Of a DNA stretch of 64,000 bases, positions 1 to 64,000 are shown piece by piece. The notes beneath the pieces are model-generated. The model ran no database searches. It saw only the letters and a list, made by a program, of their open reading frames with translations, and was not told the origin of the DNA. Every line of letters begins with the position of its first letter. Positions within the stretch are counted from its first letter, which is position 1. Origin of the DNA: Pseudomonas synxantha (GTDB lineage: Bacteria; Pseudomonadota; Gammaproteobacteria; Pseudomonadales; Pseudomonadaceae); assembly GCF_900105675.1 (NCBI RefSeq), contig NZ_LT629786.1:2790001-2854000 (forward strand), in the 5' to 3' direction. A program made the position numbers and the translations under genes.

Positions 1-908
1 TGTTCGAGTGCGTGGTAAGGCACCATCGGGTACATGTGGTGTTCGAGGTGGTAGTTCATGTTCATGTAGATGAAGCGCAGCACGCGGTTCATGTAGATGG
101 TGCGGCAGTTGCTGCGGTGGTCGAGCACATCCTCGGCCAGGCCCACATGCTGGCTGAGGCCGAACAGATAGCCGAGCCAGGCGCCATAGAGACTGGGCAA
201 GCCCACCAGCATCAGCGGTAGCCAGCTGTGCAGGTACAACGCGGTGCCGATGATCAGCGCATAAATCCCAATCCATATACGTGCGGCACGGAACACCTTG
301 GGCCACTCGGTTTCGGGGATGAAGACCTGCTCCTGGGCACTCATCCGGCCCACCGCATGGCGAGCCACGCCGCTGAAGGTCTTCCAGGCCAGGGGCAGGT
401 TGAACAGGCTGAGGGCCATCACCCACAGGCTCGGCGGGCGCGGCTCAACGATCTCCGGGTCGCGGCCGACGACAATGGTGTCGGTGTGATGACGGGCATG
501 GCTCCAGCGCCAGACGTGGGGTTCGAACAGGCACATGAAGCACGCGACCTGGTACAGCCCGTCGTTCATCCAGCGGGTCTTGAACGCGGTGCCGTGGCCG
601 GTTTCATGCCAGCGCGGGTTGGACGCGGTGCCATAGAGCACACCATAGGCCAGGAAGAACGGTACGCAGGCCCAGGAGCCCCAGAACCAATAACCACCAA
701 AGCCTGTGACCAACAGCGTCGAGACCCAGATAGCGGTGTCGAGCAAGGCCGGGCCGTCGCGGCGCTGCATCAGTTCTTTCATACGTTTGCGCGAGATAGG
801 CGACTGGTACCAGCTGGCCGAGACCAGACCCTTTTCGGCGGCGCGGGCCGCTTCAGGGCCAGTGAGGCTGTAGTCGCGCCGGGCGCGGTAAGCGGTGTGT
901 TCAGGCAT
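1..908 (-). CDS. Fatty acid desaturase family protein, MocD-like (3' end cut by window edge)
   Basis: Membrane di-iron desaturase/hydroxylase-type protein. About 302 residues are visible and the C-terminus lies outside the window. Three histidine boxes are present: HETGH near residue 102, HARHH near 138 and HLEHH near 292, the last two flanked by hydrophobic segments. ATG at 908 is preceded by GGAG with suitable spacing. The family includes rhizopine-catabolism MocD, a hydrocarbon-oxygenase-like protein. The nearby dehydrogenase, isomerase and binding-protein genes have MocA/MocC/MocB-type counterparts, so a ring-oxygenation or demethylation role is possible. It is divergent from a LacI-type regulator. 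A general lipid desaturase remains possible. Family certain, substrate not. Confidence 0.85.
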   Translation of the reverse strand, partial: MPEHTAYRARRDYSLTGPEAARAAEKGLVSASWYQSPISRKRMKELMQRRDGPALLDTAIWVSTLLVTGFGGYWFWGSWACVPFFLAYGVLYGTASNPRWHETGHGTAFKTRWMNDGLYQVACFMCLFEPHVWRWSHARHHTDTIVVGRDPEIVEPRPPSLWVMALSLFNLPLAWKTFSGVARHAVGRMSAQEQVFIPETEWPKVFRAARIWIGIYALIIGTALYLHSWLPLMLVGLPSLYGAWLGYLFGLSQHVGLAEDVLDHRSNCRTIYMNRVLRFIYMNMNYHLEHHMYPMVPYHALE

Positions 909-981
909 TGTTATTGTTCTCCGCAAGCGTGGGGTTTCAGGTGCTTTGCGGAACCAACCATAGAGCGCAGCCAAATCGCCC

Positions 982-993
982 TCAAGGCCTTGA
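982..993. promoter_or_regulatory. 12-bp perfect palindrome upstream of the lacI-type gene
   Basis: TCAAGGCCTTGA is self-complementary and lies in the 163-bp gap between the divergent desaturase and LacI-type genes. LacI proteins usually bind even palindromes, so this is one of two operator candidates here. Confidence 0.35.
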
Positions 994-1002
994 ATCCATT
1001 CC

Positions 1003-1040
1003 CTATCAAGCTATCATCCAGGCCCAGCGGGGCTTGATAG
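1003..1040. promoter_or_regulatory. Inverted repeat with 9-bp arms (candidate operator)
   Basis: CTATCAAGC at 1003-1011 is repeated inverted as GCTTGATAG at 1032-1040, ending about 30 bases before the LacI-type start codon. It may be an autoregulatory operator or a leader hairpin; which protein binds is inference. Confidence 0.4.
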
Positions 1041-1071
1041 TTTTCTGTCAAGACGCTCAAGGGGCCTGCCA

Positions 1072-2121
1072 ATGCACAACCATAAACGCCCAACCATCGC
1101 CACCGTCGCCGCCCACGCGGGGCTCAGCGTGGCCACCGTCGACCGGGTATTGAACGCCCGCGCCCCGGTCAACCCGGGCACGGCCGAACAAGTGTTCCAG
1201 GCCGCCGAAGCCGTGGGCTACTTCGCCGCGCGACTGATCGGCCAGCGCATTCGCGAACGCCGGCCCACCTACCGTTTCGGCGTGCTGTTGCTGGGCACCG
1301 CCCAGGCCTTCTATGCCAACCTCGCCCAGTCCATCAGCGATGCCGCGCAGCATCACGCCACCGCCAACCTGAGCTGCCAGTTCGACTACATCAACGACCG
1401 TTCACCGAATGCCATCGTGGCGCAGATCGAGCAGTTGGCGGTGCAGTGCGACGCCCTGGCGGTGGTCAGCTTCGCCCATCCGCTGATCAACGCCTGCCTG
1501 GCGCAGATTCGTGACGCCGGCGTACCAGTGGTTGCGCTGCTGTCGGATATCCATGAACAGGCCGTCGAACCCTATGTGGGCCAGGACAACCACGTGGTCG
1601 GGCGCACCATGGGCTGGCTGCTGGCACACACCTGCGGCGCACGCAAAGGCAGCGTTGGCATTTTGCTCGGCGGCCATCGTTTTCTCGGGCACCAGGCACG
1701 GGTCAAAGGCCTGCACAGCTACCTCGCAGAACACGCGCCGGGCCTCAAGCCGTTGGAGCCGCTGATCAACCTGGACAACTGCGACATCACCGAGGAAGCC
1801 ACCCTCGACCTGCTCGCCCGCCACACCGACCTGCGCGGCCTGTGTGTCGTGGGCGGCGGTGGTGATGGCGTGATCAACGCCCTGGCGCAACTGCCCAAGC
1901 GCCCGGCGCTGTGTTGCATTCTGCAGGAGTCGACCGAGCTGTCGCGCCAGGCGTTGAGCCGCGGCTTGATCGATGTAGTGATGGACTCGCAGCCACGGCA
2001 GACGGCGGCGGCGTTGGTGCAACTGCTGGTGCAGTTGCTGAATGACGAAGGCTTCGATCCGGTGCGGCATCGGGTGCATATACCACCGCAGATAGTGACC
2101 CCGGAAAATATGGGCACCTGA
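1072..2121 (+). CDS. LacI-family transcriptional regulator
   Basis: Protein of 349 residues. The N-terminal LacI helix-turn-helix (residues 8-32, TIATVAAHAGLSVATVDRVL) is followed by the hinge and a periplasmic-binding-protein-type sugar sensor domain. The start at 1072 has AAGGGG seven bases upstream. It probably represses a carbohydrate locus. The closest candidates are the divergent MocD-like gene and the dehydrogenase/isomerase/binding-protein operon at 4.9-7.6 kb. The effector is unknown. Two palindromes upstream are plausible operators. The gene is followed by repeats, not by a co-directional gene, so it looks monocistronic. Confidence 0.85.
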   Translation: MHNHKRPTIATVAAHAGLSVATVDRVLNARAPVNPGTAEQVFQAAEAVGYFAARLIGQRIRERRPTYRFGVLLLGTAQAFYANLAQSISDAAQHHATANLSCQFDYINDRSPNAIVAQIEQLAVQCDALAVVSFAHPLINACLAQIRDAGVPVVALLSDIHEQAVEPYVGQDNHVVGRTMGWLLAHTCGARKGSVGILLGGHRFLGHQARVKGLHSYLAEHAPGLKPLEPLINLDNCDITEEATLDLLARHTDLRGLCVVGGGGDGVINALAQLPKRPALCCILQESTELSRQALSRGLIDVVMDSQPRQTAAALVQLLVQLLNDEGFDPVRHRVHIPPQIVTPENMGT

Positions 2122-2135
2122 GACACAAAAAACAC

Positions 2136-2180
2136 AATGAGGGAGGGGCGGTGCGACGATTCGATTTGCCCCGACGGTGA
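2136..2180 (+). repeat. REP-like element, GGCGGTGCGACGATTCGA variant
   Basis: Starts GGGAGGGGCGGTGCGACGAT and ends near a CCGACGGTGATG half. The same variant recurs at 25180-25233 and, inverted, at 13786-13814. It lies just after the LacI-type stop codon. Confidence 0.6.
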
Positions 2181-2203
2181 TGAAACCCGTCAAAAATTCA
2201 GAG

Positions 2204-2640
2204 GCTGACACACCGCTATCGCGGCATGGGTATCTACGCAACTTTGTAGCTGCCGACCGTAACCACGATGCGAAGCGAGCCGCTCTTGATCTTGATCTGC
2301 TTTTGATCTCAGGCGCCCCGTTAAACCACGCTGGCCGGAATTCGACAGGGATTTGGGGGGTAAACCGGCAGGGATGCCGGTTTAGCCGCCCCGCGCCATG
2401 GATGGCGCGTGGCGGCGGCCCCCCAAATCCATGTCGGATTACGGGCACACCGAGCCTGGGCGAGGTGCCGAGTGGTGGGGCGAGGACCTTTTGCTTACTT
2501 TTGGGTCCTTCCAAAAGTGAGCCGCTGTAAGAGCGGAACCTTAAGTGGCCGTTACCGCAGTAATGGATATGTACTCGGTCTGATCCAACATCCTGGTCGT
2601 CTGTCAGGCCGCCATCGGGAGCAAGCCCCCTCCCACATTT
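2204..2640 (+). repeat. Structured ~430-bp repeat, copy A
   Basis: Near-identical copies occur at 25390-25814 and 45924-46359. Order: a conserved CATGGGTATCTAC leader, a TTGATC hexamer pair, then a 94-base junction (2343-2436). The junction has an outer stem (2343-2360 with 2419-2436) and two inner stems (TAAACCGGC/GCCGGTTTA, 2361-2384; GCGCCAT/ATGGCGC, 2393-2408). Then come a GGACC/GGTCC hairpin, a CCGCT/AGCGG hairpin and a terminal inverted REP. Open frames across it follow the repeat, not a protein. Together with the flanking REPs it fills the 612-base gap between the two regulators. Confidence 0.8.
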
Positions 2641-2672
2641 GGATCGCGGTGCATCCGTTAGTTAGCGGTCGG

Positions 2673-2712
2673 CTGTCAGGCCGCCATCGGGGGCAAGCCC
2701 CCTCCCACATTT
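2673..2712 (-). repeat. REP element
   Basis: CTGTCAGGCCGCCATCGGG followed by GGCAAGCCCCCTCCCACATTT; a second copy of the REP that closes the preceding structured repeat. It lies just beyond the end of the sigma-54 regulator gene and may act as a transcription or mRNA barrier. Confidence 0.7.
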
Positions 2713-2733
2713 AATCTGCACACGGGCAATCCT

Positions 2734-4713
2734 TCACCGGCCGCGAAAATCCCCTGCATTCAAGCCAAACCGACTCATCTTGTTGTACAGCCCGCCCCGC
2801 GACACGTTGAGTTGCTGGGCCGCCAGGCGAATATTGCCGCCCGTGTTTTTCAGCGCAGCGACGATAGCGTGCAGTTCATGGCTGCTCAGATCCTGCGCGG
2901 GCTGAGGTTGGTAAAGGCGCAGCGTCGCCCGTTGCTGGGTTTCCAGCGGCAAATCAGCCGGCTGGATCAGCTCACCCATCGCCAGGTTGGTCGCCCGTTC
3001 AATGGCGTTTTCCAGTTCACGCACATTGCCCGGCCAGCCATGGGCCGACAGCAGCGCCAACGCCTCCGGCGAGAAACCCTGCACTGGCTTACGCAACGAA
3101 CGCGCACAGCGCTGCAGGAAATGCCGTGCCAACAGCGGGATATCCTCGCGGCGCATTCGCAACGGCGGCACGGTGAGGTTCAACACATTGAGGCGGTAGT
3201 AAAGATCCTCACGAAACGCGCCTTCGGCCACTGCCTGGCTCAAGTTGCGATGGGTGGCGGCGATGATGCGCACGTCCACTGGCCGCGAATTTTTCGCGCC
3301 CACGCGGGTCACTTCCCCCTCCTGCAACACCCGTAGCAGGCTGACCTGGGCATCGAAGGACATGTCGCCAATTTCATCCAGGAAGATGGTGCCGCCATCG
3401 GCCAATTCAAACTTGCCCGCCGACCCACCCCGTGCCGAGCCGGTGAAAGCGCCTTCGACATGCCCAAACAGTTCGCTCTGCACCAGGTCCCGAGGGATGG
3501 CGCCGCAGTTGACCGCCACGAACGGGCCGTTGCAACGCTCGCTGGCGTTATGAATGGCCTGGGCAAACAGCTCCTTGCCGGTGCCGCTTTCGCCGAGGAT
3601 CAAGGTGGTGGCGTCGCCGCGACTGGCAATGCGCCCCAGGTGCAGCGCGTCCTGGATCGCCCGCGAGGAGCCCTGGATGGTGTCGAAGGTGTAGCGAGCC
3701 TGGGTGCCGATAAGGCGCCGGGTGATTTCGCGGATGCGGCGGTTTTCGCGCACCGACACGATCACCCCGCCCTGCTCCAGCGGGCATACCGAGACCAGGC
3801 AGGCGAGCTGGCTGCGGTCGTGCAGCTCAAAGGTACAATCGAGGTCACGCACCGGCTCACCCAGCGCGTCGCTCAACTCACTGCGCCCCAGGCGCTGGAA
3901 CGGACTGCCGATCAGCTCCAGCCCCACCCCGAACAACTGCCGCGCATAACGGTTGAGCGCCTTGATGCAGCCGCGCTCATCCAGCACCACCAAGCCTTCG
4001 TTCAGCACTTCGAGCACCGCTTGCTGTTCCTCCAGCAACACCTGCAGCGCCATCTGCCGCGACACCGCTTCGGCTGCCGCCTGGACGGTGCCCAGGGTAT
4101 GGAAATGAAACCAGCCGGGCTCGGCGGTCAGCGTGAGCATGGCCAATGTCAGGCCCTGGGCATCCTTGATCGGCGCAGCGGCGCAGTGCATGCGGCGCTG
4201 GCGCAGAGCGCCGGCGAAGTTCTCCTCGGCCAACACGTACATCAGGCGATCTTCGGCCAGCGCCAGCCCGGTGCAGTTGGTGCCCTGTACCGATTCCAGC
4301 AGGCGACTGCCCACGGGAGTGATGTCCAGCCCGCAGAAATACAGGGTGGTGCCCTCCGCATCGGTAAGGTTGATATGGCCGCGCGGGTTATAGGCCAGCA
4401 AGCCGTGCATGACTTGCGCGGCGGCCGCGATCAGTACGCGGTGATTGGCCAGGGTTGCCGCCAGCGCTTGGGCGGCAACGAAACGGTAGTGGCTGTCATC
4501 GGGATCGATCCCCGCCTCGATACTGCGCCTCCACGAATCCCAGATGACCTGACGCACCTCGGCCGGGCGTTCGACCTGGCCGGACAGACACGCTCGCCAG
4601 CCCTGCTCCAACGCAGCGACGGGTCCGTCATTCAACGCAGCCGGCCCCAAGGCCGTGAGGTAATCGAGGTCTTGCCCGCTGAACGTCAGAGTCATCGAGG
4701 TATCCATGTTCAT
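2734..4713 (-). CDS. Sigma-54-dependent activator, AcoR-like (GAF-PAS-AAA+-Fis HTH)
   Basis: About 659 residues. An N-terminal GAF-like sensor and a PAS-like segment (about 215-320) precede an AAA+ sigma-54 interaction domain with Walker A GESGTGKE (near 372), EGAFTGS (near 420; the usual GAFTGA ends in Ala, here Ser) and Walker B GGTIFLDEIGD (near 443). A Fis-type helix-turn-helix is at the C-terminus. It is divergent from a dehydrogenase operon with a sigma-54 promoter and is its likely activator. The start is uncertain: the frame opens at 4755, but an inverted repeat at 4719-4742 suggests a start below it (4713, 4707 or 4695). None has a strong ribosome site. Confidence 0.88.
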   Translation of the reverse strand: MNMDTSMTLTFSGQDLDYLTALGPAALNDGPVAALEQGWRACLSGQVERPAEVRQVIWDSWRRSIEAGIDPDDSHYRFVAAQALAATLANHRVLIAAAAQVMHGLLAYNPRGHINLTDAEGTTLYFCGLDITPVGSRLLESVQGTNCTGLALAEDRLMYVLAEENFAGALRQRRMHCAAAPIKDAQGLTLAMLTLTAEPGWFHFHTLGTVQAAAEAVSRQMALQVLLEEQQAVLEVLNEGLVVLDERGCIKALNRYARQLFGVGLELIGSPFQRLGRSELSDALGEPVRDLDCTFELHDRSQLACLVSVCPLEQGGVIVSVRENRRIREITRRLIGTQARYTFDTIQGSSRAIQDALHLGRIASRGDATTLILGESGTGKELFAQAIHNASERCNGPFVAVNCGAIPRDLVQSELFGHVEGAFTGSARGGSAGKFELADGGTIFLDEIGDMSFDAQVSLLRVLQEGEVTRVGAKNSRPVDVRIIAATHRNLSQAVAEGAFREDLYYRLNVLNLTVPPLRMRREDIPLLARHFLQRCARSLRKPVQGFSPEALALLSAHGWPGNVRELENAIERATNLAMGELIQPADLPLETQQRATLRLYQPQPAQDLSSHELHAIVAALKNTGGNIRLAAQQLNVSRGGLYNKMSRFGLNAGDFRGR

Positions 4714-4718
4714 GTTTT

Positions 4719-4742
4719 TGACATGTAAGTATAGGCATGTCA
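4719..4742. promoter_or_regulatory. Candidate upstream activator site for the sigma-54 regulator
   Basis: TGACATG at 4719-4725 and CATGTCA at 4736-4742 form a perfect inverted repeat with 10-base spacing. It lies 64-87 bases upstream of the -24 element, the usual place for an enhancer-binding-protein site, and beside the regulator's own start. Confidence 0.6.
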
Positions 4743-4804
4743 TCCAAATGAACATATTTTGTTTAATCTATTTTATAAACCATTACCAATCAGTGAGTTA
4801 TGAA

Positions 4805-4821
4805 TTGGCATAACCCTTGCT
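4805..4821 (+). promoter_or_regulatory. Sigma-54 (-24/-12) promoter of the moc-like operon
   Basis: TTGGCATAACCCTTGCT has TGGCA at 4806-4810 and TTGC at 4817-4820, with GG and GC exactly 12 bases apart as RpoN requires. Transcription would start near 4832. This excludes the in-frame ATG at 4831 and supports translation from 4879. Confidence 0.8.
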
Positions 4822-4878
4822 CCTACCCCTATGCCAGCCAGGACTGTCCTGCGGCCAACAATAAAAAGGGGTCACTTC

Positions 4879-5898
4879 ATGAGTACACAGAATATCCGCC
4901 TGGGCTTGATCGGTGCCGGTCGCATGGGCAGCTTCCACGGCCTTACGGCGGCGCGCCACATCCCCGGTGCCTGCCTCGCCGCCATCGCCGATCCTACCCC
5001 AGGCCAGGCCGCACGCCTGGCAGCAGAGCTGGGGGTGGACAAGGTCTACACCGACCCGCAACAGCTGTTGGACGACCCGGAGATCGACGGCGTACTCATT
5101 GCCGCCCCCGCCCGCAGCCACGCCGAACTGGTGATCAGCGCCGCCCGCGCCGGCAAAGGTATCTTTTGCGAAAAACCCATGGCGATCACCCTGGATGAAG
5201 CCGATCGCGCCATCGCCGCTGCCGCCGACGCCCGCGTGCCGTTGCAGGTCGGTTTCAATCGGCGTTTCGCCAAGAGCTTCCGTACCGCCCACCTCGATGT
5301 CGCCGCCGGCCGCATCGGCACGCCGCAGTTACTGCGCTCGTTGACCCGCGACCCGGCGCTGAACAACCCAGCCGCTTCACCACAATGGGTGATCTTCCTG
5401 GAGACCCTGATCCACGACTTCGACACGCTGCGCTACCTCAACCCCGGCGCCGAAGCGGTGCAGGTATATGTGATGGCCGACGCGCTGATCGCCCCAGCGT
5501 ACAAAAGCCAAGGCTTGCTCGACACCGCCGTGGTCACGATCCGCTTCGACAACGGCGCCATCGCCACCGCCGAGGCCAACTTCCAGGCGGTGTATGGCTA
5601 CGATGTGCGCGGTGAAGTGTTCGGCAGCCAAGGCATGCTGAGCATGGGCAGCCTCAATGACTGCGACCTGGTGCGCTACCTGGCCGAGGGCATCCAGGCC
5701 GACACCCAACGAATGGACACTGACCTGCTGCGCGACGCCTACATTGCCGAACTCAACCACTTTGTCGACTGCCTGCGCAGCGGCGCCAAGCCCCTGGCCA
5801 GCGGTGAGGATGCGCGCGCGGCCCTGGCGATTGCGCGCGCTTGCATCGAGTCGTACGAAACCGGCAAGTCTGTGGCCGTGCAAGGGGCGCGGCCATGA
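4879..5898 (+). CDS. Gfo/Idh/MocA-family NAD(P)-dependent dehydrogenase (inositol dehydrogenase-like)
   Basis: About 339 residues. The N-terminal Rossmann fold has GLIGAGRMG near residue 10, the family EKP motif (CEKPMAITLDEA) near 98, then a C-terminal substrate domain with LIHDFDTLRY. It probably oxidises a cyclitol or related sugar at a ring carbon. The start was chosen at 4879 (AAAAAGGGG upstream) because the sigma-54 promoter places the transcript start near 4832. It is the first gene of a three-gene operon; its stop overlaps the next start. MocA (rhizopine) and IolG (myo-inositol) are family members. The substrate cannot be read from sequence. Confidence 0.88.
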   Translation: MSTQNIRLGLIGAGRMGSFHGLTAARHIPGACLAAIADPTPGQAARLAAELGVDKVYTDPQQLLDDPEIDGVLIAAPARSHAELVISAARAGKGIFCEKPMAITLDEADRAIAAAADARVPLQVGFNRRFAKSFRTAHLDVAAGRIGTPQLLRSLTRDPALNNPAASPQWVIFLETLIHDFDTLRYLNPGAEAVQVYVMADALIAPAYKSQGLLDTAVVTIRFDNGAIATAEANFQAVYGYDVRGEVFGSQGMLSMGSLNDCDLVRYLAEGIQADTQRMDTDLLRDAYIAELNHFVDCLRSGAKPLASGEDARAALAIARACIESYETGKSVAVQGARP

Positions 5899-6674
5899 TG
5901 CCGTTCAAATTAGCCGTCAGCGCCGAGATGGTGTTCCTCGACCTGCCCTTCATCGAACGGGTCAAACGTATCCACGCCCTGGGGTTCAGCGCCGAAATCT
6001 GGAGCTGGACCGACAAGGACATCGACGCCCTGGCCGCGACCGGCGCGGACTTCACCTCGATGACCGGCTACATCAGCGGCACCCTCACCGACCCCGAAGG
6101 CAGCCGCCAACTGCTCGACAGCGCCCGCGAATCTTTGGGCATCGCCGAGCGCCTCAATTGCCCCAGCCTCAACCTGCACGGCACAGGCCTGGGCGACGGC
6201 GGCCTGCCGATACAGCCGGTCAGCCAGACCTCGGGGCGCATGTGGCTGAGCGCCTGCAAGACCCTGGAAAAAATCGCACGCCTGGGGGAAGACGCCGGCC
6301 GTGTGTTCCTGCTGGAAAACCTCAACACCGCCGTCGATCACCCCGGCACGCCCTTCGCCCGCGCCGACGAGACCCTGGCGCTAATCGAAGCCGTGGGCAG
6401 CCCGCACCTGAAGATGAACCTGGACCTTTACCACGCGCAGATCGGCGAAGGCAACCTGATCGAATTGATCCAGCGCGCCGGCAGCGCCATTGGTGAAATC
6501 CAGGTGGCCGACGTGCCCGGGCGCAAGGAGCCCGGCACTGGCGAAATCCACTACCCGGCGATTGCCCGTGCGCTGTACGCCATGGGCTACACCGGCGTGG
6601 TAGGCCTGGAGGGCTGGGCCAGCGGCACCAGCGAATTGGCCCTGGAGCGCTTCCGCCAGGCATTCACCCTATAA
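5895..6674 (+). CDS. TIM-barrel sugar isomerase/epimerase (hydroxypyruvate isomerase-like, MocC-like)
   Basis: 259 residues of the xylose isomerase-like TIM-barrel superfamily. Metal-site motifs are visible: FLLENLNTAVDH (Glu), KMNLDLYHAQI (Asp/His), QVADVPGRKEPGTGEI and GLEGW (C-terminal Glu). The arrangement matches hydroxypyruvate isomerase-type and MocC-type proteins. It probably isomerises a keto-sugar or opens a keto-inositol-type product of the upstream dehydrogenase. ATG at 5895 overlaps the preceding TGA, implying translational coupling; an in-frame GTG-type extension upstream lies inside the neighbouring gene and was rejected. Confidence 0.85.
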   Translation: MMPFKLAVSAEMVFLDLPFIERVKRIHALGFSAEIWSWTDKDIDALAATGADFTSMTGYISGTLTDPEGSRQLLDSARESLGIAERLNCPSLNLHGTGLGDGGLPIQPVSQTSGRMWLSACKTLEKIARLGEDAGRVFLLENLNTAVDHPGTPFARADETLALIEAVGSPHLKMNLDLYHAQIGEGNLIELIQRAGSAIGEIQVADVPGRKEPGTGEIHYPAIARALYAMGYTGVVGLEGWASGTSELALERFRQAFTL

Positions 6675-6693
6675 CAATAAAAGGAACACCCTC

Positions 6694-7620
6694 ATGCATC
6701 GTTATTCATTGCTAGTGGCCGCGCTGCTGTTGCTGTTCAGCCAATGGACTTTCGCCGCGTACCGCATTGGCGTGAGCATTGCCCGGGTCGACGATAACTT
6801 CATGACCTATGTACGTAGCGGCCTGGAGGCCGCGGCGAAACAGCAGGACGTGCAGATCCAGTTCGAAGACGCCCAGGGCGATGTGGTGCGCCAGCTCAAC
6901 CAGGTCGAAGGTTTTCTCAACCAGAAAGTCGATGCGGTGATCGTGCTGCCGGTCGACACGGCTGCCACTGCCAACATCACCCGCGCCGCCGTGGCAGCCA
7001 AGACTCCGCTGGTGTACGTCAACCGTCACCCGGATGAACGCACGTTGCCCAAGGGCGTGGTTACCGTGGCGTCCAACGACATCGAGGCCGGGCAATTGCA
7101 GATGCGCTACCTCGCGGAAAAACTCGGCGGCCAGGGCAATGTGGCGATCATCATGGGTGACCTCGCGCAGAACGCCACCCATGACCGCACCGAGGGCGCC
7201 AGGCAGGTGCTCAAGGACTTTCCCGGTATCAAGATCGTCGAGCAGCAAAGCGCCGAGTGGCAACGCAACAAAGGCATGGACCTGACCAGCAACTGGCTGC
7301 TGGCAGGCACGCAGTTCGATGCCATTGTCGCCAACAACGATGAAATGGCAATCGGTGCGGCCATGGCATTGCAGCAAGCGGGCAAGGCCAAGGGCGAGAT
7401 TGCGATCGTCGGCATCGACGGCCTGCCCGATGGCCTGGCCGCGATCAAGCGTGGACTGCTTGCTGCCTCAGTGTTCCAGGACCCCAAAGCCCAGGCGACC
7501 CAGGCGGTGCAAGCGGCGATCAAGATGATCAAGGGCGAACCGATTGAAGCCGAAGTGTGGGTGCCGTTTGAACTGATCAAGCCCGAACAGGTGGCAGTAT
7601 TCGAACAGCGCTACAAGTAA
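6694..7620 (+). CDS. Periplasmic sugar-binding protein (RbsB/MocB-like), orphan
   Basis: 308 residues with a signal peptide ending near Ala22 (FSQWTFAA) and a mature type I periplasmic binding fold. It binds a sugar or cyclitol for an ABC importer. AAGGA lies nine bases before the ATG, 19 bases after the isomerase stop, so it is the last gene of the sigma-54 operon. No permease or ATPase gene adjoins it, so it must share a transporter encoded elsewhere or act as a chemoreceptor ligand carrier. Similar to the rhizopine-binding MocB class by layout; ligand not established. A perfect REP hairpin follows. Confidence 0.85.
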   Translation: MHRYSLLVAALLLLFSQWTFAAYRIGVSIARVDDNFMTYVRSGLEAAAKQQDVQIQFEDAQGDVVRQLNQVEGFLNQKVDAVIVLPVDTAATANITRAAVAAKTPLVYVNRHPDERTLPKGVVTVASNDIEAGQLQMRYLAEKLGGQGNVAIIMGDLAQNATHDRTEGARQVLKDFPGIKIVEQQSAEWQRNKGMDLTSNWLLAGTQFDAIVANNDEMAIGAAMALQQAGKAKGEIAIVGIDGLPDGLAAIKRGLLAASVFQDPKAQATQAVQAAIKMIKGEPIEAEVWVPFELIKPEQVAVFEQRYK

Positions 7621-7640
7621 ACCGAGGCTAAGGAGATCCA

Positions 7641-7672
7641 AATGTGGGAGGGGGCTTGCCCCCTCCCACACT
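7641..7672. repeat. Self-complementary REP hairpin between convergent genes
   Basis: TGTGGGAGGGGG (7643-7654) and CCCCCTCCCACA (7659-7670) pair perfectly around CTTG. It sits between the binding-protein stop and the stop of yghU on the other strand, and may serve both genes as a transcript end. Confidence 0.7.
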
Positions 7673-7681
7673 GGCTCTGAA

Positions 7682-8512
7682 TCAGTCCAGGTCACTCGCG
7701 TCATGCCGTTCGGGCAACTGCTCCTCACCCGACACCCTGTTCACCCGCCGCCCGCGCTGCACCGCCGGCCGGGCGTCAATTGCGTCGGCCCAGCGCAGCA
7801 GGTGCTTGTATTCATGCACCGAGAGAAACTCCGCCGAGTCGCCATACAAGCGGCCCTTGACCAGCCCACCGTACCAGGGCCAGATGGCGATATCGGCAAT
7901 GGTGTACTCATCGCCGGCGATGTACTCGCTCACCGCCAGGCGCTTGTCCAGCACGTCCAGCTGACGCTTGGCTTCCATGGCAAAGCGGTTGATCGGGTAC
8001 TCCATCTTGCTCGGCGCATACGCATAGAAATGCCCGAAGCCACCCCCCAGGTAAGGCGCGCTACCCATCTGCCAGAACAACCATGACAGGCATTCAGCCC
8101 GGGCCGCGGGCTCGCTGGGCAAGAACGCGCCGAATTTCTCGGCCAGGTACTGCAGGATCGCGCCGGACTCGAACACCCGAATCGGCGTTGCACCGCTGCG
8201 GTCCATCAGGGCCGGAATCTTCGAATTCGGGTTCACCGCCACGAAGCCACTGCCGAACTGGTCGCCGTCGCCGATCTTGATCAGCCAGGCGTCGTATTCG
8301 GCGCCGGTATGCCCGAGGGCCAGCAACTCTTCAAGCAGGATCGTGACCTTCTGCCCGTTGGGCGTGGCCAGGGAATACAGCTGCAGCGGATGCTTGCCGA
8401 TCGGCAGCTCTTTATCGTGGGTAGCACCGGCGATGGGCCGGTTGATACTGGCGAAGGTGCCGCCGCTCTCGGTGTCCCAGGTCCAGACCTTTGGGGGTAG
8501 ATAGTCAGCCAT
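7682..8512 (-). CDS. yghU: Glutathione-dependent disulfide-bond oxidoreductase YghU
   Basis: 276 residues, collinear with E. coli YghU: PKVWTWD and INRP at the N-terminus, GKHPLQLYSLATPNGQK, ALGHTGAEYDAWLI, NPNSKIPAL, RVFESGAIL, the GGGFGHFY segment, GDEYTIADIAIWPW, and ERHDASD near the end. The family is a nu-class GST that binds two glutathiones and reduces disulfides or organic peroxides in the cytoplasm. The family Thr/Asn active-site region is retained. It stands alone, convergent with the binding-protein gene. Confidence 0.95.
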   Translation of the reverse strand: MADYLPPKVWTWDTESGGTFASINRPIAGATHDKELPIGKHPLQLYSLATPNGQKVTILLEELLALGHTGAEYDAWLIKIGDGDQFGSGFVAVNPNSKIPALMDRSGATPIRVFESGAILQYLAEKFGAFLPSEPAARAECLSWLFWQMGSAPYLGGGFGHFYAYAPSKMEYPINRFAMEAKRQLDVLDKRLAVSEYIAGDEYTIADIAIWPWYGGLVKGRLYGDSAEFLSVHEYKHLLRWADAIDARPAVQRGRRVNRVSGEEQLPERHDASDLD

Positions 8513-8554
8513 GCCACTGCTCCTCAGGGATTGTGATCAACGAAGCGTTCCAGA

Positions 8555-9784
8555 CTAAACCAAAGACGGGTGGTGCGTCACACCGGCATCCCGGCCTTGT
8601 CGAGGCACCTGTACGCGCAGGGCGATAAGCAAGGCCGCGAGCAACATCAATACACCCGCACCCACAAATACCCCACCAATGCCGCTGACGCTGAACATCA
8701 ACCCGCCACCGGCAGCCCCTGCGGCAATCGCCGACTGCACCGAAGCGACCACCATGCCGCCGGCACTTTCGGCCTGGTCCGGCACGGCACGGGCGACCCA
8801 ATTGGACCATGCCACCGGTACGCCGCCGAACGCCATGCCCCACAGCGCCAGGAGCAACGCCTGGCCCGGCAGTGACACCGGCAGCCAGACCAGGGCCAGC
8901 GCCGCAATGCCCACCAGCACCGGCATCAGTACCAACGTCCCACGCGGGTGGCGCACCAGTAGCCAACCGGCGAGCAAGGTGCCGACGAAATTCGCCACGC
9001 CGAAGCCCAGCAGCATCAGGGCCAGCCCTTGGGTATCGACGCCGGTGGTGCTTTCCAGGAACGGGCGAATATAGGTGAACAATGCGAAATGCGCGGTGTG
9101 CACCAGCACGCAACCGAACATACCCATGGCGATGCCCGGACGCAGCAACACCTCCAGCACGGTGCGCAGGCGCGCGGTGCCATTGGGCACCAGGCGCGGC
9201 AGGGTGAACGCCTGGAACGCCAGGGTCACACCGCCCACGGCAGCCGCCGCGATAAACGCACTGCGCCAGCCGTACAGGCCACCCAAGTAGCTGCCCAGCG
9301 GCACGGCGACCACCGTGCCCGCCGCAATCCCGCTGAAGATGATCGACAGCGCACGTGGCAGGGATGCCGCCGGCACCAGGCGCATGGCCACCGCCGCCGC
9401 CATGCTCCAGAAGCCGCCCAGGGCGATGCCCAGCAGGATGCGCATCAACAACAGCACGGTCAGGCTGGAAGACAGCGCCACCAGCAGGTTGGAGGCGATC
9501 ATCAGCGTGGAGAACCCCAGCAGCACCACGCGCCGATCGATGCTTCGGGTCAGGCCGGGCACCAGCAAGCCGGCAAACAACGCCACCACCGCCGTCACCG
9601 TCACGGCCTGGCCGGCCAGCGCTTCCGAAACACCCAGGTCCAAGGCCATGGGGGTCAACAAACTGGCCGGCAGGTATTCCGCCGTCAGCAAACCGAACAC
9701 CCCCATTGCCAAAGAAAATACCGCCAGCCAGGCCGGCTCCGTCACCACCCCGGCAGGGGCTTGGGCTGCATACTCACTCATCAC
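8555..9784 (-). CDS. MFS exporter, DHA1 family, NepI-like
   Basis: 409 residues with about 12 hydrophobic segments. Sequence resembles the purine-ribonucleoside exporter NepI: an N-terminal AVFSLAMGVFGLLTAEYLP, SLLTPMALDLGVSEALAGQ, the loop-2/3 region DRRVVLLG, and GGFWSMAAAVAMRLVP. It is divergent from an AraC-type regulator that may control it. The start could be either of two adjacent ATGs (9784 or 9781). Proton-driven export of a small polar compound is expected; the substrate is open. Confidence 0.85.
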   Translation of the reverse strand: MMSEYAAQAPAGVVTEPAWLAVFSLAMGVFGLLTAEYLPASLLTPMALDLGVSEALAGQAVTVTAVVALFAGLLVPGLTRSIDRRVVLLGFSTLMIASNLLVALSSSLTVLLLMRILLGIALGGFWSMAAAVAMRLVPAASLPRALSIIFSGIAAGTVVAVPLGSYLGGLYGWRSAFIAAAAVGGVTLAFQAFTLPRLVPNGTARLRTVLEVLLRPGIAMGMFGCVLVHTAHFALFTYIRPFLESTTGVDTQGLALMLLGFGVANFVGTLLAGWLLVRHPRGTLVLMPVLVGIAALALVWLPVSLPGQALLLALWGMAFGGVPVAWSNWVARAVPDQAESAGGMVVASVQSAIAAGAAGGGLMFSVSGIGGVFVGAGVLMLLAALLIALRVQVPRQGRDAGVTHHPSLV

Positions 9785-9843
9785 AGGTCATCCTCAAATC
9801 ATTAGCAAGGCGACAAGTCTAGGTTTGCCTGGCAGGATGATCT

Positions 9844-10833
9844 ATGATGCAAACCCTTGAGTTTTTGACCGAAACCCCGACCATGACTGCCGCGGATGCT
9901 TTTACCCTGTCTTCCGACCTGATCAATGAACTGTTGCGCGGTATGCGCCTGCGCGGTGTGCAGTACCGGCGCATCCAGGCCGGGCCGACCTTCGGCATGG
10001 GCTTTGGCGCCAAGCCCGGCCATGCCTATTTCCACTTTCTCGCGGCCGGCCACGTGACCTTGCGCGGCGAGGATGGCGACCTTTTCGAACTGTCGGCGGG
10101 CAATGCGGTGTTCATCGCCCATGGCGGCGCGCATGCACTGTTATCCGACGCAAGCACCGATGTGCAAGACATCGGCGATTTCGACAGCGCCCCGCTGGGA
10201 GACGCCGTCTGCGCCGTGGATGCGTCACCCGAGACCGCCCCCAGCACTCTGCTGTTCAGCGCCTGCATGGAGTTCGAACTCGGCAGCATCCAGGGGCTTG
10301 GCAACCTGATGCCAACGCTGATGCTGATCGATGCCGGGGGCCAGCGTTACCCCGGCCTGATGCCGATCCTGGCGGTGATGGAACGGGAAGTCTCCACGGC
10401 CCGGATCGGCTTTGCCGGCATCCTCGCGCGCCTGGCCGATGTGGTGGCGGCGATGATCGTACGCGGCTGGGTCGAATGTGCCTGCGGCAACGCCTCGGGC
10501 CTGGTGGCGGCGCTACGCGACCCACGCCTGGCCCGCGCTCTCCTCGCCCTGCACCAGCAGCCGGGCCGCGACTGGAGCGTGGCGGAACTGGCAGCGCAGT
10601 GCCATACCTCGCGCTCGGTATTTGCCGATCGCTTCCAGGCCATCCTCGGCATACCGCCGTTGCGCTACGCCACGGAACTGCGCATGCGCCTGGCCAGCCA
10701 GTGGCTGACGCTGGAGCGCATGCCCATCGAAACCGTCGCGCAACGCCTCGGCTACACCTCCCAGGCGGCGTTCAGCCGTGCCTTCAAGCGCATCACCGGG
10801 CAACCGCCCGGGGCGGCCCGCAGTTCAATGTAG
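9844..10833 (+). CDS. AraC-family regulator with cupin sensor
   Basis: 329 residues. The N-terminal AraC_binding/cupin_6-type domain (about 20-190, HFLAAGHVTL and NAVFIAHGGAH) is followed by two helix-turn-helix motifs (about 225-325), including DWSVAELAAQCHTSRSVFA and PIETVAQRLGYTSQAAFSRA. This class often sits beside, and controls, efflux or detoxification genes; here the divergent NepI-like exporter is the obvious target. ATGATG at 9844/9847 offers alternative starts; a further in-frame ATG is at 9883. Confidence 0.85.
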   Translation: MMQTLEFLTETPTMTAADAFTLSSDLINELLRGMRLRGVQYRRIQAGPTFGMGFGAKPGHAYFHFLAAGHVTLRGEDGDLFELSAGNAVFIAHGGAHALLSDASTDVQDIGDFDSAPLGDAVCAVDASPETAPSTLLFSACMEFELGSIQGLGNLMPTLMLIDAGGQRYPGLMPILAVMEREVSTARIGFAGILARLADVVAAMIVRGWVECACGNASGLVAALRDPRLARALLALHQQPGRDWSVAELAAQCHTSRSVFADRFQAILGIPPLRYATELRMRLASQWLTLERMPIETVAQRLGYTSQAAFSRAFKRITGQPPGAARSSM

Positions 10834-10918
10834 CGACTGCCCCTTCAAGCATTGCGCACCTTGATCATGAAGCCTTAATCTCGTCAGCCAATCACACCGC
10901 GAAAGCAATGGAGGCTGC

Positions 10919-11515
10919 ATGAAACTGGTCGGAATGCTGGACTCGCCCTACGTACGCCGCGTGGCGATTTCCCTGGACTTGTATGGGGTGGAGTTTGTGC
11001 ATGAGCCGCTGTCGGTGTTCAGCACCTTCGCGGAGTTTTCCCAGGTCAACCCGGTGGTCAAGGCGCCCACCCTGGTGCTGGATGACGGGACAATGCTGAT
11101 GGATTCGAGCCTGATCCTCGACTACCTCGAAACCTTGGCGCCAGCTGACAAGAAGCTGCTGCCCCAACAACCGGCGGCACGCGCCCACGACCTGCACCTG
11201 CTCGGGTTGGCCCTCGCGGCCTGTGAAAAGAGCGTGCAGATCGTCTATGAACACAAACTGCGCCCAGCCGAAAAGCTGCATGCGCCGTGGATAGAGCGGG
11301 TCAGCCGGCAATTGCTGGCGGCTTATGCGTTGCTGGACAAGCAACTGGACAACGGCGAAGCGCTGACCCAGGCATCAATTACGGCGGCGGTCGCCTGGTC
11401 GTTCAGCCAGTTCACTGTGGCCTCGGTGGTGAAGGCCGATGCGTTCCCCAACCTCAAGCGCCATGCTGAACGCCTGGAACAGCACCCGGCGTTCAAGCGT
11501 TATCCCATCGCATAA
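10919..11515 (+). CDS. Glutathione S-transferase family protein
   Basis: 198 residues. The N-terminal thioredoxin-like half has the SPYVRRVAI segment where GSTs place their Ser/Cys, the cis-proline VKAPTLVL and the glutathione-contact DSSLILDYLE; the C-terminal half is all-helical. GGAGG-type ribosome site just upstream (GGAGGC). Resembles YibF-like bacterial GSTs. It is monocistronic and followed by a REPIN. Substrate unknown. Confidence 0.88.
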   Translation: MKLVGMLDSPYVRRVAISLDLYGVEFVHEPLSVFSTFAEFSQVNPVVKAPTLVLDDGTMLMDSSLILDYLETLAPADKKLLPQQPAARAHDLHLLGLALAACEKSVQIVYEHKLRPAEKLHAPWIERVSRQLLAAYALLDKQLDNGEALTQASITAAVAWSFSQFTVASVVKADAFPNLKRHAERLEQHPAFKRYPIA

Positions 11516-11527
11516 ACACCACTGTTC

Positions 11528-11620
11528 AAATGTGGGAGGGGGCTTGCTCCCGATGGCGGCGGGTCAGCTGATGCATCTGTAGCTGATCCACCGCGATCGG
11601 GAGCAAGCCCCCTCCCACAC
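11528..11620. repeat. REPIN (inverted REP pair)
   Basis: Two REPs in opposite orientation: GTGGGAGGGGGCTTGCTCCC at the left, and GGGAGCAAGCCCCCTCCCAC at the right, with a short CAGCTGATG spacer region. It lies between the convergent GST and SDR genes. Confidence 0.75.
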
Positions 11621-11650
11621 TCGACCTTCGTCGTTTTGGTAATCGCGTTT

Positions 11651-12418
11651 CTACACCCAACCGCCGTCAACGATGAAGTTCTGCGCCGAGCACATTGCCG
11701 AGGCGTCCGAGGCCAAAAACAACGCCATATTGGCGATGTGTTCCGGCATCACACTGCCGGGCAGGCATTGGCTGCGGGCGATGAGTTCCCTGGCCGCATC
11801 GTCAACCCACATGGCCAGTTGCTTTTCCGTCATCACCCAGCCCGGCACCAGCGTATTGACGCGGATATGGCTGGGCCCCAGCTCCCGCGCCAGGCCGCGG
11901 GTCATGCCGTGGGCCGCGGCCTTGCTGGCGGCGTACACCGGGTAGCCGGCCGAGGCCATCATCCAGCCGACCGATCCCAGGTTGATGATCGAGCCACCAC
12001 CGGCCTCTTTCATCATCGGCACCACCGCCTTGGCGGCGAAGAAGGCGTGCTTGAGGTTGACCGCAATCAGCTGGTCGAACATTTGCGAGTCGATTTCTTC
12101 CAGGCTGTGGCGCACGTCATTGGCCGCATTGTTCACCAGCACCGTGATCGGCCCCAGCGACTGCTCGAAGCGCCCGATGGCGGCGCGGTAGCCAATTTCG
12201 TCGGTGATGTCGCAGCACTCGAACTCCACGGTAAGCCCTTGGGAATTCAACAGCGCGGCCAAGCGTTCGCCCTGGCTTTGCGCACGGTCCACGAAACCCA
12301 CCTTGGCGCCTTGCGCGGCGAAGGCGCGCACCATGAACTCGCCAATCCCCGAGGCACCGCCGGAAATCAGCACGGTTTTGTCCTTGAGGTCGGGATAAAT
12401 CGCTTGCTGGGTAGTCAT
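11651..12418 (-). CDS. SDR-family sugar 1-dehydrogenase (probable L-arabinose/D-galactose dehydrogenase)
   Basis: 255 residues with the classical SDR layout: cofactor motif GGASGIG near residue 20, NNAA near 96, catalytic Ser in NLGSVGW near 148, YAASK near 161, and a C-terminal DGGWV. The chromosomal context (lactonase, acid dehydratases, semialdehyde dehydrogenase, arabinose-type ABC importer) suggests it oxidises L-arabinose at C1 to the lactone, the first step of the oxidative pathway. It is divergent from the periplasmic epimerase gene, not in the main operon. A generic SDR role cannot be excluded by sequence alone. Confidence 0.8.
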   Translation of the reverse strand: MTTQQAIYPDLKDKTVLISGGASGIGEFMVRAFAAQGAKVGFVDRAQSQGERLAALLNSQGLTVEFECCDITDEIGYRAAIGRFEQSLGPITVLVNNAANDVRHSLEEIDSQMFDQLIAVNLKHAFFAAKAVVPMMKEAGGGSIINLGSVGWMMASAGYPVYAASKAAAHGMTRGLARELGPSHIRVNTLVPGWVMTEKQLAMWVDDAARELIARSQCLPGSVMPEHIANMALFLASDASAMCSAQNFIVDGGWV

Positions 12419-12513
12419 ATCAGTGATCGCTCTGCTTAATTAGTCTTATTTTATTTTGCAAACACGCCGTTAAAGGCTATAAATCCGGGGTCATTACGAC
12501 AAAATATCTCAAA

Positions 12514-12526
12514 TTAGTAGAACTAT
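12514..12526. promoter_or_regulatory. Candidate GntR (FadR-type) operator upstream of the epimerase gene
   Basis: TTAGTAGAACTAT contains TAGTAGAACTA, an exact fit to TNGTNNNACNA, the site class of FadR-type GntR regulators. It lies 32 bases before the galM-like ATG. Matching sites are at 22230 and 22304; a weaker copy (TTAGTCTTATTTT) is at 12440 on the SDR side. Confidence 0.6.
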
Positions 12527-12557
12527 TCCATCCAAAACAACAAAAGGAAGTTCGACC

Positions 12558-13706
12558 ATGAAGCACCCTCGTTACCTGCTGTCCGGTCTGGCGCTGTCCA
12601 TGCTGGTCGCCAGCGGCGGCACCCAGGCCGCCGGCCTGACCAGCGAACACAAACCCTTCGGCAAAACCAATGACGGCACCGCCGTCGAACAGTACATATT
12701 GCGCAACAGCCATGGCATGCAAGCCACGGTAATCACCTACGGCGGCGTATTGCAGTCGTTGAAGGTGCCGGACAAACACGGCAAGGTCGACGACGTGGTG
12801 CTGGGCTTCGATGACGTGCAGGGCTATCAGGCCGGCACGGCATTTTTTGGCGCGACCATCGGCCGTTTCGGCAACCGCCTGGCCGGCGGCGCCTTCGAAC
12901 TCGACGGCAAACGCTACCAGGTGCCGCTCAACGACGGTCCCAACTCCCTGCATGGCGGCGCCCAAGGCTTCGACAAGCAGGTATGGCAAGCCCAGCCGGT
13001 CAAGGACAAGGACTCGGTGGGCGTCACCCTCACCTACCTGTCCAAGGACGGTGAAATGGGCTTCCCCGGTAACCTGAAGACCGAAGTCACTTACCGCCTG
13101 AACGACAACAACGAACTGCATATCGACTACAAGGCCACCACCGACAAACCGACGGTGCTCAACCTGACCAACCACAGCTACTTCAACCTCGCCGGCGCGG
13201 GTAACGGCGACATTCTCAAGCAGGTCGCCACCCTGCATGCCAGCCACTACACCCCCGTGAACGCCACCTTGATCCCCACCGGTGAATTGGCGCCCGTCAA
13301 GGGCACGCCGATGGACTTCCTCAAGCCCACGCCTATCGGCCAGCACATCAAGGCGGACCATCCGCAGCTCAAGTTCGCCGAACCGAAACAGGGTGGCTTC
13401 GATTTCAACTGGGCGCTGGACACCAAGGGCGATGTGAAGCAGCTCGCCGCCGAGGTGCATGACCCTGAGTCCGGCCGGCGCTTGCAGCTCTACACCAGCG
13501 AACCGGGTGTGCAGTTCTATACCAGCAACTTCCTCGATGGCTCGGTGAAGGGCAAGGCGGGCAAGACCTATCAGCACTGGAGCGGGTTTACCTTGGAGAC
13601 CCAGCACTTCCCGGATGCGCCTAACCAGCCAGGCTTTGCCTCAACTCGCTTGAACCCTGGGCAGACCTATACCCAACACACCCTCTTCAAGTTCTCCGCC
13701 GATTAA
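12558..13706 (+). CDS. galM: Periplasmic aldose 1-epimerase (GalM family)
   Basis: 382 residues with a signal peptide (hydrophobic stretch ending ASGGTQAAG near 28). GalM motifs: GATIGRFGNRL, LHGG, NLTNHSYFNLAG with the catalytic His, GFDFNWAL, and FTLETQHFPDAPNQPGF with the catalytic Glu. It interconverts alpha and beta anomers of aldoses such as arabinose or galactose before uptake or oxidation. AAAGGAAG precedes the ATG. The gene is divergent from the SDR dehydrogenase with a FadR-type site in between, so both probably belong to the arabinose regulon. The periplasmic location is notable, as many GalM proteins are cytoplasmic. Confidence 0.9.
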   Translation: MKHPRYLLSGLALSMLVASGGTQAAGLTSEHKPFGKTNDGTAVEQYILRNSHGMQATVITYGGVLQSLKVPDKHGKVDDVVLGFDDVQGYQAGTAFFGATIGRFGNRLAGGAFELDGKRYQVPLNDGPNSLHGGAQGFDKQVWQAQPVKDKDSVGVTLTYLSKDGEMGFPGNLKTEVTYRLNDNNELHIDYKATTDKPTVLNLTNHSYFNLAGAGNGDILKQVATLHASHYTPVNATLIPTGELAPVKGTPMDFLKPTPIGQHIKADHPQLKFAEPKQGGFDFNWALDTKGDVKQLAAEVHDPESGRRLQLYTSEPGVQFYTSNFLDGSVKGKAGKTYQHWSGFTLETQHFPDAPNQPGFASTRLNPGQTYTQHTLFKFSAD

Positions 13707-13709
13707 AAC

Positions 13710-13814
13710 TGTGGGAGGGGGCTTGCTCCCGATGGCGGTGGGTCAGTTACAGACGCATCAACTGACCCACCGCCATCGGGAGCAAGTCGAATCGTCGCAC
13801 CGCCCCTCCCACAT
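13710..13814. repeat. REPIN with 27-base perfect inverted arms
   Basis: Arms 13722-13748 and 13760-13786 are perfect inverted repeats around an 11-base loop; the right end continues into the GTGCGACGATTCGA REP variant. It separates the convergent galM and araH genes and probably ends both transcripts. Confidence 0.8.
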
Positions 13815-13835
13815 TGGATCTTCGTATGGCTCGGG

Positions 13836-14804
13836 TTAGCGTTGTTTCATGCGATCGATCACGACAGCCAGCAGCAGGATCGAGCCGCGAATCACGTACT
13901 GGTAAAACGTGTCGATGTTCTTCAGGTTCATCGCGTTCTCGATGATCGCCAGGATCAGCACCCCAGCGATCACATGGCGGATCATGCCGATGCCGCCGCT
14001 CAGCGATACCCCGCCCAGTACGCACGCAGAGATCACCGTCAGCTCGAAGCCCTGGCCGATCATCGGTTGGCCGGAGGTCATGCGCGAGGCCAGGATCACC
14101 CCGGCCAGCGCGCCGATCAGGCCATGGACGGCGAAGATCAGGATCTTGGTGCGGTCCACGTTGACCCCGGCCAGCAGCGCCGCTTCCGGGTTGCCGCCGA
14201 TGGCCATGGTGTTGCGCCCGTAGGTGGTGTAGTTGAGCAGCCAGCCGAAGAACAGGAAGCAGACAATGGTGATCAGGATCGGCACCGGCACGCCAAACAG
14301 TTGGCCGTTGCCGAAGACGAAGAACTGCTCCTCGGACACCCCCACAGCCTTGCCATCGGCAAAGATGTAGGCCAGGCCGCGCACGATCTGCATGGTCGCC
14401 AAGGTGGTGATCAAGGCGTTGACCCGCAGCTTGGCGATCACTATTCCATTGATCAGGCCCACCATCAGGCCCATCAGCAACGCCGCGCCAATGCCCAGCA
14501 TCACGCTGTCGGTATCGCGCATCACAATCGCCGCCACCACCCCGGCGCAGGCAATCACCGAGCCCACCGACAAGTCGAAGTGCCCCGAGGCCAGGCAGAA
14601 CAGCATGGTGCACGCGGCTATGCCGACGGTGGAAATCGCCAGGCCCAGGCCGCGCATGTTCAGCGGCGAAAGGAAGTTATCAATCAGCAAGGCGCACAGC
14701 ACAAAGATGCCCACTGCCGCCAACAGCATCGCCCAGTTGTCGAGCAATGCGCGCATATCGAGGGGTTTGCGTGCCGAGGGCAACGCGTTGGGTTGGGTTG
14801 TCAT
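13836..14804 (-). CDS. araH: Sugar ABC transporter permease AraH-like
   Basis: 322 residues with about 8-10 membrane segments, of the ribose/arabinose permease family (BPD_transp_2). Diagnostic stretches include LASGHFDLSVGSVIACAG, NALITTLATMQIVRGLAYI, TTYGRNTMAIGGNPEAA and ISACVLGGVSLSGG. It forms the membrane channel with the ATPase and binding protein encoded just upstream on the same strand. It is the last gene of an operon running from the MFS gene at 22.1 kb down to here. Confidence 0.92.
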   Translation of the reverse strand: MTTQPNALPSARKPLDMRALLDNWAMLLAAVGIFVLCALLIDNFLSPLNMRGLGLAISTVGIAACTMLFCLASGHFDLSVGSVIACAGVVAAIVMRDTDSVMLGIGAALLMGLMVGLINGIVIAKLRVNALITTLATMQIVRGLAYIFADGKAVGVSEEQFFVFGNGQLFGVPVPILITIVCFLFFGWLLNYTTYGRNTMAIGGNPEAALLAGVNVDRTKILIFAVHGLIGALAGVILASRMTSGQPMIGQGFELTVISACVLGGVSLSGGIGMIRHVIAGVLILAIIENAMNLKNIDTFYQYVIRGSILLLAVVIDRMKQR

Positions 14805-14813
14805 CGTCTTCTC

Positions 14814-16316
14814 TCAGTTCGCCACGCCGCGTGGCAAGGCCAGTTGCAGCAGGTTGGATTCAGTGGCGTGTTCACGCCGTTGTTCGCCACGCAGGGCACC
14901 TTCGCACAGCACCAGAATGCGGTCGGAAATACCCATCACTTCCATCAGGTCGCTGGACACCACGATCACCGCAATGCCGCTGGCCGCCAGGTTATGGATG
15001 ATCTGGTAGATCTCTGACTTGGCGCCGATATCGATGCCACGGGTGGGCTCGTCCAGCAGCAGCACTTTCATCGGCATCGACAGCCAGCGGCCCAGAATGG
15101 CCTTCTGCTGGTTGCCGCCGGAGAGGTACAGGATCTTCTGCGCGGCGTTTGGGGTTTTGACCCGCATCGCCTGGATCTGCCGGTCGGCGTTGCCCTTCTC
15201 CCAGCCGTCGCGCAACAGCCAGCCAAAGGTGGAATGCGCCGCGCGGGCACTGATGTTGATGTTTTCGGCGACGCTGGCCAGCGGGATGATGCCTTCCTTT
15301 TTGCGGTCCTCCGGGCACAGCAACACGCCGGCGGCGATGGCGTCGCGCGGTGAGCGCAACTGCAGCGCTTGCCCGCACAGCTCCAGGCTGCCGGCGCTGG
15401 CGCGCTCCAGGCCGCTGAGCAAACGAAACAGCTCGGTGCGCCCCGCGCCCACCAGCCCGAACAGGCCGAGGATCTCGCCCTTGCGCACCTGGAAACTGAT
15501 CGGCTCACGCAGCCCCGGGCCGAGCAGGCCGTCGACCTTGAGCGCCACCTCGCCCTGCTCCCGCGGGCGGTAGTCGTAGATGTCCTGGATATCGCGGCCG
15601 ACCATGCAGGTCACCAACTGGTCGTGGGTCAGGCTGCTCATGTCTTCGAAGGTGCGCACATAGCGACCGTCCTTGAACACCGTCACCGCATCGCAGATAC
15701 GGAACACCTCTTCCATGCGGTGCGACACGTAGAGCACCACTTTGCCCTCGTCACGCAGGCGCGCAATGATCGCCATCAGCCGGTCGATTTCCCGCGCCGA
15801 CAAGCTGCTGGTGGGTTCATCGAAGGCGATCACGTTGGCGCCACGGGACAGCGCCTTGGCGATTTCCACCAGTTGGCGCTGGCCCAGGGACAGGCGCCCG
15901 AGTTTCTCGTCGGGGTCGATCTCATCGGCCAGGCCCTTGAGGCACGCCAGCGCCTGCTGGCGCAGCAGGCCGCGATTGACCACGCCCAGGCGCGTCGGCA
16001 AGTGCCCGAGGAACAGGTTCTCGGCGACGCTCATTTCCGGCACCAGGTGCAGTTCCTGGTGGATCACCGCGACGCCGCTGGCGATGCTGTCGGCAGCGTT
16101 TTTAAACGCCATGACCTGCGCGCCGATCTGCACGCTGCCGCTGCTGGGGATGTAGGCGCCACCGAGGATTTTCAGCAGCGTCGACTTGCCCGCACCGTTC
16201 TCGCCCATCAGGGCGTGCACCTGCCCCGGGTGGGCGGTGAAGCTGATGCCGTCCAACGCCTTGACCCCGGGAAAGGTTTTGCCGATCGCGTCGAAACGCA
16301 GGGCCGCAGCGGTCAT
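14814..16316 (-). CDS. araG: Sugar ABC transporter ATPase AraG-like (two nucleotide-binding domains)
   Basis: About 500 residues, two fused ABC domains as usual for pentose/hexose importers. First domain: Walker A GENGAGKST, signature LSLGQRQLVEIAKAL, Walker B VIAFDEPTS. Second domain has a degenerate Walker A region (LFGLVGAGRTE) and signature LSGGNQQKAIL with LLLDEPTRGID. ATG at 16316 overlaps the TGA of the binding-protein gene (ATGA), so the two are translationally coupled; a GTG at 16322 is the alternative start. Confidence 0.93.
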   Translation of the reverse strand: MTAAALRFDAIGKTFPGVKALDGISFTAHPGQVHALMGENGAGKSTLLKILGGAYIPSSGSVQIGAQVMAFKNAADSIASGVAVIHQELHLVPEMSVAENLFLGHLPTRLGVVNRGLLRQQALACLKGLADEIDPDEKLGRLSLGQRQLVEIAKALSRGANVIAFDEPTSSLSAREIDRLMAIIARLRDEGKVVLYVSHRMEEVFRICDAVTVFKDGRYVRTFEDMSSLTHDQLVTCMVGRDIQDIYDYRPREQGEVALKVDGLLGPGLREPISFQVRKGEILGLFGLVGAGRTELFRLLSGLERASAGSLELCGQALQLRSPRDAIAAGVLLCPEDRKKEGIIPLASVAENINISARAAHSTFGWLLRDGWEKGNADRQIQAMRVKTPNAAQKILYLSGGNQQKAILGRWLSMPMKVLLLDEPTRGIDIGAKSEIYQIIHNLAASGIAVIVVSSDLMEVMGISDRILVLCEGALRGEQRREHATESNLLQLALPRGVAN

Positions 16317-17299
16317 TTCCACAGCCCGATCTTGGTCAGTTCTTCCTTGAAGTTCTCGCGGGTGATCAGGGTGACTTCGTCCATGGCGGTGTACTTCGGT
16401 GGTTCAGTGCCTTTGGTGACCCACTCGTACATCATCAGCGCGGTGTTATAGCCTTCGATATGCGGGCTCGGCAGCATGGAGCCGAAGAAACCACTGTCGG
16501 CTTTCTTCAATTCGCCGATGGCGTCGGTGCCATTGATGCCGATGCCGATCACGTTGGCGGCCTTGAAGCCGGCGCTTTCAGTGGCGCGCACGCCGCCGAG
16601 CACGGTGTTGTCGTTCATGCCGCCGATGATCAGGTTTTTAGCGCCGCCGGGCAGCTTGACCAGGGCCGAGTTGGTGGCGTCCATGCTGCCAGGCACGTCA
16701 AGAGTCTTGAGGGCAGCGGTGAGGATGTGATCCTTGGGGATGCCGGCTTCTTCCAGGGATTTGATCGAGCCGTCAGTGCGCTTTTTACCGGTATCGAGCT
16801 CGTTGAAGGTGTTGATCACCGCGTAAGTGTCCTTCCAGTCCCAACCGCGTTTCTTCGCCTCGGCGGCCATGGCGGCGCCCTGCTTCTGGCCCACTTCGAA
16901 GGCGGCCATGCCCAGGTACGGCACGTCCTCCATGAAGTTGCCCTTGGCATCGACAAAGCGGTCATCCACGGCCATCACTTTCAGGCCATTGACCTTGGCC
17001 TTGGCGACGATGGCCGGGCCCAGGGACACGTCCGGCGGGCAGATCACAAAGCCCTTGGCGCCGTTGGCGGCCAGGCTGTCGATGGCCGAGAGGGTTTTCT
17101 CGCCGTCGGGCACGGCGATCTTGATCACGGTGAAGCCGTGTTCCTTGCCGGCTTTTTCGGCGAAGGCCCATTCCGTCTGGAACCAGGGCTCCTCGGCCTG
17201 CTTGACCAAAAAACCGATCTTGACTTCTTCAGCCGATACGATGCTGCTGAGGCTGCTTAAAGCAACAGCGGCAGCCAGAACGCGTAGAGTCTTTTTCAT
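16313..17299 (-). CDS. araF: Arabinose-type periplasmic sugar-binding protein AraF-like
   Basis: 328 residues with an export signal (MKKTLRVLAAAVALSSLSSIVSAEE, cleavage after SA) and a type I periplasmic binding fold resembling E. coli AraF: EVKIGFLVKQAEEPWFQTEW, GFVICPPDVSLGPAIVAKA, KVMAVDDRF, and GGMNDNTVLGGVRA. It delivers L-arabinose (possibly also D-galactose/D-fucose) to AraGH. The start at 17299 has AGAGGTG eight bases upstream; the open frame continues 33 codons higher but lacks a signal-peptide start. Confidence 0.92.
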   Translation of the reverse strand: MKKTLRVLAAAVALSSLSSIVSAEEVKIGFLVKQAEEPWFQTEWAFAEKAGKEHGFTVIKIAVPDGEKTLSAIDSLAANGAKGFVICPPDVSLGPAIVAKAKVNGLKVMAVDDRFVDAKGNFMEDVPYLGMAAFEVGQKQGAAMAAEAKKRGWDWKDTYAVINTFNELDTGKKRTDGSIKSLEEAGIPKDHILTAALKTLDVPGSMDATNSALVKLPGGAKNLIIGGMNDNTVLGGVRATESAGFKAANVIGIGINGTDAIGELKKADSGFFGSMLPSPHIEGYNTALMMYEWVTKGTEPPKYTAMDEVTLITRENFKEELTKIGLWK

Positions 17300-17336
17300 G
17301 AACGACACCTCTTGTTGTTGTTTTTGAGTCTTGGGT

Positions 17337-18200
17337 TTAACCGGCGAAGCGGTGACAAGGTTTGCCAGGCACATCGACCTCAATGGCCAACAGCGCACCG
17401 TCCAAAGGGTGACCCAAGGGGCTCGCGGCGCTGGTGATATACAACGTGGTCAGGTCAGGCCCACCGAACACGCAACTGGTGGGACGGCTGACGGGCAGTT
17501 CGATGATGCGATCCACCTCACCCAGGGGCGTCAGGCGCAGCAGGCAACTGCCGTCCCAACGGGCATTCCAGATGTAGCCCTCGGCGTCCATGGCCGAACC
17601 GTCCGGCCCGCCCCGCTCGTGGGGCCCGAACCACGGGTGCGCGGGGTCGAGTTGGCCGTCAGGCTGGATTGAATGCCGGTACAGCGTGCCGTCCATGCTG
17701 TCGCCGAAGTGCACGTGACCACCGTCTTCACTCCAGAGCAGTGTGTTGGGAATGCCCAGGCCGCTGAGCAGCGGCGTGACCGTGGCATCGGCATCGATGC
17801 GGAACAACCCGCCGGAACGCCGGGTGATGGGCAAGTCCTCGCCTTGCTCACCGATGTTGTTCTGCATGGTGCCCAGCCACAGCCGGCCCTGGGCATCGCA
17901 GCGCGCTTCATTGCCACGGTTGCCGGGTTGCGGGTCGGCGACGCACAGCAGGGTCAGCGCTTCGGTGGTCAGGTCCAGGCGATACACGCCGCTGCTCAAG
18001 GTCACCAGCGCATCGCCGCTTTCACAGGGGATGAATGCCGAGACATGCTCGGGCAATTGCCAGACCTGCAACTCGCCGCCCATCAGGCGCAGGGCCTGGC
18101 AGGCGGCGATATCCACCCAATACAGGGCCTGGGTCGGTCTGTCCCAGAACGGCCCTTCGCCCAACCGGGCACGGTGTGGGGTCACTGCATTCACTGACAT
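17337..18200 (-). CDS. SMP-30/gluconolactonase-family L-arabinolactonase
   Basis: 287 residues, six-bladed beta-propeller of the SMP-30/Cgr1 family. Metal ligands are recognisable: LGEGPFWD (Glu) near residue 13, RCDAQGRLWLGTM with preceding NE (Asn), NTLLWSEDGG (Asn) and DGSAMDAEGYIWNARW (Asp). It hydrolyses the arabinolactone made by the dehydrogenase to L-arabonate in the cytoplasm. AGGAGG just precedes the ATG at 18200; upstream in-frame codons were rejected. It sits between the semialdehyde dehydrogenase and binding-protein genes in the same operon. Confidence 0.88.
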   Translation of the reverse strand: MSVNAVTPHRARLGEGPFWDRPTQALYWVDIAACQALRLMGGELQVWQLPEHVSAFIPCESGDALVTLSSGVYRLDLTTEALTLLCVADPQPGNRGNEARCDAQGRLWLGTMQNNIGEQGEDLPITRRSGGLFRIDADATVTPLLSGLGIPNTLLWSEDGGHVHFGDSMDGTLYRHSIQPDGQLDPAHPWFGPHERGGPDGSAMDAEGYIWNARWDGSCLLRLTPLGEVDRIIELPVSRPTSCVFGGPDLTTLYITSAASPLGHPLDGALLAIEVDVPGKPCHRFAG

Positions 18201-18216
18201 GAAGCCTCCTGGTGAC

Positions 18217-19797
18217 TTACAGCGGATCGCGGGATGGCGTGCCATCCACCAGCCGCTGGATACGCAACGGGTTGGCGTTTTTCAACGCCTCGGGCAGCAG
18301 GCTATCAGGGTAATTCTGGAAGCACACCGGGCGCAGGAAGCGGTCGATGGCCAGGGTGCCCACCGACGTGCCGCGGGCGTCGGACGTTGCCGGATACGGC
18401 CCGCCGTGCACCATCGAATCGCAGACTTCGACGCCAGTGGGATAACCGTTGAGCAGGATGCGTCCGACTTTCTGCTCCAGCAGCGGCGTGAGTTCGGCGA
18501 ACTGTTGCAGGTCAGCCGGTTCGCCAATGATGGTGGCGGTCAATTGCCCGTGCAGCCCCTGCAAAGCGGTGCTGAGCTGGGCCTGGTCGGCAACTTCGAC
18601 GAACACCGTGGTGGGGCCGAACACTTCTTCCTGCAGCACTTCGTCGCCGTCGATCAACAGCCGTACGTCCGCCTTGAACAGCTGCGGTTGAGCCTGGTTG
18701 CCCGATTGCGCGTTACCCGCCAGGTGCTGGATGCCGGGGTGGGACAGGAGTTTTTCCAGGCCCTTGCCATAGCTGCCCAAGGTGCCGGCGTTGAGCATGG
18801 TCTGCGCCGGTTGCGCGCCGATCAATTGCGCGACCTGTTGAGTGAACGCCGTGAATTGTGGCGAAGCGATACCGATGACCAGGCCGGGGTTGGTGCAGAA
18901 CTGGCCGCAGCCCTGCACCACCGAGGCGGTCAGGTCGCGGGCCACGCTTTCGGCACGAGCCTGCAGGGCCTGAGGCAGCACGATCACCGGGTTGATGCTC
19001 GACATCTCGGCGAACACCGGGATCGGTTGCGGGCGTGCCGCGGCCATATCGCACAGGGCACGGCCACCCTTGAGCGAGCCGGTGAAACCCACGGCCTGGA
19101 TCGCCGGATGCTTGACCAGGGCTTCGCCGACGCCGCCGCCGAAGATCATGTTGAATACCCCCGCCGGCATCTCGGTGGCCTCGGCTGCGCGAATGATCGC
19201 ATCGGCCACCTGCTCGGCCGTCGCCATGTGCCCGCTGTGGGCCTTGAACACCACTGGGCAGCCTGCGGCCAACGCAGCGGCGGTATCGCCACCGGCCGTG
19301 GAAAATGCCAGGGGGAAATTACTCGCGCCAAACACGGCGACCGGGCCCAGGCCGATACGGTATTGGCGCAGGTCCGGGCGTGGCAGCGGCTGGCGATCCG
19401 GCAAGGCTTTATCGATACGCGCCCCGTAGAAATCGCCACGGCGCAGCACCGTGGCGAACAGGCGCATCTGGCCGCTGGTGCGCCCGCGCTCGCCTTTGAT
19501 GCGGGCGGCGGGCAGCGCGGTTTCGCGGCAGACCAAATCGATGAAGTTATCGCTCAGGGCATCCAGCTCGTCGGCTATCGCGTCCAGGAACTGCGCACGG
19601 CGCGCGGCACTCAGCGCACGGAACGCCGGATACGCAGCGGCGGCGGCCTTGGCGGCGGCATCGACCTCTTGCGGTGTGGCCTGGTAGAAATCCTGCGGCA
19701 AGGCTTCACCGCTGGTGGCATCGACGCTTTGCAGCTTGACGTTGCCGTTGGCGCTGCGTTGGCCGCCGATGTAGTTGTGGCCGAGGAACTGGGTCAT
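18217..19797 (-). CDS. Alpha-ketoglutaric semialdehyde dehydrogenase (2,5-dioxovalerate dehydrogenase)
   Basis: 526 residues, aldehyde dehydrogenase superfamily. Catalytic Cys in GCGQFCTNPGLV near residue 308, general-base Glu in FAEMSSINPV near 270, GFTGSLKGGR and ASNFPLAFS (cofactor region). The length and N-terminus (FLGHNYIGGQRS) fit the type III KGSADH group of sugar-acid pathways, which converts 2-oxoglutarate semialdehyde to 2-oxoglutarate with NAD(P)+. AAGGAG is placed ideally before the ATG at 19797. This is the last pathway step, feeding the TCA cycle. Confidence 0.92.
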   Translation of the reverse strand: MTQFLGHNYIGGQRSANGNVKLQSVDATSGEALPQDFYQATPQEVDAAAKAAAAAYPAFRALSAARRAQFLDAIADELDALSDNFIDLVCRETALPAARIKGERGRTSGQMRLFATVLRRGDFYGARIDKALPDRQPLPRPDLRQYRIGLGPVAVFGASNFPLAFSTAGGDTAAALAAGCPVVFKAHSGHMATAEQVADAIIRAAEATEMPAGVFNMIFGGGVGEALVKHPAIQAVGFTGSLKGGRALCDMAAARPQPIPVFAEMSSINPVIVLPQALQARAESVARDLTASVVQGCGQFCTNPGLVIGIASPQFTAFTQQVAQLIGAQPAQTMLNAGTLGSYGKGLEKLLSHPGIQHLAGNAQSGNQAQPQLFKADVRLLIDGDEVLQEEVFGPTTVFVEVADQAQLSTALQGLHGQLTATIIGEPADLQQFAELTPLLEQKVGRILLNGYPTGVEVCDSMVHGGPYPATSDARGTSVGTLAIDRFLRPVCFQNYPDSLLPEALKNANPLRIQRLVDGTPSRDPL

Positions 19798-19807
19798 GTT
19801 GATCTCC

Positions 19808-20800
19808 TTAAAGGGGGGTGACTTGGCCGGGTTCAAATGCCGCATCGCTGCTGCCGATACCGTTGATCAACGGCGCGCCGAATTCGGCCTGGCTGATCTC
19901 GAACACGTCGCCCGGCTGGGTACGTATACCGTCGGCAAATGACAGCGTAGCGGTGCCGAAGAAGTGAATGTGCACATCCCCCGGCTTGAGGAACTGGCTG
20001 TATTTGAAGTGGTGATACTCAAGGTTTTCCAGGCTGTGGCACATATTGGCCTCGCCACTGAGGAATTCGTTCCGCCAGATTTCTTCGCCGTTGCGCAGGA
20101 TGCGGCTGCTGCCGGCCAGGTGCTGGGGCAGCTCGCCCACGCGCAGTTCCGGGCCATAGCTGCAACTGCGCAGCTTGGAATGGGCCAGGTACAGGTAGTT
20201 CTTGCGTTCCATCACATGGTCGGAGAACTCATTACCCACCGCAAAACCCAGGCGATAGGGTTTGCGGTCGTGGCCGATCACATAGAGGCCGCCGATCTCC
20301 GGCTCTTCGCCAGCGTCTTCGGCAAACGGTGGCACCGGGAAGGCGGCGCCCGGGCGTACGACAATGCTGCCGTCGCCCTTGTAGAACCACTCCGGCTGCA
20401 CGCCTGCCTGGCCGGCCGCGGGCTTGCCGCCCTCTACGCCCCACTTGAAGATACGCATGGTGTCGGTCATGGCGCTGTCGTCGCCGGCCTGCTGGTGCAT
20501 CTTGTCGCGGGCCGAAGCGCTGCCCAGATGGGTCAGGCCAGTGCCGCTGATCAGCATATGGGCTGGGTCCGGGTGGTCCAGTGGCGGCAGGATTTTCAGC
20601 TCGGCCAGCAGCGCGGCGTAGTCATGGCTGTCGCCCAGGCCCAGGCCCTGCACCTGTTGCGCAAGGCCGGTGCCGGCCTTGATGGCGGCCAGCGCCAACT
20701 CGCGTACGCTGTGCGCGCCCTGCACTTCGCGCAGAGTGTTGCCTTCCACTACGCCGACGCGGCGCTCCCCGTTACCCAATTCGAACTGAACTAGACGCAT
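19808..20800 (-). CDS. FAH-family 2-keto-3-deoxy-L-arabonate dehydratase, AraD1-like
   Basis: 330 residues of the fumarylacetoacetate hydrolase fold. Conserved elements include MLISGTGLTHLGSA, RPGAAFPVPPFAEDAGEEPEIGGLYVIG (acidic metal-site residues), FAVGNEFSDH and CSYGPEL. In this operon the FAH protein stands where a DHDPS-type AraD occurs in other bacteria, so it is inferred to dehydrate 2-keto-3-deoxyarabonate to alpha-ketoglutaric semialdehyde. ATG at 20800 has GGAG eight bases upstream; the 12-codon upstream extension was rejected. It lies between the MFS and semialdehyde dehydrogenase genes. Confidence 0.85.
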   Translation of the reverse strand: MRLVQFELGNGERRVGVVEGNTLREVQGAHSVRELALAAIKAGTGLAQQVQGLGLGDSHDYAALLAELKILPPLDHPDPAHMLISGTGLTHLGSASARDKMHQQAGDDSAMTDTMRIFKWGVEGGKPAAGQAGVQPEWFYKGDGSIVVRPGAAFPVPPFAEDAGEEPEIGGLYVIGHDRKPYRLGFAVGNEFSDHVMERKNYLYLAHSKLRSCSYGPELRVGELPQHLAGSSRILRNGEEIWRNEFLSGEANMCHSLENLEYHHFKYSQFLKPGDVHIHFFGTATLSFADGIRTQPGDVFEISQAEFGAPLINGIGSSDAAFEPGQVTPL

Positions 20801-20816
20801 GCATTTTCTCCAGGAT

Positions 20817-22139
20817 TTAAGTACGTGTGGCGCCACGGGCGCTGGCGGCGAATTGGTCGACCGGCAGCACGTGCTTGCGCTCCAGTACGCGGTAGACCAC
20901 GAGGGTCAAGACCAGCCCGAACACCATCACGCCGGATAAGAAATACAGGCCCGAGGCCAGGTTACCGGTGTATTCCTTGAGCGCACCGATCACGAACGGA
21001 CCGATGTAGCCGCCGAGGTTGCCCACCGAGTTGATCAAGGCGATACCGGCTGCCGCGCTGGCCCCGGCAAAGAAGCGCCCCGGCAAGGTCCAGAACACCG
21101 CGGTGCAGGAAAACATGGCGAACGCCGCCAGGCACAACGCAGCCATCTGCAGCACCGGCACACTCAGCCAGGCGCTGCAGAACAGGCCGATGGCGCCGAG
21201 CACATACAGCACCGCGAGATGGCCATAGCGATCATTCAAACGGTCGGAACTGCGCGGGATGATCAACAGGCCGATGATGCCGAAGATATACGGCACGGCG
21301 GAGATGAAGCCGGTGGTGAGGTCGCTGCCGCCGAACTGCTTGATCAGGGTCGGCAGCCACAGGCCCAGGCCGTAGATGCTCAGTGTCACCGGCAGATAGA
21401 ACAGCGCCAGCAGCAACACGCGCTTGTCCTTGAGGGCATGCAAGGGGTTGCCATGGCGGGTCTGGCCGTAGGCTTGCAGGTCTTTTTCCAGCTCGCCGGT
21501 GAGCCAGGTCTTTTCTTGCTCGCTCATCCAGCTGACCTGTTTCGGGCCGTCCGGCAGGTAGCGCAGCACCGGCCAGGTCAGCAGGATCGCCGGGGTGCCG
21601 ATCACGATAAACAGCCACTGCCAGCCGTGCAGGCCAAGGATGCCGTCCATGCCGAGCAGGCCGCCGGACACGGGCCCGGTGATCATCATCGCGATGGGCT
21701 GGGAGAGAATGAACAGCCCGAGGATCTTGCCGCGATGGCGTACCGGGAACCATTGGGTGATGTAGTACAGCACGCCAGGAAAGAACCCCGCCTCCGCCGC
21801 GCCGAGCAAAAAGCGCATCACATAGAAGCTGTGCGGACCTTGCACGAAGGCCATGCCGATGGTGATGGCGCCCCAGGTGATCATGATGCGCGCAAACCAG
21901 CGCCGCGCGCCGAAGCGGTCGAGCATCAGGTTGCTGGGGATTTCGAACAGGAAGTAGCCAATGAAGAACAGCCCGGCACCGAGGCCATAGGCGGCGTCAC
22001 CGATGCCGACGTCGGCGCCCATGTGCAGCTTGGCGAACCCTACGGCGGAACGGTCCACGTAGGCGATCAGATACAGCAGGATCAGGAAGGGAATCAGTTT
22101 CAGCGTGATGCGCCGAATAAGCCGCAATTCCTGGCTCAT
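20817..22139 (-). CDS. MFS transporter, ACS family (sugar-acid:H+ symporter type)
   Basis: 440 residues with about 12 membrane segments. N-terminal KLIPFLILLYLIAYVDRSAVGFAKL and LFFIGYFLFEIPSNLMLDRFGAR are typical of the anion:cation symporter group that takes up galactarate, glucarate or galactonate. In this operon it may import L-arabonate or a related acid, complementing the ABC importer for the free sugar. ATG at 22139 has GGAG nine bases upstream; the frame extends 23 codons upstream into the promoter region and that part was rejected. First gene of the minus-strand operon. Confidence 0.88.
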   Translation of the reverse strand: MSQELRLIRRITLKLIPFLILLYLIAYVDRSAVGFAKLHMGADVGIGDAAYGLGAGLFFIGYFLFEIPSNLMLDRFGARRWFARIMITWGAITIGMAFVQGPHSFYVMRFLLGAAEAGFFPGVLYYITQWFPVRHRGKILGLFILSQPIAMMITGPVSGGLLGMDGILGLHGWQWLFIVIGTPAILLTWPVLRYLPDGPKQVSWMSEQEKTWLTGELEKDLQAYGQTRHGNPLHALKDKRVLLLALFYLPVTLSIYGLGLWLPTLIKQFGGSDLTTGFISAVPYIFGIIGLLIIPRSSDRLNDRYGHLAVLYVLGAIGLFCSAWLSVPVLQMAALCLAAFAMFSCTAVFWTLPGRFFAGASAAAGIALINSVGNLGGYIGPFVIGALKEYTGNLASGLYFLSGVMVFGLVLTLVVYRVLERKHVLPVDQFAASARGATRT

Positions 22140-22229
22140 GGGTCGATCTCCGATTGTTGTTTTTATAGAAGCTCGGGGGACGCCTCTCGCGAAATTCGTC
22201 AGGGTCATACCTCAGTTGAGAACGACTAT

Positions 22230-22242
22230 ATAGTAGGACTAT
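22230..22242. promoter_or_regulatory. Candidate FadR-type GntR operator near the main arabinose operon
   Basis: ATAGTAGGACTAT is a perfect inverted repeat (ATAGT-AGG-ACTAT) and fits TNGTNNNACNA. It lies 91 bases upstream of the MFS start, in the divergent promoter shared with the dehydratase gene. Confidence 0.65.
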
Positions 22243-22303
22243 TTACAAAACAACACTTCCAAAGCTTCGATTTTGCGCTTATGTTTAACCACGCATAGAA
22301 CAT

Positions 22304-22316
22304 ATAGTCATACAAT
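22304..22316. promoter_or_regulatory. Second FadR-type site, near the dehydratase start
   Basis: ATAGTCATACAAT contains TAGTCATACAA, again fitting TNGTNNNACNA. It ends 13 bases before the dehydratase ATG, where binding would block transcription initiation or elongation of that gene. Confidence 0.6.
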
Positions 22317-22329
22317 AAGAGAATCGATC

Positions 22330-24066
22330 ATGCCTGACAAAAAGCCCGGCCTACGCTCCGCCCAGTGGTTTGGTACCGCCGACAAGAACGGCTTCATGTA
22401 CCGCAGCTGGATGAAGAACCAGGGCATTGCCGACCACCAGTTTCATGGCAAGCCGATCATCGGCATCTGCAATACCTGGTCGGAGCTGACCCCGTGCAAC
22501 GCGCACTTCCGCCAGATCGCCGAGCACGTCAAGCGCGGCGTGATCGAGGCCGGTGGCTTCCCGGTGGAATTCCCGGTGTTTTCCAACGGTGAATCCAACC
22601 TGCGCCCTACCGCCATGCTCACCCGCAACCTGGCGAGCATGGATGTGGAGGAAGCCATTCGCGGCAACCCCATCGATGGCGTGGTGCTGCTGACCGGTTG
22701 CGACAAGACCACCCCGGCGCTGCTGATGGGCGCGGCCAGTTGCGATGTGCCGGCCATCGTGGTCACCGGCGGGCCGATGCTCAATGGCAAGCACAAAGGC
22801 CAGGACATCGGTTCGGGCACCGTGGTGTGGCAGCTCAGCGAACAGGTCAAGGCCGGCACCATCACCCTGGATGACTTCCTCGCGGCCGAAGGCGGCATGT
22901 CACGCTCGGCGGGCACCTGCAACACCATGGGCACGGCGTCGACCATGGCCTGCATGGCCGAGGCACTGGGCACGTCCCTGCCCCACAACGCGGCGATCCC
23001 GGCGGTGGATGCACGGCGTTATGTGCTGGCGCATATGTCGGGCATGCGTGCGGTGGAGATGGTGCGCGAAGACTTGAAGCTGTCGAAGATCCTGACCAAG
23101 GAAGCGTTTGAAAACGCGATCCGGGTAAACGCGGCCATCGGCGGTTCGACCAACGCGGTGATCCACTTGAAAGCCATTGCCGGGCGCATCGGGGTTGAAC
23201 TCGACCTGGATGACTGGACCCGCATTGGCCGCGGCATGCCGACCATCGTCGACCTGCAACCGTCCGGGCGCTTCCTGATGGAAGAGTTCTACTATGCAGG
23301 TGGCTTGCCCGCGGTGCTACGGCGCCTCGGTGAAGCCAACCTGATCCCCCATCCCGATGCCTTGACCGTCAACGGCAAGTCCCTGGGCGAGAACACCAAG
23401 GATTCGCCGATCTACGGCCAGGATGAAGTGATCCGCACCCTCGACAACCCGATCCGCGCCGACGGTGGCATCTGCGTGTTGCGCGGCAACCTGGCGCCCC
23501 TGGGTGCGGTGCTCAAACCATCGGCGGCCAGTCCCGAGCTGATGCAGCATCGCGGCCGTGCGGTGGTGTTCGAGAACTTCGACATGTACAAGGCGCGCAT
23601 CAACGACCCGGACCTGGACGTGGACGCCAACTCGATCCTGGTCATGAAGAACTGCGGCCCCAAGGGTTACCCGGGCATGGCCGAAGTCGGCAACATGGGC
23701 TTGCCGGCCAAGCTGCTGGCCCAGGGTGTGACCGACATGGTGCGTATTTCCGATGCACGCATGAGCGGCACCGCCTACGGCACCGTGGTCTTGCATGTGG
23801 CACCGGAAGCCGCTGCCGGCGGGCCGTTGGCCACGGTGCAGGAAGGCGACTGGATCGAGCTCGATTGTGCCAGTGGCCGCCTGCACCTGGACATCCCCGA
23901 CGCCGAGCTGGCGGCACGCATGGCCGACCTCAAGCCGGCGCAGAACCTGATCGTCGGCGGCTACCGCCAGTTGTACATCGACCATGTACTGCAGGCCGAC
24001 CAGGGCTGTGATTTCGACTTCCTGGTGGGTTGCCGTGGCGCCGAAGTCCCACGGCATTCCCACTAA
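22330..24066 (+). CDS. IlvD/Edd-family dehydratase, probable L-arabonate dehydratase
   Basis: 578 residues, the usual length of sugar-acid dehydratases of the IlvD/Edd family. Fe-S ligands occur in GICNTWSELTPCN (near residue 56), GCDKTTPA (near 124) and AGTCNTMGTAST (near 196). MRISDARMSGT-type C-terminal motif is present as VRISDARMSGTAYG. It dehydrates L-arabonate to 2-keto-3-deoxy-L-arabonate. ATG at 22330 was chosen because the 19-codon extension above overlaps a candidate operator. It is divergent from the transporter-led operon and followed closely by the GntR regulator gene. Confidence 0.9.
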   Translation: MPDKKPGLRSAQWFGTADKNGFMYRSWMKNQGIADHQFHGKPIIGICNTWSELTPCNAHFRQIAEHVKRGVIEAGGFPVEFPVFSNGESNLRPTAMLTRNLASMDVEEAIRGNPIDGVVLLTGCDKTTPALLMGAASCDVPAIVVTGGPMLNGKHKGQDIGSGTVVWQLSEQVKAGTITLDDFLAAEGGMSRSAGTCNTMGTASTMACMAEALGTSLPHNAAIPAVDARRYVLAHMSGMRAVEMVREDLKLSKILTKEAFENAIRVNAAIGGSTNAVIHLKAIAGRIGVELDLDDWTRIGRGMPTIVDLQPSGRFLMEEFYYAGGLPAVLRRLGEANLIPHPDALTVNGKSLGENTKDSPIYGQDEVIRTLDNPIRADGGICVLRGNLAPLGAVLKPSAASPELMQHRGRAVVFENFDMYKARINDPDLDVDANSILVMKNCGPKGYPGMAEVGNMGLPAKLLAQGVTDMVRISDARMSGTAYGTVVLHVAPEAAAGGPLATVQEGDWIELDCASGRLHLDIPDAELAARMADLKPAQNLIVGGYRQLYIDHVLQADQGCDFDFLVGCRGAEVPRHSH

Positions 24067-24114
24067 TTGGGATGCTATGATGCGGCGAATCTAAGCCAGA
24101 GCCTATCCGTCGTT

Positions 24115-24837
24115 ATGGATCACCAGCCGCCCAAGCCGCGCAAGAGCCAGCATGCCCAGATCGTCCAGGACTTGGGCATGCACATCGTTTCCGGTCGCTT
24201 CAAGCCTGAAGAACGGTTGCCCATGGAAGCCACGCTGTGCGAGGAATACCAGGTCAGCCGCTCGGTATTGCGCGAGGCGACGCGGGTGCTGAGCGCCAAG
24301 GGCCTGGTGTATTCCAAGCCGCGGGTGGGCGCGGTGGTGCGGCCGCGCTTGAAATGGCACCTGCTCGACCCGGACGTGCTGTCCTGGTTGATGCAGTCCA
24401 CACCCCACAGCGAGTTCTTCAACACCCTGGCCGGGGTGCGTCGTATCCTGGAGCCGGAAATCGCCGCCATGGCCGCGACCACCGCTACCGATGAAGACAT
24501 CGCTACCATCGAACAAGCCTATCAGGGCATGGAAACCGCGCAGACCCACGAACAGCTGTTGCAGGCCGACCTGGACTTCCACCGCGCGATTGCCGACGCC
24601 ACTCGCAACGACCTGCTCGCCTATATGTGCAACATGCTTTCACTGCCGTTGCGCGAGTCGATCAACATCACCAACCGCCGTCCGGATATCCAGGGTTTGA
24701 GCCTGCCCCGGCACAAGGCGATCCTTACCGCGATCCAGAACCGCGACGCCCTGGGTGCGCGGCACGCCTCGCTGGTGCAACTGGATGACACACGGGTGGC
24801 GCTGGATACGGTGATGAATGTGCTGACGCCGTTGTAA
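24115..24837 (+). CDS. FadR-type GntR regulator of the arabinose pathway
   Basis: 240 residues. Winged helix (about 12-75, with RLPMEATLCEEYQVSRSVLREATRV split across the recognition helix) and a C-terminal FCD ligand domain with metal-binding residues (DLDFHRAIADATRN, and RHKAI). It is just downstream of the dehydratase gene and probably co-transcribed. It likely represses the surrounding arabinose operons through the TNGTNNNACNA sites at 12514, 22230 and 22304, with a pathway sugar acid as inducer. The open frame begins with a TTG at 24067; ATG at 24115 fits the family better. Confidence 0.85.
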   Translation: MDHQPPKPRKSQHAQIVQDLGMHIVSGRFKPEERLPMEATLCEEYQVSRSVLREATRVLSAKGLVYSKPRVGAVVRPRLKWHLLDPDVLSWLMQSTPHSEFFNTLAGVRRILEPEIAAMAATTATDEDIATIEQAYQGMETAQTHEQLLQADLDFHRAIADATRNDLLAYMCNMLSLPLRESINITNRRPDIQGLSLPRHKAILTAIQNRDALGARHASLVQLDDTRVALDTVMNVLTPL

Positions 24838-24853
24838 CCCGGCGCTGTGGCAC

Positions 24854-25171
24854 CTATTCCTGATTATTGGCGTTGGCTCTGGGGCAGGTGTTATCTCCGT
24901 CTTTTTTCAGCGCCAGCACCGCCTGGCGCTCGGACAACAAGTGGGTAATGGCCCCGCCGATAGCGGCGGAAATAAGTGCCAGGGCTTCTTTGGGCAGATT
25001 GATCGCCGCCCAGGTCAACCCGCCGATCAGCAAAATGACAAAGAGGATATTGAAGCGCGACACGCCGAGTTTGATCGAGCGGACGATATCGGAGGTGTCC
25101 TGCATTTTTTCGAAGCGCTTGAGGTCTTCGAACTTGCGCACCGACTTCAGGGTTTCAACCTTGACAGTCAT
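24854..25171 (-). CDS. Small membrane protein of unknown function
   Basis: About 105 residues: a charged N-terminus (EDLKRFEKMQDTSD), two close hydrophobic segments (NILFVILLIGGLTWAAI and ALALISAAIGGAITHLL) and a polar tail. I do not recognise a family. The open frame runs on for another 150 codons upstream, but that part is translation of the structured repeat and REPs and was cut off at the ATG at 25171. The ribosome site is weak (GGAT). It is convergent with the GntR gene. Confidence 0.55.
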   Translation of the reverse strand: MTVKVETLKSVRKFEDLKRFEKMQDTSDIVRSIKLGVSRFNILFVILLIGGLTWAAINLPKEALALISAAIGGAITHLLSERQAVLALKKDGDNTCPRANANNQE

Positions 25172-25179
25172 GCAGATCC

Positions 25180-25287
25180 AAATGTGGGAGGGGCGGTGCA
25201 ACGATTCGAATGGCACCGATGGCGATGTATCAGCCCCGCATATGCTGGTTGAAATAATGCTATCGGGAGCAAGCCCCCTCCCACATG
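25180..25287. repeat. Inverted pair of REP elements
   Basis: A GTGGGAGGGGCGGTGCAACG-type REP at 25180-25233 faces a standard REP at 25258-25287 (GGGAGCAAGCCCCCTCCCAC). Part of a 662-base gap (25172-25833) that contains only repeats. Confidence 0.7.
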
Positions 25288-25335
25288 AGATATGCATTCC
25301 AGGCTGACAGAAAGCCCCCTGGACGCATGCAGCCC

Positions 25336-25374
25336 AAATGTGGGAGGGCGCTTGCTCCCGATAGCGGTGGATCA
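25336..25374 (+). repeat. REP element at the left edge of repeat copy B
   Basis: GTGGGAGGGCGCTTGCTCCC followed by GATAGCGGTGGATCAG. With the inverted REP ending at 25814 it brackets the structured repeat. Confidence 0.65.
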
Positions 25375-25389
25375 GCACCAGATACCTGG

Positions 25390-25814
25390 CTGACATACCT
25401 ATATCGGGGCATAGGTATCTACACAACTGACCGTGCTGACTTGCTCTTGCTCTTGCTCTTGCTCTTGCTCTGCTTTTGATTTTAGGCGCCCCGTTAAACC
25501 ACGCTGGCCGTAATTCGACAGGGATTTGGGGGGTAAACCGGCAGGGATGCCGGTTTAGCCGCCCCGCGCCATGGATGGCGCGTGGCGGCGGCCCCCCAAA
25601 TCCCTGTCGGATTACGGGCACACCGAGCCTGGGCGAGGTGCCGAGTGGTGGGGCAAGAGCCTTTTGGTTACTTTTGGGCTCTTTTCAAAAGTGACCCGCT
25701 GTAAAAGCGGAACCAATAGTGGCCGTAATCTAAATAACGGATATGTACTCGGTCCGATCCAACATTCTGGTCGGCTGTCAGGCCGCCATCGGGGGCGAGC
25801 CCCCTCCCACATTT
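25390..25814 (+). repeat. Structured ~430-bp repeat, copy B, with a hexamer expansion
   Basis: Same element as 2204-2640. Its outer junction stem (from 25516, closing at 25609) is perfect over 18 pairs, the best of the three copies. The hairpin after it pairs GAGCC with GGCTC, where copy A pairs GGACC with GGTCC. The leader holds five tandem TTGCTC units (25441-25470), where copies A and C have two TTGATC units. It closes with an inverted REP. Confidence 0.8.
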
Positions 25815-25833
25815 TGGACCTGTGTATAGCGCG

Positions 25834-27969
25834 TTATAGGGTGTAGGAAATTCCAACCTGCACCGTACGCGGCGCACCCGGGTAGGCATAGATATTGCCG
25901 AACGCCCCTTCCTCATACTCGCGGTTGAACAGGTTCTTCACATCCAGGTTCAGGCGTACCTGCTCGTTGACCTTGTAGTAGCCGAGCAGGTCGACCACGG
26001 TGTAGGCGTCCATCGAGAAGCCAGAGTTGGCGGTCTGGCCGGCACGCTGGTCGACGTACTTGGCGCCGGCCCCCAGGCCCAGGCCCTTGAGCGCGCCGTC
26101 CTGGAACTCGTAGACGTTGAGCAGGCTGAAGCTGTTACGCGGGATGTTCATCAGGCGGGTGCCGGCGCGCAAGGTGGTGTCGCGGGTCACTTCGGCGTCC
26201 ACGTAGGCGTAGCCGCCGATCACACGCCACTCGGGTGTGAGGTTGCCCGCCACGTTCAGGTCAAATCCGCGACTGCGCACCTGACCAGTCGCAACACGCA
26301 GGGTATCGTCCAATGGGTCGATGGCCAGCACATTTTTCTTTTCGATCTGGTAGATCGCCGCGTCGACACTCAGTTGACGGTCAAGCGCCTCCCACTTGAC
26401 CCCGATCTCATAGGACTTGCCTTTCTCCGGTGCAAAACCACCGCCTTCACGGCTGGCGCCGGTATTGGGCTTGAACGAACGGGCGGCGTCGGCATAGACC
26501 GCGACGGTGTCGGTGAGGTCGTAGATCACGCCCACACGCGGGGTGACGGCGTTGTCGGCGGCGGTCCACGGTTTTACTCCCGCCACATAACTTTCGTAGT
26601 CATGTTCAAAACGCTCGAAACGCGCACCTGCCAAGACCTTCAAGCGCTCGGTCAGCGCCACCTGATCCTGGACAAACGCCGCATAGGTCTTGAGGTTCTC
26701 CTTGTCGTGGGTCGGCGTGCGCGTCAGCGGCGGACGGGCCTGGCCATACACCGGATTGAAAATGTCGATCGGGTAGGTACCCAGGACCGCACTGGAACGC
26801 TGGATGATCGACTTGTAGTCGTAATCCTCGTACTCGATACCAGTGAGCAAGGTGTGCTCGAAGCCGCCCGTGGAAAAGTGCCCGGTCAGGTTTAGCTGGT
26901 AATCCTTGTCGGTCCATTCCAGCTTGCGGTAGTTGAAGTTGCGCTGCAGGGTGCGGCCATCGGCGCCCAGGCTGCCCGTCCCATTGGCTTCGATGGCGTT
27001 GCCTTTCAAACTGCCGTCCAACCACTGGAAACCACCGCCCAGGGTCCAGTTGTCGTTGAGCGCATGCTCGAAACGCAACTGCGCCATGTTGTTGTCGTTG
27101 TGCAGCTTGCCGGCGTCCTTGTCGCCCCAGAACGTATCGCGCGAGGGCGTTCCGCGCTGGTTGGGCAGGCGCGTCAGGCCACGGTCCAACGGGTGGTTGT
27201 TGCGCATGAAGTCGCCTTCGAAGGTCACCTTGGTGTCATCGCTGGCCTGCCAGGTGACCACCGGGGCCACGCCGTAGCGCTCGGTCTCGACATGATCGCG
27301 GAAGGTATCGCCGCCCTCACCCACCACGTTCAGGCGATAGGCCAGGCGGCCTTCTTCGTCCAGTGGGCCGGAGGCATCCAGGGTGCCGCGTTTCATGCCC
27401 TGGTCATTCAACTGGCTGCCCAGGGTGACGGTGCGTTCGGCCAAGGGTTGCTTGGACACCACGTTGAACGTACCACCGGGGTCGCCACGGCCGTAGAGCA
27501 TGGTTGCGGGGCCGCGCAACACCTCAAGGCGTTCGATGGTGTTGGCATCCGGCATGTTCGGGTAGCCGCGGTTGATCGGGAAACCATTGCGGTAGAACTC
27601 ACCGGTGGTGAAGCCACGCACGGTGAAGGTGGTCAGGCCCTGGCCGCCGAAGTTGTTGGCGCGACCGACACCGCCGGCATAGTCGAGGGCATCCTGCAGG
27701 CGCGTCGCACCGATGTCCTCGACCACGTCCTTGGAGACAACGCTGATGGATTGCGGGGTTTCATGAATGGAGGTGTCGGTGCGCGTCGCACTGGCTGATC
27801 GTGTGGCGCGGTAACCCTGCACCGGCCCCTGGGCGGACTCGAAGTCTGCGGTGGCAGTCACGTTGGTGGCCTGCAGCTCGATACTGGCTGTTTCAGCGGG
27901 GGCATCCTCTGACCACGCAAAGGGGGAAAACGCCTGAAGCACACAAATGGAAATCAGGGTACGACGCAT
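25834..27969 (-). CDS. TonB-dependent siderophore receptor (FhuE/FoxA type)
   Basis: About 711 residues. Signal peptide MRRTLISICVLQAFSPFAWS, a TonB-box-like segment after it, a plug domain (HETPQSISVVSKDVVEDIG, VRGF, RLEVLRGPATMLYGRGDPGG) and a 22-strand barrel ending in an aromatic/leucine C-terminus (VQVGISYTL). The plug motifs match ferric-hydroxamate receptors. No N-terminal signalling extension and no adjacent sigma/anti-sigma pair, so control is probably by Fur alone. ATG at 27969 was chosen because it starts the signal peptide; 30 codons upstream overlap the promoter. Confidence 0.88.
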   Translation of the reverse strand: MRRTLISICVLQAFSPFAWSEDAPAETASIELQATNVTATADFESAQGPVQGYRATRSASATRTDTSIHETPQSISVVSKDVVEDIGATRLQDALDYAGGVGRANNFGGQGLTTFTVRGFTTGEFYRNGFPINRGYPNMPDANTIERLEVLRGPATMLYGRGDPGGTFNVVSKQPLAERTVTLGSQLNDQGMKRGTLDASGPLDEEGRLAYRLNVVGEGGDTFRDHVETERYGVAPVVTWQASDDTKVTFEGDFMRNNHPLDRGLTRLPNQRGTPSRDTFWGDKDAGKLHNDNNMAQLRFEHALNDNWTLGGGFQWLDGSLKGNAIEANGTGSLGADGRTLQRNFNYRKLEWTDKDYQLNLTGHFSTGGFEHTLLTGIEYEDYDYKSIIQRSSAVLGTYPIDIFNPVYGQARPPLTRTPTHDKENLKTYAAFVQDQVALTERLKVLAGARFERFEHDYESYVAGVKPWTAADNAVTPRVGVIYDLTDTVAVYADAARSFKPNTGASREGGGFAPEKGKSYEIGVKWEALDRQLSVDAAIYQIEKKNVLAIDPLDDTLRVATGQVRSRGFDLNVAGNLTPEWRVIGGYAYVDAEVTRDTTLRAGTRLMNIPRNSFSLLNVYEFQDGALKGLGLGAGAKYVDQRAGQTANSGFSMDAYTVVDLLGYYKVNEQVRLNLDVKNLFNREYEEGAFGNIYAYPGAPRTVQVGISYTL

Positions 27970-28044
27970 GGATGTTGAACCTAGTGAAAGAGCCAGATGG
28001 GACGGCAAACCTGCCAAGAATTCGCGAGCATCATAGCCCAGCCG

Positions 28045-28071
28045 ATTCTCATTTGGCATCCATTCTCATTT
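28045..28071 (-). promoter_or_regulatory. Candidate Fur site upstream of the TonB receptor gene
   Basis: Two direct ATTCTCATTT repeats (28045-28054 and 28062-28071), read on the minus strand as AAATGAGAAT, the half-site seen in many Fur boxes. About 75-100 bases upstream of the receptor start. Confidence 0.55.
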
Positions 28072-28122
28072 GTTATTTTTCGCTCAAGCCTTTGGCCCTC
28101 CGTAGTGCATAAACACCAGGCG

Positions 28123-28148
28123 AAAAAAAGCCACTCACTTGAGTGGCT
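28123..28148 (-). terminator. Rho-independent terminator of the xenA-like gene
   Basis: On the minus strand AGCCACTC pairs with GAGTGGCT around a 4-base loop, followed by a run of seven T. It lies 22 bases beyond the xenA stop codon. Confidence 0.85.
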
Positions 28149-28169
28149 CTTGTGTATGCCTGGCCCGCC

Positions 28170-29261
28170 TCAGCGATAGCGTTCCAACCAATGCGCGTAA
28201 GGCGCCGGCAAGGTCCAGGAGGATTTTTCCACGCCCAGTTCCTTGGCGGCAAAGTACGCCCAATGCGGATCGGCCAAGTGCGCACGCCCTACCGACACCA
28301 GGTCCAGGTGCCCGGCCTGCAACGCGCCTTCGGCCAGTTGCGGGGTACCGAAGCCCCAGGCGGATGTCACCGGGATACCCGCTTCACGACGCACGCGCTC
28401 GGCAATCGGCCCCATGAAGGCCGGACCCCACGGGATGTTGGTGTCGGGAATGGTGAAACCGACGCTGACACTCAGCAGGTCCAGGCCACCGTCCTTGAAG
28501 CGGCGCGCCAGCTCGATGGACTCGGTGAGGGTCTGCTCATCACGGCCGTCGTATTCAATCACGCCAAACCGCGCGGTAAGCGGCAGGTTTTCCGGCCAAA
28601 CTTCACGCACGGCGGCCAGGGTTTCCAGGAGGAAGCGGCTGCGGTTATCGAAGCTGCCACCGTAGGCATCGGTGCGCTGGTTGGAATGCTCGGAGAAAAA
28701 GCTCTGGCCCAGGTAGCCGTGGGCGAAGTGCAGCTCGATCCATTCAAAACCGGCGTCACGGGCGCGGCGGGCGGCGTCGACGAAGTCCTGCTGGACGCGG
28801 GCGATATCGTCCAGGGTCATGGCACGCGGTACGTTGGGCAGGTTGGCCCCGAACGCGATGGCCGAGGGGGCGATGGTTTCCCAGCTGCGTGCATCGGAGG
28901 CAGGAATGTGGTCATCGCCTTCCCACGGGCGGTTGGCGCTGGCCTTGCGACCGGCGTGGGCGATCTGGATGCCCGGCACCGAACCTGCGGCCTTGATGGC
29001 CTTGACCATGGGCACGAACGCCTGGGCATGGGCATCGCTCCAGATACCGGCACAGCCTGGGGTGATACGCCCTTCGGGAGCGACTGCGGTGGCCTCGACC
29101 ACCAGCAGGCCGGCCCCGCCACGGGCCATGCCGGCCAGGTGTACGTGGTGCCAATCGTTGACCATGCCGTCATCGGCCATGTATTGGCACATCGGCGGGA
29201 TGGCAATGCGATTGCGCAAGGTAACGTCTTTAAGTTTGAACGGTTCGAACAACGCGGACAT
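28170..29261 (-). CDS. xenA: Xenobiotic reductase XenA (old yellow enzyme, YqjM class)
   Basis: 363 residues, nearly collinear with Pseudomonas XenA. It binds FMN and uses NAD(P)H to reduce activated C=C bonds, nitro compounds and quinones. Visible: IAIPPMCQYMADDG with the class-specific Cys near residue 25, IQIAHAGRKAS, the HFAHGYLGQSFFS segment (His pair binding the substrate), DAYGGSFDNRSRFLLE, and a C-terminal WxxPxPYAHWL. It is divergent from an ArsR-type regulator with a large palindrome between them, and ends at a rho-independent terminator. Confidence 0.95.
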   Translation of the reverse strand: MSALFEPFKLKDVTLRNRIAIPPMCQYMADDGMVNDWHHVHLAGMARGGAGLLVVEATAVAPEGRITPGCAGIWSDAHAQAFVPMVKAIKAAGSVPGIQIAHAGRKASANRPWEGDDHIPASDARSWETIAPSAIAFGANLPNVPRAMTLDDIARVQQDFVDAARRARDAGFEWIELHFAHGYLGQSFFSEHSNQRTDAYGGSFDNRSRFLLETLAAVREVWPENLPLTARFGVIEYDGRDEQTLTESIELARRFKDGGLDLLSVSVGFTIPDTNIPWGPAFMGPIAERVRREAGIPVTSAWGFGTPQLAEGALQAGHLDLVSVGRAHLADPHWAYFAAKELGVEKSSWTLPAPYAHWLERYR

Positions 29262-29291
29262 CAGATACTCCGGGGAAGGGTGTGTGATTCG

Positions 29292-29315
29292 ATAGTTCGA
29301 TGGTAATCGAACTAT
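29292..29315. promoter_or_regulatory. Operator palindrome between xenA and the arsR-type gene
   Basis: ATAGTTCGAT (29292-29301) and ATCGAACTAT (29306-29315) form a perfect inverted repeat around GGTA, between the two divergent start codons. Very likely the ArsR-type repressor's binding site. Confidence 0.75.
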
Positions 29316-29350
29316 GGTATTGAACGCTACCCCCCTGTTATGATCCGCTC

Positions 29351-29650
29351 ATGCGAGCCTTCAAACACCCTACTCCGCAAGAATTGACGCTTGAGCGCGT
29401 GCTTTACGCCTTGAGCGACCCCGTACGCCTGGACATCGTGCGCTGCCTGGCCGGCGTGCCCGAAGCCAGCTGTGGTGAACTGGATGGCGGACGGCCTAAA
29501 TCGAGCATGTCCCACCACTTCCGCGTGCTGCGCGATGCCGGCCTGGTGCACACCCGCAACGTGGGCACTACCCATATGAATTCGTTGCGTCGCGACGAGC
29601 TGGAGAGCCGCTTTCCCGGGTTGCTGGCGAGTATTCTGTCGCAGCTGTAG
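29351..29650 (+). CDS. ArsR-family winged-helix regulator
   Basis: 99 residues; winged-helix fold with LYALSDPVRLDIVRCL, recognition helix KSSMSHHFRVLRDAGLV and wing NVGTTHMNSLRRDEL. The CxC metal motif of metalloregulators is absent, so it probably senses an organic or redox signal through another route. It is divergent from xenA with a 24-base palindrome in the gap, the arrangement expected of a repressor of xenA and of itself. Confidence 0.88.
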   Translation: MRAFKHPTPQELTLERVLYALSDPVRLDIVRCLAGVPEASCGELDGGRPKSSMSHHFRVLRDAGLVHTRNVGTTHMNSLRRDELESRFPGLLASILSQL

Positions 29651-29664
29651 ATGACGCCTGCGCG

Positions 29665-30693
29665 TCAGGATAAAACCGGCTGCAGCAGCGCACCGTCCAG
29701 ATGCACGCAGTCCTTGCCGTTGCGCTTGGCACCATACAGGTTCTTGTCCGCCATCTTGAGCACCGTCGACAGGTCGTCGCCCGCTGAAAAGCGCGCCATG
29801 CCCGCGCTGCAAGTGTAGTTATGCGGTGCAGCGACACTGCTGCGGATCGACTGCAGTAACGCCAGGGCATAATCGCAGGCCAGTTCCGGGTCATCGCCCT
29901 GCAACAACACACCGAACTCTTCCCCGCCGATTCGACCAAAGCTGTGGCTACCCTTGGCGTTTTTCAGGCACACGGCCATGGCGCGCAGGATCTTGTCGCC
30001 CACATCGTGACCATACAGGTCATTTTTTTCCTTGAAACTGTCGATATCCAACATGATGAAGTAGCCCCCCTGACCACCACTGAGCAACTTTTCGAAACTT
30101 TGCATAAAGGCGCGCCGGTTGAGGATCGAGGTCAGATAATCCGTTTCGGCCAATGCGCGAAACTCACTTTCTACCAGCAATACCGAGCGCAGGTTCTTCA
30201 AGTAGGAGTAACTCAAGATAAAACCAATGGACACCGAAGAAGCACAAAACATCAGCAGATAGACCTCGGTGCCCGCATATATATCGGCCTGCATCGGCGG
30301 CCACAGAATAAGCCAGACCAATAGCGCGTCGGCCAGATAATCCTGGACACTGATAAACAAGATGGCGCTGCCCACCACCAGGGTGACGGCCAATGGCAGA
30401 CCATAAATGCGCAACTCTTCATTCAAGCGAATCATGTAGGCGAAGCCGACCGACAACAGCACCATATAGGTCACCCCCAGCACCCGCCAAAGCAGAAAGT
30501 TGGCGGTCCTGGTATGCACGCGGCAAACCACCAACAGGCCAAGAGTGACGCCCATCGTATAAATATCCAACTGCAGGGCCGGATGAATCAACAACATGCC
30601 GACCCAGGCAATAATCCCTATCCATTCGGCTTGCGTCACGGCGGGCGACAGCAGACTGCGCATCCGGGGCCGCAACTTCAAGTTAGCAGGCAT
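29665..30693 (-). CDS. Membrane diguanylate cyclase (GGDEF)
   Basis: 342 residues. An N-terminal membrane sensor of about five or six hydrophobic segments (residues 20-165) is linked by a short helix to a GGDEF domain with active-site GGEEF in FGRIGGEEFGV near 265, and DIDSFKEKNDLYGHDVGD. It should make cyclic di-GMP. The RxxD inhibitory I-site normally five residues upstream of GGEEF is not present (HSFGRI), suggesting no product inhibition. GGGAG precedes the start. It begins 2 bases after the stop of the upstream regulator gene, so the two form an operon. Confidence 0.9.
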   Translation of the reverse strand: MPANLKLRPRMRSLLSPAVTQAEWIGIIAWVGMLLIHPALQLDIYTMGVTLGLLVVCRVHTRTANFLLWRVLGVTYMVLLSVGFAYMIRLNEELRIYGLPLAVTLVVGSAILFISVQDYLADALLVWLILWPPMQADIYAGTEVYLLMFCASSVSIGFILSYSYLKNLRSVLLVESEFRALAETDYLTSILNRRAFMQSFEKLLSGGQGGYFIMLDIDSFKEKNDLYGHDVGDKILRAMAVCLKNAKGSHSFGRIGGEEFGVLLQGDDPELACDYALALLQSIRSSVAAPHNYTCSAGMARFSAGDDLSTVLKMADKNLYGAKRNGKDCVHLDGALLQPVLS

Positions 30694-30695
30694 CC

Positions 30696-31547
30696 CTACG
30701 CTCCCATCTCAATAGCATGCAGGCCAACCGCAAATGAAAAGGCCATGAAGCGCTTTACCAGACTGGCGAAAGGTGGCAGCACTTCCAGCCGGGTCTTGGA
30801 GTGGGCCTTGAAATAGCCCTTCTCCACGCCCTCCTGCACCATGCGGATAATGTGGGTCTTGGACACGGAAAGTTGCTTGGCCAATGCCAGGTAGGACGAC
30901 GACCTGAAGGTAGTGCGGTCATTGTCCGGCGCAAAGGCATCGTTATAGATAGCCAGCATCAACAGATGCCCGGCGTCGCGTTTCACCAGCCAATAACACT
31001 CGGGCAGTAACACATCCACCGTCAGTTCAGAGGCGAGGATCACGGCGAAACCCTTGAAATAGAGGGCCAGGAACCCGCGATCGTCGAGGTCACGCATCTG
31101 CCGGAAAATCTCCCGTTCCGGGTAGAGCAGCGCCAACGACTCAGTCAGGGCGGTCAGCATTAAGCGCGCTTCACGGCAGGCTTCATCCGAGGGTGAATAC
31201 ACCCGGAAGCGACTGTCTTCGGGGTGCGGTGCAACCTCCATGAAACCCAGGGCCCGAAACAACAGGAAGATTGATTCCAGGCTGTTTTTCGAACAATACC
31301 TGCGCGTCACGCACAGGGCCTTAACTTCTGCCAACAATGGCAGTGGGGTGGAAAAGTACCGGCTCAATAACGCAAACGACACCATCAAGCGGCTGTATTT
31401 AAGTGCACTCTTGTAGAAAAACGGTCGTCTTGAATAGGGCACGAGCAGCACGTGGTAATGCGCTCTCATGCACGCTTCAAAATCCCTATGACGTTCGAGT
31501 GCTTGCGCGGTATTACACATAGCTGACTTCAACGAACTGACACGCAT
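30696..31547 (-). CDS. Unrecognised protein with C-terminal helix-turn-helix, partner of the diguanylate cyclase
   Basis: 283 residues, mostly helical. I do not recognise the N-terminal 200 residues. A helix-turn-helix-like segment near the C-terminus (LALAKQLSVSKTHIIRMVQ, about 220-245) followed by EGVEKGYFKAHSKTRLE suggests a winged-helix DNA-binding unit. ATG at 31547 has AGGG nine bases upstream; a TTG at 31568 is less likely. The gene is directly followed by the GGDEF gene, which it may regulate or with which it may share a signal. The base composition is somewhat lower in GC than that of the surrounding genes. Confidence 0.6.
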   Translation of the reverse strand: MRVSSLKSAMCNTAQALERHRDFEACMRAHYHVLLVPYSRRPFFYKSALKYSRLMVSFALLSRYFSTPLPLLAEVKALCVTRRYCSKNSLESIFLLFRALGFMEVAPHPEDSRFRVYSPSDEACREARLMLTALTESLALLYPEREIFRQMRDLDDRGFLALYFKGFAVILASELTVDVLLPECYWLVKRDAGHLLMLAIYNDAFAPDNDRTTFRSSSYLALAKQLSVSKTHIIRMVQEGVEKGYFKAHSKTRLEVLPPFASLVKRFMAFSFAVGLHAIEMGA

Positions 31548-31874
31548 GAAAGAGCCCTGATCAACCAATTATTCCACTGATCTCGGCTACGAAATCCCTG
31601 CAGCCAGGTCCCAAAACAAATCACGTCAAAAACCCTGCCATTAATGGCTTTTTGCCTCGAACGCAATGTACAGCGATTGCCGCACCAGACGTCATCAGTA
31701 CCAAAGTTGTTCCACATTCAAATCATCTGTGGCTCGCAGTTGCGCGACATCTCTCGTTACATTCTCCCGGGATAGCGACTTATCAACTAATCGATTCAGC
31801 ACCCTGCGAACCTTCCCCCTCCCGCGACGTCGTAACAGGGCATTGTTGCCAACCACCCACTGCGAGGTGCTCGT
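31548..31874. other. 327-base gap without a recognised gene
   Basis: Divergent promoter region between the helix-turn-helix gene and the bestrophin gene. No repeat, RNA or convincing open frame was seen; a 12-base palindrome GCCATTAATGGC is at 31637. Confidence 0.5.
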
Positions 31875-32762
31875 TTGAAAGCTGCCGTCCTGAAGAAATA
31901 CCGCCTGATCATCAAGACCATGGGCTATGTGGGCTGGGCCCTGTTCTGGCTGTTGCTATGGGATGTGGCCGTGACGGTGGACTTCATGCTGTTTCTCACC
32001 GCCAAGATCAACTTGCCGCTGATGCCCCTGACCTTGCTGGGTTCCGCGCTGGTAGTGCTGATCAGCTTTCGCAACAGCAGTGCCTACAACCGCTGGTGGG
32101 AAGCACGCACGCTGTGGGGGGCGATGGTCAATAACTCGCGCAGTTTTGCCCGGCAGGTGTTGACGTTGCTGGATGACGCCGCCGGCGAGGTCAATCCCGT
32201 CAAGTCGACCCTGTTGCGCCGTCATGTCGCCTACGTCAATTGCCTGGCCGCGCACCTCAAGGGCCAGCCGTGCCCGGAAGAAGTGCGGGCATTTATCCCC
32301 GCCGAGGAATTTGCGCGCAACGGCGCCACTAATAATTTTGCCAATGACATCCTCACCGGCTCCGCTACGTTGCTGGCCCGCGAATACCAGGCCGGGCGCC
32401 TGGACAGCATTCGCCTGGCACGGCTGGAGTCGACCCTGGTGGACCTGTCCAATGCCCAGGGCGGCATGGAACGTATCGCCAACACGCCGCTGCCCTACCC
32501 CTACGTGTATTTCCCACGGCTGTTCATTTCGCTGTTCTGCCTGATCGTGCCGGTGGGCCTGGTGGAATCCCTGGGCTGGTTCACGCCGCTGGCCTCCACG
32601 GTGGTGGGCTTCATGCTGTTGGCCATCGAACGCATCGGTACCGACCTGCAAAGCCCGTTCAACTCCAGCGAACACCAGATCCAGATGGAAACTATCTGCG
32701 AGACCATCGAGAAGAATCTGCAGTCGATGCAGCGTGATGCGCTGGGTGATCATGCTTCCTGA
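31875..32762 (+). CDS. Bestrophin-family (UPF0187) ion channel protein
   Basis: 295 residues with four hydrophobic segments (about 16-40, 48-65, 212-232, 236-255) and the bestrophin motif NSSAYNRWWEARTLWG near 73. Bacterial members form pentameric anion or cation channels in the inner membrane. The start is a TTG at 31875 with GAGGTG placed six bases upstream; the next ATG (31920) would remove the conserved N-terminus. A decayed duplicate of its 3' two-thirds lies at 36119-36517, beyond a three-gene islet. Confidence 0.85.
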   Translation: MKAAVLKKYRLIIKTMGYVGWALFWLLLWDVAVTVDFMLFLTAKINLPLMPLTLLGSALVVLISFRNSSAYNRWWEARTLWGAMVNNSRSFARQVLTLLDDAAGEVNPVKSTLLRRHVAYVNCLAAHLKGQPCPEEVRAFIPAEEFARNGATNNFANDILTGSATLLAREYQAGRLDSIRLARLESTLVDLSNAQGGMERIANTPLPYPYVYFPRLFISLFCLIVPVGLVESLGWFTPLASTVVGFMLLAIERIGTDLQSPFNSSEHQIQMETICETIEKNLQSMQRDALGDHAS

Positions 32763-32937
32763 GCAGCGAGTGCCGCCTGCTCGTTGACAGAGCGTAGCGA
32801 CGCAAAAGGCCCGAAGGCTTCATCTGCAGCCGTTTCTTGGCTGCCCACAACTCATCAAACTGTTACAACAAAGTGCTTAGCACCTGGGCTGAGCCGGATT
32901 AGACCGTTTAAAAAAGGACCAATATCCGCACGAATCA

Positions 32938-32951
32938 TAAGAATATTCTTA
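32938..32951. promoter_or_regulatory. 14-bp palindrome upstream of the P450 operon
   Basis: TAAGAATATTCTTA is perfectly self-complementary and lies about 70-120 bases before the P450 start. It falls in the 298-base AT-rich gap (32763-33060), which holds no gene. Confidence 0.4.
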
Positions 32952-33000
32952 CAGACGACATGATTTTTTCAGGCAAACCTATGCGCCCTGGTCTACTGTA

Positions 33001-33016
33001 TAAACGAGTACGTTTA
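33001..33016. promoter_or_regulatory. Inverted repeat at the P450 operon promoter
   Basis: TAAACG-AGTA-CGTTTA, perfect 6-base arms. It ends six bases before the ATG at 33022, a typical repressor-site geometry and one reason to prefer the later start at 33061. Confidence 0.45.
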
Positions 33017-33060
33017 AACCCATGCCAAGGTCGGCCAGAGTCACCATAAGGAATCCATGC

Positions 33061-34353
33061 TTGAAAACCCTTCCAACTGCAGATCTCTTTTGTCCCGAGT
33101 TTCAACAAAACCCTTATCCCACCTACGCTAAACTCAGAAAGCAAGCGCCTGTCTATTGGAGCGAACAAATACAAGCGTGGGTTGTGACGCGATATGAAGA
33201 TGTGCTTACTTGCCTGCATGACCCGAGAATATCCGCGAACAGGATACTTCCGCGTATGCAACAGATGCCGGAAACATTAAGAGTTCAACTGGCACCTCTG
33301 GAAAGAACCCTGTCGATGTGGCCGCTCATGTTAGAGCGCCCCAACCATACTCGCCTGCGTCAATTGATCAACAAGGCGATGACACCTCGAATAGTGCGAA
33401 GTTTTATTCCGGTCATTCAAGGCCAGGTGGACGAACTTCTCGATTCAGCACTGGCCAGCGACAGTGTGGATTTCATTTCCGACATCGCTACGCCTTATCC
33501 ATTGAATGTGGTGTCTGAGATCATTGGTGCACCGGTGGAAGGACGCCCTTTACTCAAAGCCTGTGCGGTGGACATCGTCAACTTCTTCGGCAGCCCGCCC
33601 CATGAATACGAAGTGCGGGCAAAGACCGCAATGCGCAGTATCAGTGAAGCGACACAAATGCTTCGCGACATTTTGCTGATGCGTCGTAAACAGCCTGCTG
33701 CCGACCTTATATCTTCATTGGTTGAGGCCGAAGAACGCGGCGATGTCATGAGTGAAGAGGAAATCCTTGCCACGTGCCTGATGATGGTTTTTGCAGGGTT
33801 TGAAACGACTACCAACCTGATCGGCAATGGCCTGCTCCTGCTCTTGCAACATCCGCACATCGAGGCTCAGCTACGAAATAATCCCGACCTGATGCGAGGC
33901 GCGATTGGGGAAATGCTGCGTCACGAAAGCCCGGTGCAAAGGCTTTCGCGCATGGCGGTAGACGACTTCACACTACAAAATGAACACATCAAACGTGGCG
34001 ACTTGATATTTTTAATGGCGGCTTCGGCAAATCGAGATGATCAAAAATTCCCAGATCCGGACCAATTCAATATTGAGAGAGACACCAAAAACCACTTGGC
34101 ATTTGGTCACTCAATACACTTATGTCCTGGGAATACACTGGCGCAACTTGAAACCCAGATCCTGTTTACCGAATTATTCAGGCGCACGCGCTCTATCAAA
34201 CTCGTGGAAAGCCGACCAGACTGGCAGATAAATCTGTCCGTACGTTCGCTCACTCGGCTACCGATTAAACTCGAGTCCCTGGAAAAGCCGTTAATCATCA
34301 ACCCAACTTCGATAGTTCACCATGAAACCTATGAAACCGTCACAAACGCTTAA
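33061..34353 (+). CDS. Cytochrome P450
   Basis: About 430 residues, a soluble bacterial class P450. I-helix oxygen motif AGFETT near residue 246, ExxR in GEMLRHES near 284, haem segment FGHSIHLCPG with the Cys ligand near 355. The usual FGxGxHxCxG has Ser in place of the second Gly. It needs ferredoxin partners from elsewhere. TTG at 33061 follows AAGGAA at ideal spacing and gives a natural N-terminus; an ATG at 33022 in the same frame lacks a ribosome site. First gene of an AT-richer three-gene islet; substrate unknown. Confidence 0.9.
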   Translation: MKTLPTADLFCPEFQQNPYPTYAKLRKQAPVYWSEQIQAWVVTRYEDVLTCLHDPRISANRILPRMQQMPETLRVQLAPLERTLSMWPLMLERPNHTRLRQLINKAMTPRIVRSFIPVIQGQVDELLDSALASDSVDFISDIATPYPLNVVSEIIGAPVEGRPLLKACAVDIVNFFGSPPHEYEVRAKTAMRSISEATQMLRDILLMRRKQPAADLISSLVEAEERGDVMSEEEILATCLMMVFAGFETTTNLIGNGLLLLLQHPHIEAQLRNNPDLMRGAIGEMLRHESPVQRLSRMAVDDFTLQNEHIKRGDLIFLMAASANRDDQKFPDPDQFNIERDTKNHLAFGHSIHLCPGNTLAQLETQILFTELFRRTRSIKLVESRPDWQINLSVRSLTRLPIKLESLEKPLIINPTSIVHHETYETVTNA

Positions 34354-34750
34354 ACCTCTTGCTTGCGAACTGATTGGCGCATGGCGATTAATTGAGTATT
34401 CAGTTGTGCCTTTATCCTCGGCCACAAAACATCATCCGCTCGGAACTCGTCCTGAAGGTCTGATTATCTACGAGCAGCATTTCATGGCCGTACACATTGC
34501 AGGCAACCCTCTGGCAACGACCGCAATCGCCAGACACCCAGTGGCTTATACCGGCCACTATACGTATGACGAGCGTAACGCTGTTATAACGCATCATATT
34601 CAACTCAGCACTTACGAAGCCTGGGCAAATACAGACCAATGTCGACACATTTCAATAGAGGGAAATCGGCTTCAACTACGCAGCGTGCATCCCATTATTC
34701 AGGACGATCAAGCCGTCCACGCAACGCTCGTATGGGAAAAGCAAGCCTAA
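34322..34750 (+). CDS. Lipocalin-like domain protein
   Basis: 142 residues that match the Lipocalin_5-type fold pattern: LIGAWRLIEYSVVP at the N-terminus, a GLIIYEQHFMAVHI strand, YTGHYTYDERNAVITHHI and a C-terminal HATLVWEK. No signal peptide. The start overlaps the end of the P450 gene by 32 bases, implying coupled translation. Such small proteins in biosynthetic clusters bind or cyclise hydrophobic intermediates; its partner here would be the product of the P450 or aminotransferase. Function is not established. Confidence 0.75.
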   Translation: MKPMKPSQTLKPLACELIGAWRLIEYSVVPLSSATKHHPLGTRPEGLIIYEQHFMAVHIAGNPLATTAIARHPVAYTGHYTYDERNAVITHHIQLSTYEAWANTDQCRHISIEGNRLQLRSVHPIIQDDQAVHATLVWEKQA

Positions 34751-34863
34751 CAACTCTGTTCATCTGGTGTTGACGAGTAAGGCGCGCGTTGCGCCTGATG
34801 ACTACATATCAATGCCACTCATGATCACATATCGCAACTACAAAACACGCGAGAAAACAGTGT

Positions 34864-36093
34864 ATGTTCCAACATCTGGATAATTACGCGGGCGACCTTG
34901 CGCTCGTGTTACTTGACACCTATGAGCGTGACCCCCGTGAATTCAAAGTCAATCTTGGGATCGGACTCTACTTCGACGATCAGGGCCAGATTCCCTACCT
35001 CAAAGCCGTTCAGAATGCAGCGCGCATTACCGATAACGACGAGAGCCCCTGTAGCTATTTACCCATTGAGGGGCAATCTGACTTCCGGCATGCCACACAA
35101 GCGCTCATATTTGGCAATGACCACAGTGCTTTGCATGAACGTCGGGTAGCGACCATCCAGACCCTGGGAGGCTCGGGTGCGTTGGCAATGGCTGCCAGCC
35201 TGATCAAAAACTGGTTGCCCAACAGTGCAATATGGATCAGCGATCCGTGCTGGGGGAACCATGAAGTTTTTTTCCGAAACGCCAACGTCCAGGTCTACAG
35301 CTACCCCTACTACGACCCTGTTAACAAGAAGATCGCCTTTAGCCGCCTACTGGCTGCACTCGAACGTCTTCCCGAAAAAAGCGTGGTGCTGCTGCAACCG
35401 TCCTGCCATAACCCTACAGGCTTGGACCTCAGCCGGGACCAGTGGCTGCAGGTCATCGACCTGCTTGGCCGCAAAAATTTGATACCCCTGCTGGACATGG
35501 CCTATCAGGGCTTCGGTGAAGGTCTGGATGAAGATGCGTGGGCTGTGAGGGCAATCGCCAACACAGAGATAACGGCGATCGTTGCGCAGTCGTTTTCGAA
35601 AAATTTTTCTTTGTATGGTGAACGCTGCGGTAGCGTGAATGTGGTGTGCCGAACCCAATCGGAAGCAGAGCGCGTAGTAGGCCAGCTCAAGTCTCGCGTC
35701 CTTGGCAGCTACGGCACTCCCCCGTCACGCGCGAGCCTGCTCATAACCACGATCCTTCAACACGACACACTGCGAGCACAATGGCGCCAGGAAATCTCAG
35801 AAATGCGCAATCGTATCGCCACGGTGCGCCAGCAACTCTATGACGCTCTCAGTACATTGGCGCCCTCAGTAGATTGTCGTTACCTGCTTGAGCAACGTGG
35901 CATGTTTTGCTACACCGGATTGACGCCAAGTGAGGTCGAGCACCTGCGCATTAACGAAGGTATTTACCTGCTGGATTCCGGACGCTTGTGCATGCCAGGG
36001 TTGAACAATAAAAACATCCATCACGTAGCCAAGGCGCTGGCGAGAGTGCTCAACAAACGCAGAGAAGTGACGGCATCACAACCACACTCATAA
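34864..36093 (+). CDS. Class I aminotransferase, aromatic/aspartate type (TyrB/AspC-like)
   Basis: 409 residues, PLP fold type I, subgroup I-alpha. N-terminus FQHLDNYAGDLALVLLDTYERDP and KVNLGIGLYFDDQG as in TyrB; PSCHNPTG near 180, LDMAYQGFGEG near 215, Schiff-base Lys in SFSKNFSLYGER near 246, and the active-site Arg region near the C-terminus. It transfers the amino group of an aromatic or dicarboxylic amino acid to 2-oxoglutarate. Third gene of the islet, 113 bases after the lipocalin-like gene. A housekeeping copy would be expected elsewhere, so this one is probably specialised. Confidence 0.88.
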   Translation: MFQHLDNYAGDLALVLLDTYERDPREFKVNLGIGLYFDDQGQIPYLKAVQNAARITDNDESPCSYLPIEGQSDFRHATQALIFGNDHSALHERRVATIQTLGGSGALAMAASLIKNWLPNSAIWISDPCWGNHEVFFRNANVQVYSYPYYDPVNKKIAFSRLLAALERLPEKSVVLLQPSCHNPTGLDLSRDQWLQVIDLLGRKNLIPLLDMAYQGFGEGLDEDAWAVRAIANTEITAIVAQSFSKNFSLYGERCGSVNVVCRTQSEAERVVGQLKSRVLGSYGTPPSRASLLITTILQHDTLRAQWRQEISEMRNRIATVRQQLYDALSTLAPSVDCRYLLEQRGMFCYTGLTPSEVEHLRINEGIYLLDSGRLCMPGLNNKNIHHVAKALARVLNKRREVTASQPHS

Positions 36094-36118
36094 ATATGTA
36101 TTGCAGAATCGAAGATAG

Positions 36119-36517
36119 TCAATAACTCGCGCAGCTTCGCCCGGCAGGTGTTGACGTTGCTTGATGACACCTCGGGCGAGGTCAACACCCGTCAAGCCGC
36201 CCCTGTTACGCCGCCATGTCGCCTACGTCAATTGCATGGCCGCGCCCCCAAAGGTCCAGCCGTGACCAAAAGTGTTCATTTCGTTGTTCTGCCTGATCGT
36301 GCCGGTGGGCCTGGTGGAATCCCTGGGCTGGTTCACGCCGCTGGCCTCCACGGTGGTGGGCTTCATGCTCTTGGCCATCGAACGCATCGGCACCGACCTG
36401 CAAAGCCCGTTCAACTCCAGCGAACACCAGATCCAGACGGAGAGCATCTGCGAAACCATCGAAAAGAACCTGCAGTCGATGCAGCGTGATGCCCTGGGTG
36501 CCGAGCACATCGGTTAA
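36119..36517 (+). pseudogene. Decayed partial copy of the bestrophin gene
   Basis: 36119-36250 aligns with 32127-32262 of the intact bestrophin gene and 36270-36510 aligns with 32520-32755; about 250 bases between them are deleted and the first block is frameshifted. The 3' block differs at only about a dozen positions by eye. No start codon or N-terminus remains. It marks the right border of the P450 islet. Confidence 0.85.
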
Positions 36518-36662
36518 ACCTTGCCCCTGCCCTCAAGTGCTTGCCCTTGCAGTCGATATACAAGGGTAAGCATGGGCCGCTCAGACTGCAAAACAACACA
36601 TGCGACGCTCACCGCTACCGTTTTCCCCCTTGCCAAAATTATAAATACCCGCGGGAGAAGTC

Positions 36663-38606
36663 ATGAATATCAAGCAAAAGCTGACCTGGGCGTTTGCCGC
36701 CATCGCGTGCCTGCCAGTCATCCTGGTGGCCGTCCTGGTGGTGCTGAACCTGCGCGAGGGGGCCCTGGCGAATTTTCTCGATAGCAGTGGCCGCGAAATC
36801 CGCCAGATCGACAATGGCATGAAGCAGTTCTTCGACGGCATCAGCCAGAACGTCGAGTACGTGGCCAAGGACCCGCGCGTTGTCGCGGCCAAGGGCCTCA
36901 AAAGCTATGCCGGCGCCGATGCTGCACAAATCCCGCTGACACCGACCAATCAAGAACTGCTGGCGATTTTCGACCAGTTCGCCAAGAGCCATCCGAGCAC
37001 CGCCTACCTGTCCCTGGGCTTGAAGGACGGCGGCTATGCCAGTTGGCCAGACGACACCAAGCTCACTAATTACGATCCGCGCGTACGCCCCTGGTACCAG
37101 GCCGCCATCGCCGCACCAGGCACCACCGTGCGCACTGGCGCCTATTACTGGGCGCCGGATGACGTCTCCCTGATCGGCACCGTGCACACCGTTGCCGACG
37201 CCAGCGGCAATATCCTCGGCGTGGTCGGCCTGGATGTGTCGCTCAAGCAGCTGACCGAGCTGGTCCGCAACATCAAGCTGGGCGACAGTGGCTACCTGAT
37301 GCTGGTGGAAGCCAACGGCAACGTGCTGGTCGACCCCAGCGATGCCAAGCACAACTTCAAGCCGCTGGCAGACTTGGGCGCCAACTACGCCGAATTGGCC
37401 AAGCGTGGCGACGGCGTGAGCCAGATCGACATCGACGGCGTGCCGTACATGGCCAACGTGGTCAGCTCCCAAGGGCTGGGCTGGCGTTTTATCGGTTTGA
37501 TCAAGCGCGACGAAGTCATGGCCGGCGCCACCCGCCTGACCTGGTTGATCGCAGGCATCGCGGCGATCCTCGCCCTGGTGTTCGCGATAGTCGGCGCAAG
37601 CTTTGCCCGAGTGATCGTGCGGCCGATTCGCGGCGTGGCCGACGGCCTGCAGGAGATCGCCGAAGGCGAAGGCGACCTCACCCGCCAACTCAAGGTCCAG
37701 GGCAAGGATGAAACCGCCAGCCTGGCGGGTTGGTTCAACCAGTTCCTGGGCGTGATCGCACAACTGGTGCAGCGCATCGGCAATGCCTCCTCCGACCTGC
37801 AAACCGCTGCCGCCGACACCAGCGAAGTGGCGCGCAACATGAATCAGGCCGCCGGGCGCCAACGTGAAGCCGTGGAACTGGTCAGCACCGCGTTCAACGA
37901 AATGGTGGCCACCGCCAACGAAGTGGCGCGCTCATGCAGCGCGGCAGCGACGAGCGCCGATGAAGGCTACCGCGATGTCCACAACGGCCAGCAACATATC
38001 GGCGAAGCCACCACCAGCGTGCACAAACTGAGCGCGGACCTGCAGAAGTCGACCCAGACCATGGAGTTGCTCGAACAGGACAGCAAGAACATCAACACCA
38101 TCCTCGACACGATCCGTTCCATCGCCGAACAGACCAACCTGCTGGCCCTCAACGCCGCCATCGAAGCTGCGCGGGCCGGCGACCAGGGCCGCGGCTTTGC
38201 CGTGGTGGCCGATGAGGTTCGCGCCCTGGCCCGTCGCACTGCCGACTCCACCGGCGAAATCGACAGCCTGCTCGGCAACCTTGCCCGCCGCACCCAGGAA
38301 GTCACCCAGCAGATGCAGGGCAGCCTGCTGGTGTCCCACGCCAGCGTCGAGCGCATCCAACAGGCCCGCGACAGCTTCGACAAGATCCGTGGCTCGGTGG
38401 ACTCGATTCGCGACCAGAACACTCAGATCGCCACCGCCGCCGAGGAGCAGCACCAAGTGGCCGAGGAGATCAACCGCCACATCGCGCAGATCCATGCCGA
38501 TGCGCAACTGGTCGAAGAGTTCGCCCACTCGGCGCAGACCGGATCTGGCCGATTGACGGATATCTCCGGGCAACTCAAGGGTCTGGTCGGTCGCTTCAAG
38601 TTCTGA
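36663..38606 (+). CDS. Methyl-accepting chemotaxis protein with dCache sensor
   Basis: 647 residues. N-terminal membrane helix (8-30), a periplasmic dCache_1-type sensor (about 35-275, with [12 protein letters not shown] and [14 protein letters not shown]), second membrane helix (about 285-310), HAMP domain (about 310-365) and the cytoplasmic signalling hairpin with the conserved tip [20 protein letters not shown]. It senses a small-molecule ligand, possibly an amino acid or organic acid, and controls CheA. GGGAGAAG-type ribosome site upstream. A strong terminator follows, so it is monocistronic. Confidence 0.93.
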
Positions 38607-38625
38607 CCCAGGTACTGGCCCACTC

Positions 38626-38660
38626 AAGCCGCTTGCGCCTTTTGGCGCAAGCGGCTTTTT
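38626..38660 (+). terminator. Rho-independent terminator after the chemoreceptor gene
   Basis: AAGCCGCTTGCGCC (38626-38639) pairs perfectly with 38644-38657 around TTTT, and a T run follows. 20 bases after the stop codon. Confidence 0.93.
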
Positions 38661-38777
38661 GCTGTCTGGGATAATCGCAGGATTTGTAAGAGTGCATTAC
38701 CGAGCTAAATGTACTAACTGGTTACTTATCTTGCTAAAATCCGGCCCCTGCCTTTCCTCACTCGAGTCCTGATCGAC

Positions 38778-41186
38778 ATGAAACGAGCATCGCGCGCCGC
38801 TGGCGCCTCTAGATTTTTACTGCTGGGCCTGGGCGTCATCATCGCCCTGCTCGGCCTCGCGCTGGCCATCGGCGGCGTCAAACTGGTGAGCCTGGGAGGC
38901 TCCTGGTACTTCCTGATCGGCGGCGCGGTCATGGCGATTGCAGGGCTGTTGCTCGCTTGTCGCAAACCGGCCGGCGCCTGGCTGTTCGCGGCCTTCCTGG
39001 TCGGCACGGCCATCTGGGCCATAGCGGATGTAGGGCTGGTGTTCTGGCCGCTGTTCTCGCGACTGTTCATGTTCGCGGTCATCGGTATGGTGGTAGCACT
39101 GGTTTACCCGCTGCTCGTCAACCAACGTGCGCGGGGTGCCTATGGCGTCGCCGCCGTGTTGGCCGTGGGCGTAGCGGTAGCGGCAGGCAATATGTTTGTC
39201 GCCCACCCGAGCGTGGCGCCCACCGGCGCTGGCCCGGGCATCACCCCGGTAGCTGCGGCCGATGCGCAGAAAGACTGGGCGCACTACGGCAATACCGAAG
39301 GTGGCAGCCGTTTCGCCGCGCTGGACCAGATCAATCGCGACAACATCGACAAGCTCAAGGTCGCCTGGACCTATCATACCGGCGACGTGGCCCTCAGCGA
39401 TGGCAACGGTGCCGAAGACCAGCTGACGCCATTGCAGATCGGCAACAAAGTGTTTATCTGCACCCCGCACAACAACTTGATCGCCCTGGATGCCGACACC
39501 GGTAAAGAGCTGTGGAAGAACGAGGTCAACGCTAAATCGGCGGTCTGGCAGCGTTGCCGGGGCATGGCGTATTTCGACGCCACTGCACCCATTGCCCAAC
39601 CTACCCAACCCAACAGTTCGCCGATCATTGGCGCCAGCGTGCCGGCCGGCGCGCAGTGCCAGCGTCGCTTGCTGACCAACACCATCGATGCACGCCTGAT
39701 TGCTGTAGATGCCGACACCGGCAAGTTCTGCGAAGACTTTGGCACCCATGGCCAGGTTGACCTGAAAGCCGGCCTGGGCAATGTGCCGGACAGCTACTAC
39801 CAGCTGTCCTCGGCGCCGCTGATTGCCGGCACCACCGTGGTGGTCGGTGGCCGCGTCGCCGATAACGTCCAGACCGACATGCCCGGCGGCGTGATCCGTG
39901 GTTTCGACGTAATCAGCGGCCAGATGCGCTGGGCGTTCGACCCGGGCAACCCTGAGGACAAGCAAGCTCCGACGGGCGACAGCACCTACGTGCGCAGCAC
40001 CCCGAACAGCTGGGCACCGATGTCCTACGACCCGCAGATGAACACGGTCTTCCTGCCGATGGGCAGCTCGTCCACCGATATATACGGCGTCGAGCGCACC
40101 GCTCTCAACCACAAATATGGCGCTTCAGTACTGGCGCTCGACGCCTCCACCGGTGCTGAAAAATGGGTGTACCAGACCGTCCACAATGACCTCTGGGACT
40201 TCGACCTGCCGATGCAACCCAGCCTGATCGACTTCACTCCGCCAGGCAGCGACAAGGCAGTACCGGCCGTGGTGATCGGCACCAAGGCCGGGCAGATCTA
40301 CGTGCTCGACCGTGCCACCGGCAAGCCGTTGACCGACGTGCAGGAAGTGCCGGTCAAGGCCGCCAACATTCCCAACGAGCCTTATTCCCCAACCCAGCCC
40401 AAATCCGTGGGCATGCCGCAGATCGGCGCGCAGACCCTGACCGAATCGGACATGTGGGGCGCCACCCCGTATGACCAGTTGTTGTGCCGCATCGACTTCA
40501 AGGGCATGCGCTACGACGGCCTGTACACAGCACCAGGCACCGATAAATCCCTGAGCTTCCCGGGCTCCCTGGGTGGCATGAACTGGGGCAGCATCTCCAC
40601 CGACCCGGTGCACGGTTTTATCTTCGTCAATGACATGCGCCTGGGCCTGTGGATCCAGATGGTACCGTCGCAGAACAAGGCGCAGGCCTCCTCCGGTGGC
40701 GAAGCACTGAACACCGGCATGGGCGCCGTGCCGCTCAAGGGCACGCCATATGCGGTGAACAAGAACCGCTTCCTGTCGGTGGCCGGCATCCCTTGCCAGG
40801 CACCGCCGTTCGGCACCTTGACCGCTATCGACATGAAGACGCAAAAGGTCGCCTGGCAAGTACCGGTGGGCACCGTTGAAGACACAGGGCCGCTGGGCAT
40901 CCGCATGCACCTGCCGATCAAGGTGGGCTTGCCGACCCTGGGCGGTACGCTGTCGACACAAGGTGGCCTGATCTTCATCGCCGGTACCCAGGATTTCTAC
41001 CTGCGCGCCTTCAACAGCGGCAACGGCGATGAAATCTGGAAAGCCCGCCTGCCGGTCGGCAGCCAGGGTGGGCCGATGACCTATATGTCGCCGAAAACCG
41101 GCAAGCAGTACATCGTGGTCACCGCCGGTGGCGCACGCCAGTCCACCGACCGTGGCGACTACGTGATTGCCTACGCCCTGCCGTAA
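38778..41186 (+). CDS. gcd: PQQ-dependent membrane glucose dehydrogenase
   Basis: 802 residues. Five N-terminal membrane helices (about 10-140) anchor a periplasmic eight-bladed PQQ propeller: DWAHYGNTEGGSRFAALDQI, WTYHTGDVALSD, TCTPHNN-type ICTPHNNLIALDA, and a C-terminal VTAGGARQSTDRGDYVIAYALP. It oxidises glucose to gluconate in the periplasm and passes electrons to ubiquinone. Length matches Pseudomonas/E. coli Gcd. It is followed by an OprB porin gene, the usual partner for glucose entry. Confidence 0.95.
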   Translation: MKRASRAAGASRFLLLGLGVIIALLGLALAIGGVKLVSLGGSWYFLIGGAVMAIAGLLLACRKPAGAWLFAAFLVGTAIWAIADVGLVFWPLFSRLFMFAVIGMVVALVYPLLVNQRARGAYGVAAVLAVGVAVAAGNMFVAHPSVAPTGAGPGITPVAAADAQKDWAHYGNTEGGSRFAALDQINRDNIDKLKVAWTYHTGDVALSDGNGAEDQLTPLQIGNKVFICTPHNNLIALDADTGKELWKNEVNAKSAVWQRCRGMAYFDATAPIAQPTQPNSSPIIGASVPAGAQCQRRLLTNTIDARLIAVDADTGKFCEDFGTHGQVDLKAGLGNVPDSYYQLSSAPLIAGTTVVVGGRVADNVQTDMPGGVIRGFDVISGQMRWAFDPGNPEDKQAPTGDSTYVRSTPNSWAPMSYDPQMNTVFLPMGSSSTDIYGVERTALNHKYGASVLALDASTGAEKWVYQTVHNDLWDFDLPMQPSLIDFTPPGSDKAVPAVVIGTKAGQIYVLDRATGKPLTDVQEVPVKAANIPNEPYSPTQPKSVGMPQIGAQTLTESDMWGATPYDQLLCRIDFKGMRYDGLYTAPGTDKSLSFPGSLGGMNWGSISTDPVHGFIFVNDMRLGLWIQMVPSQNKAQASSGGEALNTGMGAVPLKGTPYAVNKNRFLSVAGIPCQAPPFGTLTAIDMKTQKVAWQVPVGTVEDTGPLGIRMHLPIKVGLPTLGGTLSTQGGLIFIAGTQDFYLRAFNSGNGDEIWKARLPVGSQGGPMTYMSPKTGKQYIVVTAGGARQSTDRGDYVIAYALP

Positions 41187-41197
41187 CCCCTCTGTTC

Positions 41198-41219
41198 GCG
41201 CGGTGCTCCGGCACCGCGC
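41198..41219 (+). other. Intercistronic hairpin between gcd and oprB
   Basis: GCGCGGTGC pairs with GCACCGCGC around TCCG. No T run follows, so it is more likely an mRNA-stability or partial-attenuation element than a terminator. Confidence 0.5.
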
Positions 41220-41240
41220 TCTGTGCCTGGAACCCTGCGC

Positions 41241-42506
41241 ATGACCCCTACTTCTCATACCTCCTTTGGCCGCCTGGTGCTGGGCCTGGCCCTGGCTGCC
41301 GCCCTGCCCGCTCAAGCCGACGACACTACCCTGACCGGCGACTGGGGCGGCCTGCGTCGCGAACTCGACGCACAAGGTGTGCGATTAACTGGCGACTACA
41401 GCGGCGAGACCGCCTACAACGCCCACGGCGGCCAGCATCGCTCGGCGCGCTACTCGCAAAACCTCAAGCTCGGCGTGCAGTTCGACCTGGGCAAGCTCTA
41501 CGGTTTCAACAATGGCGACCGTATCCAGCTGACCATCAATGACCGCCGCGGCAACAGTGCCTCCGCGGATCTGGTCGGCAACCGCCTGCCGATCCAGGAA
41601 AACTACGGCGGCCTCTACACCCGCCTCACCGAGCTGAGCTACGAGCGCACGCTGTTCACCCCCGCGCTGAATGTGAAGCTCGGCTATATGGCCATGGGCA
41701 ACGACCTGGGCGGCCTGGACAGCGGCATCCTGTGCAACTTCATGAACGCCGGTTTCTGCGGGCATCCGCTGAACATGTCCGGCGGCAGCGGTTGGGCCAA
41801 CTACCCGAATGCGCACTTGGGCGCACGGGTGAAATATGACTTTTCGCCAAACTGGCAGCTGCGCGTGGCGGCGTTCAATGTCGACCCTTCCAGTAACGGC
41901 AACGCCAGCCGCGCCTGGCATGTGGGCCCCAAGCACACCACCGGTACCGTGGTGCCTATCGAGCTGATCTACAAGCACGCAGGCGCCCTGCCGGGTGAAT
42001 ACAAGCTGGGCTATTACTACGACAGCTCTGATGTGAAGCGCATCGGCAGCAATAAGAAAGTCAGCGGCCGTGGTGGCCACTACCTGCTGATCGATCAGGC
42101 CGTGTGGGCTTCCGAGTCATCGGAAGGTCGCAGCCTGCACGCCTTTGGCCAGTACTCCGCCGCCAGCGAAGCGGCGTCGCCATTCACCAAGTGGTATGGC
42201 GCGGGTGTGGTGCTGTACAAGCCATTCGAAGGCCGCCCGCGGGATACGGTCGCCCTGGGTTATGGCCGTGCGGTGCCCAACCCCCGCAGCCGCGATGTGC
42301 AGGAGCTGGCGGCGTTCAACGCAGGCACGGCCTACCCGGACCTGGACACGGCCGAACAGCTGATCGAACTCAGTTATGGCTACCAGGCCACGCCATGGCT
42401 GACCCTGCGCCCGGATGTGCAATACATCATCGAGCCGGGGGCGTTTTCCGGTGACAACATCGACAACGCACTGGTGCTGGGCCTGCAGGTCAAAGCGGTG
42501 TTCTGA
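41241..42506 (+). CDS. oprB: Carbohydrate-selective porin, OprB family
   Basis: About 421 residues. Signal peptide ending AALPAQA, then LTGDWGGLRRELDAQGVRLTGDYSGE typical of OprB, a 16-strand barrel, and C-terminal LQVKAVF with terminal Phe. It admits glucose and related sugars through the outer membrane. ATG at 41241 starts the signal peptide; a GTG six codons upstream also opens the frame. It lies 54 bases after gcd and is probably co-transcribed. Confidence 0.92.
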   Translation: MTPTSHTSFGRLVLGLALAAALPAQADDTTLTGDWGGLRRELDAQGVRLTGDYSGETAYNAHGGQHRSARYSQNLKLGVQFDLGKLYGFNNGDRIQLTINDRRGNSASADLVGNRLPIQENYGGLYTRLTELSYERTLFTPALNVKLGYMAMGNDLGGLDSGILCNFMNAGFCGHPLNMSGGSGWANYPNAHLGARVKYDFSPNWQLRVAAFNVDPSSNGNASRAWHVGPKHTTGTVVPIELIYKHAGALPGEYKLGYYYDSSDVKRIGSNKKVSGRGGHYLLIDQAVWASESSEGRSLHAFGQYSAASEAASPFTKWYGAGVVLYKPFEGRPRDTVALGYGRAVPNPRSRDVQELAAFNAGTAYPDLDTAEQLIELSYGYQATPWLTLRPDVQYIIEPGAFSGDNIDNALVLGLQVKAVF

Positions 42507-42515
42507 GCGGCGGCG

Positions 42516-43499
42516 TCAGCCGGCGCCCAAGGATTTGCCACGGCCACCGTTCTTGAGCATCGACGGGTTGATCCCGAACTGCTTGCGAAACGCCGTGGCG
42601 AAATGACTGGCGTTGGCATAACCGAGATCCGAGGCGACGCGCATCACCGATTCATCGCCGTTCATCAAGCGGCTGCGCGCCTGGATCATGCGCATCTGCT
42701 GGAACACTCCGTAGACGCTGTTGGAAAACAGTTGGCGAAACCCGCGGGTAAGCTTGGGCTGGCTCAAGCCGGATTCGCGGGCCAGCTCCGACAGGCTCGG
42801 CGCCTTGCCAAGATCCTCAAGCAAACGATCCCGAGCCCGCACCAGCCGCTGGCGGTCAGTGTGGCTGACCCGGCAGGTGCACTCAGCGTCCTGGCGTGCC
42901 TGCAGGAACAGGCTCACCAGCGTGACACTTTGCCCGTATAACCACAGGCTGCTGCGTGGCTGGGCCGGTGGCAGGCTGGTGCCTTGATCCATGGCCAGGC
43001 CAAGCATGTGCGCAGTGGCGCTCATTTCACCGCTGCGATGGCCGTACAAAAAGCAATGCTCGCAGGCCAGTGCCTTATTCAGCAGCGGGTCGAGTTTCAG
43101 CTCCCACTGGGCCAGCAGCTCGGGGCGAATCATGACGGTGATGTTGTCGATCTCGCCGTGCTGGTGATAAAGGCCATGGCGGCAGCGGCCATAGCTGATG
43201 CTGCCCGCGCCTTCGTCAATCGCGTAGCGCCGTTGCCGACGCCCATCGCGAAAGCTGCACGCGGCCTTGCCTTTGAGCAGGTTGGTGAAGCTGAAGTGAA
43301 TACATTCGCTGTCGTCCTGCAACGGCAGTTCCACCGGCTGCTCGAACGTACTTTGCCAACGCACGATATCCAGGCCCTCCTGCAGCGTCATGCGGGTGAC
43401 CCGGCAATGCGCCCCTGGCCCGAGATCGCTTCCATACCCTCCCGTAATGATTCGCGAGACCGGCATCGGCTCCCCTGCGCCTCCTTGAACGGCTGACAT
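42516..43499 (-). CDS. AraC-family regulator, PchR-like
   Basis: 327 residues. The N-terminal ligand-sensing part (about 10-200) is followed by two helix-turn-helix motifs (about 225-320) with PSLSELARESGLSQPKLTRGFRQLF and RVASDLGYANASHFATAFRKQFG (each a known PchR-type pattern). PchR proteins activate siderophore synthesis and receptor genes when bound to the ferri-siderophore. AGGAG lies eight bases before the ATG. It is divergent from a TonB receptor gene with a Fur box between, so it is the likely activator of the metallophore cluster to its right. Confidence 0.88.
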   Translation of the reverse strand: MSAVQGGAGEPMPVSRIITGGYGSDLGPGAHCRVTRMTLQEGLDIVRWQSTFEQPVELPLQDDSECIHFSFTNLLKGKAACSFRDGRRQRRYAIDEGAGSISYGRCRHGLYHQHGEIDNITVMIRPELLAQWELKLDPLLNKALACEHCFLYGHRSGEMSATAHMLGLAMDQGTSLPPAQPRSSLWLYGQSVTLVSLFLQARQDAECTCRVSHTDRQRLVRARDRLLEDLGKAPSLSELARESGLSQPKLTRGFRQLFSNSVYGVFQQMRMIQARSRLMNGDESVMRVASDLGYANASHFATAFRKQFGINPSMLKNGGRGKSLGAG

Positions 43500-43558
43500 C
43501 GTAAATCTCCTGGCTGACCGGATACGGCTCGAATCAGATCACATCGGGGTAGATGTGC

Positions 43559-43577
43559 GCAATTGATAATTATTAGC
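43559..43577. promoter_or_regulatory. Fur box between the PchR-like and TonB receptor genes
   Basis: GCAATTGATAATTATTAGC agrees with the 19-base consensus GATAATGATAATCATTATC at 14 positions. It is 86 bases before the receptor ATG and 60 bases from the regulator ATG. Confidence 0.7.
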
Positions 43578-43663
43578 ATTTGGCGCGCCGCAAACGCTGC
43601 GCCAAACCGCCGCTGCCCCTGTGCACCGCGCGCCGATTAGCATTCATCAGTCAAGGTCCCATC

Positions 43664-45784
43664 ATGTCTGCACGATGCAACACGACGGCTACCCGCCAAT
43701 CTTGCTACAAATGTAATACTATAACAATAGCGATTGCGCTGGCACTGTCTCCATCAGCCTTCGCCGCCGCCAACGAGCCCCTGCAATTGCCCGCCTCGAC
43801 AGTAACCGCGCGCATGGCCAAGGAAGACCCCAAGGAAGTGCCGATCAGTGTCAGTGTGACCAGCGGCGAAGAGCTGCGCAGCCAACGCCTCGACACCCTG
43901 GAAAGCGCCCTGCGCAACACCTCCGGGGTCAGCGTCAATTCCTCAGGCGGACCGAATGATTTCAACGTGCTGATCCGCGGCGTGGGTTCGCTGTACCAGA
44001 TGTCCATGGATGACAGCTCGGTGGCGTTCAACATCGACGGCGTGCCGGTGTCGTCGCGCAGCCTGGGTTTCGGCACCCTCGATGTCGACCGCATCGAAGT
44101 GCTCAAGGGCCCCCAGGGCACTATGTCCGGTGCGATTGGCCAGGCCGGCGCGGTGAATATCACCACCCGCCAACCCACCCGCGACGTGCAAGGCTATGTA
44201 CGTGGCGAAGTCGGCCAGCAGGGCCAGTTCCTCACCGAAGGCGCCATCGGCGGCCCGCTCAGTAACAGCTTCAGCGGCCGCCTGGCGGTGCGCCGTGCCG
44301 GCTACGACAGTTGGATCGACAACGACCAGACCAACCACCCCATCACCAAACCGCGCAATGAAGCCTATCGCGCCAGCCTGCTATGGGACCTCAACGATGA
44401 CACCCACGTACTGTTCAGCGCCGAACGCCAGCAGACCGAGCGCGCCACTAACTCCTTGGTACTGCGCCCCTACGGCAGCCACCCGAGCCTGGACCTGACC
44501 CCTGGCTTGTTCGACGACAATGACAAGACCACCGAGCGCTACACGATCAAGGTCGATCACGACTTCGCCAACAGCCGCCTGACCTCCACCACCGCCACCG
44601 GCACCGCCGACTTCACCGGCTTGATCGCCTACGACAGCAAGTTGATGGGCGCGCTTTATGGCACGCCCGGCGAGTTCTGGGTGGTGGACAAATCCTTCGA
44701 GCGCAGCTGGAGCCAGGACCTGCATCTGGGCTCACTGCCCGACGCTGACGTGTTCTGGGTCGCTGGGGTCGCCGCCAGCCGCAACGAGCGCAGCTACGAC
44801 ACCCCGCGCAACACCTACGGCACCTCCGGCGCCAAGTTCCGCGACTTCACGACCACCACCTATGCAGGCTACGGCGAAGTGACATTCCCGCTCACCGAAC
44901 GCCTGAAACTCACCACCGGCTACCGCCATTCCTGGGACCGCAAGACCTACGACGGCCAATACTTCGCAGGTTCGAGCGCCGTGGACGACTCACGCAAACT
45001 CACCGACCATTACGGCACCGGCCGCGCTGCCCTGAGTTATGCGATCACCGCGCAGACCAACGTCTACGTGCAATTGGCGCGGGGGTATAAATCCGGGGGG
45101 TTCAATGACTATGCCTCCCAGGTCAGCGACAGCGCGCCCTACAAGGCCGCCGTCAGCAAGGCCGCAGAACTGGGCTTCAAGAGCGAGACAGAGGACCGTC
45201 GCGGCAGCCTCAACGGCGCGCTGTTCTACACCCGTGTGCATGACGATCACTTGCTCGGCTACGACGCCGCGACCTTCGCCACCAACGCCTTCAACGCCGA
45301 CACCCGCACCCGCGGCGCCGAACTGGAAGGCAGCTGGCGCTTCGACTACGGCCTGACCCTGGCCGCCAGCGCCACTTACCTCGACGCCAAGATCACCAGC
45401 GGTGTGCAAGGCATCCAGGCTGGCGACGTCGCCGCCGGCAACCGTACCCCGGATGTGCCACGTTGGAGCGGCAACTTCAACGCCAGCTGGAAACATCCTT
45501 TGGGCAGCCTCGCCAGCCTCGGCGAAACCACCCTCAACACCAGCCTCAACTACCACCTGGTGGGCGAACGCGCGGCCGATCCGCAGAATCACTTCAATCT
45601 GGATAACTATGAAAAGCTTGACCTGAGGGCGGGGCTGGAGAGCAAGTTTGGCGAGGTGTATGCGTTTGCCGACAACCTGTTGAACCAGACGTATGACACC
45701 TATGGTTTCTACAGTGACCCGGTGGCCTATGGTGGGCCGTCGCGGCGGCGGACGGTGGGCGTGGGCTATACCTATCAATTCTGA
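43664..45784 (+). CDS. TonB-dependent siderophore receptor 1 (FyuA-like)
   Basis: 706 residues. Signal peptide around ITIAIALALSPSAFAA, TonB-box-like LQLPASTVTA, plug domain (VPISVSVTSGEELRSQRLDTLESAL, VLIRGVG, RIEVLKGPQGTMSGAIGQAG), 22-strand barrel, and terminal Phe. Closely related to receptor 2 at 46435-48582. It probably imports the ferric complex of the metallophore made by the NRPS genes. ATG at 43664 has AAGG upstream and begins the signal peptide; the frame runs 28 codons higher over the Fur box, which argues against that longer start. Confidence 0.88.
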   Translation: MSARCNTTATRQSCYKCNTITIAIALALSPSAFAAANEPLQLPASTVTARMAKEDPKEVPISVSVTSGEELRSQRLDTLESALRNTSGVSVNSSGGPNDFNVLIRGVGSLYQMSMDDSSVAFNIDGVPVSSRSLGFGTLDVDRIEVLKGPQGTMSGAIGQAGAVNITTRQPTRDVQGYVRGEVGQQGQFLTEGAIGGPLSNSFSGRLAVRRAGYDSWIDNDQTNHPITKPRNEAYRASLLWDLNDDTHVLFSAERQQTERATNSLVLRPYGSHPSLDLTPGLFDDNDKTTERYTIKVDHDFANSRLTSTTATGTADFTGLIAYDSKLMGALYGTPGEFWVVDKSFERSWSQDLHLGSLPDADVFWVAGVAASRNERSYDTPRNTYGTSGAKFRDFTTTTYAGYGEVTFPLTERLKLTTGYRHSWDRKTYDGQYFAGSSAVDDSRKLTDHYGTGRAALSYAITAQTNVYVQLARGYKSGGFNDYASQVSDSAPYKAAVSKAAELGFKSETEDRRGSLNGALFYTRVHDDHLLGYDAATFATNAFNADTRTRGAELEGSWRFDYGLTLAASATYLDAKITSGVQGIQAGDVAAGNRTPDVPRWSGNFNASWKHPLGSLASLGETTLNTSLNYHLVGERAADPQNHFNLDNYEKLDLRAGLESKFGEVYAFADNLLNQTYDTYGFYSDPVAYGGPSRRRTVGVGYTYQF

Positions 45785-45816
45785 ACCGACGCGACTCAGC
45801 CGGCTGTCCTGAGTTC

Positions 45817-45907
45817 AAATGTGGGAGAGGACTTGATTTCGCGGCGGTCTGATTGACTGCACTCGGTAAAAATGTGGGAGGGGGCTTGCTCCCGATGGCG
45901 GTGTGTC
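45817..45907 (+). repeat. Two REP elements downstream of receptor 1
   Basis: A degenerate REP (GTGGGAGAGGACTTGATTTC, from 45817) is followed by a standard one (GTGGGAGGGGGCTTGCTCCC, from 45870). They open a 650-base gap (45785-46434) that contains only repeats. Confidence 0.65.
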
Positions 45908-45923
45908 AGCCTCGGATATGTTC

Positions 45924-46359
45924 ACTGACACTCCCTCATCGGGACATGGGTATCTACACAACTCTTACGTAGCCACCGTCAGTAACCACGATGCGCAGCG
46001 AGCCGCTCTTGATCTTGATCTGCTTTTGATCTCAGGCGCCCCGTCAAACCACGCTGGCCGGAATTCGACAGGGATTTGGGGGGTAAACCGGCAGGGATGC
46101 CGGTTTAGCCGCCCCGCGCCATCCATGGCGCGTGGCGGCGGCCCCCCAAATACATGTCGGATTACGGGCACACCGAGCCTAAGCGAGGTGCCGAGTGGTG
46201 GGGCAAGAGCGTTTGGTTACTTTGCGCTTTTCAAAGTGACCCGCTGTAAAAGCGGAACCAATAGTGGCCATTACCTAAATAATGGATATGTACTCGGTCT
46301 GATCCAACATCCTGGTCAACTGTCAGGTAGCCATCGGGAGCAAGCCCCCTCCCACATTT
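45924..46359 (+). repeat. Structured ~430-bp repeat, copy C
   Basis: Same element as copies A and B. Junction at 46066-46159; the inner stem tip reads GCGCCAT-CC-ATGGCGC where A and B have GG in the loop. The next hairpin pairs GAGCG with CGCTT, differing on both sides from A and B. Two TTGATC units in the leader. Ends with an inverted REP. Confidence 0.8.
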
Positions 46360-46379
46360 AGATCGTGGGGCATCAGTCA

Positions 46380-46420
46380 GTTGTCAGGTCGCCAGCCGGA
46401 GCAAGCTCCCCCCACATTGC
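46380..46420 (-). repeat. REP element before the end of receptor 2
   Basis: Inverted, diverged REP (GGAGCAAGCTCCCCCCACATT), just beyond the receptor 2 stop codon. Confidence 0.55.
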
Positions 46421-46434
46421 ACCCAGTGACCGCC

Positions 46435-48582
46435 TCAGAACTGATAGCTATACCCCACCCCCGCCGAACGCCCGCGCCCCGGCATCCCGGTCAGCACCGT
46501 GTCGGTGGAGTACGCGCCATACAGGTCATACCGCGCATCCAGCAAATTATCGCCCCACAAATAAACCTCCGACCCCCCACTCTCCAGCCCAAGGTGCAAG
46601 TCCAACTTGGCGTAACCCTTGAGGTCATAGTGGTTCTGCGGATCAGCCGGGCGGTTTTTCTGCACGCGGTAGTTGAGCAAGGTGTTCAAGCGCGGCGCAG
46701 GCAAGCCCAGCAGTTCACCCAGGGGTTTGTTCCAGGCCACGCTGAAGTTGCCACTCCACAACGGCACATCCGGCACGCGGCTGCCCTTGGCCACATCACC
46801 ACCGGAAACACCTGGCGCATCGGAGGTGACCACCGCGTTGGTGTAGCTGATGGCGCTGCCCAGGGTCAGCTCATCGGTGACGTGCCAGGTGCTCGACAAT
46901 TCGGCGCCTTTGCTGCGGGTGTCGGCATTCACGGCGCTGACGGCCATGCTCTTGAAGTCATACCCCAGCAGGTGGTCATCCTGCACACGAGTGATAAACA
47001 ACGCGCCTTCCAGGCTCAACGCACCGCCTTGGCTTTCATGCTTGAAGCCGACTTCGGCGGAGTTCACCTTGGCCGCCTTGTAGGGCTCGCTGTCCTTGAC
47101 CGAGGTGGCGTAATCGTTGAACCCGGCCGATTTGTAGCCCCGCGACAACACCGCATACAGGTTGGTCTGCGGCGTCCACGCATAGCTCAGGGCCACGCGA
47201 CCGGTGTTGTAGTCGTCCTGCAAGCGACGGCTGTCGCTGACCAGGTTGCCGCCACTGCTGTAGTCGGCGCCGTAGGTCTTGCGATCCCAGGTGTGACGCA
47301 GGCCGGTGGTGAGTTTCCAGTCCTCGGCAATCGGGAAGGTTACTTCGCCGTAGGCGGCATAGCTGTTGGTGGTGAAATCGCGCATTTGCCGGGCGCCGTT
47401 GGTGAAGTTGGTGGAATCGAAGCTGCGTTCGGAACGGGACAGGTTCACCCCGCTCACCCAGAACACCTCGGCATCCGCCAGCGAGCCCAGGCGCAGGTCC
47501 TGGCTCCAGACCCGCTCATGGGCCGCGTCTTCGACCAGGTACTCGAACGGTTGGCCGTACAACGCCTGGGTGATGTTGCGATCATAGCCCTTGATCGCCT
47601 TGAAGTCGGTGCTGGTGTAGGCGCTGATCGAGGTGATCCGGGCCTGGGCCAGGTCGTGGTTGAGCTCGAAGGAATAACGCTCGTTGGTCTTCTTGTTGCT
47701 ATCGAAGGTGCCGGGGGTGTAGTCGAGGCTGGGACGATTGCCGAATGGCCGCAGGATCTCCGAGCCGGCGTAGTGGTCGGCGCGCTGGCGCTCGACGGTC
47801 AGCAGGCCGGTAGTGTCTTCGTCGTTGTCCCACAGCAGGCTGCCGCGCAGGGCCAGGTCACGTGGCTTGGTCAGGGGGTCGCCGTCCTGTTGGTCGTCGA
47901 CCCAGTTATCAAAGCCGCTGCGCCGCACCGCAATACGCCCGGCCAGGGACTCGGTCAGCGGCCCGCCCACTGCGCCTTCGGTCATGAACTGGCCCTGGTT
48001 GCCCGCTTCGCCGCGCACATATCCTTCCAGCTCGCGGGTAGGCTTACGGGTGGTGACATTGATCGCCCCCGCTTCGCTGTTACGCCCGAACAGCGTGCCT
48101 TGGGGGCCCTTGAGCACTTCCATTTGCTGCACGTCGAGGGTGGCCATGGCCGCGTTGCGCACCGACATCGGCACCCCGTCCACGTTCAGCACCACCGAGC
48201 CGTCGTCCATGCTCATCTGGTTCAGCGAGCCAACCCCACGGATACGCACGTTGGCGTCGTTGGCGCCGCCCCAGGAGTTCACCTCCACCCCCGGCGTGGT
48301 GCGCAGGGCATCTTCCAGGGTGCGCAGGCGGCGGGTCTCCAGAGTTTGCCCATCGAGCACCGAAAGGCCGAACGGAATGTCCTTGGCACTCTCCTGATTC
48401 AACCGCGCACTCACCGTCACCGGTGCCAGCTCGATGGTCTTGGCGCTGGCGGCCGGTTGATGGTCAGCGGCATAGGCCGTACACATCTGGCTGGACAAGG
48501 TCAGCGCCATGGCTTGGGTCAATACGTTGGCCCGCCAACCGAGAGGACGACGCAGCGGCTGGATAGACAGTTCAGATGACAT
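46435..48582 (-). CDS. TonB-dependent siderophore receptor 2 (paralogue of receptor 1)
   Basis: 715 residues: signal peptide (VLTQAMALTLSSQMCTAYAA), TonB-box-like IELAPVTVSA, plug domain (IPFGLSVLDGQTLETRRLRTLEDAL, VRIRGVG, QMEVLKGPQGTLFGRNSEAG), 22-strand barrel and GVGYSYQF end. Strongly similar along its length to receptor 1, including LRTTPGVEVNSWGG versus LRNTSGVSVNSSGG. GGAG lies eight bases before the ATG. It is the last gene of a minus-strand operon with the ABC transporter and 33 bases after it, so it is tied to metallophore handling. Confidence 0.9.
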   Translation of the reverse strand: MSSELSIQPLRRPLGWRANVLTQAMALTLSSQMCTAYAADHQPAASAKTIELAPVTVSARLNQESAKDIPFGLSVLDGQTLETRRLRTLEDALRTTPGVEVNSWGGANDANVRIRGVGSLNQMSMDDGSVVLNVDGVPMSVRNAAMATLDVQQMEVLKGPQGTLFGRNSEAGAINVTTRKPTRELEGYVRGEAGNQGQFMTEGAVGGPLTESLAGRIAVRRSGFDNWVDDQQDGDPLTKPRDLALRGSLLWDNDEDTTGLLTVERQRADHYAGSEILRPFGNRPSLDYTPGTFDSNKKTNERYSFELNHDLAQARITSISAYTSTDFKAIKGYDRNITQALYGQPFEYLVEDAAHERVWSQDLRLGSLADAEVFWVSGVNLSRSERSFDSTNFTNGARQMRDFTTNSYAAYGEVTFPIAEDWKLTTGLRHTWDRKTYGADYSSGGNLVSDSRRLQDDYNTGRVALSYAWTPQTNLYAVLSRGYKSAGFNDYATSVKDSEPYKAAKVNSAEVGFKHESQGGALSLEGALFITRVQDDHLLGYDFKSMAVSAVNADTRSKGAELSSTWHVTDELTLGSAISYTNAVVTSDAPGVSGGDVAKGSRVPDVPLWSGNFSVAWNKPLGELLGLPAPRLNTLLNYRVQKNRPADPQNHYDLKGYAKLDLHLGLESGGSEVYLWGDNLLDARYDLYGAYSTDTVLTGMPGRGRSAGVGYSYQF

Positions 48583-48615
48583 GGCAAAACTCCAAAAGAC
48601 AGGGATGGTTCAACT

Positions 48616-51600
48616 TCATTGCGCAGGCCCCCAGCGCTTGAGCGCGGCGGCAATCGCGGGATCGGAGGGCGCGCCCAGCAGGCCCTGGATCGCGGTTGGC
48701 CATCCCTGGCCGTGACGGACATCGGCGGTCATCGCCGTGAGATGTTCGGGGGTTTGCGCGGCGACCCAGTCGAGGCTGACCAGCGCGGCATAGCTGGCGG
48801 CCCAGCCTTGTTCGCGGGCATCGGCCAGGGTGCCGACGGGCTCGCCGTCGCTGGCCAGGGCGCGGGTCAGGTCGTCGGCCATCAGCTTGACCAGCGTGGC
48901 CCGGGCGTCAGCGCCATCGGCATCCTCCACACACAGCAGGCCCAGCGCCCCCGCCACACCCTGGCTCAGCCACAGGTAACCGGGGGCCTGGCGCAGGTCG
49001 CTGGCGTCGGTCAACATGCGGCGGGCGAGCAGTTCGGCAATATGGGCGCGGCGTGTCCAGCGTCCGACGCCTGCTGGCCCCACGTCCCAATTGGGCGACT
49101 GGCTGAGCAGCAGATGGCCGTGGCTCAAGCGGCTGGCGCCCATGCTTGCAGGCCATTGGCTCAGGTGTTCGACGCTGGAGCGGCCGCCCAGACGTCGCGC
49201 CACACAGGCGCTCATCAGGTCCAGGTCTTCCTGCACTTCACGGGCGGTGTGCTCACGGCTGGCATCCTTGCGAAGCGGCGTGGCGTAGGCGAAGTCCAGT
49301 GGGCCCAGGCTGCTGCCGGTCAAGACCTGGCCATCGACCTCAAGCTGCCATTGCCAGTGTCCGGCCGGTGCGACCGCATCCACCGCCACCTCAGCCCCCC
49401 TTGGCAACCGGGGCACCGCGACCGGCAAGCCAGCTTCGCTGCGCAGGGCCGGCGCACGCAACAGTCGCTCGCTGTCCAGCCCCAGGCGCGGCACCACGCG
49501 GCGCGCTTCCAGCCACACACCCTGCGGCCCAAGCCAGAACGCTTCGCCTTCGGCAGGCCAGCCGTCAGCACTCAGCGTCCAGTTCAACACCACCTGGCAA
49601 CCACTCGCCGCGCAACCCTGCAAAGGCACACGCAGATGCGCGGTGGCTTGTTCAAACGCGACCGGTCGCCCCATCACGCTGACCGCCGTCAACTGCAGGC
49701 CCGGCGGTAACTCAGCGTCCAGGTGGGCAGCGACCACCCCATCCAACGTCCACTGGCCCAAGACCTGCCGCGCCGCCGAATCAACCTGCATCTGCAACTG
49801 CCCACCGGCCACCTGCCAGGCGCTCGCCCCGGGCAGCCAGCGCTGTTCCCAGTCGGCACGTTTGGCACGTTGCTCGGCGACGGACTGGTAATCGCCCTGC
49901 TCCACCAGATGCCGCTGCAAGAGCACGCCGCTGGCGAGCAAGCCGACGATGCCCAAGGCCAGCAACGCACCGGGCAAACCGAGCAAACCGCGGCGCACAT
50001 CGCCCAACCGACGACGCTCCGGCCCACGGGGCAAGGCCAGTGCCGCCACCGCAAGCAACACCAGGCAACCGGCGAGTTTCCAGCTGGCCAAGGTGGCCAG
50101 AAACCCCAGCCATGGCGCCCAGCCGGTCAGCAACGACACCCCCACATGCGCAGGGATCGCCATGGCATAGGGCGGGTAACTCACCAGCCCCAACTCATGG
50201 TTGAGCACCAGGAAAAACGTCAGCAGCATCGAAGTGGCGTAAGCCAGCCCGGAGCGGCGAACCAGCGCATGCACCAGCACCGTGAGCATCGCCAGTTCCA
50301 CCAGCGGCGGCGCGAATACCAGCGCCTGATAGACCAGCACAAAACCCGGCGCCAGGCTGTCGGGCGCGGCCATCGCACTGATCAGCAAGCTGGCCAGGCC
50401 CGGCACCAACGCCAGGGCCAGTGTCGCCATCAACACACATGCCACCCGCCCCAACAGGCGCAGCCACACCGGGGCCGGGGTCGCCTGCAACATGGCGCCC
50501 AAGCCTTCGACGTCATCGCGCCGGCACACCAGCCCGACCAGCGCCGCGACGATAAAGGCGATCACCAGGAACAACGCGCTCGACAGCAATGGCAGGGTCA
50601 GATCCGCCCGAGGCACCATCGGCCCACGGGCATGCCACACCCCGTGGACAAAACCACTGAGCACGCCCATCACCAACAGTAATCCGAGGGCCACCCACCA
50701 GATGCGCCGGGCAAACAGCTGGCGTACCTGCCAACGCGCCTCGCACCACAGGGCTCGCGGCCACCGGCTGCGCACCAGCGGGCCAGGCAAGGTCACGCCG
50801 CTCGCCAGCAGCATCGGCGGCTCGGCCAACACCGCCCCGCTACGCCTGCCCATCAAACCCTGGCGCGTGGTGCGGGCCAATACGACAGCCAGCAACAGCA
50901 GCGGCACTGCGCACCACAACACACGGTTAAGCCAGAACCCCGGGGTCAGGGCCAGCAGCGATTGGGACTTTTGCGCGGCGCTCCAGGTCTCCACCTGGGC
51001 CTGGGCAAAGGTGAACAATGACGGGTCCAGGCTGGCGGCCAGCAGCGGGTTGATATGCCCGCCCTTGAGCACCACTACGGCAAACATCCACAACAGCATC
51101 AACACCGTCGCCAACCCGAACGGCGCCGCCAGGCCACGGCTGCGCAGCGCCAGCAGGTAATACAACGCACCGATGCCGGTGCTCACTGGCAACAGCAAGG
51201 CGACCCAGGCAAACCCCAGGGCCGACCACATCGGCGCACCGATACTGGCGGCCGGCACCCAGCCGAGCCAGCCCAGTACCGGGCTGACCAGGAAGCCGAC
51301 GATCAGCGAACTGGCGAGCAAGCCGCCCACCAGCGCCGCGCCGATAAAACGTCCCCACAGCAGCGCGGGCAGCGACAGCGGTAAAGCCAGCAACACCTCT
51401 TCCAACTGCGCCTTGCGATCGCGCAAGGCCGGTTGCGCGAACACCCAGGCCCAGGCGAAAAACAGAAAGAACATGCACCCGCAGGACATCAGGTAGATCA
51501 GGCTCGGCGCGTTGCGCGCAATGTCGCTGGCGCCCATTTTCTGCACGTAGTCGGCATTCGCCAGGGACATCAGTAAATAACCGGTCAGGCCCAGGAACAC

Positions 51601-51678
51601 CAGTAACGGAATACCGCTGCGCAGCCCGGCGCGGACTTCCACCCAGGCCTCGCGCATCAACAGAGCAAAAGTATTCAT
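48616..51678 (-). CDS. ABC-2 type permease fused to a degenerate M1 aminopeptidase-like domain
   Basis: 1020 residues. Two permease halves (about 1-290 and 315-600, roughly 12-14 membrane segments) are followed by a large soluble region (about 620-1020) related to ABC-associated M1 peptidases. The zinc site HExxH is replaced by AHIAELLARR near residue 878, and the downstream WLxEG by WLSQG, so the ligands are lost and peptidase activity is unlikely. ATG overlaps the ATPase stop (ATGA). It probably forms an inner-membrane exporter for the metallophore, with the pseudo-peptidase as a periplasmic binding module. Confidence 0.85.
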   Translation of the reverse strand: MNTFALLMREAWVEVRAGLRSGIPLLVFLGLTGYLLMSLANADYVQKMGASDIARNAPSLIYLMSCGCMFFLFFAWAWVFAQPALRDRKAQLEEVLLALPLSLPALLWGRFIGAALVGGLLASSLIVGFLVSPVLGWLGWVPAASIGAPMWSALGFAWVALLLPVSTGIGALYYLLALRSRGLAAPFGLATVLMLLWMFAVVVLKGGHINPLLAASLDPSLFTFAQAQVETWSAAQKSQSLLALTPGFWLNRVLWCAVPLLLLAVVLARTTRQGLMGRRSGAVLAEPPMLLASGVTLPGPLVRSRWPRALWCEARWQVRQLFARRIWWVALGLLLVMGVLSGFVHGVWHARGPMVPRADLTLPLLSSALFLVIAFIVAALVGLVCRRDDVEGLGAMLQATPAPVWLRLLGRVACVLMATLALALVPGLASLLISAMAAPDSLAPGFVLVYQALVFAPPLVELAMLTVLVHALVRRSGLAYATSMLLTFFLVLNHELGLVSYPPYAMAIPAHVGVSLLTGWAPWLGFLATLASWKLAGCLVLLAVAALALPRGPERRRLGDVRRGLLGLPGALLALGIVGLLASGVLLQRHLVEQGDYQSVAEQRAKRADWEQRWLPGASAWQVAGGQLQMQVDSAARQVLGQWTLDGVVAAHLDAELPPGLQLTAVSVMGRPVAFEQATAHLRVPLQGCAASGCQVVLNWTLSADGWPAEGEAFWLGPQGVWLEARRVVPRLGLDSERLLRAPALRSEAGLPVAVPRLPRGAEVAVDAVAPAGHWQWQLEVDGQVLTGSSLGPLDFAYATPLRKDASREHTAREVQEDLDLMSACVARRLGGRSSVEHLSQWPASMGASRLSHGHLLLSQSPNWDVGPAGVGRWTRRAHIAELLARRMLTDASDLRQAPGYLWLSQGVAGALGLLCVEDADGADARATLVKLMADDLTRALASDGEPVGTLADAREQGWAASYAALVSLDWVAAQTPEHLTAMTADVRHGQGWPTAIQGLLGAPSDPAIAAALKRWGPAQ

Positions 51679-52559
51679 GCCTCGAGCGCCTCACCGGCCT
51701 GGGCCAGCGCCAGGTAATAGATGTCTTCCAGGCGCGGCGCGTGAGGGGTGAAGCGCGGATCGGCCGGGCGTTCGCCGTGCACGATCACGCGGCTACCGGC
51801 GGGGCTGGCGGCTACGTGCAAAGCGGCGGGCAGTGGCTCGCCACGGCCGAACGACGCCTCCCACAGGCGACCCTGCTCAGCGCCAAGCAAATCCGCCGGG
51901 CGGCCTTCGACAATAATTCGCCCACCGGCCAGCACCGCCAGGCGGCTGCACAGGTTCTCGACGTCTTCGACAATATGGGTCGACAGCAACACGATGGACT
52001 CGGCCGCCACATCCGCCAGTACCCGGTGAAAGCGGTTGCGCTCGGCCGGATCAAGGCCCGCGGTGGGCTCATCGACAATCAGCAAACGCGGCGAGCCGAT
52101 CAGGGCCATGGCGATGCCGAAGCGGCGCAACATGCCCCCCGAATACGTGGCGAGCGCCCGATGCGCGGCGTCTTGCAGGTTGACCTTGGCCAGCAGGCCC
52201 TCCACTTCTTCACGACGCTGGCGGGTGTCGGTACGCCCCTTGAGCCAGGCAAACCGATCAAGCAGATCCCGCGCACTCACCCCAGGGTACGCCCCCAGTT
52301 GCTGTGGCAGGTAACCCAGGCGACGGCGCAGATGCTCGGCATCGGCCAACACATCCACGCCATCCAGGTGAATGCTGCCGGCGTCCGGTTGCTGCAAGGT
52401 CGCCAGGGTGCGCATCAGGCTGCTCTTGCCTGCGCCATTGGGGCCAAGCAAGCCATACATGCCCGGCCCTACGCTCAGGTCCACACCGCGCAGCGCCTCG
52501 ACACCATTGTTGTAGCGCTTGCACAAGCCGCGCACCTGTAAACCCGAATCGACTGACAT
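51675..52559 (-). CDS. ABC transporter ATPase
   Basis: 294 residues of the drug/polysaccharide-export (ABC-2) type. Walker A GPNGAGKSS near 42, Q-loop LPQQLG, signature YSGGMLRRFGIAMAL, Walker B LLIVDEPTAGLD, H-loop STHIVED. ATG at 52559 has GGAG six bases upstream; an ATG at 52571 and a TTG at 52589 are weaker starts. It powers the fused permease encoded next, and is divergent from the NRPS gene with a Fur box between. Confidence 0.9.
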   Translation of the reverse strand: MSVDSGLQVRGLCKRYNNGVEALRGVDLSVGPGMYGLLGPNGAGKSSLMRTLATLQQPDAGSIHLDGVDVLADAEHLRRRLGYLPQQLGAYPGVSARDLLDRFAWLKGRTDTRQRREEVEGLLAKVNLQDAAHRALATYSGGMLRRFGIAMALIGSPRLLIVDEPTAGLDPAERNRFHRVLADVAAESIVLLSTHIVEDVENLCSRLAVLAGGRIIVEGRPADLLGAEQGRLWEASFGRGEPLPAALHVAASPAGSRVIVHGERPADPRFTPHAPRLEDIYYLALAQAGEALEA

Positions 52560-52759
52560 CCACAACTCCATCAAGGACGAGCCCTGCAAAAGGGCGGCGA
52601 GCGACGGTAGTCAAGGCCGGCAACGCGGTTCTACCCGATTCAAGTCATTTTCCAACCGTATCCCGCTCAGTGACCGGCGTTATCTCCCACCACCGCCGCA
52701 GCCTGACCCGCTTCGGGCAAACGGATACGGGGCAAAAACGATTCGATTGGGGTAGTCGC

Positions 52760-52778
52760 CACAATGAGAATGACTAGC
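52760..52778. promoter_or_regulatory. Fur box in the divergent ABC exporter / NRPS promoter
   Basis: CACAATGAGAATGACTAGC agrees with the 19-base Fur consensus at 13 positions. It lies 81 bases before the NRPS ATG and about 200 bases from the ATPase ATG, and could control both directions. Confidence 0.65.
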
Positions 52779-52858
52779 ATCTGCTTCCACACAATGACCT
52801 GCCCCCAGCGCCTGGGCCAACCCCGGTCCGGGCCCTAGCGATGAGAAGACGTTGAGCC

Positions 52859-55800
52859 ATGGCCACTCCCAGCACCTCAACCGCAACCCTGCTGCGCCGT
52901 TCCCTGTCCGAAGCCCTGGGGCAGCCCGCCGAACAGATTCCCCTGGAGGCCAACCTGATTGAATGGGGGCTGGATTCAGTCACCCTGATCCGTCTCGCCG
53001 GCCAATGGCGGCGCCAGGGCCTGGCCGCGCGTTTCGCCGAGCTGGTAGCCGACCCACGCCTGTGCACGTGGCTGACGCTGCTTGATACCGCCCCCGTCGC
53101 CCCGGCCCCCGCCAACCACAGTGCGGACGACGGCCTGCCCTTCGAACTGGCGCCCATGCAACACGCCTACTGGATCGGCCGCGCCCCTGGCCAAGCCCTG
53201 GGCGGTGTGGCCGCGCACTTCTATAACGAATTCGACGGCCACGGCGTTGACCCAAGCCGCCTGGAAGCCGCGGTGCAGACCTTGCTGGCCCGCCATCCGA
53301 TGTTGCGGGCGCAGTTTCTCGACGATGGCCGCCAACAGATCCTGCCCCACAGCCCATGGCCGGGGCTGAAGGTGCATGACCTGCGCCAGGCCGATTCCGA
53401 ACAGCTGCAACAGCAACTGCAGGCCTTGCGCGCCGAGTTGTCCCATCGCCAGTTGGCGGTGGAACACGGTCAGGTGCTGGACATCCAGCTATCGCTGTTG
53501 CCCCAGGGCACACGCCTGCACCTGAACCTCGACATGCTCGCCGCCGACGCCCTGAGCCTGCGCACGCTGCTCGGTGATCTGGTGCAGTTGTACCGCCAAC
53601 AGCCCCTGCCCGCGCTGGACTACAGCTTCCCGCGCTACCTGGCCGACCTGCGCGAGGAGCAGGCCAGTCCTGAGCACCGTGAGCGCCATCGCCAAGCCCG
53701 CGACTACTGGTTGCAGCGCCTGGACGCATTGCCGGGTGCCCCACGCCTGCCGATCAAGATGCAGGGCGATGAAGGCCAGGTGCGCCGCCGTCACCACTGG
53801 CTGTCGCCGTCCCTGCGCCAGGCGTTCGAGCGTCATGCCCGCGAGCACGCCCTCACCCCGGCCATGGCCCTGGCAGCGGTGTTTTGCGAGGCCCTCGGCG
53901 CCTGGTGCGAGACGCCCGAACTACTGCTCAACCTGCCATTGTTCAACCGCACGCCGTTGCATGCCGATGTCGAACGCCTGGTCGGTGACTTCACCTCGTC
54001 GATCCTGCTGGCCTGGGATGGCCGTGTGTCCGGCTCCTTTGCCGCCCGAGCCACAGCGTTGCAACGTCGCTTCCATGGTGACGCCGCCCACAGCGCGTTT
54101 TCCGGGCTCGAGGTGTTGCGCGAACTGTCGCGCCATCGCGGTGAGCAAGTGCTGGCGCCGGTGGTGTACACCAGCGCCCTGGGCCTGGGGGAGTTGTTCG
54201 CCGAGGGTGTGCAGGAGTGTTTCGGCCAGCCGGCGTGGATCATTTCCCAGGGCCCGCAGGTGTGGCTGGACGCCCAGGTCACCGAACTGGACGGCGGCAT
54301 CCTGGTCAACCTCGATGCCCGTGAAGGGCTGTTTGCCGAGGGTGTACTGGACGGGCTGTTCGACGCCTACACCGGCCTGTTGCAGCGCCTGTGCCATGAC
54401 GCCACGGCCTGGGATCAGCCGGTACCGGCGCTGATTCCCGCCAGTCAGCTTGGCGTACGCAGTGCCGCCCAGGGCCAGCCCGCCGCGTTGCCGGTCGAGC
54501 GCCTGCACGAAGGTTTCTTCACCCAAGCGCAGTTGGCCCCGACCCTGCCGGCATTGCTGTACGGCAATCAGGCCATCACCTATGGCGAGTTAGCCAAGCG
54601 TGCACTGGGCGTCGCGGCCTATCTCGAAAGCCAAGGCGTGAAGCGCGGTGACGTGGTGGCGCTGCAATTACCCAAAGGCCCCGAGCAGGTGATCGCTGTG
54701 CTGGGCATCCTGGCGTGCAGCGCCACCTACCTGCCCATCGGCGTCGACCAGCCTGCCGCACGTTGCCGCAAGATCTGCGAGGGCGCCGGTGCGCGCTTGC
54801 TGCTCACCCAGTTGCCGGACGCTGCTAGCCCATTGCAAGCACCCCGCCGCGGTGCAATCAGCGACCTGGCCTACATCCTTTACACCTCCGGCTCCACCGG
54901 TGAGCCCAAGGGCGTGGAAATCAGCCATCTCGCCGCCGCCAACACCCTGGAGGACCTGCAACGACGCTTGCAGCTCAACCGCGATGATCGGGTCCTGGCA
55001 CTCTCGGCGCTGGAATTCGACCTGTCGGTGTTCGACCTGTTTGCCCCGCTGGCCTGCGGTGCGGCGGTGATCCTGATCGAGCCCGACGCCCAGCGCGACG
55101 CGCCACGCTGGCGCGAACTGGCGGTGCAGCACCGCGCCAGCGTGCTCAATTGCGTGCCGGCGCTGCTCGACATGCTGCTCGGCTGCGCCGACGCGCCGCT
55201 GCCCTTGCGCGCCGTCTTGCTCGGCGGTGACAAGGTCGCGCCGCAGCTGGCGCCGCGCCTGTGGGCCCAAGCCCCCGGTTGCCGCTTCATGGCCCTGGGC
55301 GGTGCAACGGAAGCGGCGATTCACTCAACGCTGTTCGAAGTCGTGCCCGGCCAGGCGCTGCACTGGCATTGCCTGCCCTATGGCAAGCCACTGGATAACG
55401 TCAGCCTGCGCGTCGTCGACCCGCATGGCCATGACTGCCCGGACTGGGTGGCCGGCGAACTGTGGATCGGCGGTGCCGGGGTGGCCGAGGGCTACCGGGG
55501 CGATGCGCTGCGCAGTGCCGAACGCTTTGTGCACTACCAGGGCCTGCGCTGGTACCGCACCGGCGACAGTGCGCGCTACCACCCCGACGGCACGGTGGAG
55601 TTCCTTGGGCGGACCGACTTCCAACTCAAGCTGCACGGCTACCGTATCGAAGCCGGTGAAGTGGAACACGCGCTGCTGGCCTGCCCCGGCGTCGAGCAGG
55701 CAGTGGCGCTGCTCGCCGGCCAGCACCTGGCGGCGGTGGTGCGCCTGGCGAATGGCCCAGCGCAACCCACCCCACTGGCGTTCCCGCGCCTGGCCGAGCA

Positions 55801-58800
55801 TCTGCCGGCCTATATGATTCCCAGCCTGATCCTGGGCTGCGCGCAATGGCCTCTGACGACCAATGGCAAGGTGGATCGCAAGGTCCTCAACGGCTGGCTG
55901 GCGGAACACAGCGGCGCCGCCCCGGACCAGCTGTCACCGCCCTGTGGCCCCATCGAGCAACAGGTTGCCCACGCCTGGCAGCAGTTGCTCGGCTGTGGTG
56001 AAGTCTGTCGTGAGCACAGCTTCTTCGCCTTGGGTGGCGACTCCCTGAGCGCCACGCGCCTGGTGCGCCTGCTGGCCGAGCAAGGCCTGGGCGGCGCACG
56101 CATCGCCCGGGTGTTTGCCCAGCCGGTGCTGGCGCAGTTTTGCGAAGGCCTGCATCAACAGGCCCATATCCAGCCACCACGCACCCTGGTGCCGGACCTC
56201 GCCCAGCGCCATGCGCCCTTCCCCATCACCGAGGTGCAGCAGGCCTACTGGCTGGGCCGCGACCCAAGCCTGGTGCTGGGCGGTGTGAGTTGCCACTTCT
56301 ACCGCGAATACGACGTCGAGGACCTCGACCTGCCACGCCTGCAACACGCACTCGGGCGCCTGATCGAACGCCACGAAATGCTGCGCGCCGTGTTCGATCA
56401 AGCGGGCCAGGCGCGCATCCTCCCCGTGGTGCCGACCTTCGTGATCGGCCAAGGCTACGCCTGCATCGAGGACCTGCGCGAACACTGTGCCCACCGCGTG
56501 TTCGATCCTGCCCACTGGCCGCTGTTCGATGTGCAGGCAGTGACCCAGGGCCGGCATACGCGACTGGCGATCAGCCTGGACAACCTGATCCTCGACGCCC
56601 TGAGCATCCTGCGTTTCTACGCCGAACTCGACGCGCTGTATCGCGAGCCGACGCTGACCCTGGCGCCGCTGGAACTGTCGTTTCGCGACTATCAGCTGCA
56701 GGCCGGCGTGGAACCTGCCGAACGGCTCGCCGCGCAACGTTTCTGGCAGGCACGTCTGCCCCAATTGCCGCCACACCCGCAACTGCCCCTGGCGACCGAT
56801 CCTGCCAGCCTGGGCCGACCACGCTTCGAACGCCTGCAAGGGCAGGTCAAGGCGGGGGCGTGGCAAGCGATCCTGGCCAACGCCCAACAGCATGGCCTGA
56901 CCGCTTCGGCAGTGCTGCTCTGTGCGTTTGCCGAAACCCTGGGCCGCTGGAGTGCGCGCCCGGACCTGAGCCTGAACCTCACGCTGTTCGATCGCCGCCC
57001 GGTGCACCCGCAGATCGATCAGATCATGGGCGATTTCACCTCCCTGACCCTGCTCGGTTATGTGCCCGTGGCAGGCGAACGCTGGATCGACCGTGCACGG
57101 CGCACCCAGCAGCATCTGGGCGAGGCCCTGGAGCACCGCTGCATTGGTTCCGTCAGCCTGTTGCGCCAACTGGCGAGGGACAGTGGCGAACAACAGGCGA
57201 GCATGCCGGTGGTATTTACCAGCGCCCTGGGCGTGCCGGATGGCACTGCCGCGCCGGTGGACGGCCCATTCGCCCGGCAGGTATTCGGCCTGACCCAGAC
57301 CCCACAGGTGTGGCTCGACCATCAGGTGGTGGAAGCCGACGGCGGCATCGCCCTGAACTGGGACCGGGTGGTCGGCCTGTTCCCCGACGGCCTCGTCGAA
57401 GCGATGTTCGACGCCTACCTGGGCAGCCTCCACTGGCTCGCCGAACACCCCTGGGACAGCGCCCCGCCGGATCTGCTGCCAGTGGCCCAGGCCCAACTGC
57501 GCGCCCGCTTGAATGCCCCCGGCCCCGGCGTACCGGGTGACCCGACCTTGCACCAGGGCTTCTTCCAACACGCACAGCAAGCCCCGCAACGCCCGGCGTT
57601 GTTGTGGGGTGAGCATGGCCGCCTGAGTTATGGCGAACTCGCCGAGCGTGCGCTGCGCATCGCCCGCAGCCTGATGGACGCGGGCGTGACAACCGGGGAT
57701 CTGGTGGCAGTGTCCCTGGCCAAGGGACCACAACAGATCGCCAGTGTGCTGGGGGTGCTGGCAGCGGGCGCGGCCTACCTGCCGGTGGGTGTGGACCAAC
57801 CGCTACAGCGTTGCCAGCGCATCCTGCAACAGGCCGGCGTCAGCCTTATCCTCGCCGAGCACGACCCGCAATTACCCGGGGTCAAGCACCTCAAGCCGTC
57901 CCAGGCGCAAAGCGTCGAACCGCTGCACGCGCCGTTGCCCGTGAGCGCCGGCCAGTTGGCCTATGTGATCTATACCTCGGGCTCCACCGGCCAGCCCAAG
58001 GGCGTGGAAATCACCCATCGCGCCGCGATGAACACCGTGGCCGAGATCAACCGCGGCTACGGCGTCGACGCCTCGGACCGTGGCCTGGCGCTGTCGGCCC
58101 TGGACTTCGACCTGTCGGTGTATGACCTGTTCGGCCTGCTCTCGGTGGGCGGCGCCCTGGTGTTGATTGATGAAGACCAGCGCCGCGACGCCCGCGCCTG
58201 GCTCAAGGCCCTGCAACATCACAGCGTAAGCCTGTGGAACAGCGTGCCGGCGTTGCTCGACATGCTGCTCGAAGCCAACGCGGTGGAGCAACAACCCCTG
58301 GCACTGAAGGTGGCGCTGCTGTCAGGCGACTGGATCGGCCTCGACCTGCCGCAACGCCTGCGGCAACAGGCCCCGGACTGCCGCTTTATCGCCCTCGGTG
58401 GCGCGACCGAAGCGGCGATCTGGTCCAACCATTTCGAGGTACGGCAGCCGCTGCCGGGCTGGCGTTCGATCCCCTATGGCGTGCCACTGGCGAACCAGGC
58501 TTACCGCGTGGTGGACGCCCTTGGCCGCGACTGCCCGGACTGGGTCACGGGGGAGTTGTGGATCGGCGGTGACGGCGTCGCCCGTGGCTACCGCCATGCG
58601 CCGCAATTGAATGCCGAGCGCTTCGTCAACGGCTGGTACCGCACCGGCGACCTGGGCCGCTATCGCCCCGACGGCTTGCTGGAATTCCTCGGCCGCGCTG
58701 ACACCCAGGTGAAGCTGCGCGGCCATCGCATCGAGCTGGGCGAAGTCGAAGCGGCCCTGGCCGCTCACCCCTGCGTGAACCAGGCCGTGGCGTTGGTCGC

Positions 58801-59269
58801 GGACCAGCGCTTGCTCGCCGCCGTCGCTGCCAGCACCTGCGCCGAAGTGCTGGCCCTGCACCTGGAGCAGTGCCTGCCCGCGTATATGCGCCCGGAACAG
58901 ATCCTGGTGCTCGATCGCCTGCCCTTGAGCAGCAACGGCAAGGTCGATCGCCGCGCCTTGCTCGCGCCGCTGGCCGCCGCTGCCCATTCACGCCCCACGC
59001 TGGATGAAACGCCGTTGAGCACCACTGAACAGCTGGTCGCCGAGCTGTGGCAGCAGTTGCTCAACGTGCCCTGCGTGTCGCGCCACGACAACTTCTTCCG
59101 CCTCGGCGGCGACAGCCTGCTGGCCACACGTTTTCTCGAAATGCTGCGCAGCCGCATCGGCGTGGAACTGCCCATGGGCCAGTTGTTCGGCGCCGCCAGC
59201 CTGCTCGAAGTGGCGCAAACCCTCGAGCGCCAGCCCGCCCCGCACCCCATTGAAGAGGGCGTCATCTGA
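52859..59269 (+). CDS. Thiazoline-forming NRPS 1: ArCP-Cy-A-PCP-Cy-A-PCP
   Basis: 2136 residues. An N-terminal aryl carrier domain (pantetheine Ser40 in WGLDSVTLI) would carry salicylate or a similar acid activated by a separate ligase. Cyclization domain 1 has DMLAAD near 224. Adenylation domain 1 (YTSGSTGEPKG near 674) gives specificity residues D-L-F-N-L-G-L-I. Carrier Ser is near 1062. Cyclization domain 2 has DNLILD near 1240. Adenylation domain 2 (near 1704) gives D-L-Y-N-L-S-L-I, the classic cysteine code. The last carrier Ser is near 2086 and the C-terminus ends HPIEEGVI. Domains were assigned from motifs. The weak ribosome site before 52859 is the only plausible start. Confidence 0.93.
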   Translation: MATPSTSTATLLRRSLSEALGQPAEQIPLEANLIEWGLDSVTLIRLAGQWRRQGLAARFAELVADPRLCTWLTLLDTAPVAPAPANHSADDGLPFELAPMQHAYWIGRAPGQALGGVAAHFYNEFDGHGVDPSRLEAAVQTLLARHPMLRAQFLDDGRQQILPHSPWPGLKVHDLRQADSEQLQQQLQALRAELSHRQLAVEHGQVLDIQLSLLPQGTRLHLNLDMLAADALSLRTLLGDLVQLYRQQPLPALDYSFPRYLADLREEQASPEHRERHRQARDYWLQRLDALPGAPRLPIKMQGDEGQVRRRHHWLSPSLRQAFERHAREHALTPAMALAAVFCEALGAWCETPELLLNLPLFNRTPLHADVERLVGDFTSSILLAWDGRVSGSFAARATALQRRFHGDAAHSAFSGLEVLRELSRHRGEQVLAPVVYTSALGLGELFAEGVQECFGQPAWIISQGPQVWLDAQVTELDGGILVNLDAREGLFAEGVLDGLFDAYTGLLQRLCHDATAWDQPVPALIPASQLGVRSAAQGQPAALPVERLHEGFFTQAQLAPTLPALLYGNQAITYGELAKRALGVAAYLESQGVKRGDVVALQLPKGPEQVIAVLGILACSATYLPIGVDQPAARCRKICEGAGARLLLTQLPDAASPLQAPRRGAISDLAYILYTSGSTGEPKGVEISHLAAANTLEDLQRRLQLNRDDRVLALSALEFDLSVFDLFAPLACGAAVILIEPDAQRDAPRWRELAVQHRASVLNCVPALLDMLLGCADAPLPLRAVLLGGDKVAPQLAPRLWAQAPGCRFMALGGATEAAIHSTLFEVVPGQALHWHCLPYGKPLDNVSLRVVDPHGHDCPDWVAGELWIGGAGVAEGYRGDALRSAERFVHYQGLRWYRTGDSARYHPDGTVEFLGRTDFQLKLHGYRIEAGEVEHALLACPGVEQAVALLAGQHLAAVVRLANGPAQPTPLAFPRLAEHLPAYMIPSLILGCAQWPLTTNGKVDRKVLNGWLAEHSGAAPDQLSPPCGPIEQQVAHAWQQLLGCGEVCREHSFFALGGDSLSATRLVRLLAEQGLGGARIARVFAQPVLAQFCEGLHQQAHIQPPRTLVPDLAQRHAPFPITEVQQAYWLGRDPSLVLGGVSCHFYREYDVEDLDLPRLQHALGRLIERHEMLRAVFDQAGQARILPVVPTFVIGQGYACIEDLREHCAHRVFDPAHWPLFDVQAVTQGRHTRLAISLDNLILDALSILRFYAELDALYREPTLTLAPLELSFRDYQLQAGVEPAERLAAQRFWQARLPQLPPHPQLPLATDPASLGRPRFERLQGQVKAGAWQAILANAQQHGLTASAVLLCAFAETLGRWSARPDLSLNLTLFDRRPVHPQIDQIMGDFTSLTLLGYVPVAGERWIDRARRTQQHLGEALEHRCIGSVSLLRQLARDSGEQQASMPVVFTSALGVPDGTAAPVDGPFARQVFGLTQTPQVWLDHQVVEADGGIALNWDRVVGLFPDGLVEAMFDAYLGSLHWLAEHPWDSAPPDLLPVAQAQLRARLNAPGPGVPGDPTLHQGFFQHAQQAPQRPALLWGEHGRLSYGELAERALRIARSLMDAGVTTGDLVAVSLAKGPQQIASVLGVLAAGAAYLPVGVDQPLQRCQRILQQAGVSLILAEHDPQLPGVKHLKPSQAQSVEPLHAPLPVSAGQLAYVIYTSGSTGQPKGVEITHRAAMNTVAEINRGYGVDASDRGLALSALDFDLSVYDLFGLLSVGGALVLIDEDQRRDARAWLKALQHHSVSLWNSVPALLDMLLEANAVEQQPLALKVALLSGDWIGLDLPQRLRQQAPDCRFIALGGATEAAIWSNHFEVRQPLPGWRSIPYGVPLANQAYRVVDALGRDCPDWVTGELWIGGDGVARGYRHAPQLNAERFVNGWYRTGDLGRYRPDGLLEFLGRADTQVKLRGHRIELGEVEAALAAHPCVNQAVALVADQRLLAAVAASTCAEVLALHLEQCLPAYMRPEQILVLDRLPLSSNGKVDRRALLAPLAAAAHSRPTLDETPLSTTEQLVAELWQQLLNVPCVSRHDNFFRLGGDSLLATRFLEMLRSRIGVELPMGQLFGAASLLEVAQTLERQPAPHPIEEGVI

Positions 59270-59307
59270 TGCCCGCACAACCTCCCCTTATCCCAGGAGC
59301 TGTCCCC

Positions 59308-62300
59308 ATGCCCGCCGCCAAACTGTTAAGCGAACTCAAGTCCCTGGGCGTCGAACTCTGGCCCCAGGATGGCCAACTCAAATTCCGTGCCCCCCAAGGC
59401 CTGCTGGACGCCGAACGCCTGGCGCAATTGCGCGAGCACAAGCAGCAGATCCTGCACCTGCTGCAAACCCAGGAGCGGCCCGAGGTGGTGGCCGACCCCT
59501 TGCAACGTCACGCACCTTTCCCGCTCACCGATGTGCAGAATGCCTACCTGCTCGGCCGCCAGTCGTCGTTCGGCTACGGTAATGTGGCGTGCCACGGTTA
59601 CCTCGAACTGAGCTGGCCGAGCCTCGACCCGCAGCAGGTGGAACAGGCGTGGAACCGCCTGATCGCCCGCCACGACATGTTGCGCGCGGTGATTGCCAGC
59701 GAAGGCTCCCAACGCGTGCTGGCCGAGGTCGCCCATTACCCGCTGGCTGTCGCGGACTTGCGCGGCGCCACTGGCGAGCAGCACCAGCATGCCGTACAAC
59801 AGATTCGCCAGGCCATGGAGCAGAAGCTCTACCCCACCGAGACCTGGCCGCTGTTCGAATTGCGCCTGAGCCGCAGCGACAGCGGCGACACCCTGCACTT
59901 TTCCATGGACTCGTTGATCGCCGACTGGGCCAGCGCGCAACTGCTGTTCAATGAGCTGGAGCAGTTGCTGCACGATCCCCAGGCCAGCTTGCCGCACCTG
60001 GACATCACCTTCCGCGACTACCTGCTGGCCGAACGCGGCCTGCTCGAAGGCAGCCGCCATCAGCGTGACCGTGACTACTGGCTGGCGCGTCTCGATGAAC
60101 TGCCCCCGGCTCCGCAACTGCCGGCGCCCCTGAGCGGCGAAGACACCACAGTGCCACGCTTCCAACGCCACTCGGCGCACCTCGATACGCAACCATGGGC
60201 CGCCCTGAAAAGAGCCGCCAGCGCCCTCGGCCTCACTCCCTCCATCGTGGTGCTCAGCGCCTATGCCGGCACCTTGCAACGCTGGAGCCAGCAACCTTCC
60301 TTCAGCCTCAACCTCACGCTGCTCAACCGTTTACCGCTGCACCCACACGTCAACCAGCTGGTGGGGGATTTCACCTCGGTCAGCCTGTTGCAGGTCAATG
60401 ATCCCCAGGGCCAGGATTTCACTGCCCAGGCACGGCAACTGGGCAACCAATTGTTCGCCGACCTGGAGCACCGGCTGTTTTCCGGCATTCAAGTGATGCG
60501 CGAAATCGGCCGCCGTCGCGGGCGTGAGGCGGCCGCCATGCCGGTGGTGTTCACCAGTGCCATAGGCCTGGCGATTGAACCGCAGGCCGCCAGCCAGCGC
60601 CGGGTAGGCTACGGCATTACCCAGACCCCGCAGGTGACCCTTGACTGCCAGGTGATGGACGACGCGAACGGCTTGCACATCCACTGGGACGTGCGCCAAG
60701 GCGTGTTCCCTGACGGTTTGGTCGAGGACATGCAGCAGGCATTCGTTGCCCAATTGCGCTTGCTGGCCTTCGACCCGGCCACCTGGGACGCGCCCATGCA
60801 AGTGCCGCTACCGGCCTGGCAACAGCGTGAACGCCTGGCCGCCAACGCCACCGCCGCGCCGCTGCCCACCGGCCGCCTGCATGACGGCCTGTTGGCCATG
60901 GCCTGGGAACGGCCACAGGCCCTGGCGGTGGTCGACGCCCACGGCAGCCTGACCTACGCAGCCCTGATGGAGCGTGCCCTGGCAGTCGCCGCAGCCCTGG
61001 GCGCCGCCGGTTGCCGCGCCCAGGAACCGGTGGCGATCCTGATGCCCAAGGGCCGCGACCAAGTGGTGGCGGCCTACGGCGTGCTGCTGGCCGGCGCCGC
61101 CTACCTGCCGCTGGACAGCAACGCCCCGGCCGCCCGCCGCGACCGCGTACTGCACAGTGCCAAGGTGCGGCATGTGCTCGGCCACTCCCAGGCCCTGCCC
61201 GACACGCCGTTACCCGAGGGTGTGCACTGGCATTCGGTGGACCAACTGGCAGCCGCCACGCCGGACTTGCCGGCACAGGACGCCGGCCCCGACGACCTCG
61301 CCTATGTGATCTACACCTCCGGCTCCACCGGCGAGCCCAAAGGCGTGATGATCAGCCACCGCGCCGCCCTCAATACCGTACAGGACATCAACCGGCGCTT
61401 TGCGGTCAACGCCGCTGACCGCGTGCTGGGCCTGGCGCAATTGAGTTTCGACTTATCGGTGTATGACCTGTTCGGCCCCCTCGCCGTGGGCGGCACCCTG
61501 GTGCTGCCGGACCCGGCACGGGGCGCCGACCCGTCGCACTGGGCCGAGCTGATACAGCGCCATCAGGTCACGCTGTGGAACTCGGTGCCGGCGCAGTTGC
61601 ACATGCTGGCCCACTACCTGCAGGCCGAGCCACGGCCCCTGGACAGCCTGCGCCTGGCGCTGTTGTCGGGTGACTGGATACCGCTGAACCTGCCGCCGCA
61701 ACTGCAAGCGCTGCTGCCGGGCCTGGCCCTGGTGGCCCTGGGCGGTGCCACCGAAGCCTCGATCTGGTCGAACCTGCACCCCATCGGCGCGATTGAACCG
61801 GCATGGCGTAGCATTCCCTACGGCCTGCCGCTGGCCAACCAGGGCTTGCGCGTGCTGGACAGCCAGTGGCGCGATGCGCCGACCTGGGTGCCGGGCGACC
61901 TGTACATCACCGGGGTCGGCCTGGCCCAGGGTTACCTCGGCGACCCGGCGTTGAGTGAGGCGCGCTTCTTCGCTCACCCCCTCGACGGCCAGCGCCTGTA
62001 TCGCACCGGTGACCGTGGCCGCTACCTGCCGGGGGGTGAGCTGGAGTTTCTCGGCCGTGACGACGGCCAGGTCAAGATCCGTGGGCACCGCGTGGAGCTG
62101 GGCGAAATCGACGCCGCACTGCTCGCCACCCCAGGCGTGGACAGCGCCGTCAGCCTGCTCAGCGGCGAGCTGCTGGCCTTTGTCACGGCGGCGCGTGTCG
62201 AACCCGAGCCGCTGCCGGGCACACCACTGCTGACGGCGGTGCAGCGTTATGCCGACAGCCAGGTCGGCAACTTTGACGCGCAGCAGGTACGCGACTATCA

Positions 62301-64000
62301 GGCTGACCTCAACGCCGCCGCCTTGAGTTCGATGCTGGATGTCATGCTCAAGGCCCAGTTGTTCAGCGGCGCGATGGCCGAGCCGGATGCAGCTGCAATC
62401 CTCAGTGCCTTGCAGGTGCAACCGCGCCATCACTGGTTGGTGCGGCGTTGGTTGCTGGCCTTGTGTGACGCGGGCCTGTTGCAGCGCGAACAATCCCGCT
62501 ATCGCCTGCTGCATGGCGAGCCAACCCCGGCGTTGGCCTGGGGCCGGGTGGAACAGGCGGTGGCGTGCGGGCTGTGCAGCCAGGCGCTGCTTGACTACCA
62601 GCTCAACCATGTAGCGCAACTGCCGCAACTGCTGCGCGGCGAGGTCAACCCGTTCGATCTGTTGTTCCCCCAGGGCCAGCAAGACCTGGCGTTGCAGCTG
62701 TATGGCGCGGATGCGGTATCGCGCTACAACAACCACAGCATCGCCGCGCTGATCAACCGGCTTGCCACCCACCATGACGGCGATGGCCCGCTACGCATCC
62801 TTGAAATCGGTGCGGGCACCGGGGCCACCAGCACACCGGTGATCAGCCTGCTCGACGGCCTGAACGTGGATTACCTGTTCACTGACATGACCGCGTTTTT
62901 CCTGCCGGCGGCCAAGCAGCGCTTTGCCGATCACGCCTGGGTGCGCTACGGCGTGCTGGACATTGACCAGGATATTCGCCCCCAGGGCCTGGCCAGCAAC
63001 AGCGTGGATATCGTGCTGTGCGCGGGCATGCTCAACAGCGTCAAGGACATCGACAACGCCCTCGGCCAGATCACCGAATTGCTCAGCCCCGGTGGCTGGC
63101 TGGTGTTCAGCGAACCGACCGGCGAATGGCCGCCGATCCTGCTGACCCAAGGCTTTATGATGACCCCGGCGGGCGACGACCACGACGTGGGCCGCAGCGA
63201 TTTGCGCGCTGCGGATATCTGGCAGGCACGGGTCCAGGCATTCGGCGGCGAATGCCTGCCGGCCCTGCCCCACGCCGACCACCCGCTGGCCGCCCTCGGC
63301 ATGCAGGTGTTCGCCGCACGCTTCAAGGCCGGGCTGCAGCGCTTGAGCGTCGACAGCCTGCGCCGCGCCCTGGCGCAACGCCTGCCGGACTACATGCTGC
63401 CGGCGCACCTGCAAGTGCTCGACCGTCTGCCCCTGACCGCCAACGGCAAGGTCGACCGCAAGACCCTGGCCAACTGGCGCCCAACCATCGATGCCCAGGC
63501 CGGCAGTAACGAAGCGGTGCCCAGTGACCCGCTCACCGCCGAGCTGTGCAGGGTGTGGGCCGAAGCCCTGGGCCTTTCGCAGATCGGCGCCGACGACAAT
63601 TTCTACGAGAAAGGCGCCGATTCGCTGATCCTCGCCCGCGTTGCCGGCCAGCTGCGTGAACAACTGCCCCAGGCGCACAGCCTGAGCTACGACACCCTGC
63701 TGCGGCAGATGCTCAACGAGCCGACTGTCAGCGCCCTGGCGCGCCTGCTCAACCACGATGAAAGCCCCCCCACCGCCGCAGCGCCTGACCAGTCGCAGCG
63801 CGCCACCCACAGCAACGCCCTGGTAGTGCCGTTCGGCGGTGGCGAGGTCGGCCCGGTGCGAGTGATGTTCCATGCCGCCCTGGGCACCCTGGATTATTTC
63901 CAGCACCTGGGCCGTGCGCTCGCCGCCCAGCAGGCCGGGCCGGTGATCGGTTTTGCGGTGGCAGACACCGCGCAGTACCTGGCCCTGGAACCCAAGCGCC
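59308..64000 (+). CDS. Thiazoline-forming NRPS 2: docking-Cy-A(MT)-PCP-TE (3' end cut by window edge)
   Basis: About 1564 residues visible. A TubC-type N-terminal docking domain (1-55), a cyclization domain (DSLIAD near 201), an adenylation domain (YTSGSTGEPKG near 668; code D-L-Y-N-L-S-L-I, cysteine) interrupted by a methyltransferase-like insert with SAM motif LEIGAGTGATS near 1165, then A10 (NGKVDRK near 1377), carrier Ser near 1440 and the start of a thioesterase (about 1500 onward). Order resembles PchF. Start: ATG 59308 has AGGAG nine bases upstream; an in-frame ATG at 59269 overlaps the previous TGA and would add 13 residues. Confidence 0.9.
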   Translation, partial: MPAAKLLSELKSLGVELWPQDGQLKFRAPQGLLDAERLAQLREHKQQILHLLQTQERPEVVADPLQRHAPFPLTDVQNAYLLGRQSSFGYGNVACHGYLELSWPSLDPQQVEQAWNRLIARHDMLRAVIASEGSQRVLAEVAHYPLAVADLRGATGEQHQHAVQQIRQAMEQKLYPTETWPLFELRLSRSDSGDTLHFSMDSLIADWASAQLLFNELEQLLHDPQASLPHLDITFRDYLLAERGLLEGSRHQRDRDYWLARLDELPPAPQLPAPLSGEDTTVPRFQRHSAHLDTQPWAALKRAASALGLTPSIVVLSAYAGTLQRWSQQPSFSLNLTLLNRLPLHPHVNQLVGDFTSVSLLQVNDPQGQDFTAQARQLGNQLFADLEHRLFSGIQVMREIGRRRGREAAAMPVVFTSAIGLAIEPQAASQRRVGYGITQTPQVTLDCQVMDDANGLHIHWDVRQGVFPDGLVEDMQQAFVAQLRLLAFDPATWDAPMQVPLPAWQQRERLAANATAAPLPTGRLHDGLLAMAWERPQALAVVDAHGSLTYAALMERALAVAAALGAAGCRAQEPVAILMPKGRDQVVAAYGVLLAGAAYLPLDSNAPAARRDRVLHSAKVRHVLGHSQALPDTPLPEGVHWHSVDQLAAATPDLPAQDAGPDDLAYVIYTSGSTGEPKGVMISHRAALNTVQDINRRFAVNAADRVLGLAQLSFDLSVYDLFGPLAVGGTLVLPDPARGADPSHWAELIQRHQVTLWNSVPAQLHMLAHYLQAEPRPLDSLRLALLSGDWIPLNLPPQLQALLPGLALVALGGATEASIWSNLHPIGAIEPAWRSIPYGLPLANQGLRVLDSQWRDAPTWVPGDLYITGVGLAQGYLGDPALSEARFFAHPLDGQRLYRTGDRGRYLPGGELEFLGRDDGQVKIRGHRVELGEIDAALLATPGVDSAVSLLSGELLAFVTAARVEPEPLPGTPLLTAVQRYADSQVGNFDAQQVRDYQADLNAAALSSMLDVMLKAQLFSGAMAEPDAAAILSALQVQPRHHWLVRRWLLALCDAGLLQREQSRYRLLHGEPTPALAWGRVEQAVACGLCSQALLDYQLNHVAQLPQLLRGEVNPFDLLFPQGQQDLALQLYGADAVSRYNNHSIAALINRLATHHDGDGPLRILEIGAGTGATSTPVISLLDGLNVDYLFTDMTAFFLPAAKQRFADHAWVRYGVLDIDQDIRPQGLASNSVDIVLCAGMLNSVKDIDNALGQITELLSPGGWLVFSEPTGEWPPILLTQGFMMTPAGDDHDVGRSDLRAADIWQARVQAFGGECLPALPHADHPLAALGMQVFAARFKAGLQRLSVDSLRRALAQRLPDYMLPAHLQVLDRLPLTANGKVDRKTLANWRPTIDAQAGSNEAVPSDPLTAELCRVWAEALGLSQIGADDNFYEKGADSLILARVAGQLREQLPQAHSLSYDTLLRQMLNEPTVSALARLLNHDESPPTAAAPDQSQRATHSNALVVPFGGGEVGPVRVMFHAALGTLDYFQHLGRALAAQQAGPVIGFAVADTAQYLALEPKR

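Follow-up and report, generated by a model that had tools for sequence, protein, structure and literature searches.

The mupirochelin cluster of Pseudomonas sp. NCIMB 10586 consists of 19 genes (PMC10080011, Fig. 1 legend and text). As described in that account, mupirochelin is iron-repressed, MchR acts as activator and MchQ takes the compound up; it binds iron, gallium and zinc, the tree presented covers 114 cluster-bearing strains, and the type strain of P. thivervalensis is reported as a producer. Mupirochelin (C22H28N4O4S3, m/z 509.1345) is unstable and resolves into five isomer peaks, and PMC10080011 predicts a four-residue acid made with one module working twice, a mismatch with the assembly line that its authors call surprising. 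In the same account, uptake is assigned to MchQ from mutants, the function of the second receptor, MchS, is left open with a distinct ligand suggested, and mchS is iron-repressed and rises upon mupirochelin uptake. Zinc lowers the expression of mchB and mchQ and leaves mchR unaffected, the text being inconsistent on the response of mchS to zinc (PMC10080011). The term Zur occurs nowhere in the main text of that paper (0 occurrences).

Sorangibactin, the product of the srb cluster of Sorangiineae strain MSr11367, was solved by NMR and feeding as a salicyl-oxazole with two N-methyl-thiazolidines and a homocysteine gamma-thiolactone (PMC10127202). According to the description given there, the line consists of two NRPSs of seven and five domains, its thioesterase (TE) has an essential cysteine, and release with homocysteine or methionine was proposed from feeding and TE mutants. 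Deletion of the P450 gene srbH abolished sorangibactin A, a labile isomer pair, and left the oxazoline sorangibactin C (C22H28N4O4S3, m/z 509.1332); sorangibactin B gave more than five isomers. PMC10127202 also points out homologous clusters in Pseudomonas. Coelibactin of Streptomyces coelicolor, a predicted zincophore (PMC3430247), has a structure that was never established and, per PMC10127202, no VOC gene; as in the mch cluster, a P450, a saccharopine-dehydrogenase-like protein and a Cys-type TE are described for it (PMC10127202, PMC10080011). In the P. aeruginosa PA2911-PA2914/pyochelin system, a second, Zur-controlled receptor has likewise been proposed for an aryl thiazoline siderophore, the metal there being cobalt, as a pyochelin-cobalt complex, unlike the zinc considered here (PMC11481552). 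In the open-access literature examined, we found no paper covering both mupirochelin and sorangibactin, and neither a structure revision nor a zinc revision.

Gene content and order of the locus

The window, that is, the whole 64,000-nucleotide stretch of DNA analysed here, corresponds to positions 2790001-2854000 of a 6.84-Mb single-contig genome. It carries, in this order, mchR (-), mchS (+), mchQ, mchP and mchO (-), and mchA and mchB (+) (Table 1). Past its 3' edge, on the mchC-mchN side, follow a pair of half-size ABC transporters, a saccharopine-dehydrogenase-like protein, two methyltransferases and a P450; further along, a thiazolinyl imine reductase that scores 331 bits with TIGR01761 (cut-off 189), then a VOC protein, an aryl-AMP ligase and a type II thioesterase; and lastly a lyase of the chorismate-mutase type together with a chorismate-binding synthase. 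The full set comprises mchABCDEFGHIJKLMN, the divergent mchOPQ, mchS and mchR, with mchP placed by position. The tailoring set acting in trans (E, F, G, H, I and J) lies past the window edge and is matched in Sorangium cellulosum So0157-2 (locus L034). A 17.3-kb alignment on the mchB-to-mchN side gave 96% DNA identity to Pseudomonas khavaziana SWRI124 and P. libanensis DSM 17149, which places the window close to these two.

Table 1. Positions of the mch genes and candidate regulatory sites, numbered from the first letter of the window
Feature	Position	Strand	Basis
mchR, AraC-family regulator	42516..43499	-	Pfam HTH_18; gene order as in the cluster of PMC10080011
Fur-like sites, mchR/mchS gap	43559..43583		two overlapping 14/19 matches, Fur consensus
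mchS, second TonB-dependent receptor	43664..45784	+	TonB receptor domains; ATG at 43664
Zur-box-like palindrome TGTAATACTATAACA in mchS signal-peptide codons	43712..43726		published consensus GWWAYWNNNTWHCR; 16/16 mchS orthologues
mchQ, TonB-dependent receptor	46435..48582	-	TonB receptor domains; uptake receptor per mutants of PMC10080011
mchP, large membrane protein, putative MchO partner	48616..51678	-	low-confidence model, M1-peptidase-like C-terminus
mchO, ABC ATPase	51675..52589	-	ABC_tran; longest frame, true start perhaps internal
Fur-like sites, mchO/mchA gap	52760..52784		two overlapping 13/19 matches
mchA, ArCP-Cy-A1-PCP-Cy-A2-PCP, 2136 aa	52859..59269	+	domain scan, A codes
mchB, docking-Cy-A3(MT)-PCP-TE	59269..64000, ends 761 bases beyond window	+	Cys-type TE motif GYCLGG
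mchC-mchN	3' of mchB, past window	same as mchB	loci L006, L020

Judged by its genes, the locus is the mupirochelin cluster gene for gene, a coelibactin-type system: all 19 genes, their identical order, the two divergent operons, the AraC-type activator and the two receptors are common to both (PMC10080011, Fig. 1 legend and text). The original prediction had described a product not recognised from Pseudomonas, a claim that falls because gene set and order are those of the published cluster. Its picture of a complete metallophore system with regulator, receptors and transporters was borne out, as was its comparison with coelibactin, and the sequence past 64 kb supplied the aryl-AMP ligase, a two-gene salicylate route, the imine reductase and the TE end. 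The two expected receptors are present (MchS and MchQ, 56% identical), and the regulator, announced as PchR-like, is a member of the AraC family, the level at which our comparison places it. The system itself has been known since 2023; the readings of product and metal given below appear to be new.

The mch and srb clusters share the seven/five-domain NRPS pair, the Cys-type TE, the aryl ligase, the saccharopine-dehydrogenase-like protein, two methyltransferases, the P450, the imine reductase and the VOC protein. They differ in that srb, as described in PMC10127202, has a single Irp9-type salicylate synthase and a LysR regulator, whereas mch has a two-gene salicylate route, an AraC regulator and TonB receptors.

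At the P. thivervalensis DSM 13194 locus (L028 and G231), MchB is 87% and MchA 84% identical to the window proteins, and MchQ 89% over 321 aa. This strain, which we take to be the type strain of the species, has the same A1 code, ending in NLGLIH, and the TE cysteine and is without mchH, the P450 gene.

MchP gave zero matches in a Pfam search, and its structure model has a mean pLDDT of 45.1. The C-terminal part of the model resembles M1 aminopeptidases (best Foldseek E 4.9e-07, low TM-scores), fold matches that we take as a hint only because the model is poor, and an HExxH motif was not found in the MchP sequence; MchP is perhaps an ABC permease carrying a dead peptidase domain. Upstream, at a distance of 52-81 kb from where the window starts, the genome has more NRPS frames, of 4974, 3447 and 1072 aa (G000:C1:2709328-2738403).

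Architecture of the assembly line

MchA carries its ArCP serine in a GLDSV motif at residue 37, followed by two Cy, two A and two PCP domains, the Cy motifs being intact (D225MLAAD and D1241NLILD). MchB, whose TE crosses the window edge and whose gene ends at genome position 2854761, consists of a TubC docking domain, a Cy domain (motif D214SLIAD), an A domain into which a methyltransferase is inserted, a PCP and the TE. This agrees with the predicted ArCP plus three Cy-A-PCP modules with intact DxxxxD motifs, and also with a PKS-free line: a PKS domain was detected neither in MchA or MchB nor in nine downstream proteins or the TE, lyase and isochorismate-synthase frames (chosen frames, about 15 kb past the edge). 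Of the predicted end in a methyltransferase and a TE, the TE stands; the methyltransferase is embedded in the third A domain. A pyochelin-type line was set aside, since three Cy-A modules are present here and pyochelin has two cysteine modules only, and so was a yersiniabactin-type line, which has a PKS module between rings.

A-domain codes were extracted by alignment, on the basis of code positions and A8/A10 motifs. The cysteine code is DLYNLSLIW, and both A2 and A3 carry it; A1 reads DLFNLGLIH. The A1 code is identical at 8 of 9 residues to that of P0305 from Pendulispora rubella (DLYNLGLIH), a species that is presumably that of sorangibactin, strain MSr11367. Among the 120 MchA homologues listed, all 18 that are 64% or more identical and 2131-2164 residues long (P0202-P0217, P0221 and P0251) have a code ending in NLGLIH. 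A1 is predicted to activate serine, and A2 and A3 cysteine.

The nucleophile in the GYCLGG motif of the MchB TE is a cysteine. In the best 120 of 1,155 MchB homologues, the nucleophile is Cys in 113 and Ser in 7, the first 98 being all Cys.

Related lines were seen elsewhere. In another Pseudomonas genome, a 3277-aa frame (G003:C1:3511996-3521022) holds three modules 43-45% like that of MchB, a further three-module line. Ten actinobacterial loci (L065, L067, L075, L077-L079, L081, L085, L086 and L089) encode MchE, MchI and half ABC transporters, with a P450 in nine; read mostly as two-module lines, they apparently make a related, shorter product family.

Mass and structure of the product

We enumerated 36 colinear products, combining Ser, Thr or Cys, 0-2 reductions and 0-3 methyls, in acid and homocysteine-thiolactone forms. 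None of the acids among the 36 combinations fits m/z 509.1345, the heaviest three-ring acid reaching 440.11, whereas two homocysteine thiolactones do: serine with two methyls and two reductions, and threonine with one methyl and two reductions. These two are indistinguishable by mass. The former, with serine, two cysteines and a homocysteine thiolactone, has the composition of sorangibactin C. Taken together, the TE, the formula and the homology suggest that mupirochelin is a colinear homocysteine thiolactone, unlike the published iterative acid.

The formula C22H28N4O4S3 fits the published iterative structure equally well. The two named MS/MS fragments, to which formulas were assigned in this analysis, have the same formulas in both structures (calculated 233.0413 and 306.1271); the values reported in PMC10080011 are 233.0403 and 306.1239, the latter 10 ppm off. 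The Fig. 10 legend of that paper gives the zinc complex as 570.24; the value calculated for [M-H+64Zn]+ is 571.05, about 0.8 higher.

A candidate methyltransferase for module 2

MchG is 36% identical to the methyltransferase insert of MchB over 997-1393. To relate the two, methyltransferases were counted at 68 named loci encoding MchE. At 20 of them the module-2 A domain is uninterrupted and a stand-alone MchG is present, the fetched stretch holding only the last part of MchA in 15 of these; with two-module lines set apart, every measurable locus with an uninterrupted module 2 carries MchG. Thirteen loci have an insert of 365-484 residues in the module-2 A domain, ten without MchG and three with it (L039, L066 and L069), and in these three the MchB insert measures 88, 210 and 212 residues versus about 460. 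A further 25 loci are uninterrupted, lack MchG and were read as two-module lines, since an aryl-ligase-like part, one Cy and one A were seen in 20 of the 22 checked, three lying outside the check. The remaining 10 loci were not measurable.

This pattern is consistent with MchG being a detached A-domain insert that would methylate module 2 in trans, a role that argues for serine with two N-methyls over threonine with one. In four of the 13 insert-bearing loci (L039, L046, L051 and L061) the MchA-like frame is short and has one module, and two of these four, L051 and L061, break the pattern, their MchB being without insert and MchG also absent. A missing cis methyltransferase alone therefore does not bring MchG.

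Fur-like sites and a Zur-type site within mchS

Fur boxes had been predicted, and Fur-like sites scoring 14/19 and 13/19 against the Fur consensus do lie in the mchR/mchS and mchO/mchA gaps, respectively (Table 1). Another 14/19 match occurs in the window at 14262, and when the mchO/mchA gap was put through 500 simple shuffles, 3 of them reached a score of 13.

When the window was scanned with a Zur palindrome (score out of 20), a single outlier emerged, 17/20 at 43709, the next best being 13; a Zur site sought in the mchO/mchA gap was not found (best 11/20). With the mchS start placed at the ATG conserved across 16 orthologues, the site lies 48 nt inside the gene, and it fits the published Zur consensus GWWAYWNNNTWHCR cited in PMC10393844. 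Only one other match to GWWAYWNNNTWHCR occurs in the window, at 12186. The whole genome holds four sites within one mismatch of TGTTATANTATAACA, that of mchS included, and a control pattern gave 0. The second is upstream of the genes encoding a DksA-type zinc-finger protein and a cobW-family GTPase, and the third upstream of amidase, FolE2 and ABC transporter genes; dksA2 and folE2 are part of the Zur-regulated zinc-starvation cluster described for P. aeruginosa (PMC8531726). The fourth, at 4907889, between two long-membrane-protein genes, does not fit the published consensus. The genome encodes two FUR-family proteins, one of them beside a ZnuA gene and ABC genes, and the znuA/zur gap scores 9/14 to the palindrome yet matches the published consensus; the palindrome therefore misses weaker sites.

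Conservation of the site was assessed in 398 Pseudomonas-genus genomes, 17 of which gave matches at the set cut-off. Sixteen of the 17 hold mchS (one in pieces), and all 16 have the palindrome, at 13-14/14 in six and 12/14 in ten, with a next best score per locus of 9; the published consensus is matched in all 16 as well. The distance from the mchS ATG is 48 nt in fifteen orthologues, the sixteenth having 27 nt. Isoleucine in the box is encoded by ATA in 16/16, whereas past codon 40 of the same genes ATA accounts for 4 of 239 isoleucine codons, and upon synonymous re-encoding of the box residues the observed score was reached in 0-3 of 20,000 draws. The encoded residues vary (CNTIT, RNTIT, RYTIT, SYTIT and others), so it is the DNA and not the peptide that is kept. 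At 13 mchQ loci the palindrome score was at most 9, with zero consensus matches.

Pseudomonas genomes contain 3-9 sites at two mismatches, versus 0-5 for control patterns, and in G060 the control exceeds the real pattern (4 versus 3). Controls not always being rarer, a lone two-mismatch site proves nothing, and since ten of the 16 boxes stand at two mismatches, the case for zinc rests on position and conservation.

Further loci showed varied arrangements. G403 (L141) is without mchS, has mchQ in two frames and carries a 13/14, consensus-fitting site about 180 nt upstream of mchR. In L140 (G380), apparently a decaying cluster, mchR, mchS and mchQ are each in two or three frames and the Zur-type site is retained. 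The Pelosinus locus L051 has a 13/14 site. In G050, a non-Pseudomonas genome with a more distant cluster, the palindrome was not found on the cluster contig, and the cluster has one consensus match only, inside mchP.

The mchR start lies 213 nt from the box, on its opposite side, the box being within coding sequence; because of this position, mchR could be the target of Zur. The arrangement in G403 fits such an action, whereas the zinc-blind mchR of PMC10080011 does not. MchS would thus be a zinc-side receptor, or Zur would act on mchR. A zinc-side role of MchS is the simplest reading, because three things coincide: a Zur-type site, a compound that binds zinc, and mch genes that zinc represses.

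Discussion

The reading that we favour, with a probability of roughly 0.6, is a colinear salicyl-oxazoline with two N-methyl-thiazolidines, released as a homocysteine thiolactone and serving zinc as well as iron. In this scheme, MchN and MchM would make salicylate, which MchK would load onto the MchA ArCP; A1 would take serine and the other two A domains cysteine, ring closure would fall to the three Cy domains, and MchI would reduce the thiazolines. The two N-methyls would come from the methyltransferase embedded in A3 and from MchG in trans (perhaps with MchF), and the TE would release the chain using homocysteine or methionine, as proposed for sorangibactin. Uptake would proceed via MchQ, with MchS as the receptor in zinc shortage. 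Relative to the account of PMC10080011, this puts a colinear homocysteine thiolactone in place of the iterative acid and adds a Zur-box-like site.

The published structure would instead have A1 take threonine, the second module of MchA iterate and the TE hydrolyse the chain to a four-ring free acid. It draws on MS/MS modelling with a reported neutral loss of CO2, which fits a free acid and speaks against a thiolactone, and it has the identical elemental formula (PMC10080011). The iterative module that it needs has no counterpart in the homologous srb line, which is colinear (PMC10127202); it also needs N-methylation of an oxazoline, gives a hydrolytic role to a TE of the Cys type, proposed to add homocysteine in sorangibactin, and carries the mismatch that surprised its own authors, and we hold it to be unlikely, though a serious contender. 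The linear aryl tris-thiazol(in)e acid put forward in the original prediction, for which the three intact Cy domains speak, is hardly credible, because the A1 code is not that of cysteine and no such acid comes near the mass of the known product. More plausible than such an acid, if still improbable, is that mchH-bearing strains, the window strain included, end at the oxazole, sorangibactin A itself (m/z 507.119), as the phenotype of the srbH deletion (PMC10127202) and the mchH of the window strain would suggest. NCIMB 10586 carries mchH too, so a sorangibactin-like P450 would yield 507.119 in it, and yet the strain is reported at 509.13, and we found no ion at 507.119 in the account of mupirochelin in PMC10080011.

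As to the metal, the mchS palindrome might serve another regulator, such as MchR, or the protein alone. Its place in coding sequence, away from the promoter position usual for a Zur box, is in keeping with this, as are the iron repression of mchS and its induction by mupirochelin uptake (PMC10080011). Against it stand the rare-codon constraint and the consensus fit in every mchS orthologue, almost identical sites at two gene groups of the zinc-starvation type in the same genome, and the consensus site that G403 retains without mchS, so that we find a non-Zur function doubtful and a Zur operator the better candidate.

The joint proposal that mupirochelin is sorangibactin C or a close twin, that control is split between iron (Fur and MchQ) and zinc (a Zur operator at mchS), and that MchG is a trans methylase of module 2 stands, in our estimate, at even odds. 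If it is true, mupirochelin and sorangibactin C, published eleven days apart, would be one compound, and one molecule would be common to pseudomonads and myxobacteria. There would be a concrete candidate for the structure of mupirochelin and, by analogy, of coelibactin, and the presence of a second mch receptor would be explained. The receptor gene of the PA2911-PA2914 system is presumably separate from the genes for pyochelin. The recent proposal of a part for aryl-thiazoline siderophores in the zinc response would extend to the fluorescent pseudomonads. An operator in coding sequence, held by a rare codon across 16 genomes, would be unusual.
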